The position numbers and the translations under genes were made by a program. Source: Phyllobacterium zundukense (GTDB lineage Bacteria > Pseudomonadota > Alphaproteobacteria > Rhizobiales > Rhizobiaceae). Taken from it: DNA of 64,000 nt. The stretch lies in NCBI RefSeq assembly GCF_002764115.1, contig NZ_CP017940.1:2082501-2146500 (forward strand), written 5' to 3'. Positions 1 through 64,000 of the stretch are shown here, piece after piece. Below the pieces are notes generated by a model that saw nothing but the letters and a program-made list of their open reading frames with translations, was not told the origin of the DNA and did not search any database. Numbering within the stretch: position 1 is the first letter of the stretch; the number at the start of each line of letters is the position of its first letter.

Positions 1-1053
1 GACGATACCGACACAGAGGAACAGCGCGCTCGAGACTAGCCCGTGCGAGAGCATCTGAAAAATTGCCCCCTGGATACCCTGCTCGTTGGCCGCGAAGATA
101 CCCATTGTGACATAGCCCATGTGGGCCACGGACGAATAGGCGATCAGCTTCTTGATGTCTTGCTGCATCAGCGCGACGAGCGATGTGTAGATGATAGCGA
201 CGATGGACAGCGTGTAGATCAGCGGCGCGAAATCAGCCGAAGCGATGGGGAACATCGGTATCGAGAAGCGGATGAAACCATATCCACCGAGCTTCAACAG
301 GATGCCAGCCAGAATTGCGGAGGCTGCAGTTGGAGCTTCCACATGCGCATCCGGCAACCAGGTGTGTACCGGCCACATCGGCATCTTGACCGCAAAAGAG
401 GCGAAGAATGCCAGCCAAAGCCAAGTCTGCAGCGACGCCGGGAATTTATAGGCAAGCAAGGTCGGAATGTCGGTCGTACCTGCCTGCCAGTACATCGCCA
501 TGATGGCCAGCAGCATCAGCACCGAGCCGAGCAATGTGTAGAGGAAGAACTTGAAGCTTGCGTAGACGCGGCGCTTGCCACCCCAGACACCGATGATGAT
601 GAACATCGGGACCAGAACTGCTTCAAAGAACACATAGAACAGAACGATATCGAGCGCGCAGAAGACACCGATCATCAGCGTTTCCAACACCAGGAACGCA
701 ATCATGTACTCCTTGACCCTGGTCTGGATCGCTTCCCAGCTTGCCAGGATGCACAGCGGCATCAGGAAGGTGGTGAGGATGACGAACAGCATCGAAATGC
801 CGTCCACACCCATATGATAGGAGATGCCGGAATCAAGCCAAGCGGCCTTTTCGACAAACTGGAAGCCAGCCTGGCCATTGTCGAAATAATACCAGATCAG
901 CAATGACAGCAGGAACGTGATGATCGTCGTCCACAGCGTCACATTGCGGATGTTACGCCGTGCAGATTCACTGTCATCCCGGATCATCAGAAGGAGAAAG
1001 GCACCGACCAATGGCAGGAAGGTAACAGTCGAGAGAATTGGCCAGTCGGTCAT
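1..1053 (-). CDS. nuoM: NADH-quinone oxidoreductase subunit M (partial)
   Basis: Proton-pumping, antiporter-like membrane subunit of complex I. Reading the minus strand from 1053 gives 351 open codons, out of about 500 expected, so the C-terminus lies beyond the left edge. The start ATG overlaps the nuoL stop (ATGA). Many hydrophobic helices are visible, together with the family stretches around [15 protein letters not shown] and [19 protein letters not shown] that carry conserved lysines and histidines of the antiporter fold. It is the last gene of the operon inside the window; nuoN would be expected next. Assignment is by family resemblance and operon position and is firm. Confidence 0.96.
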
Positions 1054-3044
1054 CAGAAGTTGCTCCCGAGCATCATCCACGTGACGAGTGCGGCGACCCC
1101 AATGAGCATCGCGAACGCATAGTGATAAAGGTAACCGGTCTGCAGGCGCACCACCCGGTTGGTGACATCAACGACACGTGCGGAAATTCCGTCCGGGCCA
1201 TGACCGTCGATCAGCCAGCCGTCGCCCTGCTTCCACAGGAACCGGCCGAGAGCCTTGGCCGGACGAACGAACAGGAAGTCGTAGAGCTCGTCGAAATACC
1301 ACTTGTTGAGCAGGAACTGGTAGAGGCCAGGATGCTGTGCAGCAAGCCGCTTCGGCGTCTCCGGGGAGCGGATGTAGAAATACCAGGACACGAGGAACCC
1401 GGCCGCCATTGCGAGGAATGGCGACATAGCAACCAGGAACGGTACGTGATGATGCTCTTCGAGGATCTCGTTTTCCGGACCGGTAAAGATCGCACCCTTC
1501 CAGAACTCGGCATACTCATGCCCGAAGAAATACTCATGGAAGCCAACACCGGCAAACAGCGCGCCGAATGCCAGAATGAACAGCGGAACCAGCATGACAT
1601 AGGGCGATTCATGCACGTGATGCATGACATCATGGCTTGCACGCGGCTTGCCATGGAACGTCATGAAAATCAGGCGCCACGAATAGAAGCTGGTGAAGAT
1701 GGCGGCGATAACGAGAAGGATGAACGCATAGCCGGCAACCGGGCTATGCGATGCGTAGGCCGACTCGATGATCATGTCCTTGGAGAAGAACCCGGCAGTA
1801 CCGATAAGTGTGCCGGGAATGCCAAGGCCCGTCAGCGCAACCGTACCGACGACCATCAGCCAGTAGGTCTGAGGGATCAATTTGCGCAGACCACCCATGT
1901 GGCGCATGTCCTGTTCATCGGATACGGCGTGAATGACGGAGCCCGCTCCAAGGAACAGCAGGGCCTTGAAGAAGGCGTGCGTGAACAGGTGGAAAATGCC
2001 GGCACCGTAAGCACCGAGCCCGAGCGCAACAAACATGTAGCCAAGCTGCGAACAGGTCGAATATGCGATGACGCGCTTGATGTCGTTCTGGACGAGGCCA
2101 ACTGTTGCAGCAAAGAATGCCGTGGTCGCACCGATAAAGGTGACGAAAATCAAGGCGGTATGCGACAGTTCGAAGATCGGGGACAAACGCGCAACCATGA
2201 ATACACCAGCGGTCACCATCGTGGCAGCATGGATCAGTGCCGAAACCGGTGTCGGGCCTTCCATGGCGTCTGGCAGCCAGGTGTGCAGCAGGAACTGTGC
2301 CGACTTGCCCATCGCGCCCATGAAGAGCAGCAGGCAGGCAATAGTGATCGCACCCTGCTTGTCGAGCGCATAGCCCAGGAAATTCAGAACAGTCTGACTG
2401 CCCTCAGTCGCACCTTCAGCCGGAAGATACTGCGCAGCGGAAGTAAATAGCGTGTCGAACTGGACAGTGTCGAAAAGTACGAACAGTGCGAAAATGCCAA
2501 GCAGGAAGCCGAAATCGCCGACGCGGTTGACAACGAAGGCCTTGATGGCGGCGGCATTGGCGGAAGGCTTCTTGAACCAGAAGCCAATCAGCAGATACGA
2601 CGCAAGGCCCACGCCTTCCCAGCCGAAGAACATCTGTACCAGATTGTCGCCGGTCACCAGCATCAGCATGGCGAAAGTGAAGAGCGACAGATAGGCGAAA
2701 AAGCGCGGCCGATCCGGATCGTGATGCATGTAGCCGATCGAATAGGTATGGACCAGTGCCGAGACGGTGTTGACGACGACCAGCATTACCGCTGTCAGCG
2801 TGTCGATGCGCAGCGCCCAGTCGAAGCTCAGCGAACCCGACTCGACCCAGTGCATGACCGGCACCTTGAACGCTTCGCCGTGGCCCAGCGCCACGGTCCC
2901 GAATGCGATCCAGGAAAGGACCGCACAGACGATCAGCAGTCCAGTCGTGACATACTCGCTCGCCTTCGCCCCGATCGACGAGCCAAACAGGCCCGCGATC
3001 AGAAAACCGAGCAACGGAAGGAAGACAATCGCCAGATACAGCAT
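1053..3044 (-). CDS. nuoL: NADH-quinone oxidoreductase subunit L
   Basis: Largest antiporter-like membrane subunit of complex I, which carries one proton channel and the long lateral helix. At 663 residues it has the usual alphaproteobacterial length. Family motifs are present: the N-terminal [41 protein letters not shown], and the [19 protein letters not shown] lysine segment. A His-rich loop (EEHHH) lies near residue 540. The gene sits 7 nt after nuoK and overlaps nuoM by 4 nt, as expected for one mRNA. The long plus-strand open frame opposite it is a shadow. Confidence 0.98.
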
Positions 3045-3051
3045 GCCCCCG

Positions 3052-3360
3052 TCAACCTTTCATCATGTTGACGTCTTCCACGGCAATCGACCCACGATTG
3101 CGGTAGAACACGACGAGAATAGCAAGACCGATCGCTGCCTCTGCGGCGGCAACGGTCAGGACAAACAACGCGAAGATCTGGCCAACCAGATCACCGAGAG
3201 CGGCGGAGAACGCCACGAAGTTCAAGTTGACTGCAAGCAGGATCAATTCGACCGACATCAAAATGACGATCACATTCTTCCGGTTGAGGAAGATACCGAA
3301 GATCCCGAGGGTAAACAGCAAGGCCGAAACAGTGAGATAATGTGCGATACCGATTTCCAT
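3052..3360 (-). CDS. nuoK: NADH-quinone oxidoreductase subunit K
   Basis: Small membrane subunit of complex I with three transmembrane helices and the membrane-buried glutamates expected in NuoK (VELILLAVN and [11 protein letters not shown]). Two adjacent ATG codons (3363 and 3360) are possible. The second gives the MEIGIAHYL start usual in relatives and 102 residues. An AGAGGTG ribosome binding site inside the nuoJ end serves either. The gene overlaps the nuoJ stop, so translation is probably coupled. Confidence 0.96.
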
Positions 3361-3992
3361 CATGACACCTCTGTCAGGCCCTTGCCTGTTTCAACCTGTT
3401 TGACCTCGATAGCCGTTGCAGGCGTGCGTGCCACCTGCTCCGAAACGTTCTGGCGTTTGATATTCGGCTTGTGGCGAAGCGTAAGAACGATCGCGCCGAT
3501 CATTGCAACCAGGAGCACGAGACCGGCAATCTGGAAGAAGTAGATGTAGTCCGTATAGAGAATATCGCCGAGCGCCGCCGTATTGGTGCGCGTGGCCACA
3601 TCAGGCGTTGGCTGGAAAGCCACAGTGCCGAGTTTTGGCGCAAATACCGATCCGCCCAGAACGATGATCAACTCGGCAGCAAGGATGAGCCCGACAAGCG
3701 CGCCGATGGGCGCATATTGCAAGGCACCGCTTTTCAGTTCAGCAAAATCAACGTCCAGCATCATGACGACGAAAAGGAAGAGAACCGCAACCGCGCCGAC
3801 ATAGACGACGAGAAGGATCATCGCCAGGAATTCAGCGCCAGTTAGAAGGAACAATCCCGCCGCATTAAAAAATGCGAGGATCAAGAACAGCACAGAATGC
3901 ACGGGATTGCGCGCCGCAATCACCATGAACGCACTGGCGACGGTTATGAAGGCGAAGAGATAAAAAAACGCCGCCGCGATACCTGTCAGCAT
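3360..3992 (-). CDS. nuoJ: NADH-quinone oxidoreductase subunit J
   Basis: Membrane subunit of complex I (210 residues) with five predicted hydrophobic helices and the NuoJ stretch [20 protein letters not shown], whose TM3 helix takes part in coupling quinone reduction to proton movement. The C-terminal tail is soluble and variable. The gene is separated from nuoI by 141 bases without a coding frame, the longest gap inside this operon. It overlaps the start of nuoK. Confidence 0.97.
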
Positions 3993-4133
3993 GGGTTCCC
4001 CCGATTTCCATTCCGGCAGGTCTTCCTGCCATTTCTAGAGCGATGAGCGGCATTTCCGCGCATTCGCAGCCTCTTAGCGCATGTTCCCGTCCGGTAGAAG
4101 AACCGAACCAAGGACACAAGCGCGCACTCAATC

Positions 4134-4625
4134 TTACCGGTACGGCGCATCCATCGCGATGTTGCGCGCCAGTTCCCGTTCCCAGCGATCGCCGTTGGCA
4201 AGCAGCCGGTCCTTGTCATAGTAGAGTTCTTCACGAGTTTCCGTCGCGAACTCGAAATTCGGCCCTTCAACGATCGCATCGACCGGGCAAGCTTCCTGGC
4301 AAAAGCCGCAATAGATGCACTTCACCATATCGATGTCATAACGCACCGTGCGGCGCGTTCCGTCATTGCGGCGCGGTCCTGCCTCGATGGTAATGGCCTG
4401 CGCCGGGCAGATCGCTTCGCAGAGCTTGCAGGCGATGCAACGCTCTTCGCCATTGGGATAGCGGCGCAATGCATGTTCACCGCGGAAGCGTGGGCTGATC
4501 GGGCCCTTCTCAAACGGATAGTTCAAGGTCGCCTTCGGCGCAAAGAACTGACGCATCGACAAGAAGAATGCGCCGACGAATTCCAGAAGCAGGAGCGACT
4601 TAGCAGCTTGTGCGAGTTGTGCCAT
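4134..4625 (-). CDS. nuoI: NADH-quinone oxidoreductase subunit I, 2x[4Fe-4S]
   Basis: Peripheral-arm ferredoxin-like subunit that carries clusters N6a and N6b on the route to quinone. Two complete CxxCxxCxxxCP motifs are visible, [12 protein letters not shown] and [12 protein letters not shown], in a 163-residue protein of normal length. An N-terminal amphipathic segment ([13 protein letters not shown]) fits contact with the membrane arm. It begins 11 nt after nuoH in the same operon. Confidence 0.98.
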
Positions 4626-4636
4626 GCTGGTTCTCC

Positions 4637-5683
4637 TTACGGCGTCAGGCCGGTGATTTTGAGGAAGGCCGCGGTCGCGATGACCATGAAGATCGAAATC
4701 GGCAGGAACACCTTCCAGCCCAGACGCATCAACTGGTCATAGCGGTAGCGCGGAACGAATGCCTTCACCATGGCGAACATGAAAAAGCACAGGAAGAGCT
4801 TGAGCAGGAACCAGATCACCCCGGGCACCCAATTCAGGAACCAGACATCCACCGGAGGCAACCAGCCACCCAGGAAAAGGATGGTGGTCAGCGCGCACAT
4901 CAGCGTGATGGCAACGTACTCACCAAGGAAGAACAGCAGGAACGCGGTCGACGAATATTCGATCATGTGACCGGCGACAAGTTCCGATTCCGCTTCGACC
5001 AGATCGAAAGGCGGACGGTTGGTTTCCGCCAGTGCCGAAATGAAGAAGATGATGAACATCGGGAAAAGGCCGAGCCAGTGCCAGTCGAGGAACGAGTTCG
5101 GCAGGCCCAGCATAGTGCCAAGACCATCCTTTTGCGACATGACGATATCGGTCAAGTTCAAGGATCCGACGCAAAGCAGAACGGTGACGATGACGAAACC
5201 GATGGAGACTTCGTAGGAAACCATCTGCGCAGCGGAACGCAGTGCTCCGAGGAATGGATATTTGGAATTGGAAGCCCAGCCGGCCATGATCACGCCGTAG
5301 ACTTCCAGCGAGGAAATGGCGAGCACGTAGAGAATGCCGACATTGACGTTGGCAACCGCCCAGCCCTCATTGACCGGGATAACCGCCCATGCCGCCATCG
5401 CGAGAACCGATGAAACCAGAGGAGCAAGCAGGAAAATGCCCTTATTGGCGCCGGACGGAATGATCGGTTCCTTGACGACGAATTTGAGAAGATCGGCGAA
5501 GGACTGCAGCAATCCGAAGGGACCGACCACGTTCGGTCCGCGACGCAACTGAACGGCCGCCCAGATCTTGCGATCCGCCAGAAGCAGGTAGGCGATGATG
5601 AGCAACATTGCCACCAGCATCAGCACCGATTTTCCGAGGATAATCAGCAGCGGCAGGATGTAGGTTGCGAAAATTTCTTCCAT
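4637..5683 (-). CDS. nuoH: NADH-quinone oxidoreductase subunit H
   Basis: Membrane subunit that forms most of the quinone chamber of complex I. The protein has eight or more hydrophobic helices and the conserved [19 protein letters not shown] loop and [20 protein letters not shown] loop (acidic E-channel). The start was placed at the ATG at 5683 (MEEIFATY), 17 nt after nuoG and preceded by GGAAGAG. The longer frame adds 21 residues that look like nuoG-end shadow. The length is 348 residues. Confidence 0.97.
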
Positions 5684-5700
5684 ATCAGTCTCTTCCCCGC

Positions 5701-7782
5701 CTACTCGGCCGCCTGCTTGAAGCCGCCCTTGGCGAGCGCTGAACATTCAGCCATGACGGCCGAGGCGCGCGCGATCGGGTTGGTCAAATAGAAATCCTTG
5801 ACCGGCGAAACAAAGGCCGTTTTTTCAACGACGCCAGATGCATTTGCCAGCTTCTCGATGTCGGCAGGATTGCCAGCCTCGATCGAGTCGATCGCGGCGA
5901 GATGCGGATACTCCTCATAGAGGGCCCAGCGCAAGGCCGTCAGGGAGTCGAATGGCAATTTCTTGCCGAGAACATCCGACAGGGCGCGCAGGATCGCCCA
6001 ATCTTCCTTGGCGTTACCCGGCGCAAAACCGGCACGGTTGGTCATCTGCACACGGCCTTCCGTGTTGACGAAGGTACCGGATTTTTCCGTATAGGTCGCA
6101 CCCGGCAAGATCACGTCGGCGTTGTGCGCGCCCTGATCGCCATGGGTACCGATATAGACGGTGAAGGCCTTGTCCTTCTTCGGCCAATCCAGTTCGTCGG
6201 CGCCGAGCAGAAACAATACGTCAAGCTTGCCCCTCATTTCGGCAACTGTCTTGCCGCCTGCCCCCGGCACGAAGCCGATGTCGAGTGCACCGACACGGCT
6301 CGCCGCCGTGTGAACGACACCGAAACCGTTCCATTCGTCCGTCAACGCGCCCGAAACGGCGGCAATCTTTGCCACAAGACCCAAAACCGCCGCGCTATCC
6401 GCGCGGGCCAAGGCGCCCTGCCCGATGACGATCATCGGGTTCTTGGCCTTTTTCAGAACCGACAGGAATTTCACTGAACCATTGGCGAGTTCAACCAATG
6501 TCTCAGCTCCTGAACCAAGATATTCATACTTGTACCGCAGATCTGCCTGCTCGCCGATCACGGCAATTGGCGTTCCGGCAGCGCGCCAGCGCTTGCGGAT
6601 ACGGGAATTGAGCAACGAAGCCTCAAAGCGCGGGTTGGAACCTACGATCAGGATTGCATCAGCCTGTTCGATGCCGTCGATGGTCGGATTGAATATGTAG
6701 GACGCACGACCATTGGCCGTATTCAGCGCCGAGCCGTCCTGACGCGCATCGACATTGGCAGAGCCAAGCGATGTCATCAGTGCCTTCAGTGCATACATTT
6801 CCTCAACGCTGGCTAGATCGCCGGCAATCGCACCGATCTTGTCGCCCTTGGTCTTGGCAACAGCGGCCTTGATCGCTTCAAAAGCTTCAGGCCAGCTTGC
6901 AGCGACAAGCCGTCCGTCCTTGCGGATGTAAGGCCGGTCGAGACGCTGCGTACGCAGACCGTCCCAGATGAAGCGGGTTTTGTCGGAAATCCATTCCTCG
7001 TTCACCTGCTCGTTGACGCGCGGCAGGATGCGCATCACTTCGCGGCCGCGCGTATCAACGCGGATCGCCGATCCGACAGCATCCATCACGTCTATGGATT
7101 CGGTCTTATTCAGCTCCCACGGACGCGCCTGGAATGCATAGGGCTTCGAGGTCAATGCGCCAACCGGGCAAAGGTCGATCACATTACCCTGCAGCTCCGA
7201 CGTCATCGCATGTTCAAGATAGGTGGTGATCTCGGCATCTTCGCCGCGGCCGATAAGACCGAGCTCGGAAATACCCGCGACTTCCGTCGTAAAGCGGACG
7301 CAACGCGTACAGTGGATGCAGCGCGTCATGATCGTCTTGACGAGTGGCCCGATATATTTGTCTTCAACGGCGCGCTTGTTTTCCTTGTAGCGCGACGAAT
7401 CCATACCGAACGCCATCGCCTGATCCTGCAGATCGCACTCGCCGCCCTGATCGCAGATCGGGCAATCGAGCGGATGGTTGATCAAAAGGAATTCCATCAC
7501 ACCTTCACGGGCCTTCTTGACCATCGGCGTGTTGGTGAAAATCTCTGGTGTTTCGCCATTTGGGCCGGGACGCAGATCACGAACGCCCATCGCGCAGGAT
7601 GCAGCCGGCTTTGGTGGTCCACCCTTCACTTCAATGAGGCACATGCGGCAATTGCCGGCGATCGACAAACGCTCATGGAAACAGAACCGCGGCACTTCCG
7701 CACCCGCCGTTTCTGCAGCCTGCAGAAGCGTGTAGTGATCCGGTACCTCGATTTCCTTACCGTCGACTTTGATCTTTGCCAT
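5701..7782 (-). CDS. nuoG: NADH-quinone oxidoreductase subunit G
   Basis: Large iron-sulfur subunit of complex I, 693 residues from the ATG at 7782 (MAKIKVDG); eight extra upstream codons are unlikely to be used. Visible cluster ligands: an N-terminal [2Fe-2S] set (C34, C45, C48, C63), the [14 protein letters not shown] motif with its His ligand, and CIHCTRC with a distal CPVGALTS for a [4Fe-4S] cluster. The C-terminal half is the molybdopterin-oxidoreductase fold kept without cofactor. A 103-nt gap and one extra gene separate it from nuoF. Confidence 0.97.
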
Positions 7783-7885
7783 CGTCCGTCCAACCTCGCG
7801 GAGCATTCCGCATTTTCATCTGGCATTTCAGCTTTGCGGCCGAAACACCTTCAATTCACTCGCGCCAGAGTAACCGGCGCGCTAC

Positions 7886-8485
7886 CTAATTTGTACTTGC
7901 CCCAGCAAGAGCCGCTGCCTGCCCCACCCAGTCATCGCGCAAGATACGTCCGCCGAATTTCAGATGATCATCGACCCTGGCAATTTCCTCGACCGTCCAG
8001 GCCGCGATCTGCGCGTAGGTCTGGATGCCCATACCGTTCAGCACTTGTTCGAGCTTGGGACCAACACCGGAAATAAGCTTCAGATCGTCGCGCACCGTCA
8101 CCGTTTTGACTGCCACGGACTGAACCGGCGCCTTTGATGCAACGGGTGCTTTGACCTGCACGACCGGAACATCGACAACCTTCGGCGAAATATGCTCTGC
8201 CTTCTTGCGAATGATTGTCCTCAAAGCATCCACATCGACAGCAACCGGCGGAACGGCAACGTTCTCGTCTTTCGTCGCAGGCTTGAGCCTGGTGTTTGCA
8301 TCGAGAGCACCTGCGATTGCGCCGGCCCAAAGGCCCCACATCTGGCTGGCGACACCGAGACCGAGCACGGAAACAGCAGCTGCCGCACCCCATTGGGGCG
8401 CCAGCAGGTTGGCAGCCGGAATTACCTGTTTCGGCATCAAAGCCGCCCAGTCCGCGCCCAATCGTTTGTTTCCGGTGTCCGGCAT
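7886..8485 (-). CDS. Membrane-anchored protein with NuoE-tail-like helical domain
   Basis: A 199-residue protein of unassigned function inside the nuo operon, 14 nt after nuoF. It has one hydrophobic segment (about residues 33-58, Ala/Gly-rich), a low-complexity Val/Ala/Lys linker, and a C-terminal domain from about residue 133 that starts DDLKLISGVGPKLE, a helix-hairpin-helix-like GVGPK motif. Almost the same domain ends the NuoE protein upstream, including the final RDDWV segment. The conserved place in the operon suggests an accessory or assembly role for complex I, but that is inference. Similar proteins are known next to nuoF/nuoG in Rhizobiales, usually as hypothetical. Confidence 0.85.
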   Translation of the reverse strand: MPDTGNKRLGADWAALMPKQVIPAANLLAPQWGAAAAVSVLGLGVASQMWGLWAGAIAGALDANTRLKPATKDENVAVPPVAVDVDALRTIIRKKAEHISPKVVDVPVVQVKAPVASKAPVQSVAVKTVTVRDDLKLISGVGPKLEQVLNGMGIQTYAQIAAWTVEEIARVDDHLKFGGRILRDDWVGQAAALAGASTN

Positions 8486-8499
8486 CGGCCCTTCAACCC

Positions 8500-9801
<1,302 letters not shown>

Positions 9802-9869
9802 TTCGCACCGGTCCTACTCTCTTCGTCCATTCTTCAGCGGATGCACGATCTGCATCCGCTAATTCATTT

Positions 9870-11051
9870 TTATCTCGGCTTCTTGCCGAAAACCTTGATG
9901 TATTCTGCTTCGCCGCCTTTGGCCAAGGCCTTGGCTTGCTTGACCCAGTCGTCGCGTTCGATGCGGCCCTTGAAGTTCAGGTAGCTATCGACCCACTCAC
10001 GCTCGGCCTTCTTCCAGGTCGCAACCTGCGCATAGGTATAGATGCCAAGCTCATGCAAAATGATTTCAATCTTCGGGCCAACGCCGGCAATCAATTTGAG
10101 ATCATCGGTGACAGCTGGCCTCTCGATCGCGGCAGGGCGGTTCTTGTCCTCAAGTGATACGGCCTCGGCCGGTGCCTTGACGGACTGCACCGCCGGCTTT
10201 TCGGAAAGCGAACCTTCTGCAATCGGCGGGTTCTTGATGGCCCGCGCAGCTGCTGGCGCCTTGGGAGCTGGCTTCGACGTGGCGTCCTCAGCGGCTTTGG
10301 TTGCCTTTACCGTGGACGGCGATTTGATCGCGGCATTGGTCGCCTCATCATGCGTCACCGGCTTGGCGGCATTCGACGGCGGGACGCTTGCGATCGCCGA
10401 CGCGCCGGTCTTGGCAGCGCGTTTCGGTTTGGCTGCGCCATTGCCCTCGTTCAGCGACGTGAGCTCGCCCTGAGGCGCGGAGAAATGACGATCTATCTGT
10501 GGTCCGACAGGAACAGAAGCCCCGTTTCCGGCCTCGAATGCATCGATGATTTCTTCGAGGCGCTCCGGCGTCAGATCCTCGTAGGTGTCCTTGAACACCA
10601 TGACCATCGGAGCATTAACGCAGGCGCCAAGGCACTCGACCTCTTCCCACGACAGCGTACCCGCCTCGTTGGTATGAAACGGATCGTGATGGATCTTGTG
10701 CTGGCAGACCTTCTTCAGATCTTCCGCACCGCGCAGCATACAAGGCGTCGTGCCGCAAACCTGGATGTGGGCGCGGGTACCGACGGGCTTTAGCTGGAAC
10801 TGTGTATAGAAAGTCGCAACTTCCAGTACGCGGATCATTGGCATATCGAGCATGGTCGCCACATGTTCGATTGCAGCCCTGGTGACCCAGCCGTCCTGCT
10901 CCTGGGCGCGCATCAACAACGGAATGACGGCCGACTGCTCGCGGCCCTTGGGATATTTCTTGATAGCAAGTTTCGCCCAAGCGCTGTTTTCGCGATTGAA
11001 CGCAAACGCTGCTGGCTGGACGTTATCTTCTGCGAGACGGCGGACGGACAT
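9870..11051 (-). CDS. nuoE: NADH-quinone oxidoreductase subunit E with long C-terminal extension
   Basis: Thioredoxin-like [2Fe-2S] subunit (N1a) of complex I. Ligands C99, C104, C140 and C144 are visible (VCGTTPCML and VECLGAC). The catalytic part ends near residue 175, which is the usual bacterial length, yet the protein runs to 393 residues. The extra 200 residues are an Ala/Lys/Pro-rich linker followed by a domain with DDLKLIAGVGPKIE, near-identical in design to the end of the separate protein at 7886-8485. The start overlaps the nuoD stop. The extension is known in Rhizobiales; its role is unknown to me. Confidence 0.96.
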   Translation of the reverse strand: MSVRRLAEDNVQPAAFAFNRENSAWAKLAIKKYPKGREQSAVIPLLMRAQEQDGWVTRAAIEHVATMLDMPMIRVLEVATFYTQFQLKPVGTRAHIQVCGTTPCMLRGAEDLKKVCQHKIHHDPFHTNEAGTLSWEEVECLGACVNAPMVMVFKDTYEDLTPERLEEIIDAFEAGNGASVPVGPQIDRHFSAPQGELTSLNEGNGAAKPKRAAKTGASAIASVPPSNAAKPVTHDEATNAAIKSPSTVKATKAAEDATSKPAPKAPAAARAIKNPPIAEGSLSEKPAVQSVKAPAEAVSLEDKNRPAAIERPAVTDDLKLIAGVGPKIEIILHELGIYTYAQVATWKKAEREWVDSYLNFKGRIERDDWVKQAKALAKGGEAEYIKVFGKKPR

Positions 11052-12241
11052 TAACGATCAACCTCACCAAAAACGATATCGAGCGAGCCGAGGACGGCGG
11101 AGACGTCGGCTAGCATGTGACCACGGCACATGAAGTCCATGGCCTGAAGATGGGCAAACCCCGGCGCGCGCAGTTTGACGCGATAAGGCTTGTTCGACCC
11201 GTCGGAAACAAGAAACACGCCGAATTCACCTTTCGGCGCTTCAACGGCTGCATACACTTCACCCGCCGGCACGTGATAGCCTTCGGTATAGAGTTTGAAG
11301 TGATGGATCAGCGCTTCCATAGATCGCTTCATCTCGCCACGCTTTGGCGGCACGATCTTGGCGGAGGTGTTGGAAACGGGCCCTATCCGCTCCTTGCCAA
11401 GCAACTGGTCGATGCACTGGCGCATGATACGAACGGACTGGCGCATTTCTTCCATGCGGATCAGATACCGATCGTAGCAATCGCCGTTCTTGCCGATCGG
11501 AATGTCGAATTCCATTTCCGAATAGCATTCATAGGGCTGCGACTTGCGCAGATCCCATGCGGCACCTGAACCGCGAACCATGACGCCGGAGAAACCCCAG
11601 GCCCAGGCATCTTCCAGCTTCACGACGCCGATATCGACATTGCGCTGCTTGAAAATGCGGTTGGGGGTAATCAGATCGTCAAGATTCTTGACCGTTTGCA
11701 GGAACGGATCGCACCATTTGCCGATGTCCTCGATCAGCTGGTCCGGCAAATCCTGATGTACACCGCCCGGGCGGAAATAGGCTGCGTGCATGCGGGCGCC
11801 GCAGGCGCGCTCATAGAACACCATCAGCTTTTCGCGCTCTTCAAAACCCCAGAGCGGCGGCGTCAGCGCACCGACGTCCATGGCCTGCGTGGTCACGTTC
11901 AGCAGATGCGAGAGGATACGGCCAATTTCGGAGAACAGGACACGGATGAGCTGGCCGCGCTTCGGCACTTCGATGCCGAGCAGCCGCTCAACGGCAAGCG
12001 CGTAGGCGTGCTCCTGATTCATCGGCGCGACGTAGTCGAGACGGTCGAGATAGGGCACCGCCTGTAGATAGGTCTTGGCCTCCATCAACTTCTCGGTGCC
12101 GCGATGCAGCAGGCCGATATGCGGATCAACGCGCTCGACCACCTCACCATCCAGCTCCAGCACAAGGCGCAAAACGCCATGCGCCGCCGGATGTTGCGGG
12201 CCGAAGTTAATGTTGAAGTTGCGGACGCTGTGTTCAGTCAT
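11051..12241 (-). CDS. nuoD: NADH-quinone oxidoreductase subunit D
   Basis: 49-kDa-type subunit of the peripheral arm, lining the quinone site. It is 396 residues long and begins with the family pattern [25 protein letters not shown], where the HPAAHG loop meets quinone. It also has [10 protein letters not shown] and the RIRAPGF-like C-terminal part ([11 protein letters not shown]). It is separate from nuoC, as is usual in alphaproteobacteria, unlike the fused enterobacterial form. It overlaps the nuoE start by one base. Confidence 0.98.
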
Positions 12242-12283
12242 GGCTGGCTTCCCGGCAGGGTGCGTAAAGTGTCATCAGCGCTC

Positions 12284-12892
12284 TCAATTCGCCTTGGCCT
12301 TCTCATCGCCCGGCAGCACATAATCCGTGCCTTCCCAGGGGGACTGGAAGTCGAAGTTGCGGAATTCCTGTCTCAATTCAACCGGCTCGTAGACAACCCG
12401 CTTGACCTCATCGTCATAGCGAACCTCAACGAAACCGGTAAGCGGAAAGTCCTTGCGCAGCGGATGACCTTCGAAACCGTAGTCGGTGAGGATACGGCGA
12501 AGGTCCGGATGACCCGAGAAAAGCACACCGTAAAGATCGTAGGTTTCGCGCTCGTACCAATCGGCGCCGGGATAGACCGGCGTTGCCGACGGCACCGGCG
12601 TATCCTCGTCCGTCGCAACCTTGACGCAGATACGCAAATTCTGACGGGGTGACAGAAGATGATAGACAACGTCAAAACGATAAACACGCGACGGATAATC
12701 CACGCCGCTGATATCAATCAGCGAGATGAACTGGCACCGCGCATCGTTGCGCAGGAATGTCAGCGTATTGATGAGCTCGCCTGCCGCCACTTCAACGGTC
12801 AGTTCGCCATAGGCAATCTCGACGGACTTGAAGGTCAGGCCGGGCTTTTCTTTGAGGTAACTGGAGAGTTCGCTCAATGCTTCTTCAAACAT
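12284..12892 (-). CDS. nuoC: NADH-quinone oxidoreductase subunit C
   Basis: 30-kDa-type peripheral-arm subunit (202 residues) that docks NuoD and NuoB. The diagnostic signature near the middle is visible: [20 protein letters not shown] followed by [19 protein letters not shown]. No cofactor is bound in this family. It lies between nuoB (9 nt) and nuoD (42 nt). Length and sequence are typical of Rhizobiales. Confidence 0.97.
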
Positions 12893-12901
12893 CGCCCTGT
12901 C

Positions 12902-13483
12902 CTATCGCTCAATCGTGCCGGTGCGGCGGATTTTCTTCTGCAACATCAACACGCCATACAAAAGCGCTTCTGCGGTAGGCGGGCAGCCCGGCACATAGAT
13001 ATCGACTGGAACAACACGATCGCAGCCGCGCACCACCGAATAGGAATAATGGTAGTAGCCACCGCCATTGGCACAGGAGCCCATCGAGATCACATAGCGC
13101 GGTTCCGGCATCTGGTCATAGACCTTGCGCAGAGCCGGTGCCATCTTGTTGGTGAGCGTGCCAGCCACGATCATGACGTCCGACTGTCGCGGTGAAGCGC
13201 GCGGTGCAAAACCAAAGCGCTCGCCGTCATAACGCGGCATGGACGTATGCATCATCTCGACAGCGCAGCAGGCGAGACCGAACGTCATCCACATCAGCGA
13301 CCCGGTGCGCGCCCAGGTAACCAGCGCATCAGCCGAGGTGACGAGAAATCCCTTGTCAGCGAGCTCGTTGTTGATCTCGCCAAAAAATGCATCGTCGGAA
13401 CCAATAGGCTTGCCCGTATTCGGATCAAGAATGCCCTTGGGTTTCGGTGCAACGAGGGTGGTTTGGCTAGCGGTCAATCCCAT
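12902..13483 (-). CDS. nuoB: NADH-quinone oxidoreductase subunit B
   Basis: PSST-type subunit that carries cluster N2, the last electron carrier before quinone. The ligands are the tandem cysteines in [10 protein letters not shown] plus cysteines in [13 protein letters not shown] and VPGCPPT. The start was set at the ATG at 13483 (MGLTASQTT), giving 193 residues and the N-terminus usual in relatives; the longer frame adds seven residues. It overlaps the nuoA end by 10 nt. Confidence 0.97.
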
Positions 13484-13839
13484 TCCAGCGCTCCCTTTTT
13501 CCACTCATAGATAAAGCCGATTGTCAGAACGCCGAGGAAGGCCATCATCGACCAGAAACCGAACCAGCCGATCTTGCCGAAGGAGATTGCCCACGGGAAC
13601 AGGAAGGCCACTTCAAGATCGAAGATGATAAACAGGATCGAAACGAGATAGAAGCGAACATCGAACTTCATACGGGCATCGTCGAAGGCGTTGAAGCCGC
13701 ACTCATAGGCCGACAATTTTTCCGGGTCCGGCGCACTGTATGCGACCAAAAAAGGCGCAACCAACAGTGCCAGACCGATTACCAGCGCTACCCCGACAAA
13801 GATAACGATGGGCAGGTAGGAACTTAATAGCTCGTTCAT
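13474..13839 (-). CDS. nuoA: NADH-quinone oxidoreductase subunit A
   Basis: First gene of the complex I operon. The 121-residue membrane protein has three hydrophobic helices and the family motif [22 protein letters not shown] between helices 1 and 2, the loop that faces the quinone site. No other minus-strand gene lies close upstream, so the operon promoter should be in the 441 bases before it. Confidence 0.97.
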
Positions 13840-14280
13840 GATCCGTCTTTTTCCGCCTTGTGAACTCAGGCTGACAAGAATGCCATGTTATGCACATGAC
13901 TGCCACCAATACGCGACAGATCGCACCATCTTGGAAGTTGGTCCGATGGGGCGAGGGTTAGCGCGTTAGCGCCATGCGCGCAAGTGCAACAATCGCCGTA
14001 AAAATACTCATATTCTGCCGCCATTCCCAAGCGACCTTGCGCAAAAACCGCCAAAATCTGCATTTTTATCCCGTTTTCACGACAAAATGGCCCTGAATTG
14101 CTTTTTAGAATGATATTAATCTGCGTTGGGCTTCCGATGGGCTGTAGTTGCGAATATCTGACTGCGACATTCGGTCCTATAAACGATTTAAGCGGGAAAA
14201 GATGGACGCCCGCATCGTGGGGGACGGCACCCGCGTCTCAGCTCCGCTCCGCGCCATCCGCCCCATCAAACCAGAGGTAT
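13840..14280. other. Intergenic region upstream of nuoA
   Basis: These 441 bases separate the MFS gene (same strand, ending at 14281) from nuoA and must hold the nuo promoter and the end of the MFS transcript. I see an imperfect GC-rich inverted repeat around 13960-13980 (TTAGCGCGTTAGCGCC) but no clear intrinsic terminator and no confident -35/-10 pair. The short frames here do not look like genes. Confidence 0.5.
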
Positions 14281-15492
14281 TCAAAGACCAGCAAGAGGCT
14301 CGAGGCTGAGCCGCTGGCCCTCTTCAGAAACCAGCCTATCCTGATAAGCCTTGCGGTCCAGCATCAATGACCACAGCGCTATCAAAAGCCCCGCCACAGC
14401 GAGCGCTGAGCCGACGTATGGCAGGTTCTGATAGGACACACCCCAGGTAAGTGCTGCGCCGCCAATCCAGGCACCGGACGCATTGCCAACGTTGAAGGCG
14501 CCCTGATTGAGCGTTGCCGCCAGGTTTGGCGCTTCATCGGCCGTTTCGACCACGCGCATCTGCAGTGGCGGCACGATGACAAAGGTCAGCATGCCCCAGA
14601 GGAATATGACGGTGATGGCTGCGACGGGGACGCCGGTGACTGCAGCGAAAAGCGCGTGAGTTAGCGCGACGGCAACAAGGGTGCCGAGAACTGTTGGCAT
14701 CAGCTTCCAGTCGGCAAGTTTACCGCCAATGACGTTGCCCACTGTCATGCCCGCGCCAAACAGCAACAAAACCCACGTGACCGCCGATGTGGAAATGCCG
14801 GACACATCGGTAAGGATAGGTTTTATATAGGTGAACACGGCAAAGAGGCTGGCCGAGGCCAGCGCCGATATCAGCATGGCGAGCCAGACCTGTAATTTGC
14901 CCAGCACCTTTATTTCGCGGAGGATCCCCCCGCCCTTTGCTTCGTCCTTCGCTGCCGGAACAAGCAGGATGATTGCAACGACCGCCGCAACACCAATCGC
15001 CACCACCGCGAAGAAAGTGGCGCGCCAGCCATATGCCTCGCCGAGCGCTGTTCCGGCTGGCACCCCCAGAATATTGGCAAGCGTCAGGCCGGCAAACATC
15101 AAGGCGATCGCACTGGCGCGCTTGTGACGAGGAACAAGGCCCGCCGCCACGACTGAACCGATCCCAAAAAAGGCGCCATGGCCAAATGCGGTGACAATGC
15201 GCGCGATCATCAACATCCAGTAATTGGGTGCAATGGCGCAAAAGAGATTGCCGACAACGAACAGCATGGCCAGCCCGATCAGCACGGGCTTGCGTGGCAG
15301 CGATGCGGTGGCAATTGCTATGATCGGCGCACCGATAACCACGCCCAGCGCGTACCCCGTCACCAGCAAGCCTGCGTTTGGAATGGAGACACCCAGATCG
15401 GCCGCCACCTCCGGCAACAGGCCCATGATCACGAACTCGGTTGTACCGATGCAGAAGGAAGCTATGGCGAGAGCGAGAATCGGTAAGGGCAT
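14281..15492 (-). CDS. MFS transporter, YdhP/AraJ-like drug exporter family
   Basis: Inner-membrane major facilitator of about 403 residues with 12 hydrophobic helices. The N-terminus (ALAIASFCIGTTEFVIMGLL) and the helix 4-5 pattern RIVTAFGHGAFFGIGSVVA resemble the sugar-efflux/chloramphenicol-resistance-like DHA1 group (YdhP, AraJ). Substrate cannot be told from sequence. The ATG at 15492 is preferred over a TTG three codons upstream. It stands alone, between the nuo promoter region and the GNAT-regulator pair. Confidence 0.9.
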   Translation of the reverse strand: MPLPILALAIASFCIGTTEFVIMGLLPEVAADLGVSIPNAGLLVTGYALGVVIGAPIIAIATASLPRKPVLIGLAMLFVVGNLFCAIAPNYWMLMIARIVTAFGHGAFFGIGSVVAAGLVPRHKRASAIALMFAGLTLANILGVPAGTALGEAYGWRATFFAVVAIGVAAVVAIILLVPAAKDEAKGGGILREIKVLGKLQVWLAMLISALASASLFAVFTYIKPILTDVSGISTSAVTWVLLLFGAGMTVGNVIGGKLADWKLMPTVLGTLVAVALTHALFAAVTGVPVAAITVIFLWGMLTFVIVPPLQMRVVETADEAPNLAATLNQGAFNVGNASGAWIGGAALTWGVSYQNLPYVGSALAVAGLLIALWSLMLDRKAYQDRLVSEEGQRLSLEPLAGL

Positions 15493-15631
15493 GGGAGGCA
15501 ACCGCGAGTCTTGAGAAAAAACGATGCTGCATACGGTTGCAGAGTTTCACAAATGATTTTTGTGCAATGCAGCAATGCATTTATGATGGGAAAGACGGCT
15601 GCGACGACGACAAGTGTTCGGCTTTGTAAGC

Positions 15632-16168
15632 TCAAAGGGACTTGTACATGACCGTGGTCGAATCGAGACGATCTTCGAACGGGTCGCGGCAATATCCAGG
15701 GATAATGCCTGCAGTGTTGTAACCCAAAGATGCATAAAGCGGTTCGGCCTTGTCACCAGTGCGCGTATCCAGCGTGATCAGGCTCCGGCCCAATTGACCC
15801 GCAACGCGTTCAAGTTCGGCCATTATCACCTTGGCAATACCCTGTCGCCGGAAGTCGGGGTGCACCAGCAACTTGCGCACCTCCGCCCTATGGGGCTGAT
15901 TGGGCGGTGTGTCGAAGTCCAATTGGCCCGATCCTGCGATCCTGTCGTTTTTGTACGCGACCAACAGCACACGCTTGCCGAGCCGGACCGCCGGAAGCAC
16001 ATTATTGCTAAAGAACGCGCGACTGTCGTCCACCGAGAACGGCAGCACAAAGCCAATGCTGGCTCCGTCATCGACGCAGGCACGCAGGAGTGCGCCAAGT
16101 TCGGACAGGTGGCTTGCGATGTCGTCTGCCGAGAAAATCGAAATGGTGGTTTGTGTATCGTTGCTCAT
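15632..16168 (-). CDS. GNAT family N-acetyltransferase
   Basis: A 178-residue single-domain acetyltransferase. The acetyl-CoA binding motif A is visible in the middle: VRKLLVHPDFRRQGIAKVIM, with the Q/RxxGxG/A loop. Motif B follows as LDTRTGDKAEPLYASLGY. The acceptor substrate is unknown. It starts 6 nt after the regulator gene and so is almost certainly in its operon and under its control. Confidence 0.92.
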   Translation of the reverse strand: MSNDTQTTISIFSADDIASHLSELGALLRACVDDGASIGFVLPFSVDDSRAFFSNNVLPAVRLGKRVLLVAYKNDRIAGSGQLDFDTPPNQPHRAEVRKLLVHPDFRRQGIAKVIMAELERVAGQLGRSLITLDTRTGDKAEPLYASLGYNTAGIIPGYCRDPFEDRLDSTTVMYKSL

Positions 16169-16174
16169 GCTGCC

Positions 16175-16750
16175 TCACAGGATAAAGAGCACATATCTGG
16201 CTTTGGATTGTTCAGGAGTAGCAAAAGCGCTGGGACCAAAAAGCTGGTAACGCAGGCAGTCACCCGGCTGCAGATCAAAGGTTTGCTCGTCGACAGTGAC
16301 TTGCAACTGCCCCTCGATCAGGAGCAGATGGTGTTCCAGGCCATGCCTTGGCGGATGGTCATATGCAATACGCGTGCCGGCTTCCAGGTCGCACTCAAGA
16401 ACCTCGGCACCCAGTGTCTTGGCAGGCGGGGACACAGAGCGCCGCCGGAAGCCAATTTCCGCATCAACCCAGACCGGTTGCGCCTTTCGGCGGACAAGCG
16501 GAGCAAAATCGTCTTCGACCATGCGCATCAGCCGCGACATGGTCAGACCATAGGATGCGCACAGCTTGCCTAGCACGCTAGCCGTCGGGCTTACCTCAGC
16601 GTTCTCGAGCCGGGACAGCGTGGCGCGGCTGACATTGCTGCGCCGTGCAAGTTCGTCCAACGACCAGCCCCGTTCGTTGCGTAGGGACTTGAGACGTTGG
16701 GCAATCAGCCGATCAATGGCGGCGGTATCATCTGAGCAAGTGTTTTCCAT
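16175..16750 (-). CDS. XRE-type HTH regulator with C-terminal cupin domain
   Basis: Transcription factor of 191 residues. The N-terminal helix-turn-helix (about 12-66) reads LKSLRNERGWSLDELARRSN then VSRATLSRLENAEVSPTAS, a classic XRE pattern. The C-terminal half (about 110-190) is a small cupin (HPPRHGLEHHLLLIEGQLQV and LQPGDCLRY) that probably senses a small ligand or metal. Such HTH-cupin proteins usually control nearby metabolism or detoxification genes. Its start codon lies inside a long palindrome, suggesting autorepression. The GNAT gene follows 6 nt later. Confidence 0.93.
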   Translation of the reverse strand: MENTCSDDTAAIDRLIAQRLKSLRNERGWSLDELARRSNVSRATLSRLENAEVSPTASVLGKLCASYGLTMSRLMRMVEDDFAPLVRRKAQPVWVDAEIGFRRRSVSPPAKTLGAEVLECDLEAGTRIAYDHPPRHGLEHHLLLIEGQLQVTVDEQTFDLQPGDCLRYQLFGPSAFATPEQSKARYVLFIL

Positions 16751-16778
16751 ATACGAGAAATTGTCTCATATATGGAAA
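16744..16778. promoter_or_regulatory. Palindromic operator over the regulator start
   Basis: Two 15-bp arms, TTTCCATATACGAGA and TCTCATATATGGAAA, face each other across 5 bases with one mismatch. The start ATG of the XRE-cupin gene is inside the left arm. The position is ideal for self-repression of the regulator-GNAT operon. Binding by this protein is inferred. Confidence 0.65.
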
Positions 16779-17114
16779 TGAGTCAAGAGATCAAAGAAGT
16801 GGAAGGGGCCGGATTAACACGGCTTACGAGCAGGTAAAATCATTGGCAGTTACGCTTGCCAGGCCAACGATCAACGTCACTCTGAAGTTGAACTGGATAG
16901 TTGTGCCCCGCCGACAGCGGAGTTTCATGAATTTGGCATGCGGGCCAGTGAGGAGATTTCATTGAGCCGGATCAAAAATCGGTTGCGACTGCATCTGCAC
17001 GTCAAGGGCGGCGCATAGCAAAAGGCATCAGATGTATTCTGGAAATGGCGGCAAGTGCGCTGGGCACCACTATTCGCTATATCAAGCACTTAATATAGTT
17101 ACTTGAGAGAAAAG
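16779..17114. other. Intergenic region without a recognisable gene
   Basis: About 336 bases between the regulator and tRNA-Asp. Only short frames occur, with no good ribosome binding site attached to a plausible protein. I see no terminator or repeat here that I would defend. It would contain the promoter of the regulator operon at its left end. Confidence 0.5.
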
Positions 17115-17191
17115 TGGCGCGAGTGACGGGGCTCGAACCCGCGACCTCCGGCGTGACAGGCCGGCACTCTAACCAACTGAGCTACACCCGC
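17115..17191 (-). tRNA. tRNA-Asp (GTC)
   Basis: Minus-strand 77-nt cloverleaf beginning GCGGGTG TA GCTC and ending CACTCGC G CCA, with all seven acceptor pairs (one G-U). The anticodon stem CCGGC/GCCGG encloses loop CTGTCAC, anticodon GTC. The T-arm GCGGG TTCGAGC CCCGT is intact, the discriminator is G as expected for Asp, and CCA is encoded. Confidence 0.97.
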
Positions 17192-17379
17192 GCACTTTCG
17201 TACCGAACTATTTGTCCGGCGTGAGCGGTCGTTTAAGGGGTTCGAGGGGGAGTGTCAAGCACAACCGAACATGAAAAATGCGATTGTGAAAAACTCTTCA
17301 AACAAATCATAAAAGTGTCGCATCCCCTCTTGCCATTATCGTTCTAAACGCATAAACGCTCCCCACGCACCCTTGCGAA

Positions 17380-17455
<76 letters not shown>

Positions 17456-17501
17456 TTTTTCTCAATAAAATCAACTACTTATGGTGAACGCCCTACCCTG
17501 C

Positions 17502-17538
17502 TGTGTAGCAGTTTTGTGTGTGTTCCATGTGTAGCATG
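17502..17538. repeat. Left cluster of TGTGTAGCA repeats (integrase arm sites?)
   Basis: TGTGTAGCA occurs at 17502-17510 and 17528-17536, just inside attL. The second copy lies in the 15-bp block TCCATGTGTAGCATG, which is repeated exactly at 35286-35300 at the other end. Short direct repeats on both sides of the core are typical of arm-type binding sites for tyrosine integrases. Confidence 0.6.
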
Positions 17539-17554
17539 ATGAGAGCAACAAGCG

Positions 17555-18280
17555 TCATCTCTTATCAGTTGCACCCTGCAAAGCCGCCTCCCAGAAGCGA
17601 TCAGCCTCTTTTCGATGCATTTTTTCGAACTCTTTAAGTGAAGTATCCACCCCCTTCACTGCCAGAATCGCTGCGTTCATAACGTCGCGCGCGGTATCAA
17701 CCAGCACAAAAAGATTGTCATAGGTGGGAAGCTTTCGATCCGGCACTTTCATAAGGTGATGCGCTATTCGGTAATCACGCAATTGCTTCAATTTCGCGAT
17801 GGCGTGTCGGCCACGTCCAGTAGTTGATAACGAATGGTATGCCCTAATCGCGCGATCGATCGCTTTCTCACAATCTCGAACATGCATTGATTCCAGCTCC
17901 ATACTTGCGGGCGTCCAAACGCGAGCACGTTCGATTAAGGCATCCTTACATCGCTTTTGGCGCAAGAGACGAATAAGCAATGGGATAGAGGCAACGTCCC
18001 TCTTATTTGGATGAGTGAGCTTCCTGCCTTTATCGAACATTCGCGACACAGTGACTGCGAGGGTCAGCATCATGCTTTGAGCAACGGCATTGTACGTCTC
18101 AGCGCCATGATACGGTCTGTCTTTGTCACTGATGACAAAGGCGTTTGCAGCTTCCATCGACGCCTCGATCCAGAGCGCCGACTTCACGTCTTCCTCAAGT
18201 CGTGTGGTCATGTCGTTCACGCGGCCAAGGGCTTCGCCTTTGGTGATCCGGACGGGCTTCTTCTTCTGCTTCTTGCACAT
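17555..18280 (-). CDS. HEPN/AbiU2-like protein, putative abortive-infection factor
   Basis: A 241-residue, mostly helical protein next to attL. The stretch LKQLRDYRIAHHLMK gives an Arg-x5-His motif (R168, H174), as in HEPN ribonucleases, and the arrangement resembles the AbiU2-like HEPN family. The start is the ATG at 18280, seven bases after the preceding gene and preceded by AGGA; two longer starts exist. HEPN proteins of this kind are often RNases in phage defence or toxin systems. RNase activity and defence are inferred from the motif and its place at the end of the element; no antitoxin gene is obvious beside it. Confidence 0.72.
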   Translation of the reverse strand: MCKKQKKKPVRITKGEALGRVNDMTTRLEEDVKSALWIEASMEAANAFVISDKDRPYHGAETYNAVAQSMMLTLAVTVSRMFDKGRKLTHPNKRDVASIPLLIRLLRQKRCKDALIERARVWTPASMELESMHVRDCEKAIDRAIRAYHSLSTTGRGRHAIAKLKQLRDYRIAHHLMKVPDRKLPTYDNLFVLVDTARDVMNAAILAVKGVDTSLKEFEKMHRKEADRFWEAALQGATDKR

Positions 18281-18287
18281 GACCATC

Positions 18288-18806
18288 CTAACCGAATACA
18301 CGGTGCAATAATTGATTGAACAACGGGATTTCAGCCATGAACTTGCTGTAGGCTAGATAGGAACCACCCAATAGGCAAAACGCGGATATCAGGCCAAACC
18401 CAATTCCGGCCCAGAATGTGATAGTGATCCATTTGTTGCTGGGGTGATCATAGTCTGGCCATCCATTCCCCGAGTGCAACATAGCCGGATCGACGCGCTC
18501 ATAAAACGCATAATGCAAAGACCAATTGATCCAAGTGACAAAGCCACACAAGAGCGCAGTCAGTACACCACCAATCGAGCACCAAAAGGTGGACGGCAGT
18601 AGCAACATGGAAAGTCGTTCATTACTAGCAATGAACGCTAAAGCTCCACCGTGTATTAAGATCAATGTTGCGATCAACCACTTGCCATAATCACCTTGAA
18701 GTTGAAAGGTTACCTTCTTTGCCTCTTGGTATTGTTGATATCGCAACTCGCGCGCCTTCCACTCGAAGGCTTGCTGTAGTTCATGTTGAGATGGTGGCAG
18801 TTGCAT
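18288..18806 (-). CDS. Three-helix membrane protein of unknown function
   Basis: A 172-residue protein with a charged N-terminal helix (about 8-36), then hydrophobic helices near residues 43-62, 69-95 and 126-153. The loop between the second and third is soluble and rich in Asp, Pro and Trp. A good AGGAGA site precedes the ATG. It is followed at 7 nt by the HEPN-like gene, so both are probably made together. I do not recognise the family. A membrane effector or a phage accessory protein are both possible. Confidence 0.75.
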   Translation of the reverse strand: MQLPPSQHELQQAFEWKARELRYQQYQEAKKVTFQLQGDYGKWLIATLILIHGGALAFIASNERLSMLLLPSTFWCSIGGVLTALLCGFVTWINWSLHYAFYERVDPAMLHSGNGWPDYDHPSNKWITITFWAGIGFGLISAFCLLGGSYLAYSKFMAEIPLFNQLLHRVFG

Positions 18807-18876
18807 TGAAGTCTCCTAGCTCACGATTTTGAGAAACGGATTCTCCGGCCCAAGATGCATGGGCCGGAGAAGACTG

Positions 18877-19083
18877 CTAGAGACCCAGTTCAAACTGTTC
18901 CGGTGGTGTGTCGGGGAACCGCTTGCCGGTTTTGACTTCGCTTACACGACCCTGATTGATTTCGAGTCGGGCTGCTATGTCATGCTGCATTACGTTCTGC
19001 GCGAGTAATGCCTTGATGCGCGCAGCAATTTTGTCGGTCATCTTGGGAGAATGACGACGAGGCTGTGGACGAAGTGGCTCCAT
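18877..19083 (-). CDS. Small helix-turn-helix DNA-binding protein
   Basis: A 68-residue basic protein. The helices KIAARIKALLAQNVMQHDIA and ARLEINQGRVSEVKTGKRF form a clear helix-turn-helix in which 'INQGRVSEVK' would be the recognition helix. The start is the ATG at 19083, four bases after the stop of the small frame upstream and preceded by AAGGAGAAG. The long frame to 19212 is not needed. It is the only recognisable regulator-like gene in the element, so it may control the lysogeny or cargo genes; this is inference. Confidence 0.75.
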   Translation of the reverse strand: MEPLRPQPRRHSPKMTDKIAARIKALLAQNVMQHDIAARLEINQGRVSEVKTGKRFPDTPPEQFELGL

Positions 19084-19087
19084 GGGC

Positions 19088-19237
19088 CTACTTCTCCTTC
19101 TCTTGCGGCAGACCGTCTTGCTCGAAAAGAAAGAACGCGTTACCGTCGCTGGTGTTACGGGGAAACGAATAGACGCTTCCTTCTTTCCGAGTGACCCGCT
19201 GACGACTGCCAAAGTTGCGATTGCAGGTCATTTCCAT
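19088..19237 (-). CDS. Small hypothetical protein
   Basis: A 49-residue frame beginning MEMTCNRNFGSRQR and ending just before the HTH gene, whose ribosome binding site lies in its last codons. The coupling and the soluble, charged composition make it plausible as a real gene. A second ATG at 19231 and a longer start at 19303 also exist. No family recognised. Confidence 0.4.
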   Translation of the reverse strand: MEMTCNRNFGSRQRVTRKEGSVYSFPRNTSDGNAFFLFEQDGLPQEKEK

Positions 19238-19471
19238 TCTGAAGCCGGTTTGCGCGGGAACGCATGCCGGCTTCAGTAGTTCACGTGACGAATCACGCTT
19301 CAATCAATCTAACGACTGAAACCGGCATTTTGCTAGTGCTTATCAAGTGTTATCCCACGCTAGACACAGAAAGCCTGCGAAATGATCGATAGCGGGAATC
19401 ACGATATTTGCGGGTTGGCAAGCAATTTAAAAAGTTGTTTGCGATTCTTTTGAAGCGATTAATCGTTGAGG

Positions 19472-20227
19472 CTACTTGGCCGCAACGGCGCTGCGCCAAT
19501 CGGCCGACTCAACGATGGAGCAATATTGTTCGAAGGAGGATATGCTTTGGTCAGTATGTTCCACTGAGTAATATTCATCCTTCCGCGTCTGAAGAACTTC
19601 GGAACGCGCGTGTTCAAGGTCGCAGTTAAAGATATCAATCATCGGGGCAGGTTCGCGGGTTTTGTCCGTGTTCAATAAAAAGCCCGAATCTGCCACCGCT
19701 TCACAAAGTCCCGCGAACGAGGTTTCCAGCAATGCCTTGTCGGCACCAGAAAGGCAGATGTCGTCCATATAGATAGACCGGGTGATTTGAGGATCGAGAT
19801 TGCGCAGAAAGATGCCGATCGGTGATAGCGCCACCACCAGAGTAGCAACTATCGGCGATTGCACAAATCCATATGGCACAACGTATCCGCCATCATCATA
19901 GGGATTTTTGACCGTTGACCATTTAGCGTAGTACTCGGGTTTGTTGATGCCAATTTCCTTCAAAGCACGTTTGACGCGATTTCTTTTGACACTGTAAAAA
20001 AATCGCTCGATATCTACTCGGCAGAAGAACTTGTTGGCTCGATGGTCGTGAAGGGCCTGGATATGAGCGCCTTCCCGAAAGTGATAGTTGAAGTCAGCAA
20101 ATTGATACGTGTCTTCGATCTTGGTTTTCAGCTTCTTGCCTAATTTACGTCCGAAATCGTTAGGCGCGTAATAGGGCTTGCCGTTCTTCCAATAAGAATA
20201 CTCGAAGTTCTCGAATTGATGCACCAT
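19472..20227 (-). CDS. Reverse transcriptase with YMDD box (defence-type RT candidate)
   Basis: RNA-dependent DNA polymerase of 251 residues from the ATG at 20227 (AAGG nine bases upstream). An in-frame ATG at 20254 and a TTG at 20269 are alternatives. Motif A is CRVDIERFF (D72), motif B PYGFVQSPIVA (118-128), motif C SIYMDDICLS (YMDD 153-156, catalytic D155 and D156) and motif D SGFLLNTDKT (181-190). There is no maturase, endonuclease or group II intron domain, and the retron VTG motif is replaced by IDIFNCDL. The protein is short, with little after the palm. A hairpin-rich stretch precedes it. This matches the general plan of DRT or retron defence systems, but I cannot place it in a named class. 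Confidence 0.85.
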   Translation of the reverse strand: MVHQFENFEYSYWKNGKPYYAPNDFGRKLGKKLKTKIEDTYQFADFNYHFREGAHIQALHDHRANKFFCRVDIERFFYSVKRNRVKRALKEIGINKPEYYAKWSTVKNPYDDGGYVVPYGFVQSPIVATLVVALSPIGIFLRNLDPQITRSIYMDDICLSGADKALLETSFAGLCEAVADSGFLLNTDKTREPAPMIDIFNCDLEHARSEVLQTRKDEYYSVEHTDQSISSFEQYCSIVESADWRSAVAAK

Positions 20228-20339
20228 AGTTGACGACCTTGCTGAACAGATCATATGCAACACTGACAACCTTCAGAAGAAGGAGGCAGAGCTTCAAGAC
20301 CCGCTCAGCAAGGCGCAAGTGATTCGACTTTTTCTTCAT
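20160..20339 (-). CDS. Small hydrophobic protein overlapping the RT start
   Basis: A 59-residue frame that starts with MKKKSNHLRL after a strong GGAGGGTG site. It contains one hydrophobic segment (about residues 14-30, LKLCLLLLKVVSVAYDLF) and ends 68 bases inside the RT reading frame. It has a better ribosome binding site than the RT, so it could serve to couple RT translation. Alternatively, a frameshift could join it to the RT as an N-terminal extension. No family recognised. Confidence 0.5.
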   Translation of the reverse strand: MKKKSNHLRLAERVLKLCLLLLKVVSVAYDLFSKVVNYGASIRELRVFLLEERQALLRA

Positions 20340-20369
20340 CGAGACACCCTCCATGCTAGACTTCGGCAA

Positions 20370-20590
20370 CCAGCAGCTCTAATCACAAAGAGCAGTCAAC
20401 TGAAGGAAACTGGTATTCCCGAAGCTGCACATGAGGTGTTCCCGTAGGAATACTCAAGGTCAGCCCGCGAGCGCGGTTATCGCCAAAGTCGCGAAATACA
20501 TAGGGACAACTTTGAATAATTACAATGGCAGTTGAAGCCTGTTGCGGTTCTCCCATACGGGAAAGACCGCCGGAGCGGTCTTTCATTGTC
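20370..20590 (-). ncRNA. Putative structured RNA upstream of the reverse transcriptase
   Basis: About 220 bases without a convincing gene lie between the small gene ending at 20614 and the RT unit. Inverted repeats are dense. AAAGACCGC/GCGGTCTTT lies at 20562-20583 (loop CGGA). CAAAGT/ACTTTG is at 20484-20514, CCGC/GCGG at 20465-20476, GTATTCC/GGAATAC at 20413-20453, and GCTCT/AGAGC at 20376-20393. Several DRT systems and all retrons carry a structured RNA just upstream of the RT. The boundaries and strand are inferred. Confidence 0.45.
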
Positions 20591-20613
20591 GTAGCGATCT
20601 AATCAGCGACGTT

Positions 20614-20817
20614 CTAGTCCTTCGCCGGCCATGGGGTGATCATTGAAAGAACAGCTGGGGCTTTGAGGTTAGCCGGCGTGAGTGAAGCCATGTAGGCGCG
20701 GTTCATCTTCCGGATCGACCCAAGGATGTTTTCAGACTTCGGCAAGCGCGAAAACTCCTCCGGAGTCAGTTCCTTACCGTTCACAGCGAACTTGATATCA
20801 GGCTCCCCGCACATCAT
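20614..20817 (-). CDS. Small hypothetical phage protein
   Basis: A 67-residue frame that begins MMCGEPDIKFAVNGKELTPEEF. The ATG overlaps the stop of the upstream gene (ATGA), so it is probably translated by coupling. The composition is soluble and mixed charge. No family recognised. It ends shortly before the structured region in front of the RT. Confidence 0.6.
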   Translation of the reverse strand: MMCGEPDIKFAVNGKELTPEEFSRLPKSENILGSIRKMNRAYMASLTPANLKAPAVLSMITPWPAKD

Positions 20818-20990
20818 GCGAGCGCCTCGTTCAATTCGCCCATGAGCGCCGTCATATCATCACCGTCAGGCGCTTCAGCGCCGAATTGTCTCAATTCGTC
20901 GCGAACAATTTCTTTCTCCTCCCAAGAGAGATCATCGAAGCTTTTAGCCTCATTGTATGGGAAGTCTTGGGGTGGGGTTCTATCAGACAT
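20814..20990 (-). CDS. Small acidic hypothetical protein
   Basis: A 58-residue protein (MSDRTPPQDFPYNEAKSFDD at the start) that is strongly acidic and probably soluble. It has an excellent AGGAGG site six bases before the ATG at 20990. Its stop overlaps the next gene by 4 nt. No family recognised. Acidic small proteins in phages are often inhibitors or DNA mimics, but nothing here proves that. Confidence 0.65.
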   Translation of the reverse strand: MSDRTPPQDFPYNEAKSFDDLSWEEKEIVRDELRQFGAEAPDGDDMTALMGELNEALA

Positions 20991-21091
20991 ATTGCCTCCT
21001 AAAGTGTCTGTAGGAGCTGGATTGTCCTACCTTCAAGTTTATAGCGATGACGGGCCGGCGTGCTCCGCGATATTGTGCGACATTTTGACAT

Positions 21092-21298
21092 TCAAAGTTC
21101 GCGCGCCGTACTGAGTTTCAGGTTCGCGCGTGGAATGATCGGCGCTTCGCACTCTTCCTTGATATCGTCCGGCCAAATGTCCGCAATCTCGCCGAGGGCA
21201 ACGACGATATGGCTGCGAGCGTCCAGCATTCCGGACGGTGATGACTGAAGGGCTGCGACAAGGCGCTCGTAGGCTTCGCGGGGTATGTAGTGGCTCAT
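21092..21298 (-). CDS. Small hypothetical protein
   Basis: A 68-residue frame starting MSHYIPREAYERLVAALQSS with a GGAG site upstream. It has helical N-terminal and central parts (ALGEIADIWPDDIKEE), is acidic overall and has no membrane segment. It is the first of the small genes after the HUH-like gene. No family recognised. Confidence 0.55.
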   Translation of the reverse strand: MSHYIPREAYERLVAALQSSPSGMLDARSHIVVALGEIADIWPDDIKEECEAPIIPRANLKLSTAREL

Positions 21299-21435
21299 TT
21301 GAGTAGCTCCGTTGATGTTGAACGGTGCTTTTATGAGTCATCGCGGAATCGCTGTAAAGCGGATAATTCAATGAAATCAATCAGTTAAATCAACTTTGAT
21401 TTACTATTTTTGCTAACCCATTGGCCGGACTCGAT

Positions 21436-22329
21436 TTAAGGTGCGACATTCTGTCGAAACTGCTTGTGATCACGCTCTGCAATCTTCCGGAGGTTGTTCG
21501 ATATGAATGTGACCTTGTTCGTCATGAGCCGTTCGGCTGCATCGTTACCGGCCTTGTTCAGATATGCCGCCCATCCTAAGCCGTCGGTAAGACTCCTAAA
21601 GACGCACTGGCGCGATGCAGCCTTTCCGGAGCACTTTCCACCCGCGCGCATAAGAACGCCTTTCAGTGACTCGATATGAGTCTTTGACCGATCTTGCGGC
21701 TGAATAGCACCGTGAAGATGCAATACGCCGGAGGGTGAGAATTCCAAGGTGAAGCTGTAGGGAAGCACCTCGTTAAAGGCGTTCGTCATTTCCTTGCCAA
21801 TGTAGCGCGCAATCTGGTTCGCGGGATCGACGTGGTTCAAGAGCATCCTCTCTCGGGCCGGCGAAAGCTTCAGTGTGAAAGCCAAACCCTCACGCCGTCC
21901 AAGAGCTTCGAAACTGGCCGCGAGCTTTTCATGCTGCCAGAGGTGACGCCACTGCTTGACGTAAGGGTCCGGCATTCCGACGACGGCTTGTTCCAGAGCT
22001 TTGGTACGCTTGGGTGATCGCGTGACGGGCGAATGAATGCGTCTGGTAGAGGGCGAATAGAAGGGTGAGAGAGGTAGTGTGTGTAGAGGGGTGGTTGGTA
22101 CTACTACACAAGGTCCGCCGGAAAGCCGCGTAACAGATTGATCAGACTCGCCAATCGGCTGTTTCGCGGCCTTCGATTTTGACACAATATTGGCCGATCG
22201 AGCATCGCCGTTTCGCTCTGCGATAATCTCAAGAATGCGACCGTCTAGCAGCGGTGAATTAGGGTAGCGCGGCAGCGGGCCAGATGCGCTTTTTTTCCGC
22301 GATTTGTGCGGAATATCGAGGCACCCCAT
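21436..22329 (-). CDS. HUH-superfamily replication/relaxase-like protein
   Basis: About 297 residues from the ATG at 22329 (a GTG at 22413 would add 28). The C-terminal half shows the three motifs expected of a rolling-circle endonuclease: a hydrophobic strand LAFTLKL (motif 1), FSPSGVLHLHGAI with His-x-His (motif 2, the metal site), and GLGWAAYLNKAG about 50 residues later with a Tyr-x-x-Lys (motif 3, the DNA nicking tyrosine). The N-terminal 130 residues are Ser/Pro/Lys-rich and probably disordered. This would nick the element's origin for replication. It is unusual among head and packaging genes of a siphophage. The call rests on motifs only. Confidence 0.6.
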   Translation of the reverse strand: MGCLDIPHKSRKKSASGPLPRYPNSPLLDGRILEIIAERNGDARSANIVSKSKAAKQPIGESDQSVTRLSGGPCVVVPTTPLHTLPLSPFYSPSTRRIHSPVTRSPKRTKALEQAVVGMPDPYVKQWRHLWQHEKLAASFEALGRREGLAFTLKLSPARERMLLNHVDPANQIARYIGKEMTNAFNEVLPYSFTLEFSPSGVLHLHGAIQPQDRSKTHIESLKGVLMRAGGKCSGKAASRQCVFRSLTDGLGWAAYLNKAGNDAAERLMTNKVTFISNNLRKIAERDHKQFRQNVAP

Positions 22330-22352
22330 CGAAGTCTTGCTATAATACACTC

Positions 22353-22430
22353 TAGTCACTCCACGTGATGAAATAGTAAGCCAATGACCCCGTATGTGTC
22401 CTTCAACCAGCACGTACGGGGTTTTCTTTG
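22353..22430 (+). ncRNA. Possible antisense RNA over the HUH gene leader
   Basis: On the plus strand an extended -10 (TGCTATAAT, 22338-22346) is followed about 40 bases later by a strong terminator hairpin (22387-22422) and TTTTCTTT. A transcript of roughly 75 nt would be antisense to the leader of the HUH-like gene. No -35 box is evident. Antisense RNAs at this place control rep genes in many rolling-circle plasmids, but here it is inference. Confidence 0.3.
22387..22430 (+). terminator. Hairpin with T-tract, plus-strand orientation
   Basis: ACCCCGTATGTG pairs with CACGTACGGGGT over a 12-base loop (12 pairs, one T-G), followed on the plus strand by TTTCTTTG. There is no T-run on the minus strand. 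No plus-strand gene precedes it, so it may end an antisense RNA or form part of a replication origin. Confidence 0.55.
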
Positions 22431-22471
22431 GTTATAGCGTTTGGAAGTCGGCGTGCTTCGCCAATTTCGAA

Positions 22472-25129
22472 TTATCTTCGCAACATGCCGCCGGGGCGGC
22501 GCTGATTTTGAAGCTCTTCCGCCAAAATAGCCTTGACCGTAGTCCGGACTTCACGAGCCGTTTGGTTCGCTAGATCGGCGTTTTGCTGGGGTGTGCCGCC
22601 GCTCGCGTTGACTGTGACATTAGTTGTCAGGCTGATACCGGGATTGTCGTTGGATGCGCGAGGATGATTGTTGTTCACGCCGGAAAGCTGCGGACGTGGC
22701 AACGAAGGCGGCGCGAAGTTCGGCGCTACCAAGCCGCCATCCGCGTAGCCACGGTGCAGGCGCTCAAGGTTCGCAAGGCCAATCCGGCTCACGGCTTTTT
22801 GGCTCATGACATATTCGCCGCGATGCACCACGCCAGCCGGTTCATACTTGCCGCCGGGGCCGGTATAACCGCCATCGGCAAATCCAAAGATCGCGCCAAG
22901 GATGCCGGTGCCACCTCCGAACAAACCGCCAAGCGGTCCCTCGCCAAGCAAAGCGGCTTGAGCGAGAGCGCTGATCAAAGAGGATAGCAACTGCTGCACG
23001 GCCTGTTCTGCTGTCGTCGCGCCGGTAAGAACGCCGGTCAGGACATCAGTGAAGCCTTGCGCGATAAATTGCTGCGCATCCTTCATCTGTTCCATGCGCT
23101 CTTGAGATTTGCCGGTCGCATCGTCCAAGCGCTGCGTTTCGGTGATCTTGGCACGAATGCCAGCCAGTTCTTGCGGGGTCAGGGTGATACCGGCGCGGCG
23201 CGCTTCTAGTTGGCGCTGATACACGGCCAATTCGATTTGCTGCTGCGATTGCGTCATGCCGGAGATGGATTGCTCGAACTTCGCGAGGTCCAAGCCCTCT
23301 TGTACTGACAGATTAAGGCTCTTACGAGCGTCATTCTGCTGCTTGAGCAAGTCGATTTGCTTCTGCTGTGCAGGCGTGTTCTCAAGCTTCTGTGGCGCTG
23401 TAGGCGTGCCGGAATAGGCTTCACGGATCGTGGAATCATCAACGCGGCGCAAGCCCTCCCATTCGTTCCGGAGTGCATCGGGATCGTTGCCGCGACGGCG
23501 CATCAGCGCGCGCGCAATTTCGTCCTGGGTGTTCTCATCAAACATGCGGTCGCCGGTCAAACCAAGCTGACTCATCATGTCTCGTAGCGTGCCGCTGGTG
23601 ATCTGGTAGCGACCTAGCGCGGATGATCCTTTCCCATTGCCGTAAAGCGCACGGTTCTCAGGCGTCCGCATACTGTCTTGCAAGGCGAGGATTTCAGTAA
23701 GCGTCATGCTGGTGAGATTGCGTGCGCCGCCTGTCCACCGGCCATAATCGAGAGTCTCATTATATCCGCGACCTTTATCAGTGCCTTCCGCCGCGCCGAT
23801 AAGGGAAAGCATATCCTTATGACTGCCGAACGTCGCGGCGGTCTTGGCGCGGTTCGCGGTGTCGGTTGCCGCGCGAACTTCCGACATTGTGCGCGCGTTC
23901 TTGACGGCCTCCCGATAAGCGGTATCGATCGCATCATTCTGTGCAAGCGTATCGAGCTCGGCTTTCAATTCCGGAATGAATTTCTTGAGGTCGGCAAGGG
24001 CAGTTTTGAAATTGGTTGCCGCTGTTACATTGCCATTGAAACCGCTGGAGAGCGAACGGGATGCATCCGATAGCGAACGCATTGCCGTTTCCATATCAAC
24101 GGTGCCATTCTGAAGCTGCCTGATTTCGCGGTCGAGCGCTTCCACGTCCTGCCGAAGCTTCGGCAATTGAAGCATGCGGCCTTTTTCGCCGGTTGCTTCA
24201 ATAGTTGCGATGGACTCAAGCAGCTTCCTCCGTCGCTCCAAAGCACGCTCAAGCGTCGCTTCGTCGGACAAGAAATTGTCCCGGGCGGATGCGACATAGC
24301 CATCGCCTTTCAATTTGCTGATCGTGAGGATGATCTTTTCGGCATAGCTCACGGAATCAATAGCGGCCTTTTTCGCATAGACGCGAACGTTCTGCCAAAG
24401 CGTCTCGAATTCTGCATCGATCTTCTTGGCCGCTTCGATCTGCTCATTGCTAAATGTCGCGGCCTCACTACGAAGCTTCCGAATCTGCTCAACAGAAAGT
24501 CCTAGCACCTTGGCAAGCTGTTCCGCGCCGGTTCCTCCGAACACTTCATCCAATACGCGCGTTTGTCCGGCGCTATCCAATTGCTGAAGCTTGCCGATAA
24601 TCTCATCAAGGAAGCGGTTAGGATCACGCAACCGCTCGGCAACGTCAGCGGCGGAATAGCCAAGGCGCTTAAATGCGTCTTCCGCCGAACCCTTGCCGGT
24701 CTTGGCAAATTCATCGCCGCGAATATTGAGTTCCTTCAAGGCGTCGGTAACGCCGTCAATGGTCGCGCCGGTCGCCTTGGCGACGTATGACCATTGCTGC
24801 CAGACCTGCGACGGCACGCCAGCTTTTCGGGCCTCGCGGTCCACTTCCGCGATGCTGCCGGCAATCTGGGTTACAGCGGTTGCGGTTGCGGCGATAGCTG
24901 CCGTTGCAATTCCTCCAGCCATGAACGGCTTGAACAGGTTTTCCAGTCGCTTGTTAATGCCGTTACCGGCATCAGCCATGGTCTTTTCGATGCGTTGCGC
25001 GTTCTGTTTCGCTCGAGCTTCCAACTTGTCAAACGATTGACCGCCGGCCTTCAGGGCTTGCGCCATGTCGCGCTCGAATTTCTTCGGGCTTGCCTCTAGG
25101 GAAACAATTAGTCTTTCTTCATCAGCCAT
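22472..25129 (-). CDS. Phage tail tape measure protein with embedded muramidase-like domain
   Basis: The 885-residue protein sets tail length during assembly and passes through the tube at infection. The N-terminal part is helical and coiled ([20 protein letters not shown]) with a hydrophobic Ala-rich segment near residue 75. At about 450-560 lies a lysozyme-like insert: [20 protein letters not shown], where E is the likely acid, then [17 protein letters not shown]. The C-terminal part has the glycine-rich [20 protein letters not shown] and [11 protein letters not shown] signature found at tape measure ends. Length predicts a tail somewhat over 100 nm. It is the last structural gene here, and no tail tip gene follows. 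Confidence 0.92.
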
Positions 25130-25139
25130 AGCTATTCCT

Positions 25140-26771
25140 TCACGCCGCGCTCATCAGGCGGTCAAACTCTTCGGGGTCTAGATCGTGGATCGATCCAGTT
25201 GTTTCGGCGTTGCAAGCGCGGCTCACGGCCATAGCGGCGGCAACAGCGCCATCAATGCGATTATTGTTCGCGGCCTTGTGCATCCGGACTAAGCCGGTAT
25301 CTCCGCGCGACGCGACTACGCTATCGAAGTGATGTCGTAGAACCGGATGGCCGTTATGCCGGATCTTGAAACCGTTCACAGTACGTTCAAGATCACCGAT
25401 AGCCGGGGCCATGGTGAGCGGGCCTTGACGCATTGCGAATGCCGGCAAGCCTTCATCAACAAGGTGCTGCATAACGCGCTGCGCTAGGTGCGGATCGAAT
25501 GCGATTTCCTGCACATTAAAGTCCGCACAAAGCTCGCGAATTTTATCTTCAACGATTTCCGGCTCAATGATCGGGCCATCAATGGCGGTGATCAATTCGC
25601 CATCCTTCCAAGCGACATACGGCACGTTATCCTTCGCCGCGCGCGCCTCTAGGTCATCGCCGGGAACGAAAAACCAAGGGTGCACCATGATCCGGCCATC
25701 GTCATACCGCCAAGCCGCAACTACGGCGGTCAAATCGCCGTTCCTCGAAAGATCGACGCCAAGATAGCAAGGCAATTCGCCAAGTTCCGTTGGAAATTCG
25801 TCAAGGTCTAGATCGATCTTTCCTTGATCGTAGACGTTCATGTCGAAGAGCGGATCACGGCTACTAGCCTGCCAAACGTTCAATTTAAACTGTTTGAATT
25901 CGTAGCGGGCTTTAGGCCGGTGTTCGGATTGCCGCGCCGCCTCACGCATTCCGTTAATATCAGGGAAGCCGTAAGCGAGGCCGGGATTGACGCGGTGCCA
26001 AAGGACCTCATCCCGCCAATCGTCCTTTTCAGCGGCTTCAAAGATGATCGGAAGGTAACTCTCGTCTTCAACTTCGCCGGTCGCAACCTTCCGGGCATAT
26101 TCGTATTCTTCAAAACCAAGCGTGCCTTGTCCGCGTCCGGCGGTCGTGGCGATCACCATTAGCGTGTTGCTGATCTTTGCCATGCCGGAACTAAGTGCTT
26201 CGTATAGGTCGCGCTTTTTCCAGTTGTGAATTTCATCAATGAGTACGAATGAGGGCGTCCTACCGTGCTGAGCCGCGCCGTCGCTGGAGACGGCCTGCAA
26301 AACTACGCGCTGCTTCTTGTAGGTGATCCGCTTCGCGCCGTTCGTGGCGTCATTGATCCGCGTTGCGTCGATCAATCGCTTATCCATTCGGACGATATTA
26401 GCGGCCTCGTTGAAACCTACGCCAGCTTGCTCGCGATCGTTTGCAGCAAAGATCACCTGTCCAGCCGGGATATGCTCGGGGCCAATGGTGTGCAAAAGCG
26501 ACAAGGCGGCGGCAAGACTGGTTTTGCGATTGCCACGCGGAATCATGAAGAAAACTTTGGTGACGATGCGCCGGCCATCCGGATGACGCGGACCATAGAT
26601 CGCTCTGACAATCCGTTCCTGCCATGGGTAAAGCTGGAAAGCGGACTTCGATGCGGTGCTATTCGGATGCTTCAGGCGGCGCAGAAATTCAACAGCGCGC
26701 TCGCCATACCCCAAAGGGTCGGCGATTGGTGTGCCGTCAAAAAGCCATTCCGGATAGCTGTTTCTGGTCAT
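25140..26771 (-). CDS. Terminase large subunit (Terminase_1 type)
   Basis: DNA-packaging motor of 543 residues. The ATPase half has the Walker A-like [16 protein letters not shown] (about residue 80) and Walker [11 protein letters not shown] (about 185). The nuclease half begins [16 protein letters not shown] with the metal-binding Asp, and a second acidic site appears in [11 protein letters not shown]. It is complete and of normal length. Its ATG overlaps the small terminase stop by one base, and the tape measure gene follows 10 nt later, an unusual neighbour. Confidence 0.96.
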
Positions 26772-27160
26772 TACGCGACTTCCAAGGGGTTATCGTCGTC
26801 TTCATCTTCGGTCTGTCCCTGTACGCGTGCGCGTGACGTTGGCGACAAGCCATATTCCGCTGCAAGCTGTCGGGCGGTCTGCATTGCGCGGTTCTGCATT
26901 CCGAAGAGAACTTTGTCAGGTGGGCCGCCGGTTGCCCGAAACAGGTCTTCAATTTCGCGGATATGACCACGCGCAACGCAAAAATCTTCGATGCCGCCAA
27001 GATCGGCTTTCGTAATGATCCGGTCTTCGATCAGGCGCGGCATTACGCGCTTCCATTCCGACTTTGCGTAAGTGGTGAAATACTTCGGTGCCGGTGGTGC
27101 TTTGGTGAGCGGATCGCGGTCGCGTGTAAGCGCCGGCTTCACGCCGCGTAAGTGCGTCAT
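26771..27160 (-). CDS. Terminase small subunit, P27 family
   Basis: A 129-residue DNA-recognition partner of the terminase. It has the P27-type outline: a basic N-terminus with Pro-rich PPAPKYFTTYAKSEWKRVMP, a central helical bundle DRIITKADLGGIEDFCVARG, and an acidic tail. Both ends overlap neighbouring genes by a few bases. It recognises the packaging site, whose place is not visible. Confidence 0.88.
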   Translation of the reverse strand: MTHLRGVKPALTRDRDPLTKAPPAPKYFTTYAKSEWKRVMPRLIEDRIITKADLGGIEDFCVARGHIREIEDLFRATGGPPDKVLFGMQNRAMQTARQLAAEYGLSPTSRARVQGQTEDEDDDNPLEVA

Positions 27161-27474
27161 GTCGAGGCCGTTGCTTTCAGGATAAGGCCGCGCCGTCTGC
27201 CAATCTCCGTAATCTCTTTCAGGTCGTAGGGCGTTCCGGAATAGGAAACGCGGTCGGCTGTCGTGAGGCCGGCAAAGTAGTGCATATGGAAAAGGGTCGT
27301 GCCGCTTTCCTCTTCACCGAAGCCGGTCAAAAGCTCCGTCGCGGACTTCTGAATAAGGGCGGCGCGAACCGTGGCGAGGGGTTGCCATTGCTCTTTGACC
27401 GAACCGGATGGTTGCACCACTTTGGTAAGGCGTTCGAGAATGATAACGCGGTCGAAATTGCCGGGACGGGTCAT
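27157..27474 (-). CDS. Head-tail adaptor / head closure protein
   Basis: A 105-residue beta-rich protein beginning MTRPGNFDRVIILERLTK, with QWQPLATVRAALIQKSATEL and VSYSGTPYDLKEITEIGRRR, the pattern of the SPP1 gp16-like head-tail joining family. It starts 2 nt after the preceding gene and overlaps the small terminase start. It would close the head below the portal and connector. Confidence 0.85.
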   Translation of the reverse strand: MTRPGNFDRVIILERLTKVVQPSGSVKEQWQPLATVRAALIQKSATELLTGFGEEESGTTLFHMHYFAGLTTADRVSYSGTPYDLKEITEIGRRRGLILKATAST

Positions 27475-27476
27475 GA

Positions 27477-27896
27477 TTATTCCTTCCACCGAATGACGGC
27501 TTCAAGGCTCAGAACGCCGTGCGTGTAATCCTTCGTCGGGTCCGGGTCTTTCATCCAGCGAACAGACGATTTTTGTAGTTCATCGATAGCGAAGGCCTCC
27601 GGATTTGGGATATCGCGCAACGCATTCATGACGGCAAATCCGATAGATTTAGCCGTATCCTCGCCGTTTTCGATAGCCCAGATATGAGCGTCAACGAACA
27701 CGCGAGCCTGATATTGACTGCCGGCGGCATATCCCAGGAATTGCGTTTGAACGTCCGCAAGCATGATGCAAGGGAAGTTAGCGGGTCGTGTCGATCCGGC
27801 TAAGATCGATGACGCGGAAACAAGGGCCGTCACGTTGATGTCGTTGATTAGACGCGTGCGGATGGCAGTGCGGAAAGCTAGAGAAGGCTCAATCAT
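27477..27896 (-). CDS. Tail completion protein (DUF3168-like)
   Basis: A 139-residue protein starting MIEPSLAFRTAIRTRLINDI, with FPCIMLADVQ and VFVDAHIWAIENGEDTAKSI, typical of the DUF3168/gp17-like tail terminator family at the head-tail interface. Its ATG overlaps the preceding stop (ATGA). It caps the upper end of a tail tube, which makes the absence of a tube gene notable. Confidence 0.82.
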   Translation of the reverse strand: MIEPSLAFRTAIRTRLINDINVTALVSASSILAGSTRPANFPCIMLADVQTQFLGYAAGSQYQARVFVDAHIWAIENGEDTAKSIGFAVMNALRDIPNPEAFAIDELQKSSVRWMKDPDPTKDYTHGVLSLEAVIRWKE

Positions 27897-28312
27897 GGCT
27901 GTTTCCAAACGTCTTTGATGGCCTTGCGACCGGCGCGACTACGGCGGTTTTCCATGCGCTTCCGGAGAAGCTTCAAGGCAATCCAGAAAAACGGCTGTGC
28001 TTCGGCTTCTTTGGTGCCGTATTCGACAAGGTGGGCGTAACGAACGCCGCTATCTCCGGCGGTGACAAGCACTTCCAAGGGGCCGGCAACGCGTGAACCT
28101 CCCGGCTGGGAATATGCCGGGGTTGCTTGGTTCGGGCCGGTTACAGCAATCGATTCCTTCAACGCGCCAGTATCCTCAGGCGCAATTCGCTTCTGAAGGT
28201 TCGCTAATTCAGTCGCGGACTTCTCATTTGCAGGCACTACGGCCTTCACATAGGCCTCCGGCATACGCATGATCTTGGCTTCCAGCCGGTTGAATTGTGC
28301 TGATTTCGCCAT
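27893..28312 (-). CDS. HK97 gp10-like tail component
   Basis: A 139-residue protein starting MAKSAQFNRLEAKIMRMPEA, with LQKRIAPEDTGALKESI, the conserved 'apxdTGaLr.Si' signature of the HK97 gp10-like family, and VRYAHLVEYGTKEAEAQPFF downstream. It acts at the neck between head and tail. The start is one base after the connector gene stop; a longer frame adds six residues. Confidence 0.88.
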   Translation of the reverse strand: MAKSAQFNRLEAKIMRMPEAYVKAVVPANEKSATELANLQKRIAPEDTGALKESIAVTGPNQATPAYSQPGGSRVAGPLEVLVTAGDSGVRYAHLVEYGTKEAEAQPFFWIALKLLRKRMENRRSRAGRKAIKDVWKQP

Positions 28313-28313
28313 T

Positions 28314-28607
28314 CTAGAATACCCATTCACGATAGGGCCGGATCATATCCAGCAAGCCGAAGGGCAATTCGTTGGCGCTATCGCCAATAAGTACAGCGAA
28401 ACGGTTCTCATGAAGGTGTGCTGCAAGCTGCAAGACGCCTTCCGTAAGGTCTGCCGGCATAGGTTCGAAGCTGGAGAGAGGCTTACCCAGAAAATTCTCA
28501 ATCCAAGCTTCGGCGGCGTTCAACTTGTGCTGAAGCAAGTCCGGATCGGCGTCAATTCCCATCAAATCAAGCTGCGCCGCAAGCAGGGAAACAGGTGTAA
28601 TGCTCAT
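28314..28607 (-). CDS. Head-tail connector protein, gp6-like
   Basis: A 97-residue helical protein, starting MSITPVSLLAAQLDLMGIDA, with LLQHKLNAAEAWIENFLGKP and a C-terminal MIRPYREWVF. This matches the DNA-packaging/gp6-like connector family that forms a ring under the portal. Its start overlaps the preceding gene by 4 nt. Confidence 0.85.
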   Translation of the reverse strand: MSITPVSLLAAQLDLMGIDADPDLLQHKLNAAEAWIENFLGKPLSSFEPMPADLTEGVLQLAAHLHENRFAVLIGDSANELPFGLLDMIRPYREWVF

Positions 28608-29227
28608 TGTGATTTTGCCTTTTCAGAAAAAGTTATTTCGGGAGTCTCTTGTAAAGTGCTCCCCGCGCCGGTCCCCTGAGAGGCCGGAAAATTGGAGACT
28701 ACCCCCGGTGCGGTGTTATCGTTCGCATTTGCTGGTTTGCGAACGCCCATAGCGATTGCTTCGACTGGCGAATGACCGCTGTTCATTCGACGATAGATCG
28801 TCGCGGTTTGAACACCTAGCTGTTCCGCCCACTCACGGATGGTGAGTGATTGACCGTTGTAGGTGATCCTTTGAGCCACACGGTTCGGTAAACGTTCGCT
28901 ACCAGCTTTAATTGCTGCTTCGTATGATCCAAGTCTCTTCTTTCGAGCGAGCAACGCGGAAGACGTTAGTCCCAAATGCCGAGCCCACATATCAATGGAC
29001 ATGGTGAGACCATTGACAGTGTATTGTCTCGCGGGCCTCCCAAAGACCCCAAGCGAGTTCTTAATGTTGGAACTGAAGTTCCCGGCAGGCGCTTTGCCAT
29101 GAATGAATTTTAGAACGCGGTTGCGTTCGGCCTCGCGCTTTGCCTTTGCATATGCAAGTGCGCGTTGAAGTGCATCTGCACTGTCACGTTCGAATTCTTC
29201 CCGGTCGATACGTTGGGCGGGTGTCAT
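28604..29227 (-). CDS. Protein with two tandem helix-turn-helix repeats
   Basis: A 207-residue protein of unknown role. Two repeats are visible: VNGLTMSIDMWARHLGLTSS followed by ALLARKKRLGSYEAAIKAG, and YNGQSLTIREWAEQLGVQTA followed by TIYRRMNSGHSPVEAIAMG. Each looks like a small DNA-binding helix-turn-helix of the type found in phage and homing-nuclease proteins. The N-terminus is charged, and the C-terminal 45 residues are disordered. It lies between the HNH nuclease and the connector and overlaps both. It could guide packaging together with the HNH protein; this is inference. Confidence 0.7.
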   Translation of the reverse strand: MTPAQRIDREEFERDSADALQRALAYAKAKREAERNRVLKFIHGKAPAGNFSSNIKNSLGVFGRPARQYTVNGLTMSIDMWARHLGLTSSALLARKKRLGSYEAAIKAGSERLPNRVAQRITYNGQSLTIREWAEQLGVQTATIYRRMNSGHSPVEAIAMGVRKPANANDNTAPGVVSNFPASQGTGAGSTLQETPEITFSEKAKSQ

Positions 29228-29562
29228 GCCTTGGCCCTCTCTTCCCGCTGCTTGTGCCGGTTGTGACAAGGCAGGCAGAGCGGTTGCCAGTTGGCGCGGT
29301 TCCAGAAAAGGCGCTGATTGCCCTTATGCGGCTGGATATGATCGACGCATTGCGCGGGCGCGCCGCACCTGCAAATGGGGTGATGCCGGAGATATTCGGC
29401 GCGGGCTTTCTGCCACTCATTATTATAGCCGCGTTCGCGTGCGCTCGGGCGCGTTAGATCGAAACGGGCTTTACGCTCGCGATCCTGCTTGGCTTGGCAG
29501 GTGCAGCGAACGCCGTGCGCGACGATCTTACCGCATGAGCAAAGATGGGGCGGTCGGGCCAT
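29224..29562 (-). CDS. HNH endonuclease
   Basis: A 112-residue nuclease with an N-terminal zinc-ribbon-like CSCGKIVAHGVRCTC and the HNH core: CRCGAPAQCVDHIQPH, then NRANWQPLCLPCHNRHKQ. HNH proteins next to terminase genes stimulate the terminase and are needed for DNA packaging in HK97-like phages. It overlaps the next two genes by 1-4 bases. Confidence 0.92.
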   Translation of the reverse strand: MARPPHLCSCGKIVAHGVRCTCQAKQDRERKARFDLTRPSARERGYNNEWQKARAEYLRHHPICRCGAPAQCVDHIQPHKGNQRLFWNRANWQPLCLPCHNRHKQREERAKA

Positions 29563-30182
29563 TATTTGACCCTCGCAACGCTGCCGTGCTTGGCGCGAAG
29601 CTTTGCAATCCCGGCGCTCACTTCCTCCGGAGAGATTTCCTCAAGCGGATCGTAAGGCGCCGACGGCTTGTCGGCTGTGTCGCTGCCACTGTGGATATTG
29701 TGAAGCAATTCGATGTGTGCATCACGAGCAAGCATGATTTCAGCCGGCGTGCTGTTCCACACTGTTTCAGGCGTCCAATGAAGCCAGCCGGTTGCATGTG
29801 CAAAAAGCTGGTTAAAGCGCTCTTCAAGCGACAATTCAGGGCCGGACGTGGTTACGGTCGATTTGGATTTCATGGGTTTGGGTTCATGATTGAGGCCGAA
29901 TGACAGGATCAGAAACTCGTAAAGTGCAGGGGCCAGGTTCTCGATTACCTGAGCGCCGTCGCGTTCGATCATGTCATTGAGAAATTCGCGTACTGCAATT
30001 TCATCTGTCGAACCAAGCGCGGCGATATCATAGACAATCCCTAAATTGCAGTCGAAAACGCCGCGCGCGAGTTTGTCATAACCGTGCTTCTGTTCAAGAA
30101 TATATGCGGCTCGCAACGAAGGGCGCAATTCAATGCGCCGGTCGTCATGTGCGAGCATGATAGCTTCTGATACGAGCCGCAT
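29562..30182 (-). CDS. Putative tail assembly chaperone-like protein
   Basis: A 206-residue protein. The first half has ELRPSLRAAYILEQKHGYDK and a helical bundle. The second half has HATGWLHWTPETVWNSTPAE then IMLARDAHIELL, resembling the 'GW.P..FW..TP.E' signature of gene-transfer-agent and phage tail chaperones. The C-terminus is acidic. It sits 13 nt after the capsid gene, away from the tape measure gene where such chaperones usually are. The call is moderate; an unknown morphogenesis protein is possible. Confidence 0.5.
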   Translation of the reverse strand: MRLVSEAIMLAHDDRRIELRPSLRAAYILEQKHGYDKLARGVFDCNLGIVYDIAALGSTDEIAVREFLNDMIERDGAQVIENLAPALYEFLILSFGLNHEPKPMKSKSTVTTSGPELSLEERFNQLFAHATGWLHWTPETVWNSTPAEIMLARDAHIELLHNIHSGSDTADKPSAPYDPLEEISPEEVSAGIAKLRAKHGSVARVK

Positions 30183-30194
30183 ATTCGTGGTTAC

Positions 30195-31763
30195 TTACGC
30201 GGCGATCTTCAATTTGATGAACCGGTCAGGATGCGTCACGTCTGCACCCACGCGCTTGCGGGCGTGGAAACGAACCTGTCCCTTACCAGCGAGCGTATAA
30301 GGGTCGCGAAGTGTCGAAAGACCTACGCGGTCAACAATGCGATAGCCGGACAAGTCACCGAACAGGATCGGATACTTGCCAGCGCCGATATCATCCATAT
30401 CCGGCATTTCAACGATAGGACGGCCAAGCAGGGTAGAAACGCCGCCTGCGGTGATCGGATCAAGTACAAGGTAGCGGCCTGTTCCGTCTTTCCACTGGCG
30501 GATTGTGCCAAGCGTGTTGCGGTTCATCAGCCAAACACCGTTCTGCGCGTGTGTCGTGGCGATCTGGTGATACATCGCAATAATCACGTCAGCCGGATTG
30601 CTTGTTGGAAATGACGCGGCAACGCCGGTCTTAATTTCCTTTAGGCCAGTAGCAGACATGATGCCTTTTGGCTGGCCAACGCCGGAGCCTTTGACGAACG
30701 CGAGGCCTTCGGTCTTGCCGAAAGATTCCGCGTAGTCAGCCAGAAGTTCGCCTTCAAGGCCGTAAGCGTTATCTTCAAGCAACTGATTGGAAACGTCGGT
30801 GAATGTTGCCAGTTCGAAAGGCGTGAGCGAAACCTGTTCAAAGGTCATGCCGCTTTCGGTGCGATCTTCGGTTTCACCTACCCACGTTGCCGCGGTGCCG
30901 CTGACGCGGCGAGGATACTTAATCGACTCTGACGAAATGCTGATAACGCGAGCATAGCTGCGGATCGGAGAATATTCGTTCAAGAGCTTGATAAGCTCGC
31001 TGCCGAATTCTTCCGGTGCCAGATAGCCGCCGTTTGCATCGGTCGATACGGTGAGCGCCTTCACCTCTTCAGGCGATGCGCGTTCAATGCCGCGCCGGAG
31101 ATACGACACAAACGCCTTGCGTTCGGAGTTGTCATTTTCTGCGGTCGGATGATTGTTATTGTCAGCCTTCGGGCGGTTACTCTTGGCCTCCAGCTTGTCC
31201 AGACGCGCCTTCATTGCGTCGAACGCCTTCAGATCGATGACCGGAGCGGCCTTGTCTTCAGTCTCAACTTTCATTTCGTTTTCCATATTCAGGTTACTTT
31301 CATTGTTTGGGGTTGCCGTGCCATCGGCGGCTTTGACAGAAGTGATTTGTGCGGCCGGATGGCACGGAACCGCGACAACTGAAATTTCGTGAAGTTCGGC
31401 GGCGGTGATCGTGCGTCCGCCGCCTTTGCGCGATGTTGCTTTCTTGGTCATGAAGCCGATTGAAAGGCCGGTTGCGGCATTGGCCTTGATCATGGCGCGC
31501 ACTTCATTGGCGCGGACTACCTGATCGATCAGAAGGCGACCTTTGACGATAAGGCCTTGCGCCGTTTCGGTGATGCTGTTCCAAGTGCCGATCACCTGAG
31601 AATGATCATGTGCAAATAGCATTGGCAGATTTGCCGGCGTGGTGATTGCACCTTTGGTGATCATGTCGCCTACGCGGTCGGCTTGATCAAAAATCCATGC
31701 GGTGCCGGTAACTTCTCCGGCGTCGTCAATGGTAATGGCGGCTTTGGTTTCGAGAAAATCCAT
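30195..31763 (-). CDS. Prohead protease-major capsid fusion protein (HK97 fold)
   Basis: One 522-residue chain joins three parts. Residues 1-145 are an S78-type prohead protease with MLFAHDHSQVIGTW (H52/H54), TGLSIGF (S101) and LHEISVV (E126). Residues 155-215 are a charged, coiled delta-like scaffold. Residues 220-522 are an HK97-fold capsid: GGYLAPEEFGSELIKLLNEY, ATWVGETEDRTESGMTFEQV, FVKGSGVGQPKGIM and the C-terminal VGADVTHPDRFIKLKI. In most phages these are two genes. The protease would cut itself and the scaffold away in the mature head. Its start overlaps the preceding gene by one base. Confidence 0.95.
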   Translation of the reverse strand: MDFLETKAAITIDDAGEVTGTAWIFDQADRVGDMITKGAITTPANLPMLFAHDHSQVIGTWNSITETAQGLIVKGRLLIDQVVRANEVRAMIKANAATGLSIGFMTKKATSRKGGGRTITAAELHEISVVAVPCHPAAQITSVKAADGTATPNNESNLNMENEMKVETEDKAAPVIDLKAFDAMKARLDKLEAKSNRPKADNNNHPTAENDNSERKAFVSYLRRGIERASPEEVKALTVSTDANGGYLAPEEFGSELIKLLNEYSPIRSYARVISISSESIKYPRRVSGTAATWVGETEDRTESGMTFEQVSLTPFELATFTDVSNQLLEDNAYGLEGELLADYAESFGKTEGLAFVKGSGVGQPKGIMSATGLKEIKTGVAASFPTSNPADVIIAMYHQIATTHAQNGVWLMNRNTLGTIRQWKDGTGRYLVLDPITAGGVSTLLGRPIVEMPDMDDIGAGKYPILFGDLSGYRIVDRVGLSTLRDPYTLAGKGQVRFHARKRVGADVTHPDRFIKLKIAA

Positions 31764-32158
31764 TATGCGGGAACCTGTACTAATGCGTCATCGATGGCGC
31801 TTTCGGCGCTCACTTCGGTTTGTCCAATTTCGTCCTGGGGGATTGTTGCCGGAGCTTCCTTGCGACCGGTCCAAACGTTTTCGAGCAACGTGAAGGCGAG
31901 AGGAATTAGCTCTTCAATCGGCGTCGGCTTGGCGTAGGTCTCGATAAGGCTATGCGCTTCACTAGGGGAAGTGCCGCCGCCGATCAGGCCTAGCCGGATC
32001 GTTTCGAGAAGATCAGCGAAATGAAATTCGAAGGCGAAAACGCGCTTGTAGAATGCGCCAATGCCTACGCCGGTCTTTCGCTCAAGTTCGAAAACCATTT
32101 CAGGCGTGAGTGTGAACGCATGTTCAGCGTCACCGAAGAAAGCGACATGCTTATTCAT
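31763..32158 (-). CDS. GTA-type tail chaperone protein (Phage_TAC-like)
   Basis: A 131-residue protein, MNKHVAFFGDAEHAFTLTPE at the start, with MVFELERKTGVGIGAFYKRV and LETIRLGLIGGGTSPSEAHS. This is the outline of the gene-transfer-agent/TAC family found between capsid and tape measure genes of alphaproteobacterial phages. The C-terminal third is acidic and variable. It is coupled by ATGA overlap to the small gene before it, and to the capsid gene after it. Confidence 0.75.
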   Translation of the reverse strand: MNKHVAFFGDAEHAFTLTPEMVFELERKTGVGIGAFYKRVFAFEFHFADLLETIRLGLIGGGTSPSEAHSLIETYAKPTPIEELIPLAFTLLENVWTGRKEAPATIPQDEIGQTEVSAESAIDDALVQVPA

Positions 32159-32331
32159 TTCGCGGCTTCCTCAACTAGAAAAGCTTCCTCCGGAATGTCG
32201 TCAAAGAATTCCTCAACGGCGTCTATTAGCACTTTGCGAAGCTTCGGCTTGAAGGCCTCAAGCGCGTCTGCGAGCGTCTTTTCGAAGGCGGCTTGATCGA
32301 ACTTCAGGACAATGGTTTCGCGGTCACGCAT
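32155..32331 (-). CDS. Small acidic hypothetical protein
   Basis: A 58-residue frame between portal and chaperone, starting MRDRETIVLKFDQAAFEKTL. It is helical and acidic, with the C-terminus EEFFDDIPEEAF. It overlaps the portal end by 8 nt and the next gene by 4 nt, which supports it as a real member of the operon. No family recognised. Confidence 0.65.
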   Translation of the reverse strand: MRDRETIVLKFDQAAFEKTLADALEAFKPKLRKVLIDAVEEFFDDIPEEAFLVEEAAK

Positions 32332-33571
32332 TAGGGGTCGATTCCTTGATAGGGGCCGGAAGGGCCGGCGTAGGGTTGATGTGCGGATTTGCCAGTTCGT
32401 CGCCGCCTTCCATGGCCGGAAGGTTCATTGCGGCGCGGGCTTCGTTCGGCGTCATGACGCGAGCGGCGATCAACTTGCTAAAGTTGTCGGCGCGTGCGGC
32501 GCTGTCGGCCCGCATAAGATCGTCAATGACGAACTCGCAAAAATATTCGTCCCGCTCTTCATCATTGAACAGAACGAGATTGTACGCGTCCTGCCATCGG
32601 TCTAACCAAGGTCGGAGACACAGTTGAAGGAAGCTTGCTCCCATCTGTTCGGCGTTTGACCATGTGGCGCGGGATAGTTCGAAAAGCATGTGCGGCGGAA
32701 TGCCAAAAGCGCGGGCAATCTCGCGGATTTGTTCGGTGCGCATTTCAGCGAATTGCGCGTCTGTCGAACTCAAGGCCAATTGCTGATATTTATAGCCGCC
32801 GTCCAAAATGAGCGGATCGCCGTTGTGACCGTTCGCGAACGCTTTGCGCCACCCGGAAAGAATGTTGCGGATTGCATTGGTGCCGGCTTCATTAGCGGGC
32901 GTCGTGGTTTCCTTGTAGAGCATCGCCGCAGGACGTGCGCCACCTGCGAACAATTGCGCGGCGTGCTTCTCTAGGACAATTGCAAGAGCAATAGCTTCGC
33001 GAGCACTTCTAACCGGGGCAATGTCACCGAAGGCCGGAATGTGCAGAATATCGGAATAGTGATAACGGGTTTGGGTTTTACCCTTCACCTTGCCGGAATG
33101 GAAATAAGGCTCGCCGGTATCCTGATCGATGACGATTTGAAGTGTTCCCGGCAAGAAACGGGTTAGTTCAAAGGCGTTGCCATTGACGCGGTTCACATAG
33201 GCAAAGCCATAGCCGTAGGTGAGCGCGTCGGCTGTTAGCTGCTCGCGGAGCTTCCCGGCTGAGGTCCAGTCATTCGCGAAACGGTGAACCAGCTTATAGG
33301 CCGGATGATCGTTCGCTTCTTCCTTACCGTCATCGGTCTTGCGATAGACCTTGCAGGGAAGCGAACCAGTATTTTCTGAGATAATGCGGACGGCCTGAAG
33401 AACTGCTGGAACATGCAACGCTGAAATGGGTCCGACTGAAGGTCCGGCTGTGGTAGGGCCGGAACCAAATAGAGCGAAGGCTTCAGCACTATTGAGGGGA
33501 AAAGCTTTCTGTTCAAACGAGGGCTGCGAACCAAGGCCAAAGAGGCCGCTTAATCTAGACTTTACTGACAC
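32324..33571 (-). CDS. Phage portal protein, HK97 family
   Basis: A 415-residue ring protein at the DNA entry vertex. Family features are the N-terminal VPAVLQAVRIISENTGSLPC, ALTYGYGFAYVNR, and AQFAEMRTEQIREIARAFGI, followed by PPHMLFELSRATWSNAEQMG. The C-terminus carries MTPNEARAAMNLPAMEGGDE. It is complete and of normal length. It is the first structural gene after the integrase, whereas portals usually follow the terminase. Confidence 0.96.
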   Translation of the reverse strand: MSVKSRLSGLFGLGSQPSFEQKAFPLNSAEAFALFGSGPTTAGPSVGPISALHVPAVLQAVRIISENTGSLPCKVYRKTDDGKEEANDHPAYKLVHRFANDWTSAGKLREQLTADALTYGYGFAYVNRVNGNAFELTRFLPGTLQIVIDQDTGEPYFHSGKVKGKTQTRYHYSDILHIPAFGDIAPVRSAREAIALAIVLEKHAAQLFAGGARPAAMLYKETTTPANEAGTNAIRNILSGWRKAFANGHNGDPLILDGGYKYQQLALSSTDAQFAEMRTEQIREIARAFGIPPHMLFELSRATWSNAEQMGASFLQLCLRPWLDRWQDAYNLVLFNDEERDEYFCEFVIDDLMRADSAARADNFSKLIAARVMTPNEARAAMNLPAMEGGDELANPHINPTPALPAPIKESTPNA

Positions 33572-33669
33572 AAAACATTCCTTAGCGCATCACATAAGAA
33601 TATTGTCTCATGCGCTAGGAATCTATTCAACCAGAAAGTGTGTAAAGTTATTAAGAAATCTTGGTAACT

Positions 33670-35274
33670 TTACAGAATTACTGGAAATTTCCGCATTTCT
33701 TCTGCCAATGCTGGTAGCATAGCATCTGACTTTCCATATAGAGCGCCAGAGCCGGCCATTGCGCGACCAGTGATGTAATATGCAGCCTCTTGGCTCAGCT
33801 TGCCAAAGCGCAAATCTTCGAAGAGATGCCGGAAGCCGTGATTAGGTGCCGGACTGTTTTCCTTCCTGCCGGTCATAACCTTCTCACGTATCCAGTCACG
33901 GGTGTTCTGTTCAACGCGAACATGGGTGAACAATCGACCTTTCGGCGCGGCGTTGACGAAAAGCAGGAAACCCTCTTTGACGATAGCTGGATGAATCGGA
34001 ACCTTCCTCCCCTTCATCGTTTTAGTGGTGCGATCTCCGCCGACGCGAATTTGAAAGTACCAGTCGTCACCGATGTTGAAAATATCGTCCTTCTCAAGCT
34101 GAATAAGCTCGCCGATGCGCGCGCCGGAATAAGCCGCTAGCCAAGGAAGCCACCGGAAATGCGGCAACGTTTGTGCGCGGGCGGCTTTCAAAACCTTCTG
34201 CGCTTGAGCAATTGTATAGGTCTTTTTCGCGCTATCAGTCGCTTCTGCAATTGGTAGGTCTAAGTGTTCCAGTGGAAAGCCCTTCGGAAACAGCTTGCCG
34301 TTCGACTGCTTCAAGCCCCAATTCAGGACCGCCCTAACGGTTGCTACCTTGTCACGCACGGTCTTGCGCTGGTCGGTCGTAAGCAGATGATCACGCCATT
34401 GCTCGACTTCCTCTTTCGTGACGGTTGCGGCGCGGCTGCTTCCACGCCATTTTGCAAAACCTTCCACCTGTGTCCGGTATTTTGTGAATGTTCGGGGTGA
34501 CTTGCGACCTCCCCCTAGACCGTTCTCCGATAGCCGCTCTTGCTCTTTGATGATGGCTTCAAAGCTTGTGTTATCGAGCGGCGCAAGGTTTGTATCGGAC
34601 AGGATCGGGTCAGATGGAACGCCGGAGTAATCTCCCCTGTCCCGTTCGAAGGTCCGCTTCAAGAATTCGATCTCGCCTCTAAGCAGCCGGTGACACATTT
34701 CCTTGTAGGCCGGACTATCCCTTTCGATAATCAGCTTGTGGCGAGCAATGAACTCGTCGGCTGCATACTGTATGAGTGCAGTTTCGCCGGTTGTCAGATG
34801 TTGCTGAAGCACGTCGACTCTCACGCTTCGATTGTATGCATCGGTTTTGGCGCGGTCTTTCAACACCATGAAATCAAGCGAAGCGTCCATAACTGCGAAC
34901 GGATCGTTGATATCGAGGCCGGTTCGTTGTGCGTCCGATATCATCGCCTGTTTCGCCGTCTCGATTTGCTCGGGGCTTGGTCGGCGCATTCGTTCATCAT
35001 GGTCGCGTTCCAATTCCCGCCGGTAATGCTCGCTTACTGCTGCCCGCATGTCAGTTTCCGTGAAGGTGCGGCGCTCGCGAAGGTCTTCAAACTCGCGTTC
35101 CCAAGCATCGATTACGGCGCGAGCTTTCTTCTTGGCTTCCCGATAATCGCTCGTACCGAGCGATTTGGTTAGTTCGGAGCGCCTCACTACGTCCACCAAG
35201 TCAGCGGGAACGCGCAACCTTGCCTGATAATTCACGGTGCCTTTTCGGCGGGAAATGTTGCCGGTAATAGCCAT
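33670..35274 (-). CDS. int: Tyrosine recombinase (phage integrase)
   Basis: A 534-residue site-specific recombinase for insertion into tRNA-Val. The N-terminal domain opens KGTVNYQARLRVPADLVDVV (DUF6538-like arm-binding part) and is followed by a helical core-binding region. The catalytic domain shows box I AYSGARIGELIQL, box II NHGFRHLFEDL and the nucleophile Tyr513 in GSGALYGKSD. It lies 124 bases from attR, with repeated TGTGTAGCA sites upstream. It is complete. No separate excisionase is recognised. Confidence 0.95.
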   Translation of the reverse strand: MAITGNISRRKGTVNYQARLRVPADLVDVVRRSELTKSLGTSDYREAKKKARAVIDAWEREFEDLRERRTFTETDMRAAVSEHYRRELERDHDERMRRPSPEQIETAKQAMISDAQRTGLDINDPFAVMDASLDFMVLKDRAKTDAYNRSVRVDVLQQHLTTGETALIQYAADEFIARHKLIIERDSPAYKEMCHRLLRGEIEFLKRTFERDRGDYSGVPSDPILSDTNLAPLDNTSFEAIIKEQERLSENGLGGGRKSPRTFTKYRTQVEGFAKWRGSSRAATVTKEEVEQWRDHLLTTDQRKTVRDKVATVRAVLNWGLKQSNGKLFPKGFPLEHLDLPIAEATDSAKKTYTIAQAQKVLKAARAQTLPHFRWLPWLAAYSGARIGELIQLEKDDIFNIGDDWYFQIRVGGDRTTKTMKGRKVPIHPAIVKEGFLLFVNAAPKGRLFTHVRVEQNTRDWIREKVMTGRKENSPAPNHGFRHLFEDLRFGKLSQEAAYYITGRAMAGSGALYGKSDAMLPALAEEMRKFPVIL

Positions 35275-35285
35275 TCGGAAACTGC

Positions 35286-35324
35286 TCCATGTGTAGCATG
35301 TCTGTGTAGCAGCGTTGTGTAGCA
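35286..35324. repeat. Right cluster of TGTGTAGCA repeats (integrase arm sites?)
   Basis: Three copies of TGTGTAGCA (35290-35298, 35303-35311, 35316-35324) in the same orientation lie between the integrase start and attR. Two are 13 bp apart start to start. Because they sit just before the int ATG at 35274, binding there could also repress int. Confidence 0.6.
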
Positions 35325-35397
35325 GTTTCCGATGAGAGATTCAAAGCAATATCAATAACCTAGAGCGAATATTGTATTCGATTTTTCCCAAAATTCT

Positions 35398-35423
35398 GTT
35401 CGAGTCTCTCATCGCCCACCATT
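35398..35423. repeat. attR core, 26-bp direct repeat copy 2
   Basis: Second copy of the tRNA-Val 3' segment, about 125 bases from the integrase start and not part of a full tRNA. It marks the right end of the element. Chromosomal sequence before hupE resumes after it. Confidence 0.95.
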
Positions 35424-35668
35424 CCCTTCCCTGAATTCGGTAATCATAAGTACCATCGGCGCGAAACCCGGCTTTAGCAGACAATATGGCCAGTGCCACT
35501 TTGTTGCAGATCGAGATGATTGATTCTGGACATCCTGACCCATGCGTCTGATTCTGTTCCGGTCGAAATATTGAGCAGACGCAGCATTTTGCTCTTTCGT
35601 CGGCGCATTTCTGCTGCAACAATAATTCCCAGCACTCCTTCCAAGAACGCTGAAAACGGGAACGTAAA

Positions 35669-36271
35669 ATGTCATCCAGCCGCACGTCACGAATCGCCCT
35701 ATCGCTTGCCGCCACGCTCTATCCTGCGCTTGCCTACGCCCATGTCGGTGTTGGCGAGACCAGCGGATTTGCCCAGGGCTTCACCCATCCCATTTCCGGC
35801 CTTGACCACGTGCTGGCAATGATGCTGGTCGGCGTCCTCGCCTTTCAGCTTGGCGGGCGTGCCTTGTGGCTCGTTCCCCTCACCTTTGTCGGCATGATGG
35901 CGGTTGGCGGCATGTTCGGCATTGCCGGCATCAATGTACCGTTCGTCGAACTCGGCATTGCCCTGTCCGTCGTCGTGCTTGGCGCAGCGGTCGCGTTCGA
36001 GGTAAAGCCACCCGTGGCAATCGCCGCTGGCCTGGTCGGGCTCTTCGCCGTTTTCCACGGCCATGCACACGGCGCAGAAATGCCGAATAGCGCCGGCGGC
36101 CTCGCTTATGCCAGCGGTTTCATAATTGCGACCGCCCTGCTCCATATTGTCGGCCTCAGCCTCGGACTGGTTATCGGCAAGATCGGCCGGCACGTAGGCC
36201 CAGGCATTGTTCGCGTTATTGGCGGCGTTGCAGCGCTTGCCGGCCTTGGCATCCTCACCGGTACGCTCTGA
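35669..36271 (+). CDS. hupE: HupE/UreJ family membrane protein
   Basis: A 200-residue inner-membrane protein with a signal-like N-terminus ending ALAYAHVGVG, then about six hydrophobic helices. The family motif FTHPISGLDHVLAMMLVG carries the conserved His-Asp-His metal site, and a second His cluster (FHGHAHGAEMP) follows. HupE/UreJ proteins are nickel or cobalt permeases linked to hydrogenase or urease. No such enzyme is in the window, so the metal role is general. It is convergent with lon and shares its terminator. Confidence 0.9.
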   Translation: MSSSRTSRIALSLAATLYPALAYAHVGVGETSGFAQGFTHPISGLDHVLAMMLVGVLAFQLGGRALWLVPLTFVGMMAVGGMFGIAGINVPFVELGIALSVVVLGAAVAFEVKPPVAIAAGLVGLFAVFHGHAHGAEMPNSAGGLAYASGFIIATALLHIVGLSLGLVIGKIGRHVGPGIVRVIGGVAALAGLGILTGTL

Positions 36272-36292
36272 GGGACACAAATCGACGAATCG

Positions 36293-36330
36293 AAAAGGCC
36301 GGGCAATTTCTTGCCCGGCCTTTTCTTTTT
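36293..36330. terminator. Bidirectional intrinsic terminator between hupE and lon
   Basis: AAAAGGCCGGGCAA pairs perfectly with TTGCCCGGCCTTTT across loop TTTC (36293-36324), followed by CTTTTT on the plus strand. It lies 21 bases after the hupE stop and 15 bases after the lon stop, and so can serve both convergent genes. Confidence 0.93.
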
Positions 36331-36338
36331 AGCGCAAT

Positions 36339-38759
36339 TTAATGAGCGATCTGTGCGCCCGCGTCGTCCTCGACAGCCGCAGCTGGCACATGAGCCGGTT
36401 CGGTCCATTCGATCGGCTCCGGCTGGCGTATCAATGCGTGCTTGAGCACTTCATTGGCATGCGAAACCGGAATGATCTCAAGGCCGTTCTTCACATTGTC
36501 CGGAATCTCCACCAGATCCTTGGCGTTTTCTTCCGGGATCAGAACCGTCTTGATGCCGCCGCGCAATGCGGCAAGCAGCTTTTCCTTCAGACCGCCGATT
36601 GGCAGCACTCTACCCCGCAAGGTGATCTCGCCAGTCATGGCGATATCCTTGCGAACCGGGATGCCTGTCAGTATCGAGACGATGGCTGTAACCATCGCGA
36701 CACCAGCCGATGGACCGTCCTTCGGGGTTGCGCCTTCCGGCACGTGGACGTGGATATCACGACGATCGAACAGCGGCGGCTCAACGCCGAAATCGATGGC
36801 CCGTGAGCGAACATAGGATGCCGCCGCGGAAATCGATTCCTTCATCACGTCACGCAGATTGCCCGTCACGGTCATGCGACCCTTACCGGGCATCATCACA
36901 CCTTCAATGGTCAGCAATTCGCCGCCCACTTCCGTCCAGGCGAGGCCTGTGACAACACCGACCTGATCTTCGCCGTCGATCTGACCGAAGCGGAACTTCT
37001 CGACACCAAGATATTCATCGATGTTCGATTCCGTAACCTTCACCGACTTCTTCTTGGTCTTCATGATTTCGGTGACAGCCTTGCGCGCCAATTTCATCAG
37101 TTCACGCTCAAGATTACGGACACCGGCCTCCCGCGTATAATTGCGGATGATCGCGCGGATCGCGTCTTCGGCGACCGAGAACTCCTTCGGCTGCAATGCA
37201 TGATCGCGGATGGCCTTGGGCAACAGGTGCCGCTTGGCGATTTCCAGCTTCTCATCTTCCGTGTAACCGGCGATACGGATGATCTCCATGCGATCCATCA
37301 ACGGACCCGGGATATTCAGCGTATTGGCAGTTGTCACGAACATCACATTCGAAAGGTCATATTCGACCTCGAGATAGTGATCCATGAAGGTCGAGTTCTG
37401 TTCCGGATCAAGCACCTCGAGCAAGGCCGACGATGGATCGCCGCGGAAATCCTGGCCCATCTTGTCGATTTCATCGAGCAGGAAGAGCGGATTGGACTTC
37501 TTCGCCTTCTTCATCGACTGGATGACCTTGCCGGGCATCGAGCCAATATAGGTGCGGCGGTGACCACGGATCTCGGCCTCATCGCGCACGCCGCCGAGCG
37601 ACATGCGGATATATTCGCGGCCTGTCGCCTTGGCGATCGAGCGGGCCAGCGATGTCTTGCCGACACCGGGAGGACCAACAAGGCAAAGGATCGGACCCTT
37701 GATCTTGGTCGACCGCGCCTGCACCGCCAGATACTCGACAATGCGATCCTTGACCTTGTCCAAGCCATAATGCTCGGTGTCGAGAACCTCGTCGGCGAGA
37801 TTTAGATCGTTCTTGATCTTCGACTTCTTGCCCCACGGAATAGACAGCAGCCAGTCGAGATAATTACGAACCACGGTCGCCTCGGCGGACATCGGGCTCA
37901 TCTGACGCAGCTTTTTCAGCTCGGCATTGGCCTTTTCGCGGGCTTCCTTCGACAGCTTGGTCTTCTTGATGCGGTCTTCCAGCTCGGCAGCCTCGTCACG
38001 GCCATCTTCGCCGTCCCCGAGTTCCTTCTGGATCGCCTTCATCTGCTCATTCAGATAGTACTCGCGCTGGGTCTTCTCCATCTGGCGCTTGACGCGCGAG
38101 CGGATGCGCTTTTCCACCTGAAGCACGGAAATTTCCGACTCCATGAACGACATGGCCTTCTCCAGCCGCGCACGCACGGAGAGGATCGACAGCATGTCCT
38201 GCTTTTCAGGAATTTTGATTGCGAGATGCGAGGCGACCGTATCGGCCAGCTTCGAGTAATCCTCGATCTGTCCGGCAGCGCCAACGACTTCAGGCGAAAT
38301 CTTCTTGTTCAGTTTTACGTAATTTTCGAAATCAGACACGACCGAACGCGCGAGCGCTTCCATTTCAACCGGATCTTCTTCCGGCTCGGCGAGCGTGACC
38401 GCGTTGGCTTCGTGGTAATCTTCGCGATCGCTGAAGCTGGTGATTTCAGCCCGGGCAATACCCTCGACCAAAACCTTCACCGTGCCGTCGGGCAATTTCA
38501 GCAATTGCAGGACGTTGGCAACAGTGCCAACCGTGTAAATCGCGTCAGCCTGCGGATCGTCGTCCGCAGCGTTCTTCTGTGTGGCAAGCAGGATTTGCTT
38601 GTCGACGCCCATAACTTCCTCAAGCGCACGAATGGATTTTTCGCGCCCGACGAAGAGTGGAACGATCATGTGAGGGAAGACAACGATATCGCGCAACGGC
38701 AGAACGGCATAAAGCCCGCTCTCGCCACCCGCCAGTGTCTTCTTGCTTGCAACCGTCAT
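36339..38759 (-). CDS. lon: ATP-dependent protease Lon
   Basis: Cytoplasmic AAA+ serine-lysine protease of 806 residues that removes misfolded and regulatory proteins. Order: N-terminal substrate domain ([20 protein letters not shown]), coiled region, AAA+ module with Walker [16 protein letters not shown] and Walker [11 protein letters not shown], then the protease domain with Ser684 in [11 protein letters not shown] and Lys727 in [10 protein letters not shown]. Full length and normal. It follows clpX across a 482-base gap, in the order clpP-clpX-lon usual in alphaproteobacteria. Confidence 0.98.
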
Positions 38760-39241
38760 TTCATGTCCTTTCTCAGGCCATTTGGCCAGATCGCCACATC
38801 CGGGTACCCTTTGGCTGCATGATCAATCCAAAAATCGGAATCCACTTTTAAGGACTATACCCCAATCTTTGGAACCATGCACTGAGCGGCGTACTACCAG
38901 TTGTGCAGCTTAACCCTTACTTGGAGTGACGGCCTGCTTGTTTCAAGCATCCCGGCTTCAAGTGCATTCACAGAATCGTAATCTATCCTGCTCCTGCCAG
39001 AGCCCGAGCGCAATCTTTTGCAACGCAACACACCTATCGAGCAGGTGATTTTGGTGGAAATCATCGATGCTGCCGGTTTGCGGCCTTGCCGTATCGAGAC
39101 CCCACGCTGCCACGCGAAATCCTGCGCCCGTATGGTAAACCAAACGTAAACAATTCTTCTTAGCGTAATTGCGAAGCGTATAAAACAGAAAAGCTCCGCG
39201 CAATGCGGAGCCTTCCGTTCATTGATAATGTTTCCAATGCA
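38760..39241. other. Intergenic region between clpX and lon
   Basis: These 482 bases hold the clpX terminator at their right end and must hold the lon promoter near their left end. I saw no sequence that clearly fits the alphaproteobacterial heat-shock promoter. A short inverted repeat GGCC-ATTT-GGCC lies in the lon leader (near 38776-38787). The open frame at 38958-39203 has no support as a gene. Confidence 0.5.
39191..39213 (-). terminator. Intrinsic terminator after clpX
   Basis: On the minus strand GCTCCGC pairs with GCGGAGC over loop ATTGC, followed by TTTTCTGTTTT. It begins about 30 bases after the clpX stop and separates clpX from lon. Confidence 0.8.
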
Positions 39242-40516
39242 TCAGGCGGAAACATTACCCTTTTCTTCCTTGCGCTCCGCATAGATGTAGAGAGGCCTGG
39301 AATTGCCTTCGACCACATCACCAGAGATTACGACCTCCTGGACGCCATCGAGCGTCGGCAGCTCGTACATCGTGTCGAGAAGGATTTTCTCCATGATTGA
39401 CCGAAGGCCGCGTGCTCCTGTCTTGCGGGCAATCGCCTTCTTGGCGATGGCCTTCAGAGCATCCTCATGGAAAGTCAGCTCGACATTTTCCATGTCGAAC
39501 AAACGCTGATACTGCTTGACCAAGGCATTCTTCGGCTCTGACAATATCTGCACCAATGCGACTTCGTCGAGATCTTCCAGCGTAGCGATGACAGGCAGAC
39601 GACCAACGAATTCGGGGATCAAACCGAATTTCAGCAGATCCTCGGGCTCCAGTTCGCGGAAGATTGCGCCGACCCGGCGATCATCCGGCCCCTTGACCGC
39701 GGCACTGAAACCGATGGAGGTCTTTTCGCCGCGCGCCGAGATGATCTTGTCAAGGCCAGCAAATGCACCACCGCAAATGAACAGAATGTTCGTCGTATCC
39801 ACTTGCAGGAATTCCTGCTGCGGGTGCTTGCGACCGCCTTGCGGCGGTACGGAAGCAACAGTGCCTTCCATGATCTTCAACAGTGCCTGCTGGACACCCT
39901 CGCCCGATACGTCGCGGGTAATCGAAGGATTGTCCGACTTGCGGCTAATCTTGTCGACTTCGTCGATGTAAACGATCCCGCGCTGCGCCCGTTCGACATT
40001 GTAGTCGGCAGACTGGAGCAGCTTCAGAATGATATTTTCGACGTCCTCACCGACATAACCGGCTTCCGTCAGCGTCGTCGCGTCTGCCATTGTGAACGGC
40101 ACGTCGATGATGCGGGCGAGCGATTGCGCCAGATAAGTTTTGCCGCAACCGGTTGGACCAACGAGAAGGATGTTGGACTTCGCCAGTTCGACTTCATTGT
40201 TTTTCGATGCGTGGGCCAACCGCTTGTAGTGGTTATGGACCGCGACAGAGAGAACACGCTTGGCATGGTTCTGACCGATGACATAATCATCGAGAACAGC
40301 CATGATTTCCTGCGGCGTCGGGACGCCTTCACGAGATTTCACCATCGAGGATTTATTTTCCTCGCGGATGATGTCCATGCACAGCTCAACGCATTCATCA
40401 CAGATGAATACAGTCGGACCCGCGATCAACTTGCGGACTTCGTGCTGGCTCTTCCCGCAAAACGAGCAATAAAGCGTATTCTTGGAATCGCCGCCGCCGT
40501 TGCTGACTTTGCTCAT
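39242..40516 (-). CDS. clpX: ATP-dependent Clp protease ATPase subunit ClpX
   Basis: AAA+ unfoldase of 424 residues that feeds substrates to ClpP. An N-terminal zinc domain has C17, C20, C39 and C42 ([11 protein letters not shown] and [10 protein letters not shown]). Walker A is [15 protein letters not shown], Walker [11 protein letters not shown], and the pore and IGF loops (KTSIGFSA) contact ClpP. It is complete. It lies 209 bases after clpP on the same strand. Confidence 0.98.
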
Positions 40517-40725
40517 TGCAGTTTCCTTTCAGTATCGGACCCGCTCTCCCGGGACCGCCACTTCCTCCAGGTGGAAGTGAATAGTCATTCGTAGAATAGG
40601 CTTCCTAGCTCACCAATGGCTTAACGTAACGTCTGTTGGCCTCTATGCAAGCCGGATATGTGGCAGAAAGTCCGCAACCGAGTCAAAAAATGTTCATTTT
40701 CGACCCGGCGGGACGATTTAGCCGG

Positions 40726-41355
40726 TTACTTTCCGTCGCCTTCAATGATCGCACGCGATTCAAGTACCTTGTCGATCAGGCCGAACTCGAGTGATTCCTG
40801 TGCAGTCATGAAGTGATCGCGGTCCAGAGTACGTTCGATCGTCTCGTAATCACGACCTGAGTGCTTGACGTAAATCTCGTTCAAACGGCGCTTCATCTTG
40901 ATGATGTCCTGGGCGTGGCGCTCGATATCGGAGGCCTGTCCCTGGAAACCGCCAGACGGCTGATGCAACATGATGCGAGCATTCGGAAGGACAAAACGCA
41001 TGTCCTTTTCGCCAGCGGTCAGAAGCAAGGAACCCATGGATGCTGCCTGGCCGAAGCAAAGCGTCGATACCGCCGGGCGGATGAACTGCATAGTGTCATA
41101 AATCGCCATGCCGGAGGTCACGACACCACCTGGCGAGTTGATATACATGTTGATTTCTTTTTTCGGATTTTCCGATTCAAGGAAAAGCAACTGCGCGCAG
41201 ATGAGCGTCGCCATGCCGTCCTCGATCGGTCCGGTAATGAAAATAATGCGTTCTTTCAGCAGGCGCGAGAAAATATCATAGGCCCGCTCGCCCCGATTGG
41301 TCTGTTCGACGACCATGGGCACGAGGTTCATAGCTGTTTCGATTGGATCTCTCAT
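40726..41355 (-). CDS. clpP: ATP-dependent Clp protease proteolytic subunit ClpP
   Basis: Serine peptidase of 209 residues that forms the two-ring chamber of ClpXP. The catalytic triad is visible: Ser106 in [11 protein letters not shown], His131 in [10 protein letters not shown] and Asp180 in LDRDHFM, with normal spacing. The [20 protein letters not shown] core is intact. GAGG precedes the ATG by about eight bases. Trigger factor, its frequent upstream neighbour in other bacteria, is absent here. Confidence 0.98.
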
Positions 41356-41502
41356 CGGTGGGCCTCAGCTTTTTTGGAGAATATGGGGTTCAAACACCCC
41401 AGATTCGTGGATTACACATTCGATACATAGGGCGTTGCCACCCGGTTCCGCAAGATGTTCAAGGCGCGATCCTCACCTCAAGGTGAACGCGCTCGACTAA
41501 TA

Positions 41503-42606
41503 TCACGCAGCCTCCGCCCTCAGCCAGCGCTGAAGCAAAGGCACATCACCATCACCGATAGACCTGGCGACGCGCCGTCCCACAGCCGCGCCAAATTTGT
41601 AGCCGTGACCCGAACAGGCTGAAACAACAAGGCATTTGTCCATTTCTGTCGCAAAGAACCGCTCGTCGGATGTGAAGGTGTAGGCACAGGTGACAACGTC
41701 GGTTACCTTGTATTCGGACAGCCGCTTTATCGGTGGTGCGAAGAGATCCCGAATAGCCTCACCCTCGCCTTGCGCCGGAATACGATCGAGATTGGCGTCA
41801 GGCGTCTTGCGTTTGTGCAGACCGGAACCGAACTTCAGACCACCGCCGCCGCTTGCCGGAATGATGTAACCATCGGTGCGACCGCCAACATCAAGCACAA
41901 CGGGTGAGCTTTCCCAAGCAGCTTTGAGATCCGCTGGCGGTTCGAGATAGACAACGGCCGTGCGATAGGTGGTGAGCGTCGTCGCCAGCTTGGGGAACAG
42001 CTTCAATACCCATGCGCCGGCTGTCACGACGACCTTGTCGGCGAAAATGACCGTGCCATCCGCCATAGTAACCGTACCGGCAGCACTGTCCACCGCTGAT
42101 ACCCTGGTGTTCTCCAGGACGGTGGCCCCGCGAGCACGCAACCACCTCGCAATGTCGATTGCTATCTTCTTGCAATGGAGAGCACCGCCCTCCGGACAGA
42201 AGAAGGCGTAACGGAATGTCCCCTCTTCCAGATAGGCGTAGCGCTTCACAGCCTCCCGCGACTCATAGAGTTCCAGCGGATAGCCGCCATGCTCGAGGCC
42301 CTGGCGGTATTCTTCGGCCTCGTCACCCGCTTCACGCGATACGCAAATAAATCCGCGGGGATCGAGATGACTGCTTCCGATGTCGTGCCAAAGTTCATCC
42401 CAGGCTTCGTATGCTTCCGAAATTGCGTCGGCATAGCCGCCTGCATTGCCATAGGCCCGGCGGATGATGCGGTGGTGGTCGCCCGAAGCGGCAAGCGGAT
42501 TGGGGATCGGTCCCTGCTCGATCAGTGTTACGTCGTGCCCCGCCTTGGTCAATGACCACGCAGTCGACAGACCGGCGATTCCTGCGCCGACGATGGTGAT
42601 TTTCAT
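41503..42606 (-). CDS. FAD-dependent amine/sarcosine oxidase-like enzyme
   Basis: A 367-residue DAO-family flavoenzyme. The N-terminal dinucleotide fold is ITIVGAGIAGLSTAWSLTKA, with the acidic ribose-binding end LIEQG. A second FAD contact appears in DKVVVTAGAWVLKLFPKL. The C-terminal part has VVSACSGHGYKFGAAVGRRV, where the Cys of CSGHGYK sits at the place used for covalent FAD in monomeric sarcosine oxidases (SGHGFK pattern). It probably oxidises an N-methyl or secondary amine. It is divergent from the adjacent P450 gene. Confidence 0.88.
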   Translation of the reverse strand: MKITIVGAGIAGLSTAWSLTKAGHDVTLIEQGPIPNPLAASGDHHRIIRRAYGNAGGYADAISEAYEAWDELWHDIGSSHLDPRGFICVSREAGDEAEEYRQGLEHGGYPLELYESREAVKRYAYLEEGTFRYAFFCPEGGALHCKKIAIDIARWLRARGATVLENTRVSAVDSAAGTVTMADGTVIFADKVVVTAGAWVLKLFPKLATTLTTYRTAVVYLEPPADLKAAWESSPVVLDVGGRTDGYIIPASGGGGLKFGSGLHKRKTPDANLDRIPAQGEGEAIRDLFAPPIKRLSEYKVTDVVTCAYTFTSDERFFATEMDKCLVVSACSGHGYKFGAAVGRRVARSIGDGDVPLLQRWLRAEAA

Positions 42607-42717
42607 GATTTGGTCCTGCTATGTCTTGGGAGAAAGCGAGATTCGGATGAATATGAAACGTTTTGTGCCGAATGCTCAATGGCTTTGGCCAATTTTGGCA
42701 TAGATGGAACTCCGCTG

Positions 42718-43968
42718 ATGTCCCTGTCCCGTCCTTCATCGTTTCGTTTTGAGCCCAAACATCGGCGCCTGCGCCTCGATCCGCACGACCAGACATTTTT
42801 CCAGGATCCCTATCAGGCCTATGCACAGCTGCATGCCGAGACGCCATCGTTCTTCTGGGAGAATTACGGCTTCTGGTGTTTCATCGGCTATGACGCCGTC
42901 AACAAATTGCTGCGAGACCGCCGCTTCGGCCGGGAAAAGCGTAACAGTGCGGCGGATTCGCAAGGCAATATCGGCGACCGCTCGCATCTGAAAGATTTCG
43001 ACCATGTCGAAAAATTCTCGATGCTGGAGCTTGAGCCACCGAACCACACGCGGCTGCGCACGCTGGTCAATCGGGCATTCGTGTCGCGTCAGGTCGAGCG
43101 CCTGCGCCCGCGTATTCAAGCGCTGGCGCACGACCTGATCGACCGGTTCGAGCCGAGGGGCGAAGCTGATCTCATCGCCGACTTCGCAACGCCGATTCCA
43201 GTAACAATCATTGCGGAAATGCTGGGCGTCCCCACTGAAACCGCGCCGCAGTTGCTCGACTGGTCACATCGCATCGTCGCCATGTACATGCATGGCCGCA
43301 ACCGCCAGTCGGAAGAGAGCGCCAATACCGCATCCGCGGAATTCGCCAGCTTCTTGCGCGATTATGCCGGACAGCGGCGCGCGGAGCCGGCGGATGACCT
43401 TCTCAGTCTGCTGCTGGCGGCCGAAGCCGATGGTTCAAAACTTTCGGAAGACGAACTCATAACCACTGCGATCCTCCTGCTCAACGCAGGGCATGAGGCA
43501 ACTGTGCATCAGACCGGCAATGCGGTGAAGACGATCCTCGAAAGCGGTTCCGATCCAGCGATATTGTTCGCCGACGCGGAAAGCACAGCCAAAACAGTGG
43601 AGGAGTGCCTGAGGTTCGATGCCCCCCTGCACATGTTTACGCGCTATGCCTATGAGCAGATTGACCTTGGCGACGGCATTCTGCTCAAACCCGGCAACCA
43701 GATCGGCCTGATGCTGGGCGCCGGCAACCGCGATCCGCGCGCCTTCGCTGCGCCGGATACGTTCCTGCCGGATCGCAGCGAACAGAAGAACCTGTCATTT
43801 GGCGCGGGCATTCATTTCTGCATCGGTGCACCGCTGGCACGGCTTGAACTGCAGGTTGCATTGAGCGTGCTTTTCGAGCGCCTTCCCAACCTGGGGTTTA
43901 AGAAAAAGCCGATTTATCGCGACACATACCATTTCCACGGGTTGGAGCGGTTGGATGTGGAATGGTGA
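42718..43968 (+). CDS. Cytochrome P450
   Basis: Soluble bacterial P450 of 416 residues from the ATG at 42718; the longer frame adds 36 doubtful residues. The heme-binding loop is FGAGIHFCIGAPLARLE with Cys368 as axial ligand. The I-helix is LLNAGHEATVHQTGN, where the usual acid-Thr pair reads E-A-T, and the K-helix ExxR is EECLRF. It resembles the CYP107/109-like group of monooxygenases. Substrate is unknown. Its redox partners are not in the window. Confidence 0.95.
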   Translation: MSLSRPSSFRFEPKHRRLRLDPHDQTFFQDPYQAYAQLHAETPSFFWENYGFWCFIGYDAVNKLLRDRRFGREKRNSAADSQGNIGDRSHLKDFDHVEKFSMLELEPPNHTRLRTLVNRAFVSRQVERLRPRIQALAHDLIDRFEPRGEADLIADFATPIPVTIIAEMLGVPTETAPQLLDWSHRIVAMYMHGRNRQSEESANTASAEFASFLRDYAGQRRAEPADDLLSLLLAAEADGSKLSEDELITTAILLLNAGHEATVHQTGNAVKTILESGSDPAILFADAESTAKTVEECLRFDAPLHMFTRYAYEQIDLGDGILLKPGNQIGLMLGAGNRDPRAFAAPDTFLPDRSEQKNLSFGAGIHFCIGAPLARLELQVALSVLFERLPNLGFKKKPIYRDTYHFHGLERLDVEW

Positions 43969-44313
43969 TCAAAGCCTGATCACATACTCCTTCCGCGTCG
44001 TCTCAAGCACCTCCCATGTTCCGCGAAAGCCCGGGCGCAACACGAAGCTATCGCCAGCTCCGACGTGGTGTTCGATCCCGCCATCTTCGGTAATGACCGA
44101 GCGTCCGGACAGGATGTGGCAGAACTCCCATTCGTCGTAGGCGATACGCCATTTGCCGGGTGTTGCCTCCCAGATCCCTGCATAGATGCCGCCTTCGGCC
44201 TCGTCGCAATTCCACGTGCGGAACTGCGGATCACCTGAAATGACACGCTCTGGTTTTGGCGCACCATGTTCCGGGTCGAGGCCGTCGAAATCGATTTTGA
44301 CTAACTTTTTCAT
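43969..44313 (-). CDS. Small cupin-domain protein
   Basis: A 114-residue cupin starting MKKLVKIDFDGLDPEHGAPK. The fold is marked by EWEFCHILSGRSVITEDGGI and the second motif HHVGAGDSFVLRPGFRGTWE, of the type often seen as a stand-alone stress or ethanolamine-utilisation-like cupin. Metal-binding His residues are incomplete in the first motif. It starts 4 nt after the sulfhydrylase gene and is clearly co-transcribed with it. It meets the P450 gene end to end. Confidence 0.85.
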   Translation of the reverse strand: MKKLVKIDFDGLDPEHGAPKPERVISGDPQFRTWNCDEAEGGIYAGIWEATPGKWRIAYDEWEFCHILSGRSVITEDGGIEHHVGAGDSFVLRPGFRGTWEVLETTRKEYVIRL

Positions 44314-44317
44314 GGGC

Positions 44318-45604
44318 CTAACCAGCCTTTGCAAGAGATTGTTCAAGGTCGGCGATTATATCCTCAACGCTTTCGATGCCAATGGAAAGGCGCACGACAT
44401 CCGGTCCTGCGCCCGCCACGATTTTTTGCTCGTCGCCAAGTTGCCTATGTGTTGTCGAAGCCGGATGGATGATCAGTGATTTGGTATCGCCGATATTGGC
44501 AAGATGCGAGAAAAGCTGGAGACTTTCGACGAGTTTTACGCCGGCGTCGTAACCGCCCCTCAGCCCGAAGGTGAAAACGGATCCAGCACCTTTCGGCGCG
44601 TACTTTCGCTGCAGTTCATTATAGGGGTCTTCGGGGAGTCCGGCATAGCTGACCCATGCCACTTTCTCGTGTCTTGTCAGCCACTTAGCAACCACCAACG
44701 CATTGTCGGCATGGCGCTGCATGCGCAGCGGCAGAGTCTCGATACCGGTCAATATCTGGAATGCATTGAAAGGCGACAGCGCTGGTCCGAGGTCCCGCAA
44801 GCCAAGCACGCGGCAGGCAATGGCAAAGGCGAAATTTCCGAATGTGTCATGCAGGACGATGCCGTTATATTCGGGGCGCGGCTGCGACAGCAGCGGGTAG
44901 TCGCCGGATTTCGACCAGTCGAAAGTGCCGCAGTCGACGATGACACCGCCCATGGAATTGCCATGGCCCCCGAGGAACTTCGTCGCGGAATGTACAATGA
45001 TATCAGCACCATGCTCGATCGGTCGAATAAGATAAGGCGACGCCAGGGTGTTGTCGACGATCAGCGGGAGACCATGCCTGTGGGCGATTTCGGCGATGGC
45101 GGCGATGTCGGTGATGATGCCGCCTGGGTTGGCGATGCTCTCGATGAAGATGGCGCGGGTCCGCTCATCGATCTGGGCTTCGAACGAAGGAAGATCGTCC
45201 GGCTCTGCCCAACGCACGCGCCAGTCGAAGGATTTGAACGACTGGCCGAATTGATTGATCGAACCGCCGTAGAGCTTGTTCGACGCAATGAAATTGTCAC
45301 CCGGCTGCATCAGCGTATGAAATACCAAGAGTTGCGCCGCATGGCCGGATGCAACGCTGAGTGCCGCCGTGCCGCCTTCAAGTGCCGCTACACGTTCTTC
45401 CAGTACCGCATTGGTTGGATTGGTGATTCGCGTATAGACGTTGCCGAAAGCCTTCAATCCGAACAGCGAAGCTGCATGATCCGCGTCGTCGAAAACGAAG
45501 GCTGTCGTCTGGTAGATCGGCGTGGCCCGCGCTCCGGTTGTGGGGTCGGGCTGGGCACCCGCATGGACGGCAAGCGTTTCAATTCCCGGTGCGCGATGCG
45601 CCAT
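44318..45604 (-). CDS. metY: O-acetylhomoserine (thiol)-lyase
   Basis: PLP enzyme of 428 residues that makes homocysteine (or methionine) from O-acetylhomoserine and sulfide (or methanethiol). The N-terminus GIETLAVHAGAQPDPTTGAR, the PLP-phosphate region ASGHAAQLLVFHTLMQPGDN, the Schiff-base lysine in HSATKFLGGHGNSMGG, and the C-terminal TTHRQL then VRLSIGIESVEDI are all those of the Cys/Met metabolism family. GGGAGAGA precedes the ATG. I saw no SAM riboswitch in the 250 bases upstream. Confidence 0.94.
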   Translation of the reverse strand: MAHRAPGIETLAVHAGAQPDPTTGARATPIYQTTAFVFDDADHAASLFGLKAFGNVYTRITNPTNAVLEERVAALEGGTAALSVASGHAAQLLVFHTLMQPGDNFIASNKLYGGSINQFGQSFKSFDWRVRWAEPDDLPSFEAQIDERTRAIFIESIANPGGIITDIAAIAEIAHRHGLPLIVDNTLASPYLIRPIEHGADIIVHSATKFLGGHGNSMGGVIVDCGTFDWSKSGDYPLLSQPRPEYNGIVLHDTFGNFAFAIACRVLGLRDLGPALSPFNAFQILTGIETLPLRMQRHADNALVVAKWLTRHEKVAWVSYAGLPEDPYNELQRKYAPKGAGSVFTFGLRGGYDAGVKLVESLQLFSHLANIGDTKSLIIHPASTTHRQLGDEQKIVAGAGPDVVRLSIGIESVEDIIADLEQSLAKAG

Positions 45605-45854
45605 GTATCTCTCCCTGTCATGCGATTGGTGTGGTCAGGCTATGGGATTGCGACGTTGGCGCCAAGCGGGCAATTCCGCAACCTCGCACAAACTAAATTC
45701 AGCTCTCGGTTGAGAATCCTGTCCCATTTTCGAAGATTCTCGTGCAAGAAACAGCAACTTTTGAAGAAAATCGACGAGAACGTTCAACTTGCTGTCCGGA
45801 TTTGGCAAGGGGGCGTTGAATTTTCATGGTGGAAGGCTTCAATCGCCAAGCCGG
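45605..45854. other. Intergenic region upstream of metY
   Basis: Between metY and the CoA-binding gene (same strand). It should contain the metY promoter. The SAM-II and SAM-V riboswitch cores that precede methionine genes in many Rhizobiales are not recognisable here. Confidence 0.4.
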
Positions 45855-46286
45855 CTATATCCCGAGGCGGGGATATTCGATCGCAGGGCAGCGATTCATG
45901 ACGACGCTGATTCCGGCGGCTTCCGCACGGCGCGCCGCCTCTTCATGCTCAACGCCAAGCTGCATCCAGATGACCCGCGGCAGGACCTTCAGTGCCAGCA
46001 CCTCGTCGACGAGGCCGCGAACGGCAAGGGAGTTGCGGAAGACATCGACCATATCTACCGGTCCGGGAATATCCGCGAGATGGGCATAGACGGTCTGTCC
46101 GAGTATCTGCTTGCCCGCCTGCCCCGGATTGACCGGAATGACGTGATAGCCCTTGGCCAGCAGAAACCTCATGACGGAATGACTCGGCCGCGCCTCGTTT
46201 GGCGACGCACCAACCAGGGCAATGGTCCTGACCGAGGTGAGGATGCCGCGAATGAAATCGTCGGAGTAATTTTCACGGTCCTGCAT
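45855..46286 (-). CDS. CoA-binding protein (YccU-like)
   Basis: A 143-residue single-domain Rossmann protein from the ATG at 46286, seven bases after the hydratase stop. The nucleotide-binding start TIALVGASPNEARPSHSVMR, the middle GYHVIPVNPGQAGKQILGQ, and VIWMQLGVEHEEAARRAEAA identify the CoA-binding domain found alone or in succinyl-CoA synthetase. Its cellular role is not established. It is co-transcribed with enoyl-CoA hydratase. Confidence 0.9.
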   Translation of the reverse strand: MQDRENYSDDFIRGILTSVRTIALVGASPNEARPSHSVMRFLLAKGYHVIPVNPGQAGKQILGQTVYAHLADIPGPVDMVDVFRNSLAVRGLVDEVLALKVLPRVIWMQLGVEHEEAARRAEAAGISVVMNRCPAIEYPRLGI

Positions 46287-46293
46287 TGACGAT

Positions 46294-47109
46294 CTACTCA
46301 CCCTTCCACTCGGGCTGACGCTTCTCGATAAAAGCGTTAATCCCTTCTTCGGCGTCACGCGCCAGCATGTTCTCGACCATCACCTGCGCTGCATAATCAT
46401 AGGCATCTGTCAGGCTCATCTCTGCCTGCCGGTAGAAGGCTTCCTTGCCGATCTTCACGGTCAAAGGTGATTTGGCAGCAATGGTTTGCGCGTATTTCCT
46501 GACAATCGGATTCAGATATTCCTGCGGCACCACGCGGTTGACCAACCCGAACTCGCGTGCCGTCGACGCATCGATGACCTCGCCGGTCAGCAGCATTTCC
46601 ATCGCCTGCTTACGGGAGACGTTACGCGACAGCGCCACCATGGGCGTTGAGCAGAACAGACCGATATTGACGCCCGGCGTGCAGAAGGTGGATTTATCCG
46701 TGCAGATCGCAAGATCGCAGGAGGCGACGAGCTGGCAACCAGCGGCAGTCGCCAGGCCATCGACAGCAGCGATGACGGGCTTCGGATGATGGACTATCGC
46801 CTGCATCAGTTCGGCGCAGAGGCGCATGGTCTTCTCGAAGAAATCGCGGCCCCGATCCGCATCGTTGCGATGAGCCGTCAACTCCTTCAGATCATGCCCG
46901 GCGGAAAACAGTTTTTGCGCCGAATCGATGATGACGACGCGGATTGCCCTGTCATCCCGTGCCGCGACCAGATGATCGAGCAGCAATTGCATCATTGCCA
47001 TGGAAAGTGCATTGGCTGGGGGATTTTGCAGTGTCAGCCGCAGGACTCCGCCCGCCAATTCATGCCCGACGATCGGCTCTTCCGGGCGGATGGCGTGGAT
47101 TTCTCCCAT
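46294..47109 (-). CDS. Enoyl-CoA hydratase/isomerase family protein
   Basis: Crotonase-fold enzyme of 271 residues. The first oxyanion loop is KLFSAGHDLKEL and the second AVDGLATAAGCQLVASCDLA. At the position of one catalytic Glu there is Ala/Cys (AAGCQ), and the other region reads FCTPGVNIGLFCSTP. This arrangement resembles ECHDC3-like members, so true hydratase activity is uncertain. It lies in an operon with the CoA-binding protein. Confidence 0.9.
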   Translation of the reverse strand: MGEIHAIRPEEPIVGHELAGGVLRLTLQNPPANALSMAMMQLLLDHLVAARDDRAIRVVIIDSAQKLFSAGHDLKELTAHRNDADRGRDFFEKTMRLCAELMQAIVHHPKPVIAAVDGLATAAGCQLVASCDLAICTDKSTFCTPGVNIGLFCSTPMVALSRNVSRKQAMEMLLTGEVIDASTAREFGLVNRVVPQEYLNPIVRKYAQTIAAKSPLTVKIGKEAFYRQAEMSLTDAYDYAAQVMVENMLARDAEEGINAFIEKRQPEWKGE

Positions 47110-47127
47110 GTCGTTCCTCTTTGGCGA

Positions 47128-47676
47128 CTATTGGCTGGGCGGCGCCCAAAGTTCATAGAATGGTTTCAACGTGCGCAAATGGCGCTGGACAATCGCCATG
47201 TTCGCCGGTGTTGGTTTTGCATTCTCCACCCGGGCAAGTCCAGCCTTCAATCCCTCGATCATGTCGGTCTTTTCCTTGTCGGAAAGATTGGCCATGGCAG
47301 GAATGGAACTGATCGCCTTTTCCACTTCCTGGCGGGGATCGGGGTGGGTCAGCCAATGATAGGTGACCATGATCGTATTTGTGGTGTCGACCCAGTCGGC
47401 AAAGTTGGCAAAACCAAACTCTGCGGCCTTCTTGTCCAGTATCGCCGTCCGCTGCTCCGCTTCGCCCTTCCCGTCCAGTTCCTTCACTGTGGCGGCAACG
47501 GGGGCAAAGCCATAGAGAAAGCGCGTGACCATATCTTCGGTCAACGCGATGGGGCGGTCAGGCAGAACGAAGGCTTCAACGGTTTGCACCGGCGGCACCG
47601 GACTTTGCGAGGCGAGGAACCCCGCATAAGCAAGCGCGGCAAAACAGGTTGCAATAACTAATCCTGGCGGTTTCAT
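47128..47676 (-). CDS. Secreted or periplasmic hypothetical protein
   Basis: A 182-residue protein with an N-terminal hydrophobic signal (PGLVIATCFAALAYAGFLAS) and then a soluble helical part with KKAAEFGFANFADWVDTTN and PANMAIVQRHLRTLKPFYEL. It is known as a hypothetical family in Rhizobiales. It sits 18 nt before enoyl-CoA hydratase in the same direction. Function is unknown. Confidence 0.75.
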   Translation of the reverse strand: MKPPGLVIATCFAALAYAGFLASQSPVPPVQTVEAFVLPDRPIALTEDMVTRFLYGFAPVAATVKELDGKGEAEQRTAILDKKAAEFGFANFADWVDTTNTIMVTYHWLTHPDPRQEVEKAISSIPAMANLSDKEKTDMIEGLKAGLARVENAKPTPANMAIVQRHLRTLKPFYELWAPPSQ

Positions 47677-47754
47677 GGCCTCATCCTTGCAAGACGATGC
47701 GGATTACTAGAAATAGCAGCGAATTCTTTAAGAAAACAGTCGGAGGACAAGCCT

Positions 47755-48189
47755 GTGGGGATATTGATGGACGTCGAAGCGCTGTCATCCTTTCTGGAGC
47801 GTGAATTTCCGCAGGTAAATGCCGATGGATTGGCCTTTACGGTCATCGATGCCGGTCCCGGCTTTGCTTCCATGCGGCTTGATCCGCTGGAACGGCATTT
47901 GCGCCCCGGCGGGACCGTATCCGGCCCAACGCTGTTTGCGCTGGCCGATATCACCGCCTATGTCGCGATCCTCGCGCAGATCGGCCCGGTCGCGCTGGCC
48001 GTGACGACGAACCTCAACATCAATTTCCTGCGCAAACCCGAGCTTGGCCCCATCGATGCGGTGGCAAACCTTCTGAAGTTGGGAAAGCGGCTCGCAGTGG
48101 TGGAAATCGCAATGACCAGCGGCGTCAATGGCGAGCTCGTGGCCCATGCGACCTCCACCTATTCGATTCCTCCGCGAGTGAGCGACTAG
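47755..48189 (+). CDS. PaaI-like thioesterase (hotdog fold)
   Basis: A 144-residue acyl-CoA thioesterase. The hotdog helix region RLDPLERHLRPGGTVSGPTL and FALADITAYVAI carries the Gly/Asp pattern of PaaI-like enzymes, followed by LAVTTNLNINFLRKPELGPI. The start is probably the GTG at 47755, which has GGAGG eight bases upstream; the first ATG is 12 bases further. It is divergent from the hypothetical gene. Confidence 0.9.
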   Translation: MGILMDVEALSSFLEREFPQVNADGLAFTVIDAGPGFASMRLDPLERHLRPGGTVSGPTLFALADITAYVAILAQIGPVALAVTTNLNINFLRKPELGPIDAVANLLKLGKRLAVVEIAMTSGVNGELVAHATSTYSIPPRVSD

Positions 48190-48332
48190 GCGCTGTTGCG
48201 CGCCGATCGGCGCGTCAGGGCGCGGGGGTAACGCGCTGCCAGAAGTCATCAAAGGCGATACTGTCGAAGAACGCTGAAGCTTTGACGATCACGATATGAG
48301 GTCGGCGTCCGGAAACCCCGACCTCAAACAGG

Positions 48333-49187
48333 TTAGGCCGAATGAGCACCCGCATCCTCAGGGAAGTCCGTCGAGATCGCCAGATCCCGCCATGCAGCAA
48401 GTTCTTCAGCAACGCTGGCATTCTTCGATTCGATCGCGGCGACGGTGTCCGAACCAAACGGCATGCGCAGCGGCGGGTTGGGAGCATTTGCCAGCGTTAT
48501 CATAGCCTTGGCCAGCCGGGCTGGATCACCGGGCTGAGCATGATTGTGATCGCCAGCAAAGGCTCGCATTGCGCCAGCGGGCGTATCGTTATAGTCCGGG
48601 ATCACGCTGGGGCTGACGACAAGGGAACTTTCGTCAAGAAAGTCGGTCCGGAAGAAGCCGGGCTCAACCACTGTGACCTTTACGCCAAGCGGCTGCAACT
48701 CGGCCGAAAATGCTTCGGAAAGCGCTTCGACTGCGAACTTGGTCGAGCAGTAGACACCCCAGCCCGGGTAGCTCATATAACCGCCAATCGACGATATGTT
48801 GATGACGTGCCCGGAACGCTGCCGGCGCATGTGGGGCAGAACGGCGCGTGTCACCTTCAAAAGGCCGAAGACGTTGGTCGCATACAGCTTCTCGATCTCC
48901 GCAGACGTTGCTTCCTCGACAGCCCCGAGCAGGCCGAATCCGGCGTTGTTCAAGAGGACGTCAATCTTGCCGAAACGCTTGATGGCTTGCTCGGCAGCAG
49001 CGTTGGCCTGAACCTCGCTGGTAACGTCTAGGGCGACTGCGAGCAAATTCGGATGATTTCCAAATTTTGCGCTGACAGTTTCCGGGTTGCGGGCGGTCGC
49101 CACGACGGCATCCCCCGCATCCAAAGCCTCTTGAGCGATCAAAGCGCCAAATCCGCGCGACGCCCCTGTGATAAACCAAACACGCAT
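48333..49187 (-). CDS. Short-chain dehydrogenase/reductase
   Basis: A 284-residue SDR from the ATG at 49187 (AAGGAAAAG upstream). The cofactor site is VWFITGASRGFGALIAQEAL, the structural NNAG is in VLLNNAGFGLLGAVEE, and the catalytic Ser and Tyr-x-x-x-Lys are in INISSIGGYMSYPGWGVYCS then TKFAVEALSEAF. The substrate is unknown. A LysR gene starts 101 bases away in the opposite direction, which suggests control by it. Confidence 0.93.
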   Translation of the reverse strand: MRVWFITGASRGFGALIAQEALDAGDAVVATARNPETVSAKFGNHPNLLAVALDVTSEVQANAAAEQAIKRFGKIDVLLNNAGFGLLGAVEEATSAEIEKLYATNVFGLLKVTRAVLPHMRRQRSGHVINISSIGGYMSYPGWGVYCSTKFAVEALSEAFSAELQPLGVKVTVVEPGFFRTDFLDESSLVVSPSVIPDYNDTPAGAMRAFAGDHNHAQPGDPARLAKAMITLANAPNPPLRMPFGSDTVAAIESKNASVAEELAAWRDLAISTDFPEDAGAHSA

Positions 49188-49288
49188 GATCTTTTCCTTT
49201 CGTGATTGAATGCTGACGAAAGTTACCGCATGGATTAAGATGAAATAATCGCCTTTATTCTCCATGAGGCAGTGAGGAGAACTCATCA

Positions 49289-50185
49289 ATGCGAAAAATA
49301 GGGCCAGCTGACCTCGCCACATTCCTGACGATCGCGCAGCACAGAAGCTTCCGAAAAGCTGCCGTCGAACTTGGGGTTACGCCGTCTGCGCTCAGTCACT
49401 CCCTGCGGTCGATTGAGGAGCGCCTCGATATACGTCTCGTCAACCGGACCACACGAAGCGTAGCGCTGACGGAGGCGGGTCAACAGCTTTTCACCCGCAT
49501 CAATCCCGCCTTCCTCGATATTGAGGACGCGCTTGAGGATCTAAACGCATTTCGCGGGCGGCCGTCCGGCAAGCTTCGCATCAATGCCCCCCGCGCGGCT
49601 GCAAAGCTGGTGCTCTTGCCAATCATATCCCGGTTCCTGCAGGTCCATCCTGCGGTCGAAGTCGAACTGGTGGTGGACGACGCTTTGATCGATATGGTGT
49701 CTGCAGGTTTCGATGCCGGCGTGCGCTTTGGTGAAATGATCGCCGGCGACATGGTCGCGGTGCCGATCGGACCGCGACATCGATTTGCAGTGGTCGGTTC
49801 ACCCCAGCATTTTGAGCGCTATCCCGAGCCGATCACGCCACAGGATCTGAGCCACCACCCGTGTATACGCTACCGCTTCGCAAGCGGGGCCTTCTATCGA
49901 TGGGAGTTCGAGAAAGGCGGGATTGAACTGGAAATCGAGGTAACCGGATCGCTCACGCTGGGCGATCAAGACCTTATGGTTGAAGCCGCCATAAATGGTG
50001 CCGGCCTGGCGTATCTTTTCGAGGAGCAAGTGCAGATGCACATATCCGAAGGGCGGCTGCAACGGGTGTTGGATCAATGGTGCCCCTATTACCCCGGCTT
50101 CTTCCTCTATTATACAAGCCGCCGACAACTTCCGACCGCAATGCGTGCGTTCATCGATTTTCTCAAGGTCGAGCGCAGAAACTAA
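49289..50185 (+). CDS. LysR family transcriptional regulator
   Basis: A 298-residue regulator. The N-terminal winged HTH is ADLATFLTIAQHRSFRKAAV then ELGVTPSALSHSLRSIEERL, and the C-terminal ligand domain starts near residue 90 (GKLRINAPRAAAKLVLLPII). It resembles the CrgA/AaeR-like subgroup. It is divergent from the SDR gene, and the classic LysR arrangement makes that gene the likely target. Confidence 0.94.
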   Translation: MRKIGPADLATFLTIAQHRSFRKAAVELGVTPSALSHSLRSIEERLDIRLVNRTTRSVALTEAGQQLFTRINPAFLDIEDALEDLNAFRGRPSGKLRINAPRAAAKLVLLPIISRFLQVHPAVEVELVVDDALIDMVSAGFDAGVRFGEMIAGDMVAVPIGPRHRFAVVGSPQHFERYPEPITPQDLSHHPCIRYRFASGAFYRWEFEKGGIELEIEVTGSLTLGDQDLMVEAAINGAGLAYLFEEQVQMHISEGRLQRVLDQWCPYYPGFFLYYTSRRQLPTAMRAFIDFLKVERRN

Positions 50186-50384
50186 CCAGGACGCGCCTAG
50201 GCCCGGTCTGCGGACATTTGACCCTCCATCGGCATAGGCCGTGCCTGCGGATTAACAGTTACGTACTTGTTCTTTTCTCCCGACGCGAACTCACTGGTTG
50301 GAAACGAGGCAGAAACGAACAGGCAAGCATCAGGATTGCTGTTCATGGAGGCCTCACTCGAACCCGGGGAAGGACATAGTGATC

Positions 50385-51794
50385 ATGACAACCATAACAC
50401 GCAGAGGCTTCGTCGGCGGGATCGCCCTGATCCCGGCCTTTCGCCTCAGAGCGGCATACGGCCAAACCAGCGTTACCCCCGCCGAGGCTCGCGCCATTGC
50501 CAAAGAGGCCTATATTTACGGCTTCCCCATGGTGGACAACTATCGTATCCAGCACGCTTATTTCGTCGACGCCAATAATCCCGAATACAAGGGACCCTGG
50601 AACCAGATCGTCAACATTCCGCGCGTCTATACGCCGGCCGACACGGCGATCCAGACACCCAATTCCGATACGCCATATTCGTTCATTGGCCTAGATCTGC
50701 GCGCCGAACCCGTTGTGCTTACGGTGCCAACGATCGAAAAGGACCGCTACTTCAGCGTCCAGCTCATCGATGCCTATACATTCAACTTCGATTACATTGG
50801 CAGCCGCGCCACCGGAAACGATGGCGGCACCTTCCTGATCGCTGGGCCGGGCTGGAAAGGCGAGACCCCGAAAGGCGTGAAGAAAGTGATTCGCTCGGAG
50901 ACCGAGTTTGTGCTCGGCGGCTATCGCACACAGCTTTTCAACCCGGAAGACCTCGACAACGTGAAGAAAGTCCAGGCCGGTTACAAGGCCGAGCCGCTCT
51001 CGGCGTTTCTCGGCCAGCCGGCACCGACAGCCCCGCCGGCCGTCGATTTTATCCAGCCGCTGACATCGGACGAAGAGAAGACATCGCTCAAGTTTTTCAA
51101 CATCCTGAATTTCATCCTGCAATACTGCCCGACCGATCCCTCAGAAACCGAACTGATGGCGCGTTTTGCCAAGATCGGGGTTGGTGCCGGCAAAGCCTTC
51201 GACGCGAGCACGCTTTCGTCCGAAATGAAAACTGCTATCGAGCAGGGAATAGCCGACGCCTGGGTCGATCTTGAGAACTTGCGCAAACGGATAGATTCGA
51301 AGGAAGTGACCTCCGGCGATCTGTTCGGTACGCGAGAATATTTGAAGAACAACTATCTCTACCGCATGGCCGCAGCCGTGCTTGGCATCTATGGCAACTC
51401 CAAGCAGGAGGCGATGTATCCCGTCTATGCGATCGATTCCGACGGTCGGAAGCTCGACGGCTCCCATCAATATACCGTGCAGTTCGCGCCCGGCCAGCTG
51501 CCACCTGTCAACGCCTTCTGGTCGCTGACGATGTATGATCTGCCGGCGAGCCTGCTCGTGGCCAATCCGATCAACCGCTATTTGCTCAACTCGCCGATGC
51601 TGCCCCAATTCGTGAAGGACGCCGATGGCGGCCTGACGTTCTATATCCAGAATGAGTCGCCGGGCAAGGACAAGGAGCCGAACTGGCTTCCCGCCCCCAA
51701 GGGCGCGTTCGTCATTGCGATGCGCCTCTACTGGCCAAAAGATGAAGCGCTGGATGGGAAATGGACCGCGCCGCCGATGAAGCGGACGGCATAG
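50385..51794 (+). CDS. DUF1254/DUF1214 secreted protein with Tat-like signal
   Basis: A 469-residue protein from the ATG at 50385 (GGGGAAGGA upstream). The N-terminus MTTITRRGFVGGIALIPAFR carries a twin-arginine motif and hydrophobic stretch. DUF1254 follows (EAYIYGFPMVDNYRIQH, NSDTPYSFIGLDLRAEPVVL), and a C-terminal DUF1214 (YTVQFAPGQLPPVNAFWSLT, PNWLPAPKGAFVIAMRLYWP). The family is common and its function is not established; some members act on lipids or aromatics. It stands alone. Confidence 0.9.
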   Translation: MTTITRRGFVGGIALIPAFRLRAAYGQTSVTPAEARAIAKEAYIYGFPMVDNYRIQHAYFVDANNPEYKGPWNQIVNIPRVYTPADTAIQTPNSDTPYSFIGLDLRAEPVVLTVPTIEKDRYFSVQLIDAYTFNFDYIGSRATGNDGGTFLIAGPGWKGETPKGVKKVIRSETEFVLGGYRTQLFNPEDLDNVKKVQAGYKAEPLSAFLGQPAPTAPPAVDFIQPLTSDEEKTSLKFFNILNFILQYCPTDPSETELMARFAKIGVGAGKAFDASTLSSEMKTAIEQGIADAWVDLENLRKRIDSKEVTSGDLFGTREYLKNNYLYRMAAAVLGIYGNSKQEAMYPVYAIDSDGRKLDGSHQYTVQFAPGQLPPVNAFWSLTMYDLPASLLVANPINRYLLNSPMLPQFVKDADGGLTFYIQNESPGKDKEPNWLPAPKGAFVIAMRLYWPKDEALDGKWTAPPMKRTA

Positions 51795-51906
51795 AAGACC
51801 TTGTTGCCCAAACAGATGCGCTGCCAGATCGCTTGTCGCAAGTTCACAGCAGGGAAGCGTTGGCGGGGCGTTTATGCTAGTCTGAGCCGAGGGTGGAACA
51901 GGCGCT

Positions 51907-53649
51907 ATGAGCGACAAGCGGAAAATCGCGGCGATCCTGGTCGCGGATGTGGTCGGCTACAGCCGTCTCGCAGGCGCAGACGAGGATCGCATCCTGGCGC
52001 GGCTTCGGGCGCTGCGCAGCGATCTGATTGATCCGACCATCGCCGTGCACAATGGCCGCATAGTGAAGCGCACAGGAGACGGGAGCCTCATCGAATTCCG
52101 CAGTGTCGTCGATGCCGTGCGCTGCGCCATTGAAGTGCAGAACAGCATGGTCGAGCGCAACGCCGGCCTGCCGCCCGAGCGCCGCATCGAGTTTCGTGTC
52201 GGCATCCATCTGGGCGATGTGGTCGAAGAGAGCGATGGTGATCTCATGGGAGACGGCGTCAATATCGCCGCTCGATTGGAAGCAATTGCCAAGCCCGGCG
52301 CGATCTGTCTGTCCGAAGATGCCTACCGCCAGGTGAAAGCGAGACTCGATATCCTTGCAACCGATCTCGGGGCGACGCAACTCAAGAACATCGCTGAACC
52401 GATCCGGGTGTATTCGCTTCAGGTCGGGGCCGTTGCAACGGAATCTGCAGCGCCACCCGTCCCCGATAAGCCCTCCATCGCCGTGCTCGCGTTCAACAAT
52501 ATGAGCGGCGATGCCGAACAGGAGTATTTCTCTGACGGAATCAGCGAAGACATCATTACTGACCTCTCGAGGCTCTCCGAATTGCACGTGATCGCCCGCA
52601 ATTCGTCTTTCGTTTACAAGAAAGCAGCGGTCTCCGTGCCGGATGTGGCCAAGGCACTAGGCGTCCGCTACGTGCTCGAGGGCAGCGTCCGCAAGGCTGG
52701 TAACCGGGTGCGGGTCACAGCACAGTTGATCGATTCGTGCAGCGGCGGACACGTCTGGGCCAACCGGTTCGATCGTGACCTCACGGATATTTTCGCGGTT
52801 CAGGACGAAATTACGCAAGAGATCGTGGCTGCGCTCAAGCTCAAGCTGACAGTGAGCGAAAAGGGTCAGCTTGCCCGTGAGCGCGCGGTGAACGTCGAGG
52901 CGTACGAGTTCTTCTTGCGCGGCCGGGAACAGAGTTTGACGTGCACCCGAACTGGAAACATCGCGGCGCGCAACCTGGCAGAAGCCGCCATCGCCGTCGA
53001 TCCAGGATATGAGGCGGCGCACGCACTCATCGCCTTCACCCATGTGCTCGACTACATCAACGCCTGGAGCGCCGATCCCGAGCGCTCACTGCGGACCGGG
53101 CTGGAGCTCGCACATCAAGCGGTGGGGATGGACGAGGAACGGCCCGACGGTCACTTCGCGCTGGGCATGGCTTGCATGTGGAGCCGTGACCTGGACCGCG
53201 CTCGGGCGGAGGTGCAACGGGGCCTTGCGCTTTCGCCCAACTCAATCGACCTCCTCATGTTGAAGGCCCATATCCAGATATTCTCGGGTGAGCCTGCAGG
53301 CGCGCTCCAGACGCTTGATGCTGCAATGCTGTTGGACCCGCATTACCCGGAAGTCCTTCTCCAATTTCTCGCCGATGCACGCTTTTCCCTCGGCGATTAT
53401 GAGCAAGCGATGACCGCGCTCGAGCAGCGGCTCGCACGAAACCCCCAGTCTGAGACCGCCTATGCCCTGCTCGCGTCCTGCTATGGCCACCTCGGACGAG
53501 CTGAGGAAAGCCGGCGCGCCTGGGAACAAGCGCTCCAGCTGAATCCGGCCTTTTCTATCGAACGCCGCCGCCGCGTCCTTCCGTTCCGGAACCCCGAGGA
53601 CTTTCAGCGCCGCGTTGAAGGAATCCGCAAGGCGGGGCTGATCGTCTGA
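51907..53649 (+). CDS. Class III adenylate/guanylate cyclase with TolB-like and TPR regions
   Basis: A 580-residue protein. The N-terminal cyclase domain (1-175) has metal-binding Asp14 (LVADVVGYSR) and Asp58 (RTGDGSLIEF), and GDGVNIAARLEAIA. A middle region (about 195-310) has SIAVLAFNNMSGDAEQEYFS and ISEDIITDLSRLSELHVIA, a TolB/FlgO-like domain often fused to such cyclases. The last 260 residues are tetratricopeptide repeats (ALGMACMWSRDLDRARAEVQ). Cytoplasmic; no membrane helix. Rhizobia carry many paralogues of this design. The signal is unknown. Confidence 0.92.
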   Translation: MSDKRKIAAILVADVVGYSRLAGADEDRILARLRALRSDLIDPTIAVHNGRIVKRTGDGSLIEFRSVVDAVRCAIEVQNSMVERNAGLPPERRIEFRVGIHLGDVVEESDGDLMGDGVNIAARLEAIAKPGAICLSEDAYRQVKARLDILATDLGATQLKNIAEPIRVYSLQVGAVATESAAPPVPDKPSIAVLAFNNMSGDAEQEYFSDGISEDIITDLSRLSELHVIARNSSFVYKKAAVSVPDVAKALGVRYVLEGSVRKAGNRVRVTAQLIDSCSGGHVWANRFDRDLTDIFAVQDEITQEIVAALKLKLTVSEKGQLARERAVNVEAYEFFLRGREQSLTCTRTGNIAARNLAEAAIAVDPGYEAAHALIAFTHVLDYINAWSADPERSLRTGLELAHQAVGMDEERPDGHFALGMACMWSRDLDRARAEVQRGLALSPNSIDLLMLKAHIQIFSGEPAGALQTLDAAMLLDPHYPEVLLQFLADARFSLGDYEQAMTALEQRLARNPQSETAYALLASCYGHLGRAEESRRAWEQALQLNPAFSIERRRRVLPFRNPEDFQRRVEGIRKAGLIV

Positions 53650-53723
53650 CGCGTTCGCCTACCGTCAATCCAAGCAATAATGAACGTCAGAGTGACAACG
53701 GGAATACAACCAAGGAGGGTGAA

Positions 53724-53993
53724 ATGACGACATTGTTCGTGAGGCATATGGTTTCCGACTACAAGAACTGGCGGAAGGCCTATGATGCGTTTTCGTCGGT
53801 CCAGAGGGCAAACGGTGTTACGGCAGAGGCAGTGTATCAAGCTACCGATAACCCCAATGACGTTACTGTTACCCACGAGTTCGCGACGCTGGAAGCGGCT
53901 CAGGCCTTCATCAAGCTCGAAGAGTTAAGCAAGGCGATGCAGAGCGGTGGCGTGGTCGGGACACCGACAGTCTGGTTCACCCAAAAGGTATGA
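53724..53993 (+). CDS. Small dimeric ferredoxin-like (ABM/cyclase-like) protein
   Basis: An 89-residue protein starting MTTLFVRHMVSDYKNWRKAY, with FSSVQRANGVTAEAVYQATD and the C-terminal GTPTVWFTQKV. The pattern is of the antibiotic-biosynthesis-monooxygenase fold. AAGGAGGG stands seven bases before the ATG. The function is unknown. It is in the same direction as the cyclase, 74 nt behind it. Confidence 0.8.
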   Translation: MTTLFVRHMVSDYKNWRKAYDAFSSVQRANGVTAEAVYQATDNPNDVTVTHEFATLEAAQAFIKLEELSKAMQSGGVVGTPTVWFTQKV

Positions 53994-54120
53994 TCCTGCG
54001 GGAACGACGGAGAAGCTGCTTAAGAGATCGCGGGAAACAATGCATCAATGTGCGGCCTTCCCGGCGCGAAGAATCCCTCTGGCAAGCGTGAAGGTCGTTC
54101 AAACGGACGACGCCTTCCGA

Positions 54121-54747
54121 TCAGTTTGCGGCAAAGCAATAAAAGAGACCGTCGCCCCCGGTGCCTTTGAAAGCCTCCTGCGTGCAGCCGCCGCGCGTCG
54201 GATGTGAGGAATTCCACGATTTGGCTTCGGCGGAATCGTTCAAGCCCGTGCGGTCGCTGTGACCGACAATCGCGGCCCCCTCCGCACCTCCCATCGTCCA
54301 GTTGCCGCACGTTTCCGGTGCAGCGGTGCCATCGGCCTTCGACCCGGTCAGAATGTCGTGGCGGTTCGGTGTGTCACCGCGGCCGTTGATGACTTCGCCC
54401 TTTTCGTTGAGCGCCGTCTGCTTGGTCAGGTTGTTCTTGTCGCCATGAAGCGAGGCGACGTCATCGGCTATCTTTTCGCCCTTGGCGTTGTACCACGGGC
54501 CTTGGCCGATGCGGTCTTTGGCGTTTTCGGCATCGGTGGAAAGATAAGCTTTCCAGGTCTTGCCCGTCGATCCGCTGCCCGTGGCAAGCGTGTTGCAGTA
54601 GGCGTCAGCGCCCGCAAGGCCGCCGAGGTCGCCGCCCTTCCCGGGATTTGCGCTGGTGACGAAGAAACTCATGGTGGTGTCCTGGGCATAGGTCCCCACG
54701 ACCGAACAGGCCAAAATGGCCGCGACAAATGCGAGCCGGCGTCTCAT
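54121..54747 (-). CDS. Secreted lectin-like protein
   Basis: A 208-residue exported protein from the ATG at 54747, after GGGAGGGA. The signal peptide is MRRRLAFVAAILACSVVGTY with cleavage near AQD. The mature part has SANPGKGGDLGGLAGADAYC, KTWKAYLSTDAENAKDRIGQ, CGNWTMGG and a C-terminal Cys pair, a disulfide-rich endostatin/C-type-lectin-like fold called 'lectin' in rhizobial genomes. The ligand is unknown. Confidence 0.82.
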   Translation of the reverse strand: MRRRLAFVAAILACSVVGTYAQDTTMSFFVTSANPGKGGDLGGLAGADAYCNTLATGSGSTGKTWKAYLSTDAENAKDRIGQGPWYNAKGEKIADDVASLHGDKNNLTKQTALNEKGEVINGRGDTPNRHDILTGSKADGTAAPETCGNWTMGGAEGAAIVGHSDRTGLNDSAEAKSWNSSHPTRGGCTQEAFKGTGGDGLFYCFAAN

Positions 54748-54946
54748 AGCGTCCCTCCCTGATTGATCTTTAGACCTGAGACGAGCGTATGGCGGACAAA
54801 GATCAGAGTAAAATCGAAATCTCGTGATGAAACGCAAGCCAATTCTCCTGCGCGCCAATGACGCAAACACACCACCATTAGTCTTCTTCTAATACCGGCC
54901 GTGATAAGTCATACTTTAAGGCGAAACATCAAAGCGAGTTCACAAC

Positions 54947-55873
54947 ATGCCACCTATCAATCTTGCCATCGTTGGCGTCGGCAAAATCGTCCGCGACCAG
55001 CATCTCCCCTCGGTCGCCAGGAGCGCGGATTTCAATCTCGTCGCGACAGCAAGCCGCCACGGCACGATCGATGGGGTTCCGGCCTACAAGACCATCGACG
55101 AAATGCTGGATGCAGTCCCTTCGATAGATGCCGTGTCTCTGTGCATGCCACCGCAATATCGTTACGAAGCCGCCCATAAGGCGCTCTCTGCCGGCAAACA
55201 TGTTTTTCTGGAAAAACCACCGGGAGCCACGCTTTCCGAAGTCGCTGATCTGGAAGCGATTGCTGCGGCCAGGGGTGTATCACTCTTTGCAAGCTGGCAT
55301 TCGCGCTATGCTCCGGCCGTCGAGCCTGCCAAAGCTTTCCTCGCATCCACGCACATCAAGAGTGTGGAAGTCATCTGGAAGGAAGACGTGCGTCACTGGC
55401 ACCCGAACCAGGCCTGGATCTGGCAAGCTGGCGGGCTTGGCGTTTTTGATCCGGGTATCAACGCGCTTTCGATCATCACGCATATATTACCGAAGGCCGC
55501 CTTCATCACAGCCGCGACGCTCGAGTTCCCGGAGAATTGCGACGCCCCCATTGCAGCGGAGCTACATTTCAAGGATGCCGACAATCTGACAATCCACGCC
55601 GTATTCGACTGGCGGCAAACCGGGAAGCAGACCTGGGATATCGTCGCCGAGACCAACGCAGGCACGATGGTCCTCGCAGAAGGCGGCGCGAAGCTCTCGA
55701 TCAACGGCGATCTAAAATTCGCGGAGCCGGAGCAGGAATATTCTGCGCTCTATAGTCGTTTTGCCCAAATCATAAAATCGGGCACTTCGGATGTCGACAT
55801 AGCGCCGCTCCGCCACGTGGCCGATGCCTTCTTGCTCGGCAAGCGGAAGTCTGTGGCGGCCTTCCACGATTGA
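54947..55873 (+). CDS. Gfo/Idh/MocA oxidoreductase, D-galactose 1-dehydrogenase-like
   Basis: A 308-residue NAD(P)-dependent sugar dehydrogenase. The Rossmann start is INLAIVGVGKIVRDQHLPSV, the EKP motif is in GKHVFLEKPPGATLSEV, and the catalytic-site region is GGLGVFDPGINALSIITHIL. The 'GKI.RDQH' start and length match galactose dehydrogenases, which oxidise D-galactose (or L-arabinose) to the lactone. No sugar transporter or lactonase is adjacent, so the specificity is inferred. Confidence 0.88.
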   Translation: MPPINLAIVGVGKIVRDQHLPSVARSADFNLVATASRHGTIDGVPAYKTIDEMLDAVPSIDAVSLCMPPQYRYEAAHKALSAGKHVFLEKPPGATLSEVADLEAIAAARGVSLFASWHSRYAPAVEPAKAFLASTHIKSVEVIWKEDVRHWHPNQAWIWQAGGLGVFDPGINALSIITHILPKAAFITAATLEFPENCDAPIAAELHFKDADNLTIHAVFDWRQTGKQTWDIVAETNAGTMVLAEGGAKLSINGDLKFAEPEQEYSALYSRFAQIIKSGTSDVDIAPLRHVADAFLLGKRKSVAAFHD

Positions 55874-55915
55874 TTGGATTATTGGTCTGCTTGTGACGAC
55901 ATGCCGAAAACGGGT

Positions 55916-56779
55916 CTAGGCGTGGCGGCGGTGCTTGCAGCATTTCTTGAATTTCTTGCCTGACCCGCATGGGCACGGATCATTGCCGCTGCGTTGCAGC
56001 CGGCCGATCAGGGGCAGCATCACGGCAGCAGGCAAGAACTTCGCCGCAAGGATTGCCAGCTTTGCTGAAATGCCCGGCACAACCAGACGACGACGGGATT
56101 TGAACCCTCGCCATGCGCGTTCGGCGACTTCGTCCGGCTCCAGCATGGGCAAGAGGTTGAAGAGCGATGCATGTTTGGCGCCGGCCCTCGCATGAAATTC
56201 CGTCGATACGGGCCCGGGTGCCAAGCATGTGATGGTGACGCCAGTACGGCGTAGTTCCTGATGAAGCGCATACGAGAAGGATCGCACGAAACTTTTGCTG
56301 GAATAGTACAAAGCCATGTAAGGCCCGGGAACGAAACCTGCCACCGAGCTGAGATTGATCACCCCGCCTCGCCCGCGCACCACCATTTCCGGCAGAAAAT
56401 GCAGCGTCATTTCCGTGAGGGCACGTATGTTGAGATCAATGATTCCAAGTTGATCATCGATCGGGAGTGCCGTCGCCGCACCGCGCAGACCATAGCCGGC
56501 GCTGTTGACCAGGACATCGCAGATCAGGCCGTGCGTGGACAGAAAACTCTCCAGCTGCGTTGCCGCATCGTGTCCCAAGAGATCCAACTCAAGCGTGAAC
56601 GCCTCGCCGCCTGCCTCTACCACCTCAGCCGCAGCAGCGCTCAACCCGCCCGGCGAGCGCGCAGCGAGCACAACAGCGCTGCCGCGATCCCGGGCAACGA
56701 CTCTGGCGATTGCCCGTCCAATACCACTTGACGCGCCTATAACGACGACGGCTGGTCGAAGCTCACCCTGCGAAATCAT
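55916..56779 (-). CDS. Short-chain dehydrogenase with C-terminal SEC-C zinc motif
   Basis: A 287-residue protein from the ATG at 56779 (AGGGACAG upstream). Residues 10-250 are an SDR: VVVIGASSGIGRAIARVV, VNSAGYGLRG, INLSSVAG and the catalytic YYSSK. The last 20 residues are a SEC-C zinc motif, NDPCPCGSGKKFKKCC. SEC-C tails are known on SecA and several other proteins, where they bind zinc and contact ribosomes or other proteins. On an SDR this is unusual. The C-terminal region before it is hydrophobic (ILAAKFLPAAVMLPLIGRL). Confidence 0.92.
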   Translation of the reverse strand: MISQGELRPAVVVIGASSGIGRAIARVVARDRGSAVVLAARSPGGLSAAAAEVVEAGGEAFTLELDLLGHDAATQLESFLSTHGLICDVLVNSAGYGLRGAATALPIDDQLGIIDLNIRALTEMTLHFLPEMVVRGRGGVINLSSVAGFVPGPYMALYYSSKSFVRSFSYALHQELRRTGVTITCLAPGPVSTEFHARAGAKHASLFNLLPMLEPDEVAERAWRGFKSRRRLVVPGISAKLAILAAKFLPAAVMLPLIGRLQRSGNDPCPCGSGKKFKKCCKHRRHA

Positions 56780-56875
56780 AACTGTCCCTGAAGCCCACAT
56801 GCTGGTGATATCAGCAAGCTTCCCCCGGTCAACTTGAAATATGTCTTCATCATAAAAATGCAACTCGGCGAAATA

Positions 56876-57658
56876 TCACCGGTTGGAATCCTCCTGCGTT
56901 GCGTTAACGGCAGCACCTTGCGCGAGCCGTTTCACTTCATCGGCGACAGGACCGTTCAATATGCTTTCGAATCTCTCCAGTGCTCGCGCAACATTGGCAC
57001 CGTCCATGACCCGGTGGTCGTAGTGGATGCGAACACTCACCGATCCGTCTTCGCCGATCAGGCCGTAATTGAGGAGTGTGGTCAATGGGGTAAGCGGATT
57101 GAGTGATTCTGCCCCAAGGCCCGAATATACGGACAGTTGGAACGTGCCGAAACGGTTTGCTCTCTGCCGACCGATGTTCAGTCCAAGCCACATTATCAGC
57201 CGCCTGATTGGCGTGGGGATTCGGGCAATGCTCAAGGCTCGGCGAAACTCCTTCACCTCAAGGACCGGACGCGATCGCGCCGCCTGGATCAACTTCTCAA
57301 GTTCCGTAAGGGATCGGTGTTCCGGGTCCTTGATGAGGCTGAGAAGTACAGCCCGCTCGCCCTCATACTCGCGCTCATGAGCAATTGAGGCAACGCTGAG
57401 GGGATATTCATAAAGTTGCGGCCAGGGAAACTTTACGTAGGCGCGCCTCAGTTCTGGCGTCTCTTCCGCGAGAAGCGCATACCCTTTCAGGAACAGTACC
57501 GTCCAGGAGGGCTTGGAACGCAGCGCCTTTCTTGCCCTCACGAGCGAGTCGAGGTTCATCTGACGCTGCACGGTGACCCGCGGTACCCCAATCGAAAACC
57601 TCATCAGGTCGTTGACCAGGCGCCGGGGCGCTGAAAGCTTGAGAGCTCGGCCTCGCAT
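56876..57658 (-). CDS. Stand-alone E2-type acyltransferase catalytic domain protein
   Basis: A 260-residue protein with the chloramphenicol-acetyltransferase/E2 fold. The catalytic motif is in VRIHYDHRVMDGANVARALE (His...Asp-Gly), and the entry is RFSIGVPRVTVQRQMNLDSL. It lacks the lipoyl and E1/E3-binding domains of 2-oxoacid dehydrogenases, so it is not part of such a complex as it stands. It starts 10 nt after the methyltransferase-like gene and is probably in its operon. It could transfer an acyl group to a small molecule. Confidence 0.85.
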   Translation of the reverse strand: MRGRALKLSAPRRLVNDLMRFSIGVPRVTVQRQMNLDSLVRARKALRSKPSWTVLFLKGYALLAEETPELRRAYVKFPWPQLYEYPLSVASIAHEREYEGERAVLLSLIKDPEHRSLTELEKLIQAARSRPVLEVKEFRRALSIARIPTPIRRLIMWLGLNIGRQRANRFGTFQLSVYSGLGAESLNPLTPLTTLLNYGLIGEDGSVSVRIHYDHRVMDGANVARALERFESILNGPVADEVKRLAQGAAVNATQEDSNR

Positions 57659-57668
57659 CGTGTGACCT

Positions 57669-58262
57669 CTAATAGAGATAAGGGATGATTCTCTTGGTCC
57701 TCTCCATATAAGTACGATATTGCGGGCCGAAATTCTCCAGCATCATACGCTCTTCCTTGTTTACCCGCAGAAAAAATAGGATTGCGAAGCCAATCAGGCC
57801 TGCCAGACTTGCGACCCAGTTCGATAACAGAAAGGCCTGGCCAAGCCCCATGAGCAGAAATGACGTGTACATCGGATGGCGGACCAGCGCGTAAGGCCCA
57901 GTGCAGACCAGCTTGTGCTTCTCGCGTATCTCAAGTGTGATCGACCAGTTCCGGCCAAGTTCCTTGTGGGATCTGCGAAAAACCCATAGCGCAAGGGCGA
58001 AGATGATCGTTCCTAGAGCGACGGACCATGCCCTGGCCGGATAATCTGCCGATTGCGGGAAGCCGGTGGCGACGTAAAAGCCGGGCAAGATCGCGAGGCC
58101 AAACAGAGCGGCGGCGAGCCCAATGGTTTCAGAAGGCGTGCGAGCGTTGCTTACAACCTGCACGCGCTTGGCGCGGCGCTCGAACGGATACCTGATGACA
58201 TACCAAGCAACGATGCCGAGCACCCATACGATCTCGCCAACTGAAGCCACAGATATACTCAC
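57669..58262 (-). CDS. Isoprenylcysteine methyltransferase-like membrane protein
   Basis: A 197-residue membrane protein with four to five hydrophobic helices and the ICMT/PEMT SAM-binding signature LVCTGPYALVRHPMYTSFLL (RHPxY) plus a C-terminal KEERMMLENFGPQY (xEERxL) motif. Members methylate lipids or small molecules at the membrane. It is the first gene of a two-gene operon with the acyltransferase. Confidence 0.9.
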   Translation of the reverse strand: MSISVASVGEIVWVLGIVAWYVIRYPFERRAKRVQVVSNARTPSETIGLAAALFGLAILPGFYVATGFPQSADYPARAWSVALGTIIFALALWVFRRSHKELGRNWSITLEIREKHKLVCTGPYALVRHPMYTSFLLMGLGQAFLLSNWVASLAGLIGFAILFFLRVNKEERMMLENFGPQYRTYMERTKRIIPYLY

Positions 58263-58374
58263 TTAAGGTCACCAGCGTCTTTTCTGCAATCTAGAATCAT
58301 CTATGCCACGTGCTCAAGATGCACGACCGGCTTTGTCGGCCGACGGTGTTCAGACACAGCACGCCTCTCAAAAT

Positions 58375-59010
58375 CTAACCTGGAGGCCCAGTGTACCCGA
58401 TCGGATTCGGTCCGCCGTTCATCTGTCGGAGCTTGACTATGAATTGTTGCGGACGGAGCCAGATGCCGGGGGCTTTATAGCCCATCGAGCGCGCGATGTC
58501 CGCCACGAAGGCATTGCAGTTATAGAGAGCCGCGTGCCAGACAGGGGAACTGGCCTTCAGCTTGCGTATGTATGCAACGACTTTTCTGTATTCGGCTTCG
58601 CTCAGCATAACGCGCCAGCTCGCCGACCTGTACTTGTCTTCCAGGTCACCGTCGCTCCACCCGGTTTCGGATGGCACCGGCACGTAGTGGCCCAGAACAT
58701 AGGGAACGGCGCTCTTCGAAGCCGGTGCGAGGCCGGCGACTTCTGGATCGATCATCTGTCCCTTCTGATCCAAACGCCCAAAAACCACGTAGGAGTGGCC
58801 GTAGGTAAGAGCATAGCGGGAGCGAAACTCGATGAAGTAGCGCGATTCTTTTTGTTGAGATGGTTTTGGCTTTGCCGTTGCCGAAGTTGTCATGACGGCC
58901 ACCCCGTCATCACCGGCACCGGACAGATAGCCCGGCTTGATCTCGTCGCGTGTCTGGCATGCCGCCAGCGCGACCGCGAGCAAGACTAGAAACAATAGGC
59001 GACCACTCAT
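58375..59010 (-). CDS. Lipoprotein with a His-Cys papain-like core
   Basis: A 211-residue protein. The signal peptide ends in lipobox LAACQ (Cys18), so it is a lipid-anchored periplasmic protein. The core has YALTYGHSYVVFGRL (His72) and AALYNCNAFVADIA (Cys165), the order His then Cys seen in circularly permuted NlpC/P60-like or DUF4105-like enzymes. A peptidase, amidase or acyltransferase is possible, and the exact family is not certain. It stands alone. Confidence 0.75.
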   Translation of the reverse strand: MSGRLLFLVLLAVALAACQTRDEIKPGYLSGAGDDGVAVMTTSATAKPKPSQQKESRYFIEFRSRYALTYGHSYVVFGRLDQKGQMIDPEVAGLAPASKSAVPYVLGHYVPVPSETGWSDGDLEDKYRSASWRVMLSEAEYRKVVAYIRKLKASSPVWHAALYNCNAFVADIARSMGYKAPGIWLRPQQFIVKLRQMNGGPNPIGYTGPPG

Positions 59011-59127
59011 GAGCGTCTCCCATTCCAGAATTTCAGAAGCACAGACCCAAGCCCGTCCCTGCCCGCTACTGATGACCGGGCGACCGCGCTATGGGTTGTA
59101 AAGCCGGCTTGGTCCCGGCGCGATGAT

Positions 59128-59149
59128 GGAAGGGCCGAGCGGCCCTTCC
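59128..59149 (-). terminator. GC-rich hairpin after small lipoprotein gene
   Basis: GGAAGGGCC pairs with GGCCCTTCC over loop GAGC. It lies 20 bases after the stop at 59169. There is no long T-run on either strand, so it is a weak terminator or a transcript-end stabiliser. Confidence 0.5.
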
Positions 59150-59168
59150 CCTTCAGCGAAGGTTGGTG

Positions 59169-59306
59169 TTACTTATAAACTGGCGCTGCTGCCGGCTCTT
59201 CAGCGACGGGCGGCGGGGCTTTCCCCTTGCCTTTGCCGATAGACTCGCAGCCACTAAGACTCGTAACGGCTAACACGGCAACGAATGCGACTAGAATTCT
59301 GCTCAT
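59169..59306 (-). CDS. Small lipoprotein
   Basis: A 45-residue protein, starting MSRILVAFVAVLAVTSLSGC, with a clear lipobox LSGC (Cys20) followed by a Lys/Gly/Pro/Ala-rich tail. AAGGAAAGGA precedes the ATG. It is an entericidin-like or other small Rhizobiales lipoprotein. The gene is short, and support is from the signal, ribosome site and following hairpin. Confidence 0.8.
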   Translation of the reverse strand: MSRILVAFVAVLAVTSLSGCESIGKGKGKAPPPVAEEPAAAPVYK

Positions 59307-59502
59307 GTGACAATCCTTTCCTTCCCCAAAGGTGAGTAGGCTACCGAATCAACACTACCACAAATAGTAGTGAAGGCTAGGGGCCCATACAGGAAAGGCA
59401 GGACTAGTGTCATGTTTGCCACAATCAGTGATTTTGCCGATGGTGGAGCAACAGGCATAGTTGGACAATCCGGTGCACGAATTAAGCGCACCGCAAGGAT
59501 CA

Positions 59503-60099
59503 TCAGATGATCAACACCGGCGTTCCCAAAGGGGTGTTGTCATAAAGATAAAGGATGTCCTCATTCGTCAAACGAATGCACCCGTTCGAAACAGCTTGCC
59601 CTATCAACCACGGCTCATTTGTGCCGTGCAGCCGGAACAGGGTGTCGCGCCCATCGCGGTAAAGGTAAAGAGCACGCGCACCGAGCGGGTTGTTCGGTCC
59701 ACCGGGGACCCCGTTTGCATATTGCAACAGACGCGGCTTGCGCTTCATCATACTTGCGGTGGGCATCCACGACGGCCATTCCTCTTTGCGCTCGATCGAC
59801 GCCCTACCCTTTAGGGTCAGTCCCTCCTCGCCGACTGCGATGCCATAGCGTGTCGCCCATCCATCACCCTCGACCGCATAGAGGAATCGTTCCGATGTGT
59901 TGACGACGAGCGTTCCTGCCGCCTCGCCGCCACTGTATGGAACCTGCTGACGCCTCAAACGAGGATCCATGCCTGGTGGCGCTGCGAAGGCAGATGAAAT
60001 GGGCCCCAATGTCTGTCTTACCGCCGGCGTGCATCCAGAAGTCATCAGCGCCACGCCGCCCAGCACAAGCCCGCGGCGCGTAATATTATCATTGTTCAT
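59503..60099 (-). CDS. L,D-transpeptidase (YkuD) lipoprotein
   Basis: A 199-residue exported cell-wall enzyme from the ATG at 60099. The signal has TRRGLVLGGVALMTSGC (twin Arg and lipobox). The YkuD domain has LFRLHGTNEPW (His159) and VSNGCIRL (nucleophile Cys175). It forms 3-3 crosslinks in peptidoglycan or attaches proteins to it. Hyphomicrobiales carry many paralogues. The longer frame adds 40 unlikely residues. Confidence 0.94.
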   Translation of the reverse strand: MNNDNITRRGLVLGGVALMTSGCTPAVRQTLGPISSAFAAPPGMDPRLRRQQVPYSGGEAAGTLVVNTSERFLYAVEGDGWATRYGIAVGEEGLTLKGRASIERKEEWPSWMPTASMMKRKPRLLQYANGVPGGPNNPLGARALYLYRDGRDTLFRLHGTNEPWLIGQAVSNGCIRLTNEDILYLYDNTPLGTPVLII

Positions 60100-60689
60100 T
60101 TGTACCTGCCCAACGGTAGTCAACCCATTTTGTGGCACCCTAACATCGGAGCGCCCGTCGGCCAAGCCTCGCGAGTCGCTCTTCATCGCCAGACCAAATG
60201 ACCGAATCTCTGTTGCCACCTCTCTTGAAATCCATCGGCCGAGTACTTAATTGTCGCCTCTACCCGTAAACGAGAATTCGAGTTGACAGCAATGACGCTT
60301 GCTTTCTCCGGGAAAAAAGGGCGCTCCCCACTCGTGGGTTGAGCGCCCTTTCTCGTGAATGAGCATTGCGCATCGAGGGCAAGGTTCGTTGATGCGGCCG
60401 TTTCAGACAGCTGCCCTGTAACTGTTACGTACTCCTCGCCCAACCCAAGGGCGGTCATAATGCTTCGCATCGAACAAACTTGCGTTTGGCTGTGGCAGGC
60501 GCGGTCGTTCTGTCTCTGCCTTCACCTGTGAATTTTGCAAAGCATCCGGCAGCGCTGCAACCGTGAGCTCCAGCCGCGATGGAATGACTTGATTGGACAC
60601 AGCTTGTCCCAAGTGCGAAGATCGTGCGTCACATTCATTCTGGGAACCACTGCGCAAGACTCCGTTTTGATCAAGAGGAGAGTTCCATT
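60100..60689. other. 590-base region without a gene
   Basis: Between the L,D-transpeptidase and selenium-binding protein genes. It holds a strong minus-strand terminator (60313-60351) and otherwise short frames without support. Several frames read through the hairpin, so they are unlikely genes. Promoters for the two flanking, divergently placed genes must be here, and a small RNA is possible. Confidence 0.5.
60313..60351 (-). terminator. Strong intrinsic terminator (minus strand)
   Basis: On the minus strand AAAGGGCGCTC pairs with GAGCGCCCTTT around an inner CCCA/TGGG stem, followed by six T in all. The plus-strand reading has only three T. No minus-strand gene with clear support ends before it. 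Confidence 0.85.
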
Positions 60690-62084
60690 ATGGCAACCTG
60701 GCAACCCGATCCTTCATTCTATCCATCACCACGAATGGCCGCCAAGGCACCGCAAGAGAAGCTCGCCTATGTGGCGGCCTTCGATCCGGATCGCATAAAA
60801 CCCGACGCGATAGCGGTGGTCGACGTGGACCCCAACTCCCCTTCCTATTCCCGGATCGTCGGCCAGGTCGACATGCCCAATGCGGGGGACGAGTTGCACC
60901 ATTTCGGCTGGAATGCGTGCTCGTCCTGCCTTTGCCCCAATGCGCCGCACCCGCATATGGAACGGCGCTACCTCGTCGTGCCCGGCCTGCGGTCATCGAG
61001 GCTGCACATCATTGACACCAAGCCAGATCCCAGGAACCCAAGGATCGTCAAGGTCATCGAGCCGGCAGAGATCGCCGAGAAGGCCGGCTATTCGCGCTTG
61101 CACACCATTCACTGCGGTCCCGAGGGGATTTATGTGAACGCACTCGGAAATGCCGAGGGCAAGGCGCCCGGCGGCGTATTCCTGCTCGATTCCGAAAGCT
61201 TCAATGTCCTCGGCCAGTGGGAGATGGATCGGGGGCCGCAGAAGCTCGCCTATGATTTCTGGTGGCATCTCGGCCACGACACGATGGTAACGAGCGAATG
61301 GGGAACTCCCGATACGTTTGAGGATGGACTTGTTCCGGAGATTCTGCTGGGCAGCAAATACGGACGCAGATTGCACTTCTGGGACCTCCACAAGCGCAAG
61401 CATCTGCAGGAAATCGACTTCGGCGAGGAGCACCAGCTCGTGTTCGAATTGCGTCCGGCACACAATCCGACCATGGCCTATGGCTTCGTCGGCTGCGTCA
61501 TCAGCCTCAAGGATCTTTCGGCATCTATCTGGACATGGTACCGCGACGGCGACAAATGGGCGGTGAAAAAGATCATAGAGATACCAGCAGAGCCCGCCGA
61601 GCCTGACCTGCTGCCGCCGCTGCTCAAGGGCTTCAAGGCCGTCCCGCCGCTCGTGACCGATATCGATCTGTCGATGGATGACCGCTTCCTCTACGTTTCC
61701 TGCTGGGGCACCGGAGACATGATCCAGTACGACGTGTCAGACCCGTTCACCCCAAAGGAGACGGGCAGAGTCCGCATCGGCGGTATCGTATCCAGAGCAA
61801 CCCATGCCGGGGCGAAGAATGGCGCGCTCAATGGCGGCCCGCAAATGGTCGAAATCAGCCGGGATGGCAAGCGCGTCTACTTTACCAATTCGCTCTACGG
61901 CGCTATCGACCCGCAATTCTATCCCGAAGGCATCGACGGATGGATGGTGAAACTGGACGCCGCGGCGGATGGGGGGATCGAATTCGACGAGAAATTCTTC
62001 GTCGACTGGCCGAAAGGCCATCGGCCGCATCAGGTGCGACTGGAGGGAGGCGATTGTTCGTCCGATTCCTACTGCTATCCCTGA
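60690..62084 (+). CDS. Selenium-binding protein SBP56 / methanethiol oxidase
   Basis: A 464-residue enzyme from the ATG at 60690 (AGAGGAG upstream). SBP56 family signatures: ELHHFGWNACSSCLC with the metal/selenium Cys pair, RYLVVPGLRSSRLHIIDT, HTIHCGPEGIYVNALG, AYDFWWHLGHDTMVTSEWGT and the C-terminal CSSDSYCYP. Bacterial members (MtoX) oxidise methanethiol to formaldehyde, sulfide and peroxide, using copper. The usual SCO1/SenC and MauG partners are not next to it. Confidence 0.93.
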   Translation: MATWQPDPSFYPSPRMAAKAPQEKLAYVAAFDPDRIKPDAIAVVDVDPNSPSYSRIVGQVDMPNAGDELHHFGWNACSSCLCPNAPHPHMERRYLVVPGLRSSRLHIIDTKPDPRNPRIVKVIEPAEIAEKAGYSRLHTIHCGPEGIYVNALGNAEGKAPGGVFLLDSESFNVLGQWEMDRGPQKLAYDFWWHLGHDTMVTSEWGTPDTFEDGLVPEILLGSKYGRRLHFWDLHKRKHLQEIDFGEEHQLVFELRPAHNPTMAYGFVGCVISLKDLSASIWTWYRDGDKWAVKKIIEIPAEPAEPDLLPPLLKGFKAVPPLVTDIDLSMDDRFLYVSCWGTGDMIQYDVSDPFTPKETGRVRIGGIVSRATHAGAKNGALNGGPQMVEISRDGKRVYFTNSLYGAIDPQFYPEGIDGWMVKLDAAADGGIEFDEKFFVDWPKGHRPHQVRLEGGDCSSDSYCYP

Positions 62085-62120
62085 TGAAACCAGCGCGTGC
62101 AAAACGCATAGCCGCCTAGG

Positions 62121-62747
62121 ATGATTTCCATGTCACCCTGGCTGGTGCTTGCCGGCCTTGGGGCCTTTCACGGCCTCAACCCCGCCATGGGCTGGCTGTT
62201 TTCGGTTGCGCTCGGCCTGCACAGAAACAGCCGAAGGATCGTGTTGTTATCGCTGATCCCCATCGCAATCGGGCATGCGGTTTCAATTGCTGTTGTTGCG
62301 ATGGCGGTGGTGCTGCTTGGCCTCATTGTCGACCAGCGCGTGCTGGAAGTGGCCGCTGCCATGGTGCTCATAGGCTGGGCCACGTATCATGCCGCATACG
62401 GCCATCGCCACCGTGTTCGGATCGGCATGACAACAGGCATGGTGGGGCTCGGGTTCTGGTCTTTCCTGATGGCGACTGCCCACGGAGCCGGTCTTATGCT
62501 GGTGCCAGTGGTGATACCGCTATGCCTCGCGGCCAGCCCGGCAAAGGAACTGACAGCCGCCGGATCCCTCTCCATAGCTCTGGCCGCGATCGGAACGCAT
62601 ATGGCCGCCATGCTCGTCGTGATCCTGGCCATCGCGGTTTCGGTCTATGAATGGCTGGGCCTTTCATTCCTGCGCCGCGGCTGGATCAATTTTGATCTCA
62701 TCTGGGTTGTGGCGCTTGCGATCACCGGCTTTGTCCTGATTGTCTGA
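62121..62747 (+). CDS. Polytopic membrane protein, HGLNPAMGW type
   Basis: A 208-residue protein with about six hydrophobic helices. The first has GAFHGLNPAMGWLFSVALGL, a His/Asn/Pro motif resembling metal permeases of the NiCoT/RcnA and HupE kind. Further His residues are at AYGHRHRVR, ATAHGAGL and GTHMAAM. It starts 36 nt after the methanethiol oxidase gene, same strand, and probably forms one operon with it. It may supply or export a metal, perhaps copper; this is inference. Confidence 0.8.
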   Translation: MISMSPWLVLAGLGAFHGLNPAMGWLFSVALGLHRNSRRIVLLSLIPIAIGHAVSIAVVAMAVVLLGLIVDQRVLEVAAAMVLIGWATYHAAYGHRHRVRIGMTTGMVGLGFWSFLMATAHGAGLMLVPVVIPLCLAASPAKELTAAGSLSIALAAIGTHMAAMLVVILAIAVSVYEWLGLSFLRRGWINFDLIWVVALAITGFVLIV

Positions 62748-62842
62748 CGCTGGTCCACCACCGGCCAATCTTTGACTTCGCCAACAGTTCATCTGTAGAA
62801 TATCGCCAGGTCAATCCAGCGGGCAACACAAGCGGACGGGCT

Positions 62843-63757
<915 letters not shown>

Positions 63758-63852
63758 TAACCAACGCCGCAAGAACTGCAATTTGAGCACAAACAGTTCC
63801 GTTGAAGCAGTAGTGCGGTTCGAGGACGACGAACGGCTGCTCAAAGGCGTAA

Positions 63853-63966
63853 ATGTCTGAAAATACAAGCGAGCAGCAATTGACGTTTGAAAATTTGGCA
63901 AGCATTTTGGAAGGAGGTTCGCACATTGTTTATCCGGGGTACCCGCGTCGTTTATACTGCCGATAG
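63853..63966 (+). CDS. Doubtful small frame
   Basis: A 37-residue frame starting MSENTSEQQLTFENLASILE. It has no clear ribosome binding site and overlaps the likely start of the next gene. I list it with low support because it precedes that gene and is soluble and acidic at its start. Confidence 0.2.
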   Translation: MSENTSEQQLTFENLASILEGGSHIVYPGYPRRLYCR

Positions 63967-64000
63967 AGCAAAGTTCTCCTCGGAGACACAAATGAGTGGC
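63926..64000 (+). CDS. Start of a gene cut by the right edge
   Basis: AAGGAGG lies eight bases before a TTG at 63926, from which the frame stays open to the window end (FIRGTRVVYTADRAKFSSET). An in-frame ATG at 63992 has GGAG seven bases upstream and is the alternative start. Too little is present to name a product. Confidence 0.35.
   Translation, partial: MFIRGTRVVYTADRAKFSSETQMSG

What the first reader, a model, noticed from the sequence alone, without database searches (positions are those of the whole stretch)
19472..20600. Short YMDD reverse transcriptase with hairpin-rich DNA upstream: candidate new defence RT or retron-like system
The gene has RT motifs A-D and no intron, maturase or integrase partner. 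It is only about 250 residues long and lacks the retron VTG motif. About 220 bases directly upstream are non-coding and full of inverted repeats, as in DRT systems with a templating RNA and in retrons. It sits among cargo genes of an integrated phage-like element, the usual home of such systems.
Basis: partly seen in the sequence, partly recalled or inferred. Interest (0 to 1): 0.82.

Follow-up and report, generated by a model that had tools for sequence, protein, structure and literature searches.

The report
Compact retron-like system with mini-protein
A short bacterial reverse transcriptase comes as a set with a folded RNA and an unannotated tiny protein, carried on mobile elements; it looks like a stripped-down relative of the retron anti-phage systems for which no description was found.

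Summary
The gene is real: an intact 251-residue reverse transcriptase (RT), minus strand 20227-19472, of a discrete family of about 250-residue RTs (192 relatives found; loci read in alpha-, beta- and gammaproteobacteria) without a close match among retron and UG/DRT profiles. Its upstream DNA holds, in fixed order, a promoter-like pair, a 132-nt RNA element with paired ends (20490-20359) and an unannotated small ORF (20339-20160, 59 aa, helical) that overlaps the RT start and in two viral lineages is fused to the RT. Pairing is backed by compensatory change in two separate sets (30 alpha, 29 beta/gamma loci). In 47 of 59 rows the outer stem is followed by the AG of the retron priming site; the window has AA. 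The RT lacks VTG, exact NAXXH and the ~90-aa region Y, so I call it retron-like and do not file it as a retron. It sits on an 18-kb phage-derived element with 26-bp att repeats. Best reading: a minimal retron-like defence module in which a tiny helical protein serves as RT subunit or leashed effector. Four divergent alpha relatives gave no RNA match. cDNA synthesis, defence and the small protein's role are untested.

The parts
20520..20525 (-). -35-like TTGTAA
   Evidence: TTG aligned in the 26 alpha rows; coordinates; no promoter scan was run
20497..20502 (-). -10-like TATGTA, 17-nt spacer; predicted RNA start just before the 5' arm
   Evidence: inferred from consensus and conservation only
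20359..20490 (-). structured RNA element (132 nt); covariance model R1 hit 20354-20497, 95.9 bits
   Evidence: in the own genome only two good hits, both beside an RT copy; the window is one of the model's 30 rows
20479..20490 (-). 5' arm of outer stem (a1-like) GACTTTGGCGAT, followed by AACC
20371..20399 (-). hairpin adjoining the 3' arm
   Evidence: 10 pairs, 4 with two-sided changes, 91.6% of cells paired over 30 rows
20359..20370 (-). 3' arm of outer stem (a2-like) GTTGCCGAAGTC
20347..20352 (-). Shine-Dalgarno-like GGAGGG of the small ORF
   Evidence: SD-like word within 18 nt in 60 of 62 loci
20160..20339 (-). small ORF, 59 aa, basic N-terminus, hydrophobic helix ending in conserved NY; overlaps RT start by 68 nt
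   Evidence: frame open in 61 of 62 loci; unpicked test; alignment A3; AF2 one helix; natural RT fusions
19472..20227 (-). compact RT, 251 aa
17432..17457 (.). att repeat (3' end of tRNA-Val 17380-17455)
35398..35423 (.). att repeat, second copy
33670..35274 (-). integrase of the element
   Evidence: phrog_1 E 7e-23

Best explanation
A minimal retron-like module. Shown by sequence: a fixed order of promoter-like pair, a folded RNA whose ends pair, a small helical protein, and a compact RT that mostly starts inside the small gene; the set is found together in alpha-, beta- and gammaproteobacterial loci. Inferred: the RT binds this RNA and copies part of it into DNA, starting next to the 3' arm of the outer stem as retrons do. 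The small protein, made in step with the RT through overlapping translation, is a subunit of the RT-RNA particle or an effector held by it. The particle guards its host or element against phages, probably by harming the infected cell when the particle is disturbed.
For: RNA: outer stem and 3' hairpin 89.8% paired in 30 alpha rows versus 34-45% when slid and 80.9% in column shuffles, covariation 0.423 versus 0.061-0.131 slid and 0.243 shuffled. A separate beta/gamma set of 29 rows: 97.4% versus 28-43% slid and 88.2% shuffled, 0.400 versus 0.059-0.140 and 0.209. AG follows the 5' arm at one place in 29 of 29 beta/gamma and 18 of 30 alpha rows, the place of the retron priming guanosine (PMC6868368, passages). 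RT: Foldseek's 11 best PDB rows are chains of retron complexes. In the tree the family (16 rows, 100/100) lies on the retron side of the split from group II and DRT rows, support 84/72, not starred. The best PADLOC hit is retron RT_I-B, 57 bits; 46 families match and none of the 25 shown is UG/DRT. Small protein: frame open in 61 of 62 loci, other frames 0 and 3; without choosing the start, 64 of 68 loci have an open non-RT frame over -90..0 versus 45% in shuffles. It is fused in frame to the RT in L055 and L057. Mobile, defence-like setting: patchy, 3 of 99 related genomes with the own one (a fourth match is another RT); neighbours include short Argonaute/SIR2, SduA, AbiEi, type I specificity subunits, integrases and resolvases.
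Confidence: 0.57

Rival explanations
1. DRT-like mechanism: the RNA is a template, but DNA synthesis does not start from a branched guanosine. It is primed by the protein (perhaps by the small protein) or runs repeatedly over the template, as in DRT2, DRT9 or DRT10.
For: AG is not at the priming place in the window and in 11 other alpha rows. DRT systems with ncRNA and protein priming are known (PMC12483538 and PMC12632851, starts of abstracts in search listings).
Against: No UG/DRT profile is among the 25 PADLOC hits shown, so any unseen one has at most 26.3 bits. The RT lies apart from the four DRT/UG rows in the tree, though these have long branches. The AG is invariant in the 29 beta/gamma rows.
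Confidence: 0.2
2. The small protein is a free membrane toxin, and the RT-RNA-DNA particle is its antitoxin.
For: Basic N-terminus and hydrophobic stretch; best 19-residue Kyte-Doolittle mean is 1.6 or more in 39 of 48. One helix, confident at residues 11-30.
Against: The most hydrophobic 19 residues hold 1-4 charges in 46 of 48. In-frame fusions to a cytoplasmic enzyme fit a single-pass membrane protein with a basic, inside N-terminus poorly (topology argument is inference).
Confidence: 0.25
3. The structured RNA is only a cis-acting leader that tunes translation of the two genes, and the RT works on other RNAs.
For: The element ends 16-22 nt before the small ORF start in the 29 beta/gamma rows; in the own genome R1 finds it only beside the RT copies.
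Against: In the window the outer stem does not cover the ribosome-binding site. The paired ends, the AG site and the place at the predicted 5' end match msr-msd layout (PMC6868368, passages).
Confidence: 0.12

Closest known systems
Retrons (types I-XIII of PADLOC; Ec86, Eco8 structures)
   Same: RT fold and tree side; RNA directly upstream whose two ends pair; AG after the 5' arm in most relatives; mobile and defence-like setting; small gene cassette.
   Different: RT of about 250 aa instead of 300-400; no VTG, no exact NAXXH, short C-terminus; tiny overlapping protein instead of a known effector; 57 bits against the best typed model, where the 23 retron references scanned scored 234-752 bits against their best one.
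DRT/UG systems with ncRNA (DRT2, DRT9, DRT10)
   Same: RT with a conserved RNA beside it; defence islands and prophages (recalled).
   Different: Sequence profiles and tree side differ; the RT is far shorter (DRT2, DRT9 and UG17 models of 425-502 positions); different RNA layout (recalled).
Group II intron, group II-like and DGR RTs
   Same: RT core motifs; VIA Z within 1 of retrons for DGR and group II.
   Different: No maturase domain or Rfam intron hit, no TR/VR repeat found nearby; the family is apart from the 7 rows taken as group II. DGR RTs were not in the tree.

Membership tests
retron | 5' and 3' ends of the RNA complementary (about 8-30 nt) | tested here: met
   12-pair outer stem in alpha, 8-pair in beta/gamma, co-varying
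retron | priming guanosine in (T)AGC-type context after the 5' arm | tested here: not met
   Window reads GGCGATAACC; 18 of 30 alpha and 29 of 29 beta/gamma rows do have AG. Retron Sen1 is also noted as lacking an apparent priming G (PMC6868368, passages)
retron | NAXXH in region X | tested here: not met
   H kept, A mostly kept, N replaced (window QALHDH); in the 2014 survey NAXXH was found in 59% of retron/retron-like RTs (PMC4244168, passages)
retron | VTG at the start of region Y | tested here: not met
   FN in its place, invariant in 32 aligned relatives and in the 16 family rows; reported in 47% of retron/retron-like RTs plus I/L variants (PMC4244168, passages)
retron | RT of about 300-400 aa with ~90-aa region Y | tested here: not met
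   251 aa; about 50 aa after the FN site; yardstick from PMC6868368, passages
retron | RT falls in the retron clade | tested here: inconclusive
   Retron side of the split 84/72, but not nested with support
retron | makes msDNA | not testable with these tools
   needs nucleic acid extraction and sequencing
DRT/UG RT groups | match to a UG/DRT profile | tested here: not met
   none among the 25 shown of 46 PADLOC families, so at most 26.3 bits; NCBIfam Drt3a 23.8 bits against a cut-off of 200, Drt5 18.9 against 550
group II intron RT | clusters with group II RTs; intron RNA or maturase | tested here: not met
   Rfam gathering hits in the window are two tRNAs only
DGR | TR/VR repeat pair near the RT | tested here: inconclusive
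   no direct repeat of 30 nt or more in 17400-24500 except one 73% pair; a pair outside that stretch was not looked for; tree placement with DGRs not tested

The most novel reading that the evidence does not exclude
A separate class of RT-based immunity: a retron relative that lost region Y and its usual partner genes and works with a 40-75-residue helical protein encoded across the RT start. That protein would be at once a missing RT part and the effector, and in the window's branch DNA synthesis would start without the canonical guanosine.
Probability: 0.35. Interest if true: 0.85.

Novelty: new variant of a known kind. Interest (0 to 1): 0.74.

Why it matters
Retrons and DRTs are among the best-studied new bacterial immune systems, and their RTs are used as editing tools. 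This set is unusually small (251-aa RT, 132-nt RNA, 59-aa protein). Its natural lack of region Y and, in the window's branch, of the priming AG makes two open questions testable: how such RTs recognise their RNA and how they start DNA synthesis. It also escapes present annotation: in the annotated plasmid records that I read the RT is only a reverse transcriptase domain-containing protein and no CDS covers the small ORF's place; that gene table is incomplete.

Tried and rejected
Group II or CRISPR origin: not supported. DGR: no repeats found nearby, otherwise open. Known typed retron or UG/DRT: no close profile match. A conserved larger partner gene: none across the family in the clustering of 668 neighbour ORFs of 62 loci; one downstream convergent ORF recurs in 7 close Rhizobiaceae loci, and the window's neighbours do not cluster with it. 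Rfam: gathering hits only to tRNAs in the window and in six relatives. An unguided search for the best stem in single sequences did not beat the best of 20 shuffles in most loci; only the aligned comparison is decisive. Single-protein scans of viral and genome contigs found no relative; the alignment scans did. R1 matched 34 of 54 searched sources at E 6.3e-11 or better; the 20 without a match are 15 beta/gamma loci, four divergent alpha loci (L032, L046, L068, L081) and partial L015. BFVD structural matches were unspecific. A third hairpin between outer stem and 3' hairpin looks conserved by eye in alpha loci but was not counted. Literature: ten searches showed no description of this family; the library is open-access only, two classification papers that I asked for by DOI are not held, and retron type names rest on PADLOC labels. 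Papers: myRT (PMC8934634) outline and two sections, PMC6868368 and PMC4244168 passages, PMC12548924 a term search without a find, others search listings only.

Rows dropped before counts. Broken, partial or edge-cut: L015, L029, L047, L079. Non-family: L069. L027 and L026 have frame-broken RTs but stayed in the RNA sets. Left out of A4: near copies L008, L010, L074, L075, L079. L062 was in the first beta alignment but I left it out of the counted set A5; its outer stem was not found. L032, L046 and L068 were in no covariation set. L105 and L106 are family members not read upstream; L081 was used only. The small-ORF start offsets for one search were picked by me; one search is the unpicked check; L055, L057, L080 and L082 were checked apart. 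The tree uses 16 chosen family rows and 30 references chosen from 70 fetched loci; of the 7 rows taken as group II only L118 and L143 were profile-scanned (generic RT model best), the others are labelled by my judgement. Neighbour scan: 108 of the 145 ORFs listed, from 41 genome loci. Confidence in the best explanation went from 0.58 to 0.57 for the four RNA misses.

Full report
What is there. On the minus strand of the window, 20227-19472 encodes an intact RT of 251 residues (RVT_1 E 1.4e-14). AlphaFold2 with 32 aligned sequences gives mean pLDDT 92.5 and pTM 0.87: after the catalytic part come four short strands and two helices, so the chain ends early and is not cut off. A search of 5.8 billion proteins found 192 relatives (120 listed, nearly all of 244-299 residues). 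The catalytic Y[MV]DD is kept in 31 of the 32 that I aligned. The same genome holds a second copy, 62% identical. The family is patchy: 3 of 99 genomes of the relatives search, own genome included (a fourth match, L069, is another RT), and 5 of 397 of the order, own included.

What the upstream DNA is. Related loci came from genome and viral contigs (45 and 19 returned), eight plasmid records and a phage. Aligned to the RT start, they show the same plan: a -35/-10-like pair; a 5' arm; a variable middle with hairpins; a 3' hairpin; the 3' arm; a Shine-Dalgarno; a small ORF; and the RT starting in or just behind that ORF. In 30 alpha rows the outer stem and the 3' hairpin pair in 89.8% of cells versus 34-45% when slid by 1-3 columns and 80.9% in column shuffles (0 of 500 as high); 11 pairs have two-sided changes (11 of 500 shuffles reach that), 67 cells do (shuffled mean 18.6), and the covariation score is 0.423 versus 0.061-0.131 slid and 0.243 shuffled. 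A separate set of 29 beta/gamma rows gives 97.4% versus 28-43% slid and 88.2% shuffled, 57 cells with two-sided changes versus 15.3 shuffled, and 0.400 versus 0.059-0.140 and 0.209; the number of pair types (17) is no better than shuffled. Across the sets the arms differ (for example GACTTTGGC/GCCGAAGTC, CCTGACG/CGTCAGG, CTCGACG/CGTCGAG) yet stay complementary. Caveat: the structures were read off these rows. A covariance model from the alpha rows (R1) finds 34 of 54 searched sources at E 6.3e-11 or better, each close upstream of the RT; it misses 15 beta/gamma loci, the divergent alpha loci L032, L046, L068 and L081, and partial L015. In the own genome it finds only the two RT-linked places (E 8.6e-25 and 5.5e-21), next best E 1.06. 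Rows that built the model match it by construction. The single-sequence fold alone would not have convinced (z -1.58).

The priming site. Retron RNAs carry a priming guanosine, mostly in TAGC, at the inner end of the paired 5' arm (PMC6868368, passages). At that place 29 of 29 beta/gamma rows read AG, as do 18 of 30 alpha rows; the window and 7 others read AAC, and 4 rows deviate otherwise. One close pair (L014, L077) differs exactly there. So the layout is retron-like, but the window's branch fails the classic priming rule.

The small protein. No annotation that I saw lists it (incomplete gene table). It was first seen as a 69-aa overlapping frame. The frame is open in 61 of 62 loci and the other two frames in 0 and 3; the one exception, L058, has its own stop just before the RT start. 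Without choosing starts, 64 of 68 loci have an open non-RT frame over the last 90 nt before the RT, versus 45% in shuffles. It has a basic start, a hydrophobic helix and a near-invariant Tyr, mostly in an NY motif (alignment of 48). AF2 gives one helix, confident at residues 11-30. Selection evidence is weak: dN/dS 0.25-0.61 in several close pairs but 0.85 in another and above 1 in some, median 0.71 over 351 pairs, mostly distant. In L055 and in L057 (identical at this locus in L054 and L056) the frame runs into the RT without a stop, a natural fusion of about 300 residues; the near relatives L058 and L080 keep two genes. This ties the small protein to the RT and makes a freely acting single-pass membrane toxin less likely. 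The most hydrophobic 19 residues carry 1-4 charges in 46 of 48.

Setting. The module lies towards one end of an 18-kb phage-derived element bounded by 26-bp repeats of the tRNA-Val 3' end, with integrase, portal, capsid/protease, large terminase and tape measure and, downstream of the RT, a HEPN AbiU2-like gene (E 1.6e-12). Among 108 neighbours from 41 loci, PADLOC and Pfam name short Argonaute/SIR2, SduA, AbiEi, type I specificity subunits, PLD helicase, integrases and resolvases, each in 2-4 members of capped lists. There was no background control, so this is a setting and not a test.

Mechanism. Shown: one conserved cassette of RNA, small protein and RT. Inferred from the retron likeness: the RT uses the RNA as primer and template. 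Inferred from fusion and overlap: the small protein works as part of the RT particle. Inferred from setting: defence. Each step has a bench test listed under next steps. I rate the cassette itself at above 0.95, the retron-like use of the RNA at about 0.65 and defence at about 0.7.

Known or new. By my tests it fails NAXXH, VTG, RT length and, in the window, the priming G, so it is not filed as a retron, although the 2014 survey counted many retron-like RTs without these motifs (PMC4244168, passages). I found no description of it in ten full-text searches of an open-access library; that is not proof of absence.

Noticed in passing
window 17432-35423: An 18-kb element between tRNA-Val att repeats carries integrase, portal, capsid, large terminase and tape measure but looks too small for a whole phage; a capsid-forming satellite or a decayed prophage (my guess).
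   Followed up: partly
window 17555-18301 and 18288-18806, minus strand: A HEPN AbiU2-like protein (E 1.6e-12) overlaps a protein that looks membrane-bound by eye and has no family hit, next to the tRNA end of the element: possible second defence cargo.
   Followed up: no
L002 838-1549 relative to the RT start, and L003, L004, L008, L009, L010, L015: A convergent ORF of about 190-250 aa, with a membrane-like stretch by eye, lies just downstream of the RT in 7 close Rhizobiaceae loci; no such cluster member in the window.
   Followed up: partly
L010 and L031 downstream: Two adjoining ORFs shared by these unrelated hosts look like the short Argonaute/SIR2 pair that PADLOC names in 4 neighbour proteins.
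   Followed up: partly
L055 and L057, RT start: The small ORF and RT are one reading frame; L058 differs from L055 by a small indel at the junction.
   Followed up: yes
window 21436-22413, minus strand: A 325-aa ORF beside the tape measure gene has no Pfam or PHROG hit at the limits used.
   Followed up: no
L079, L027, L015: Broken or truncated RT copies; L079 and L027 still match the RNA model (102 and 113.7 bits), L015 does not.
   Followed up: no
L032, L046, L068, L081: Divergent alpha family members without a match to the alpha RNA model; their upstream RNA may be of another subtype.
   Followed up: no
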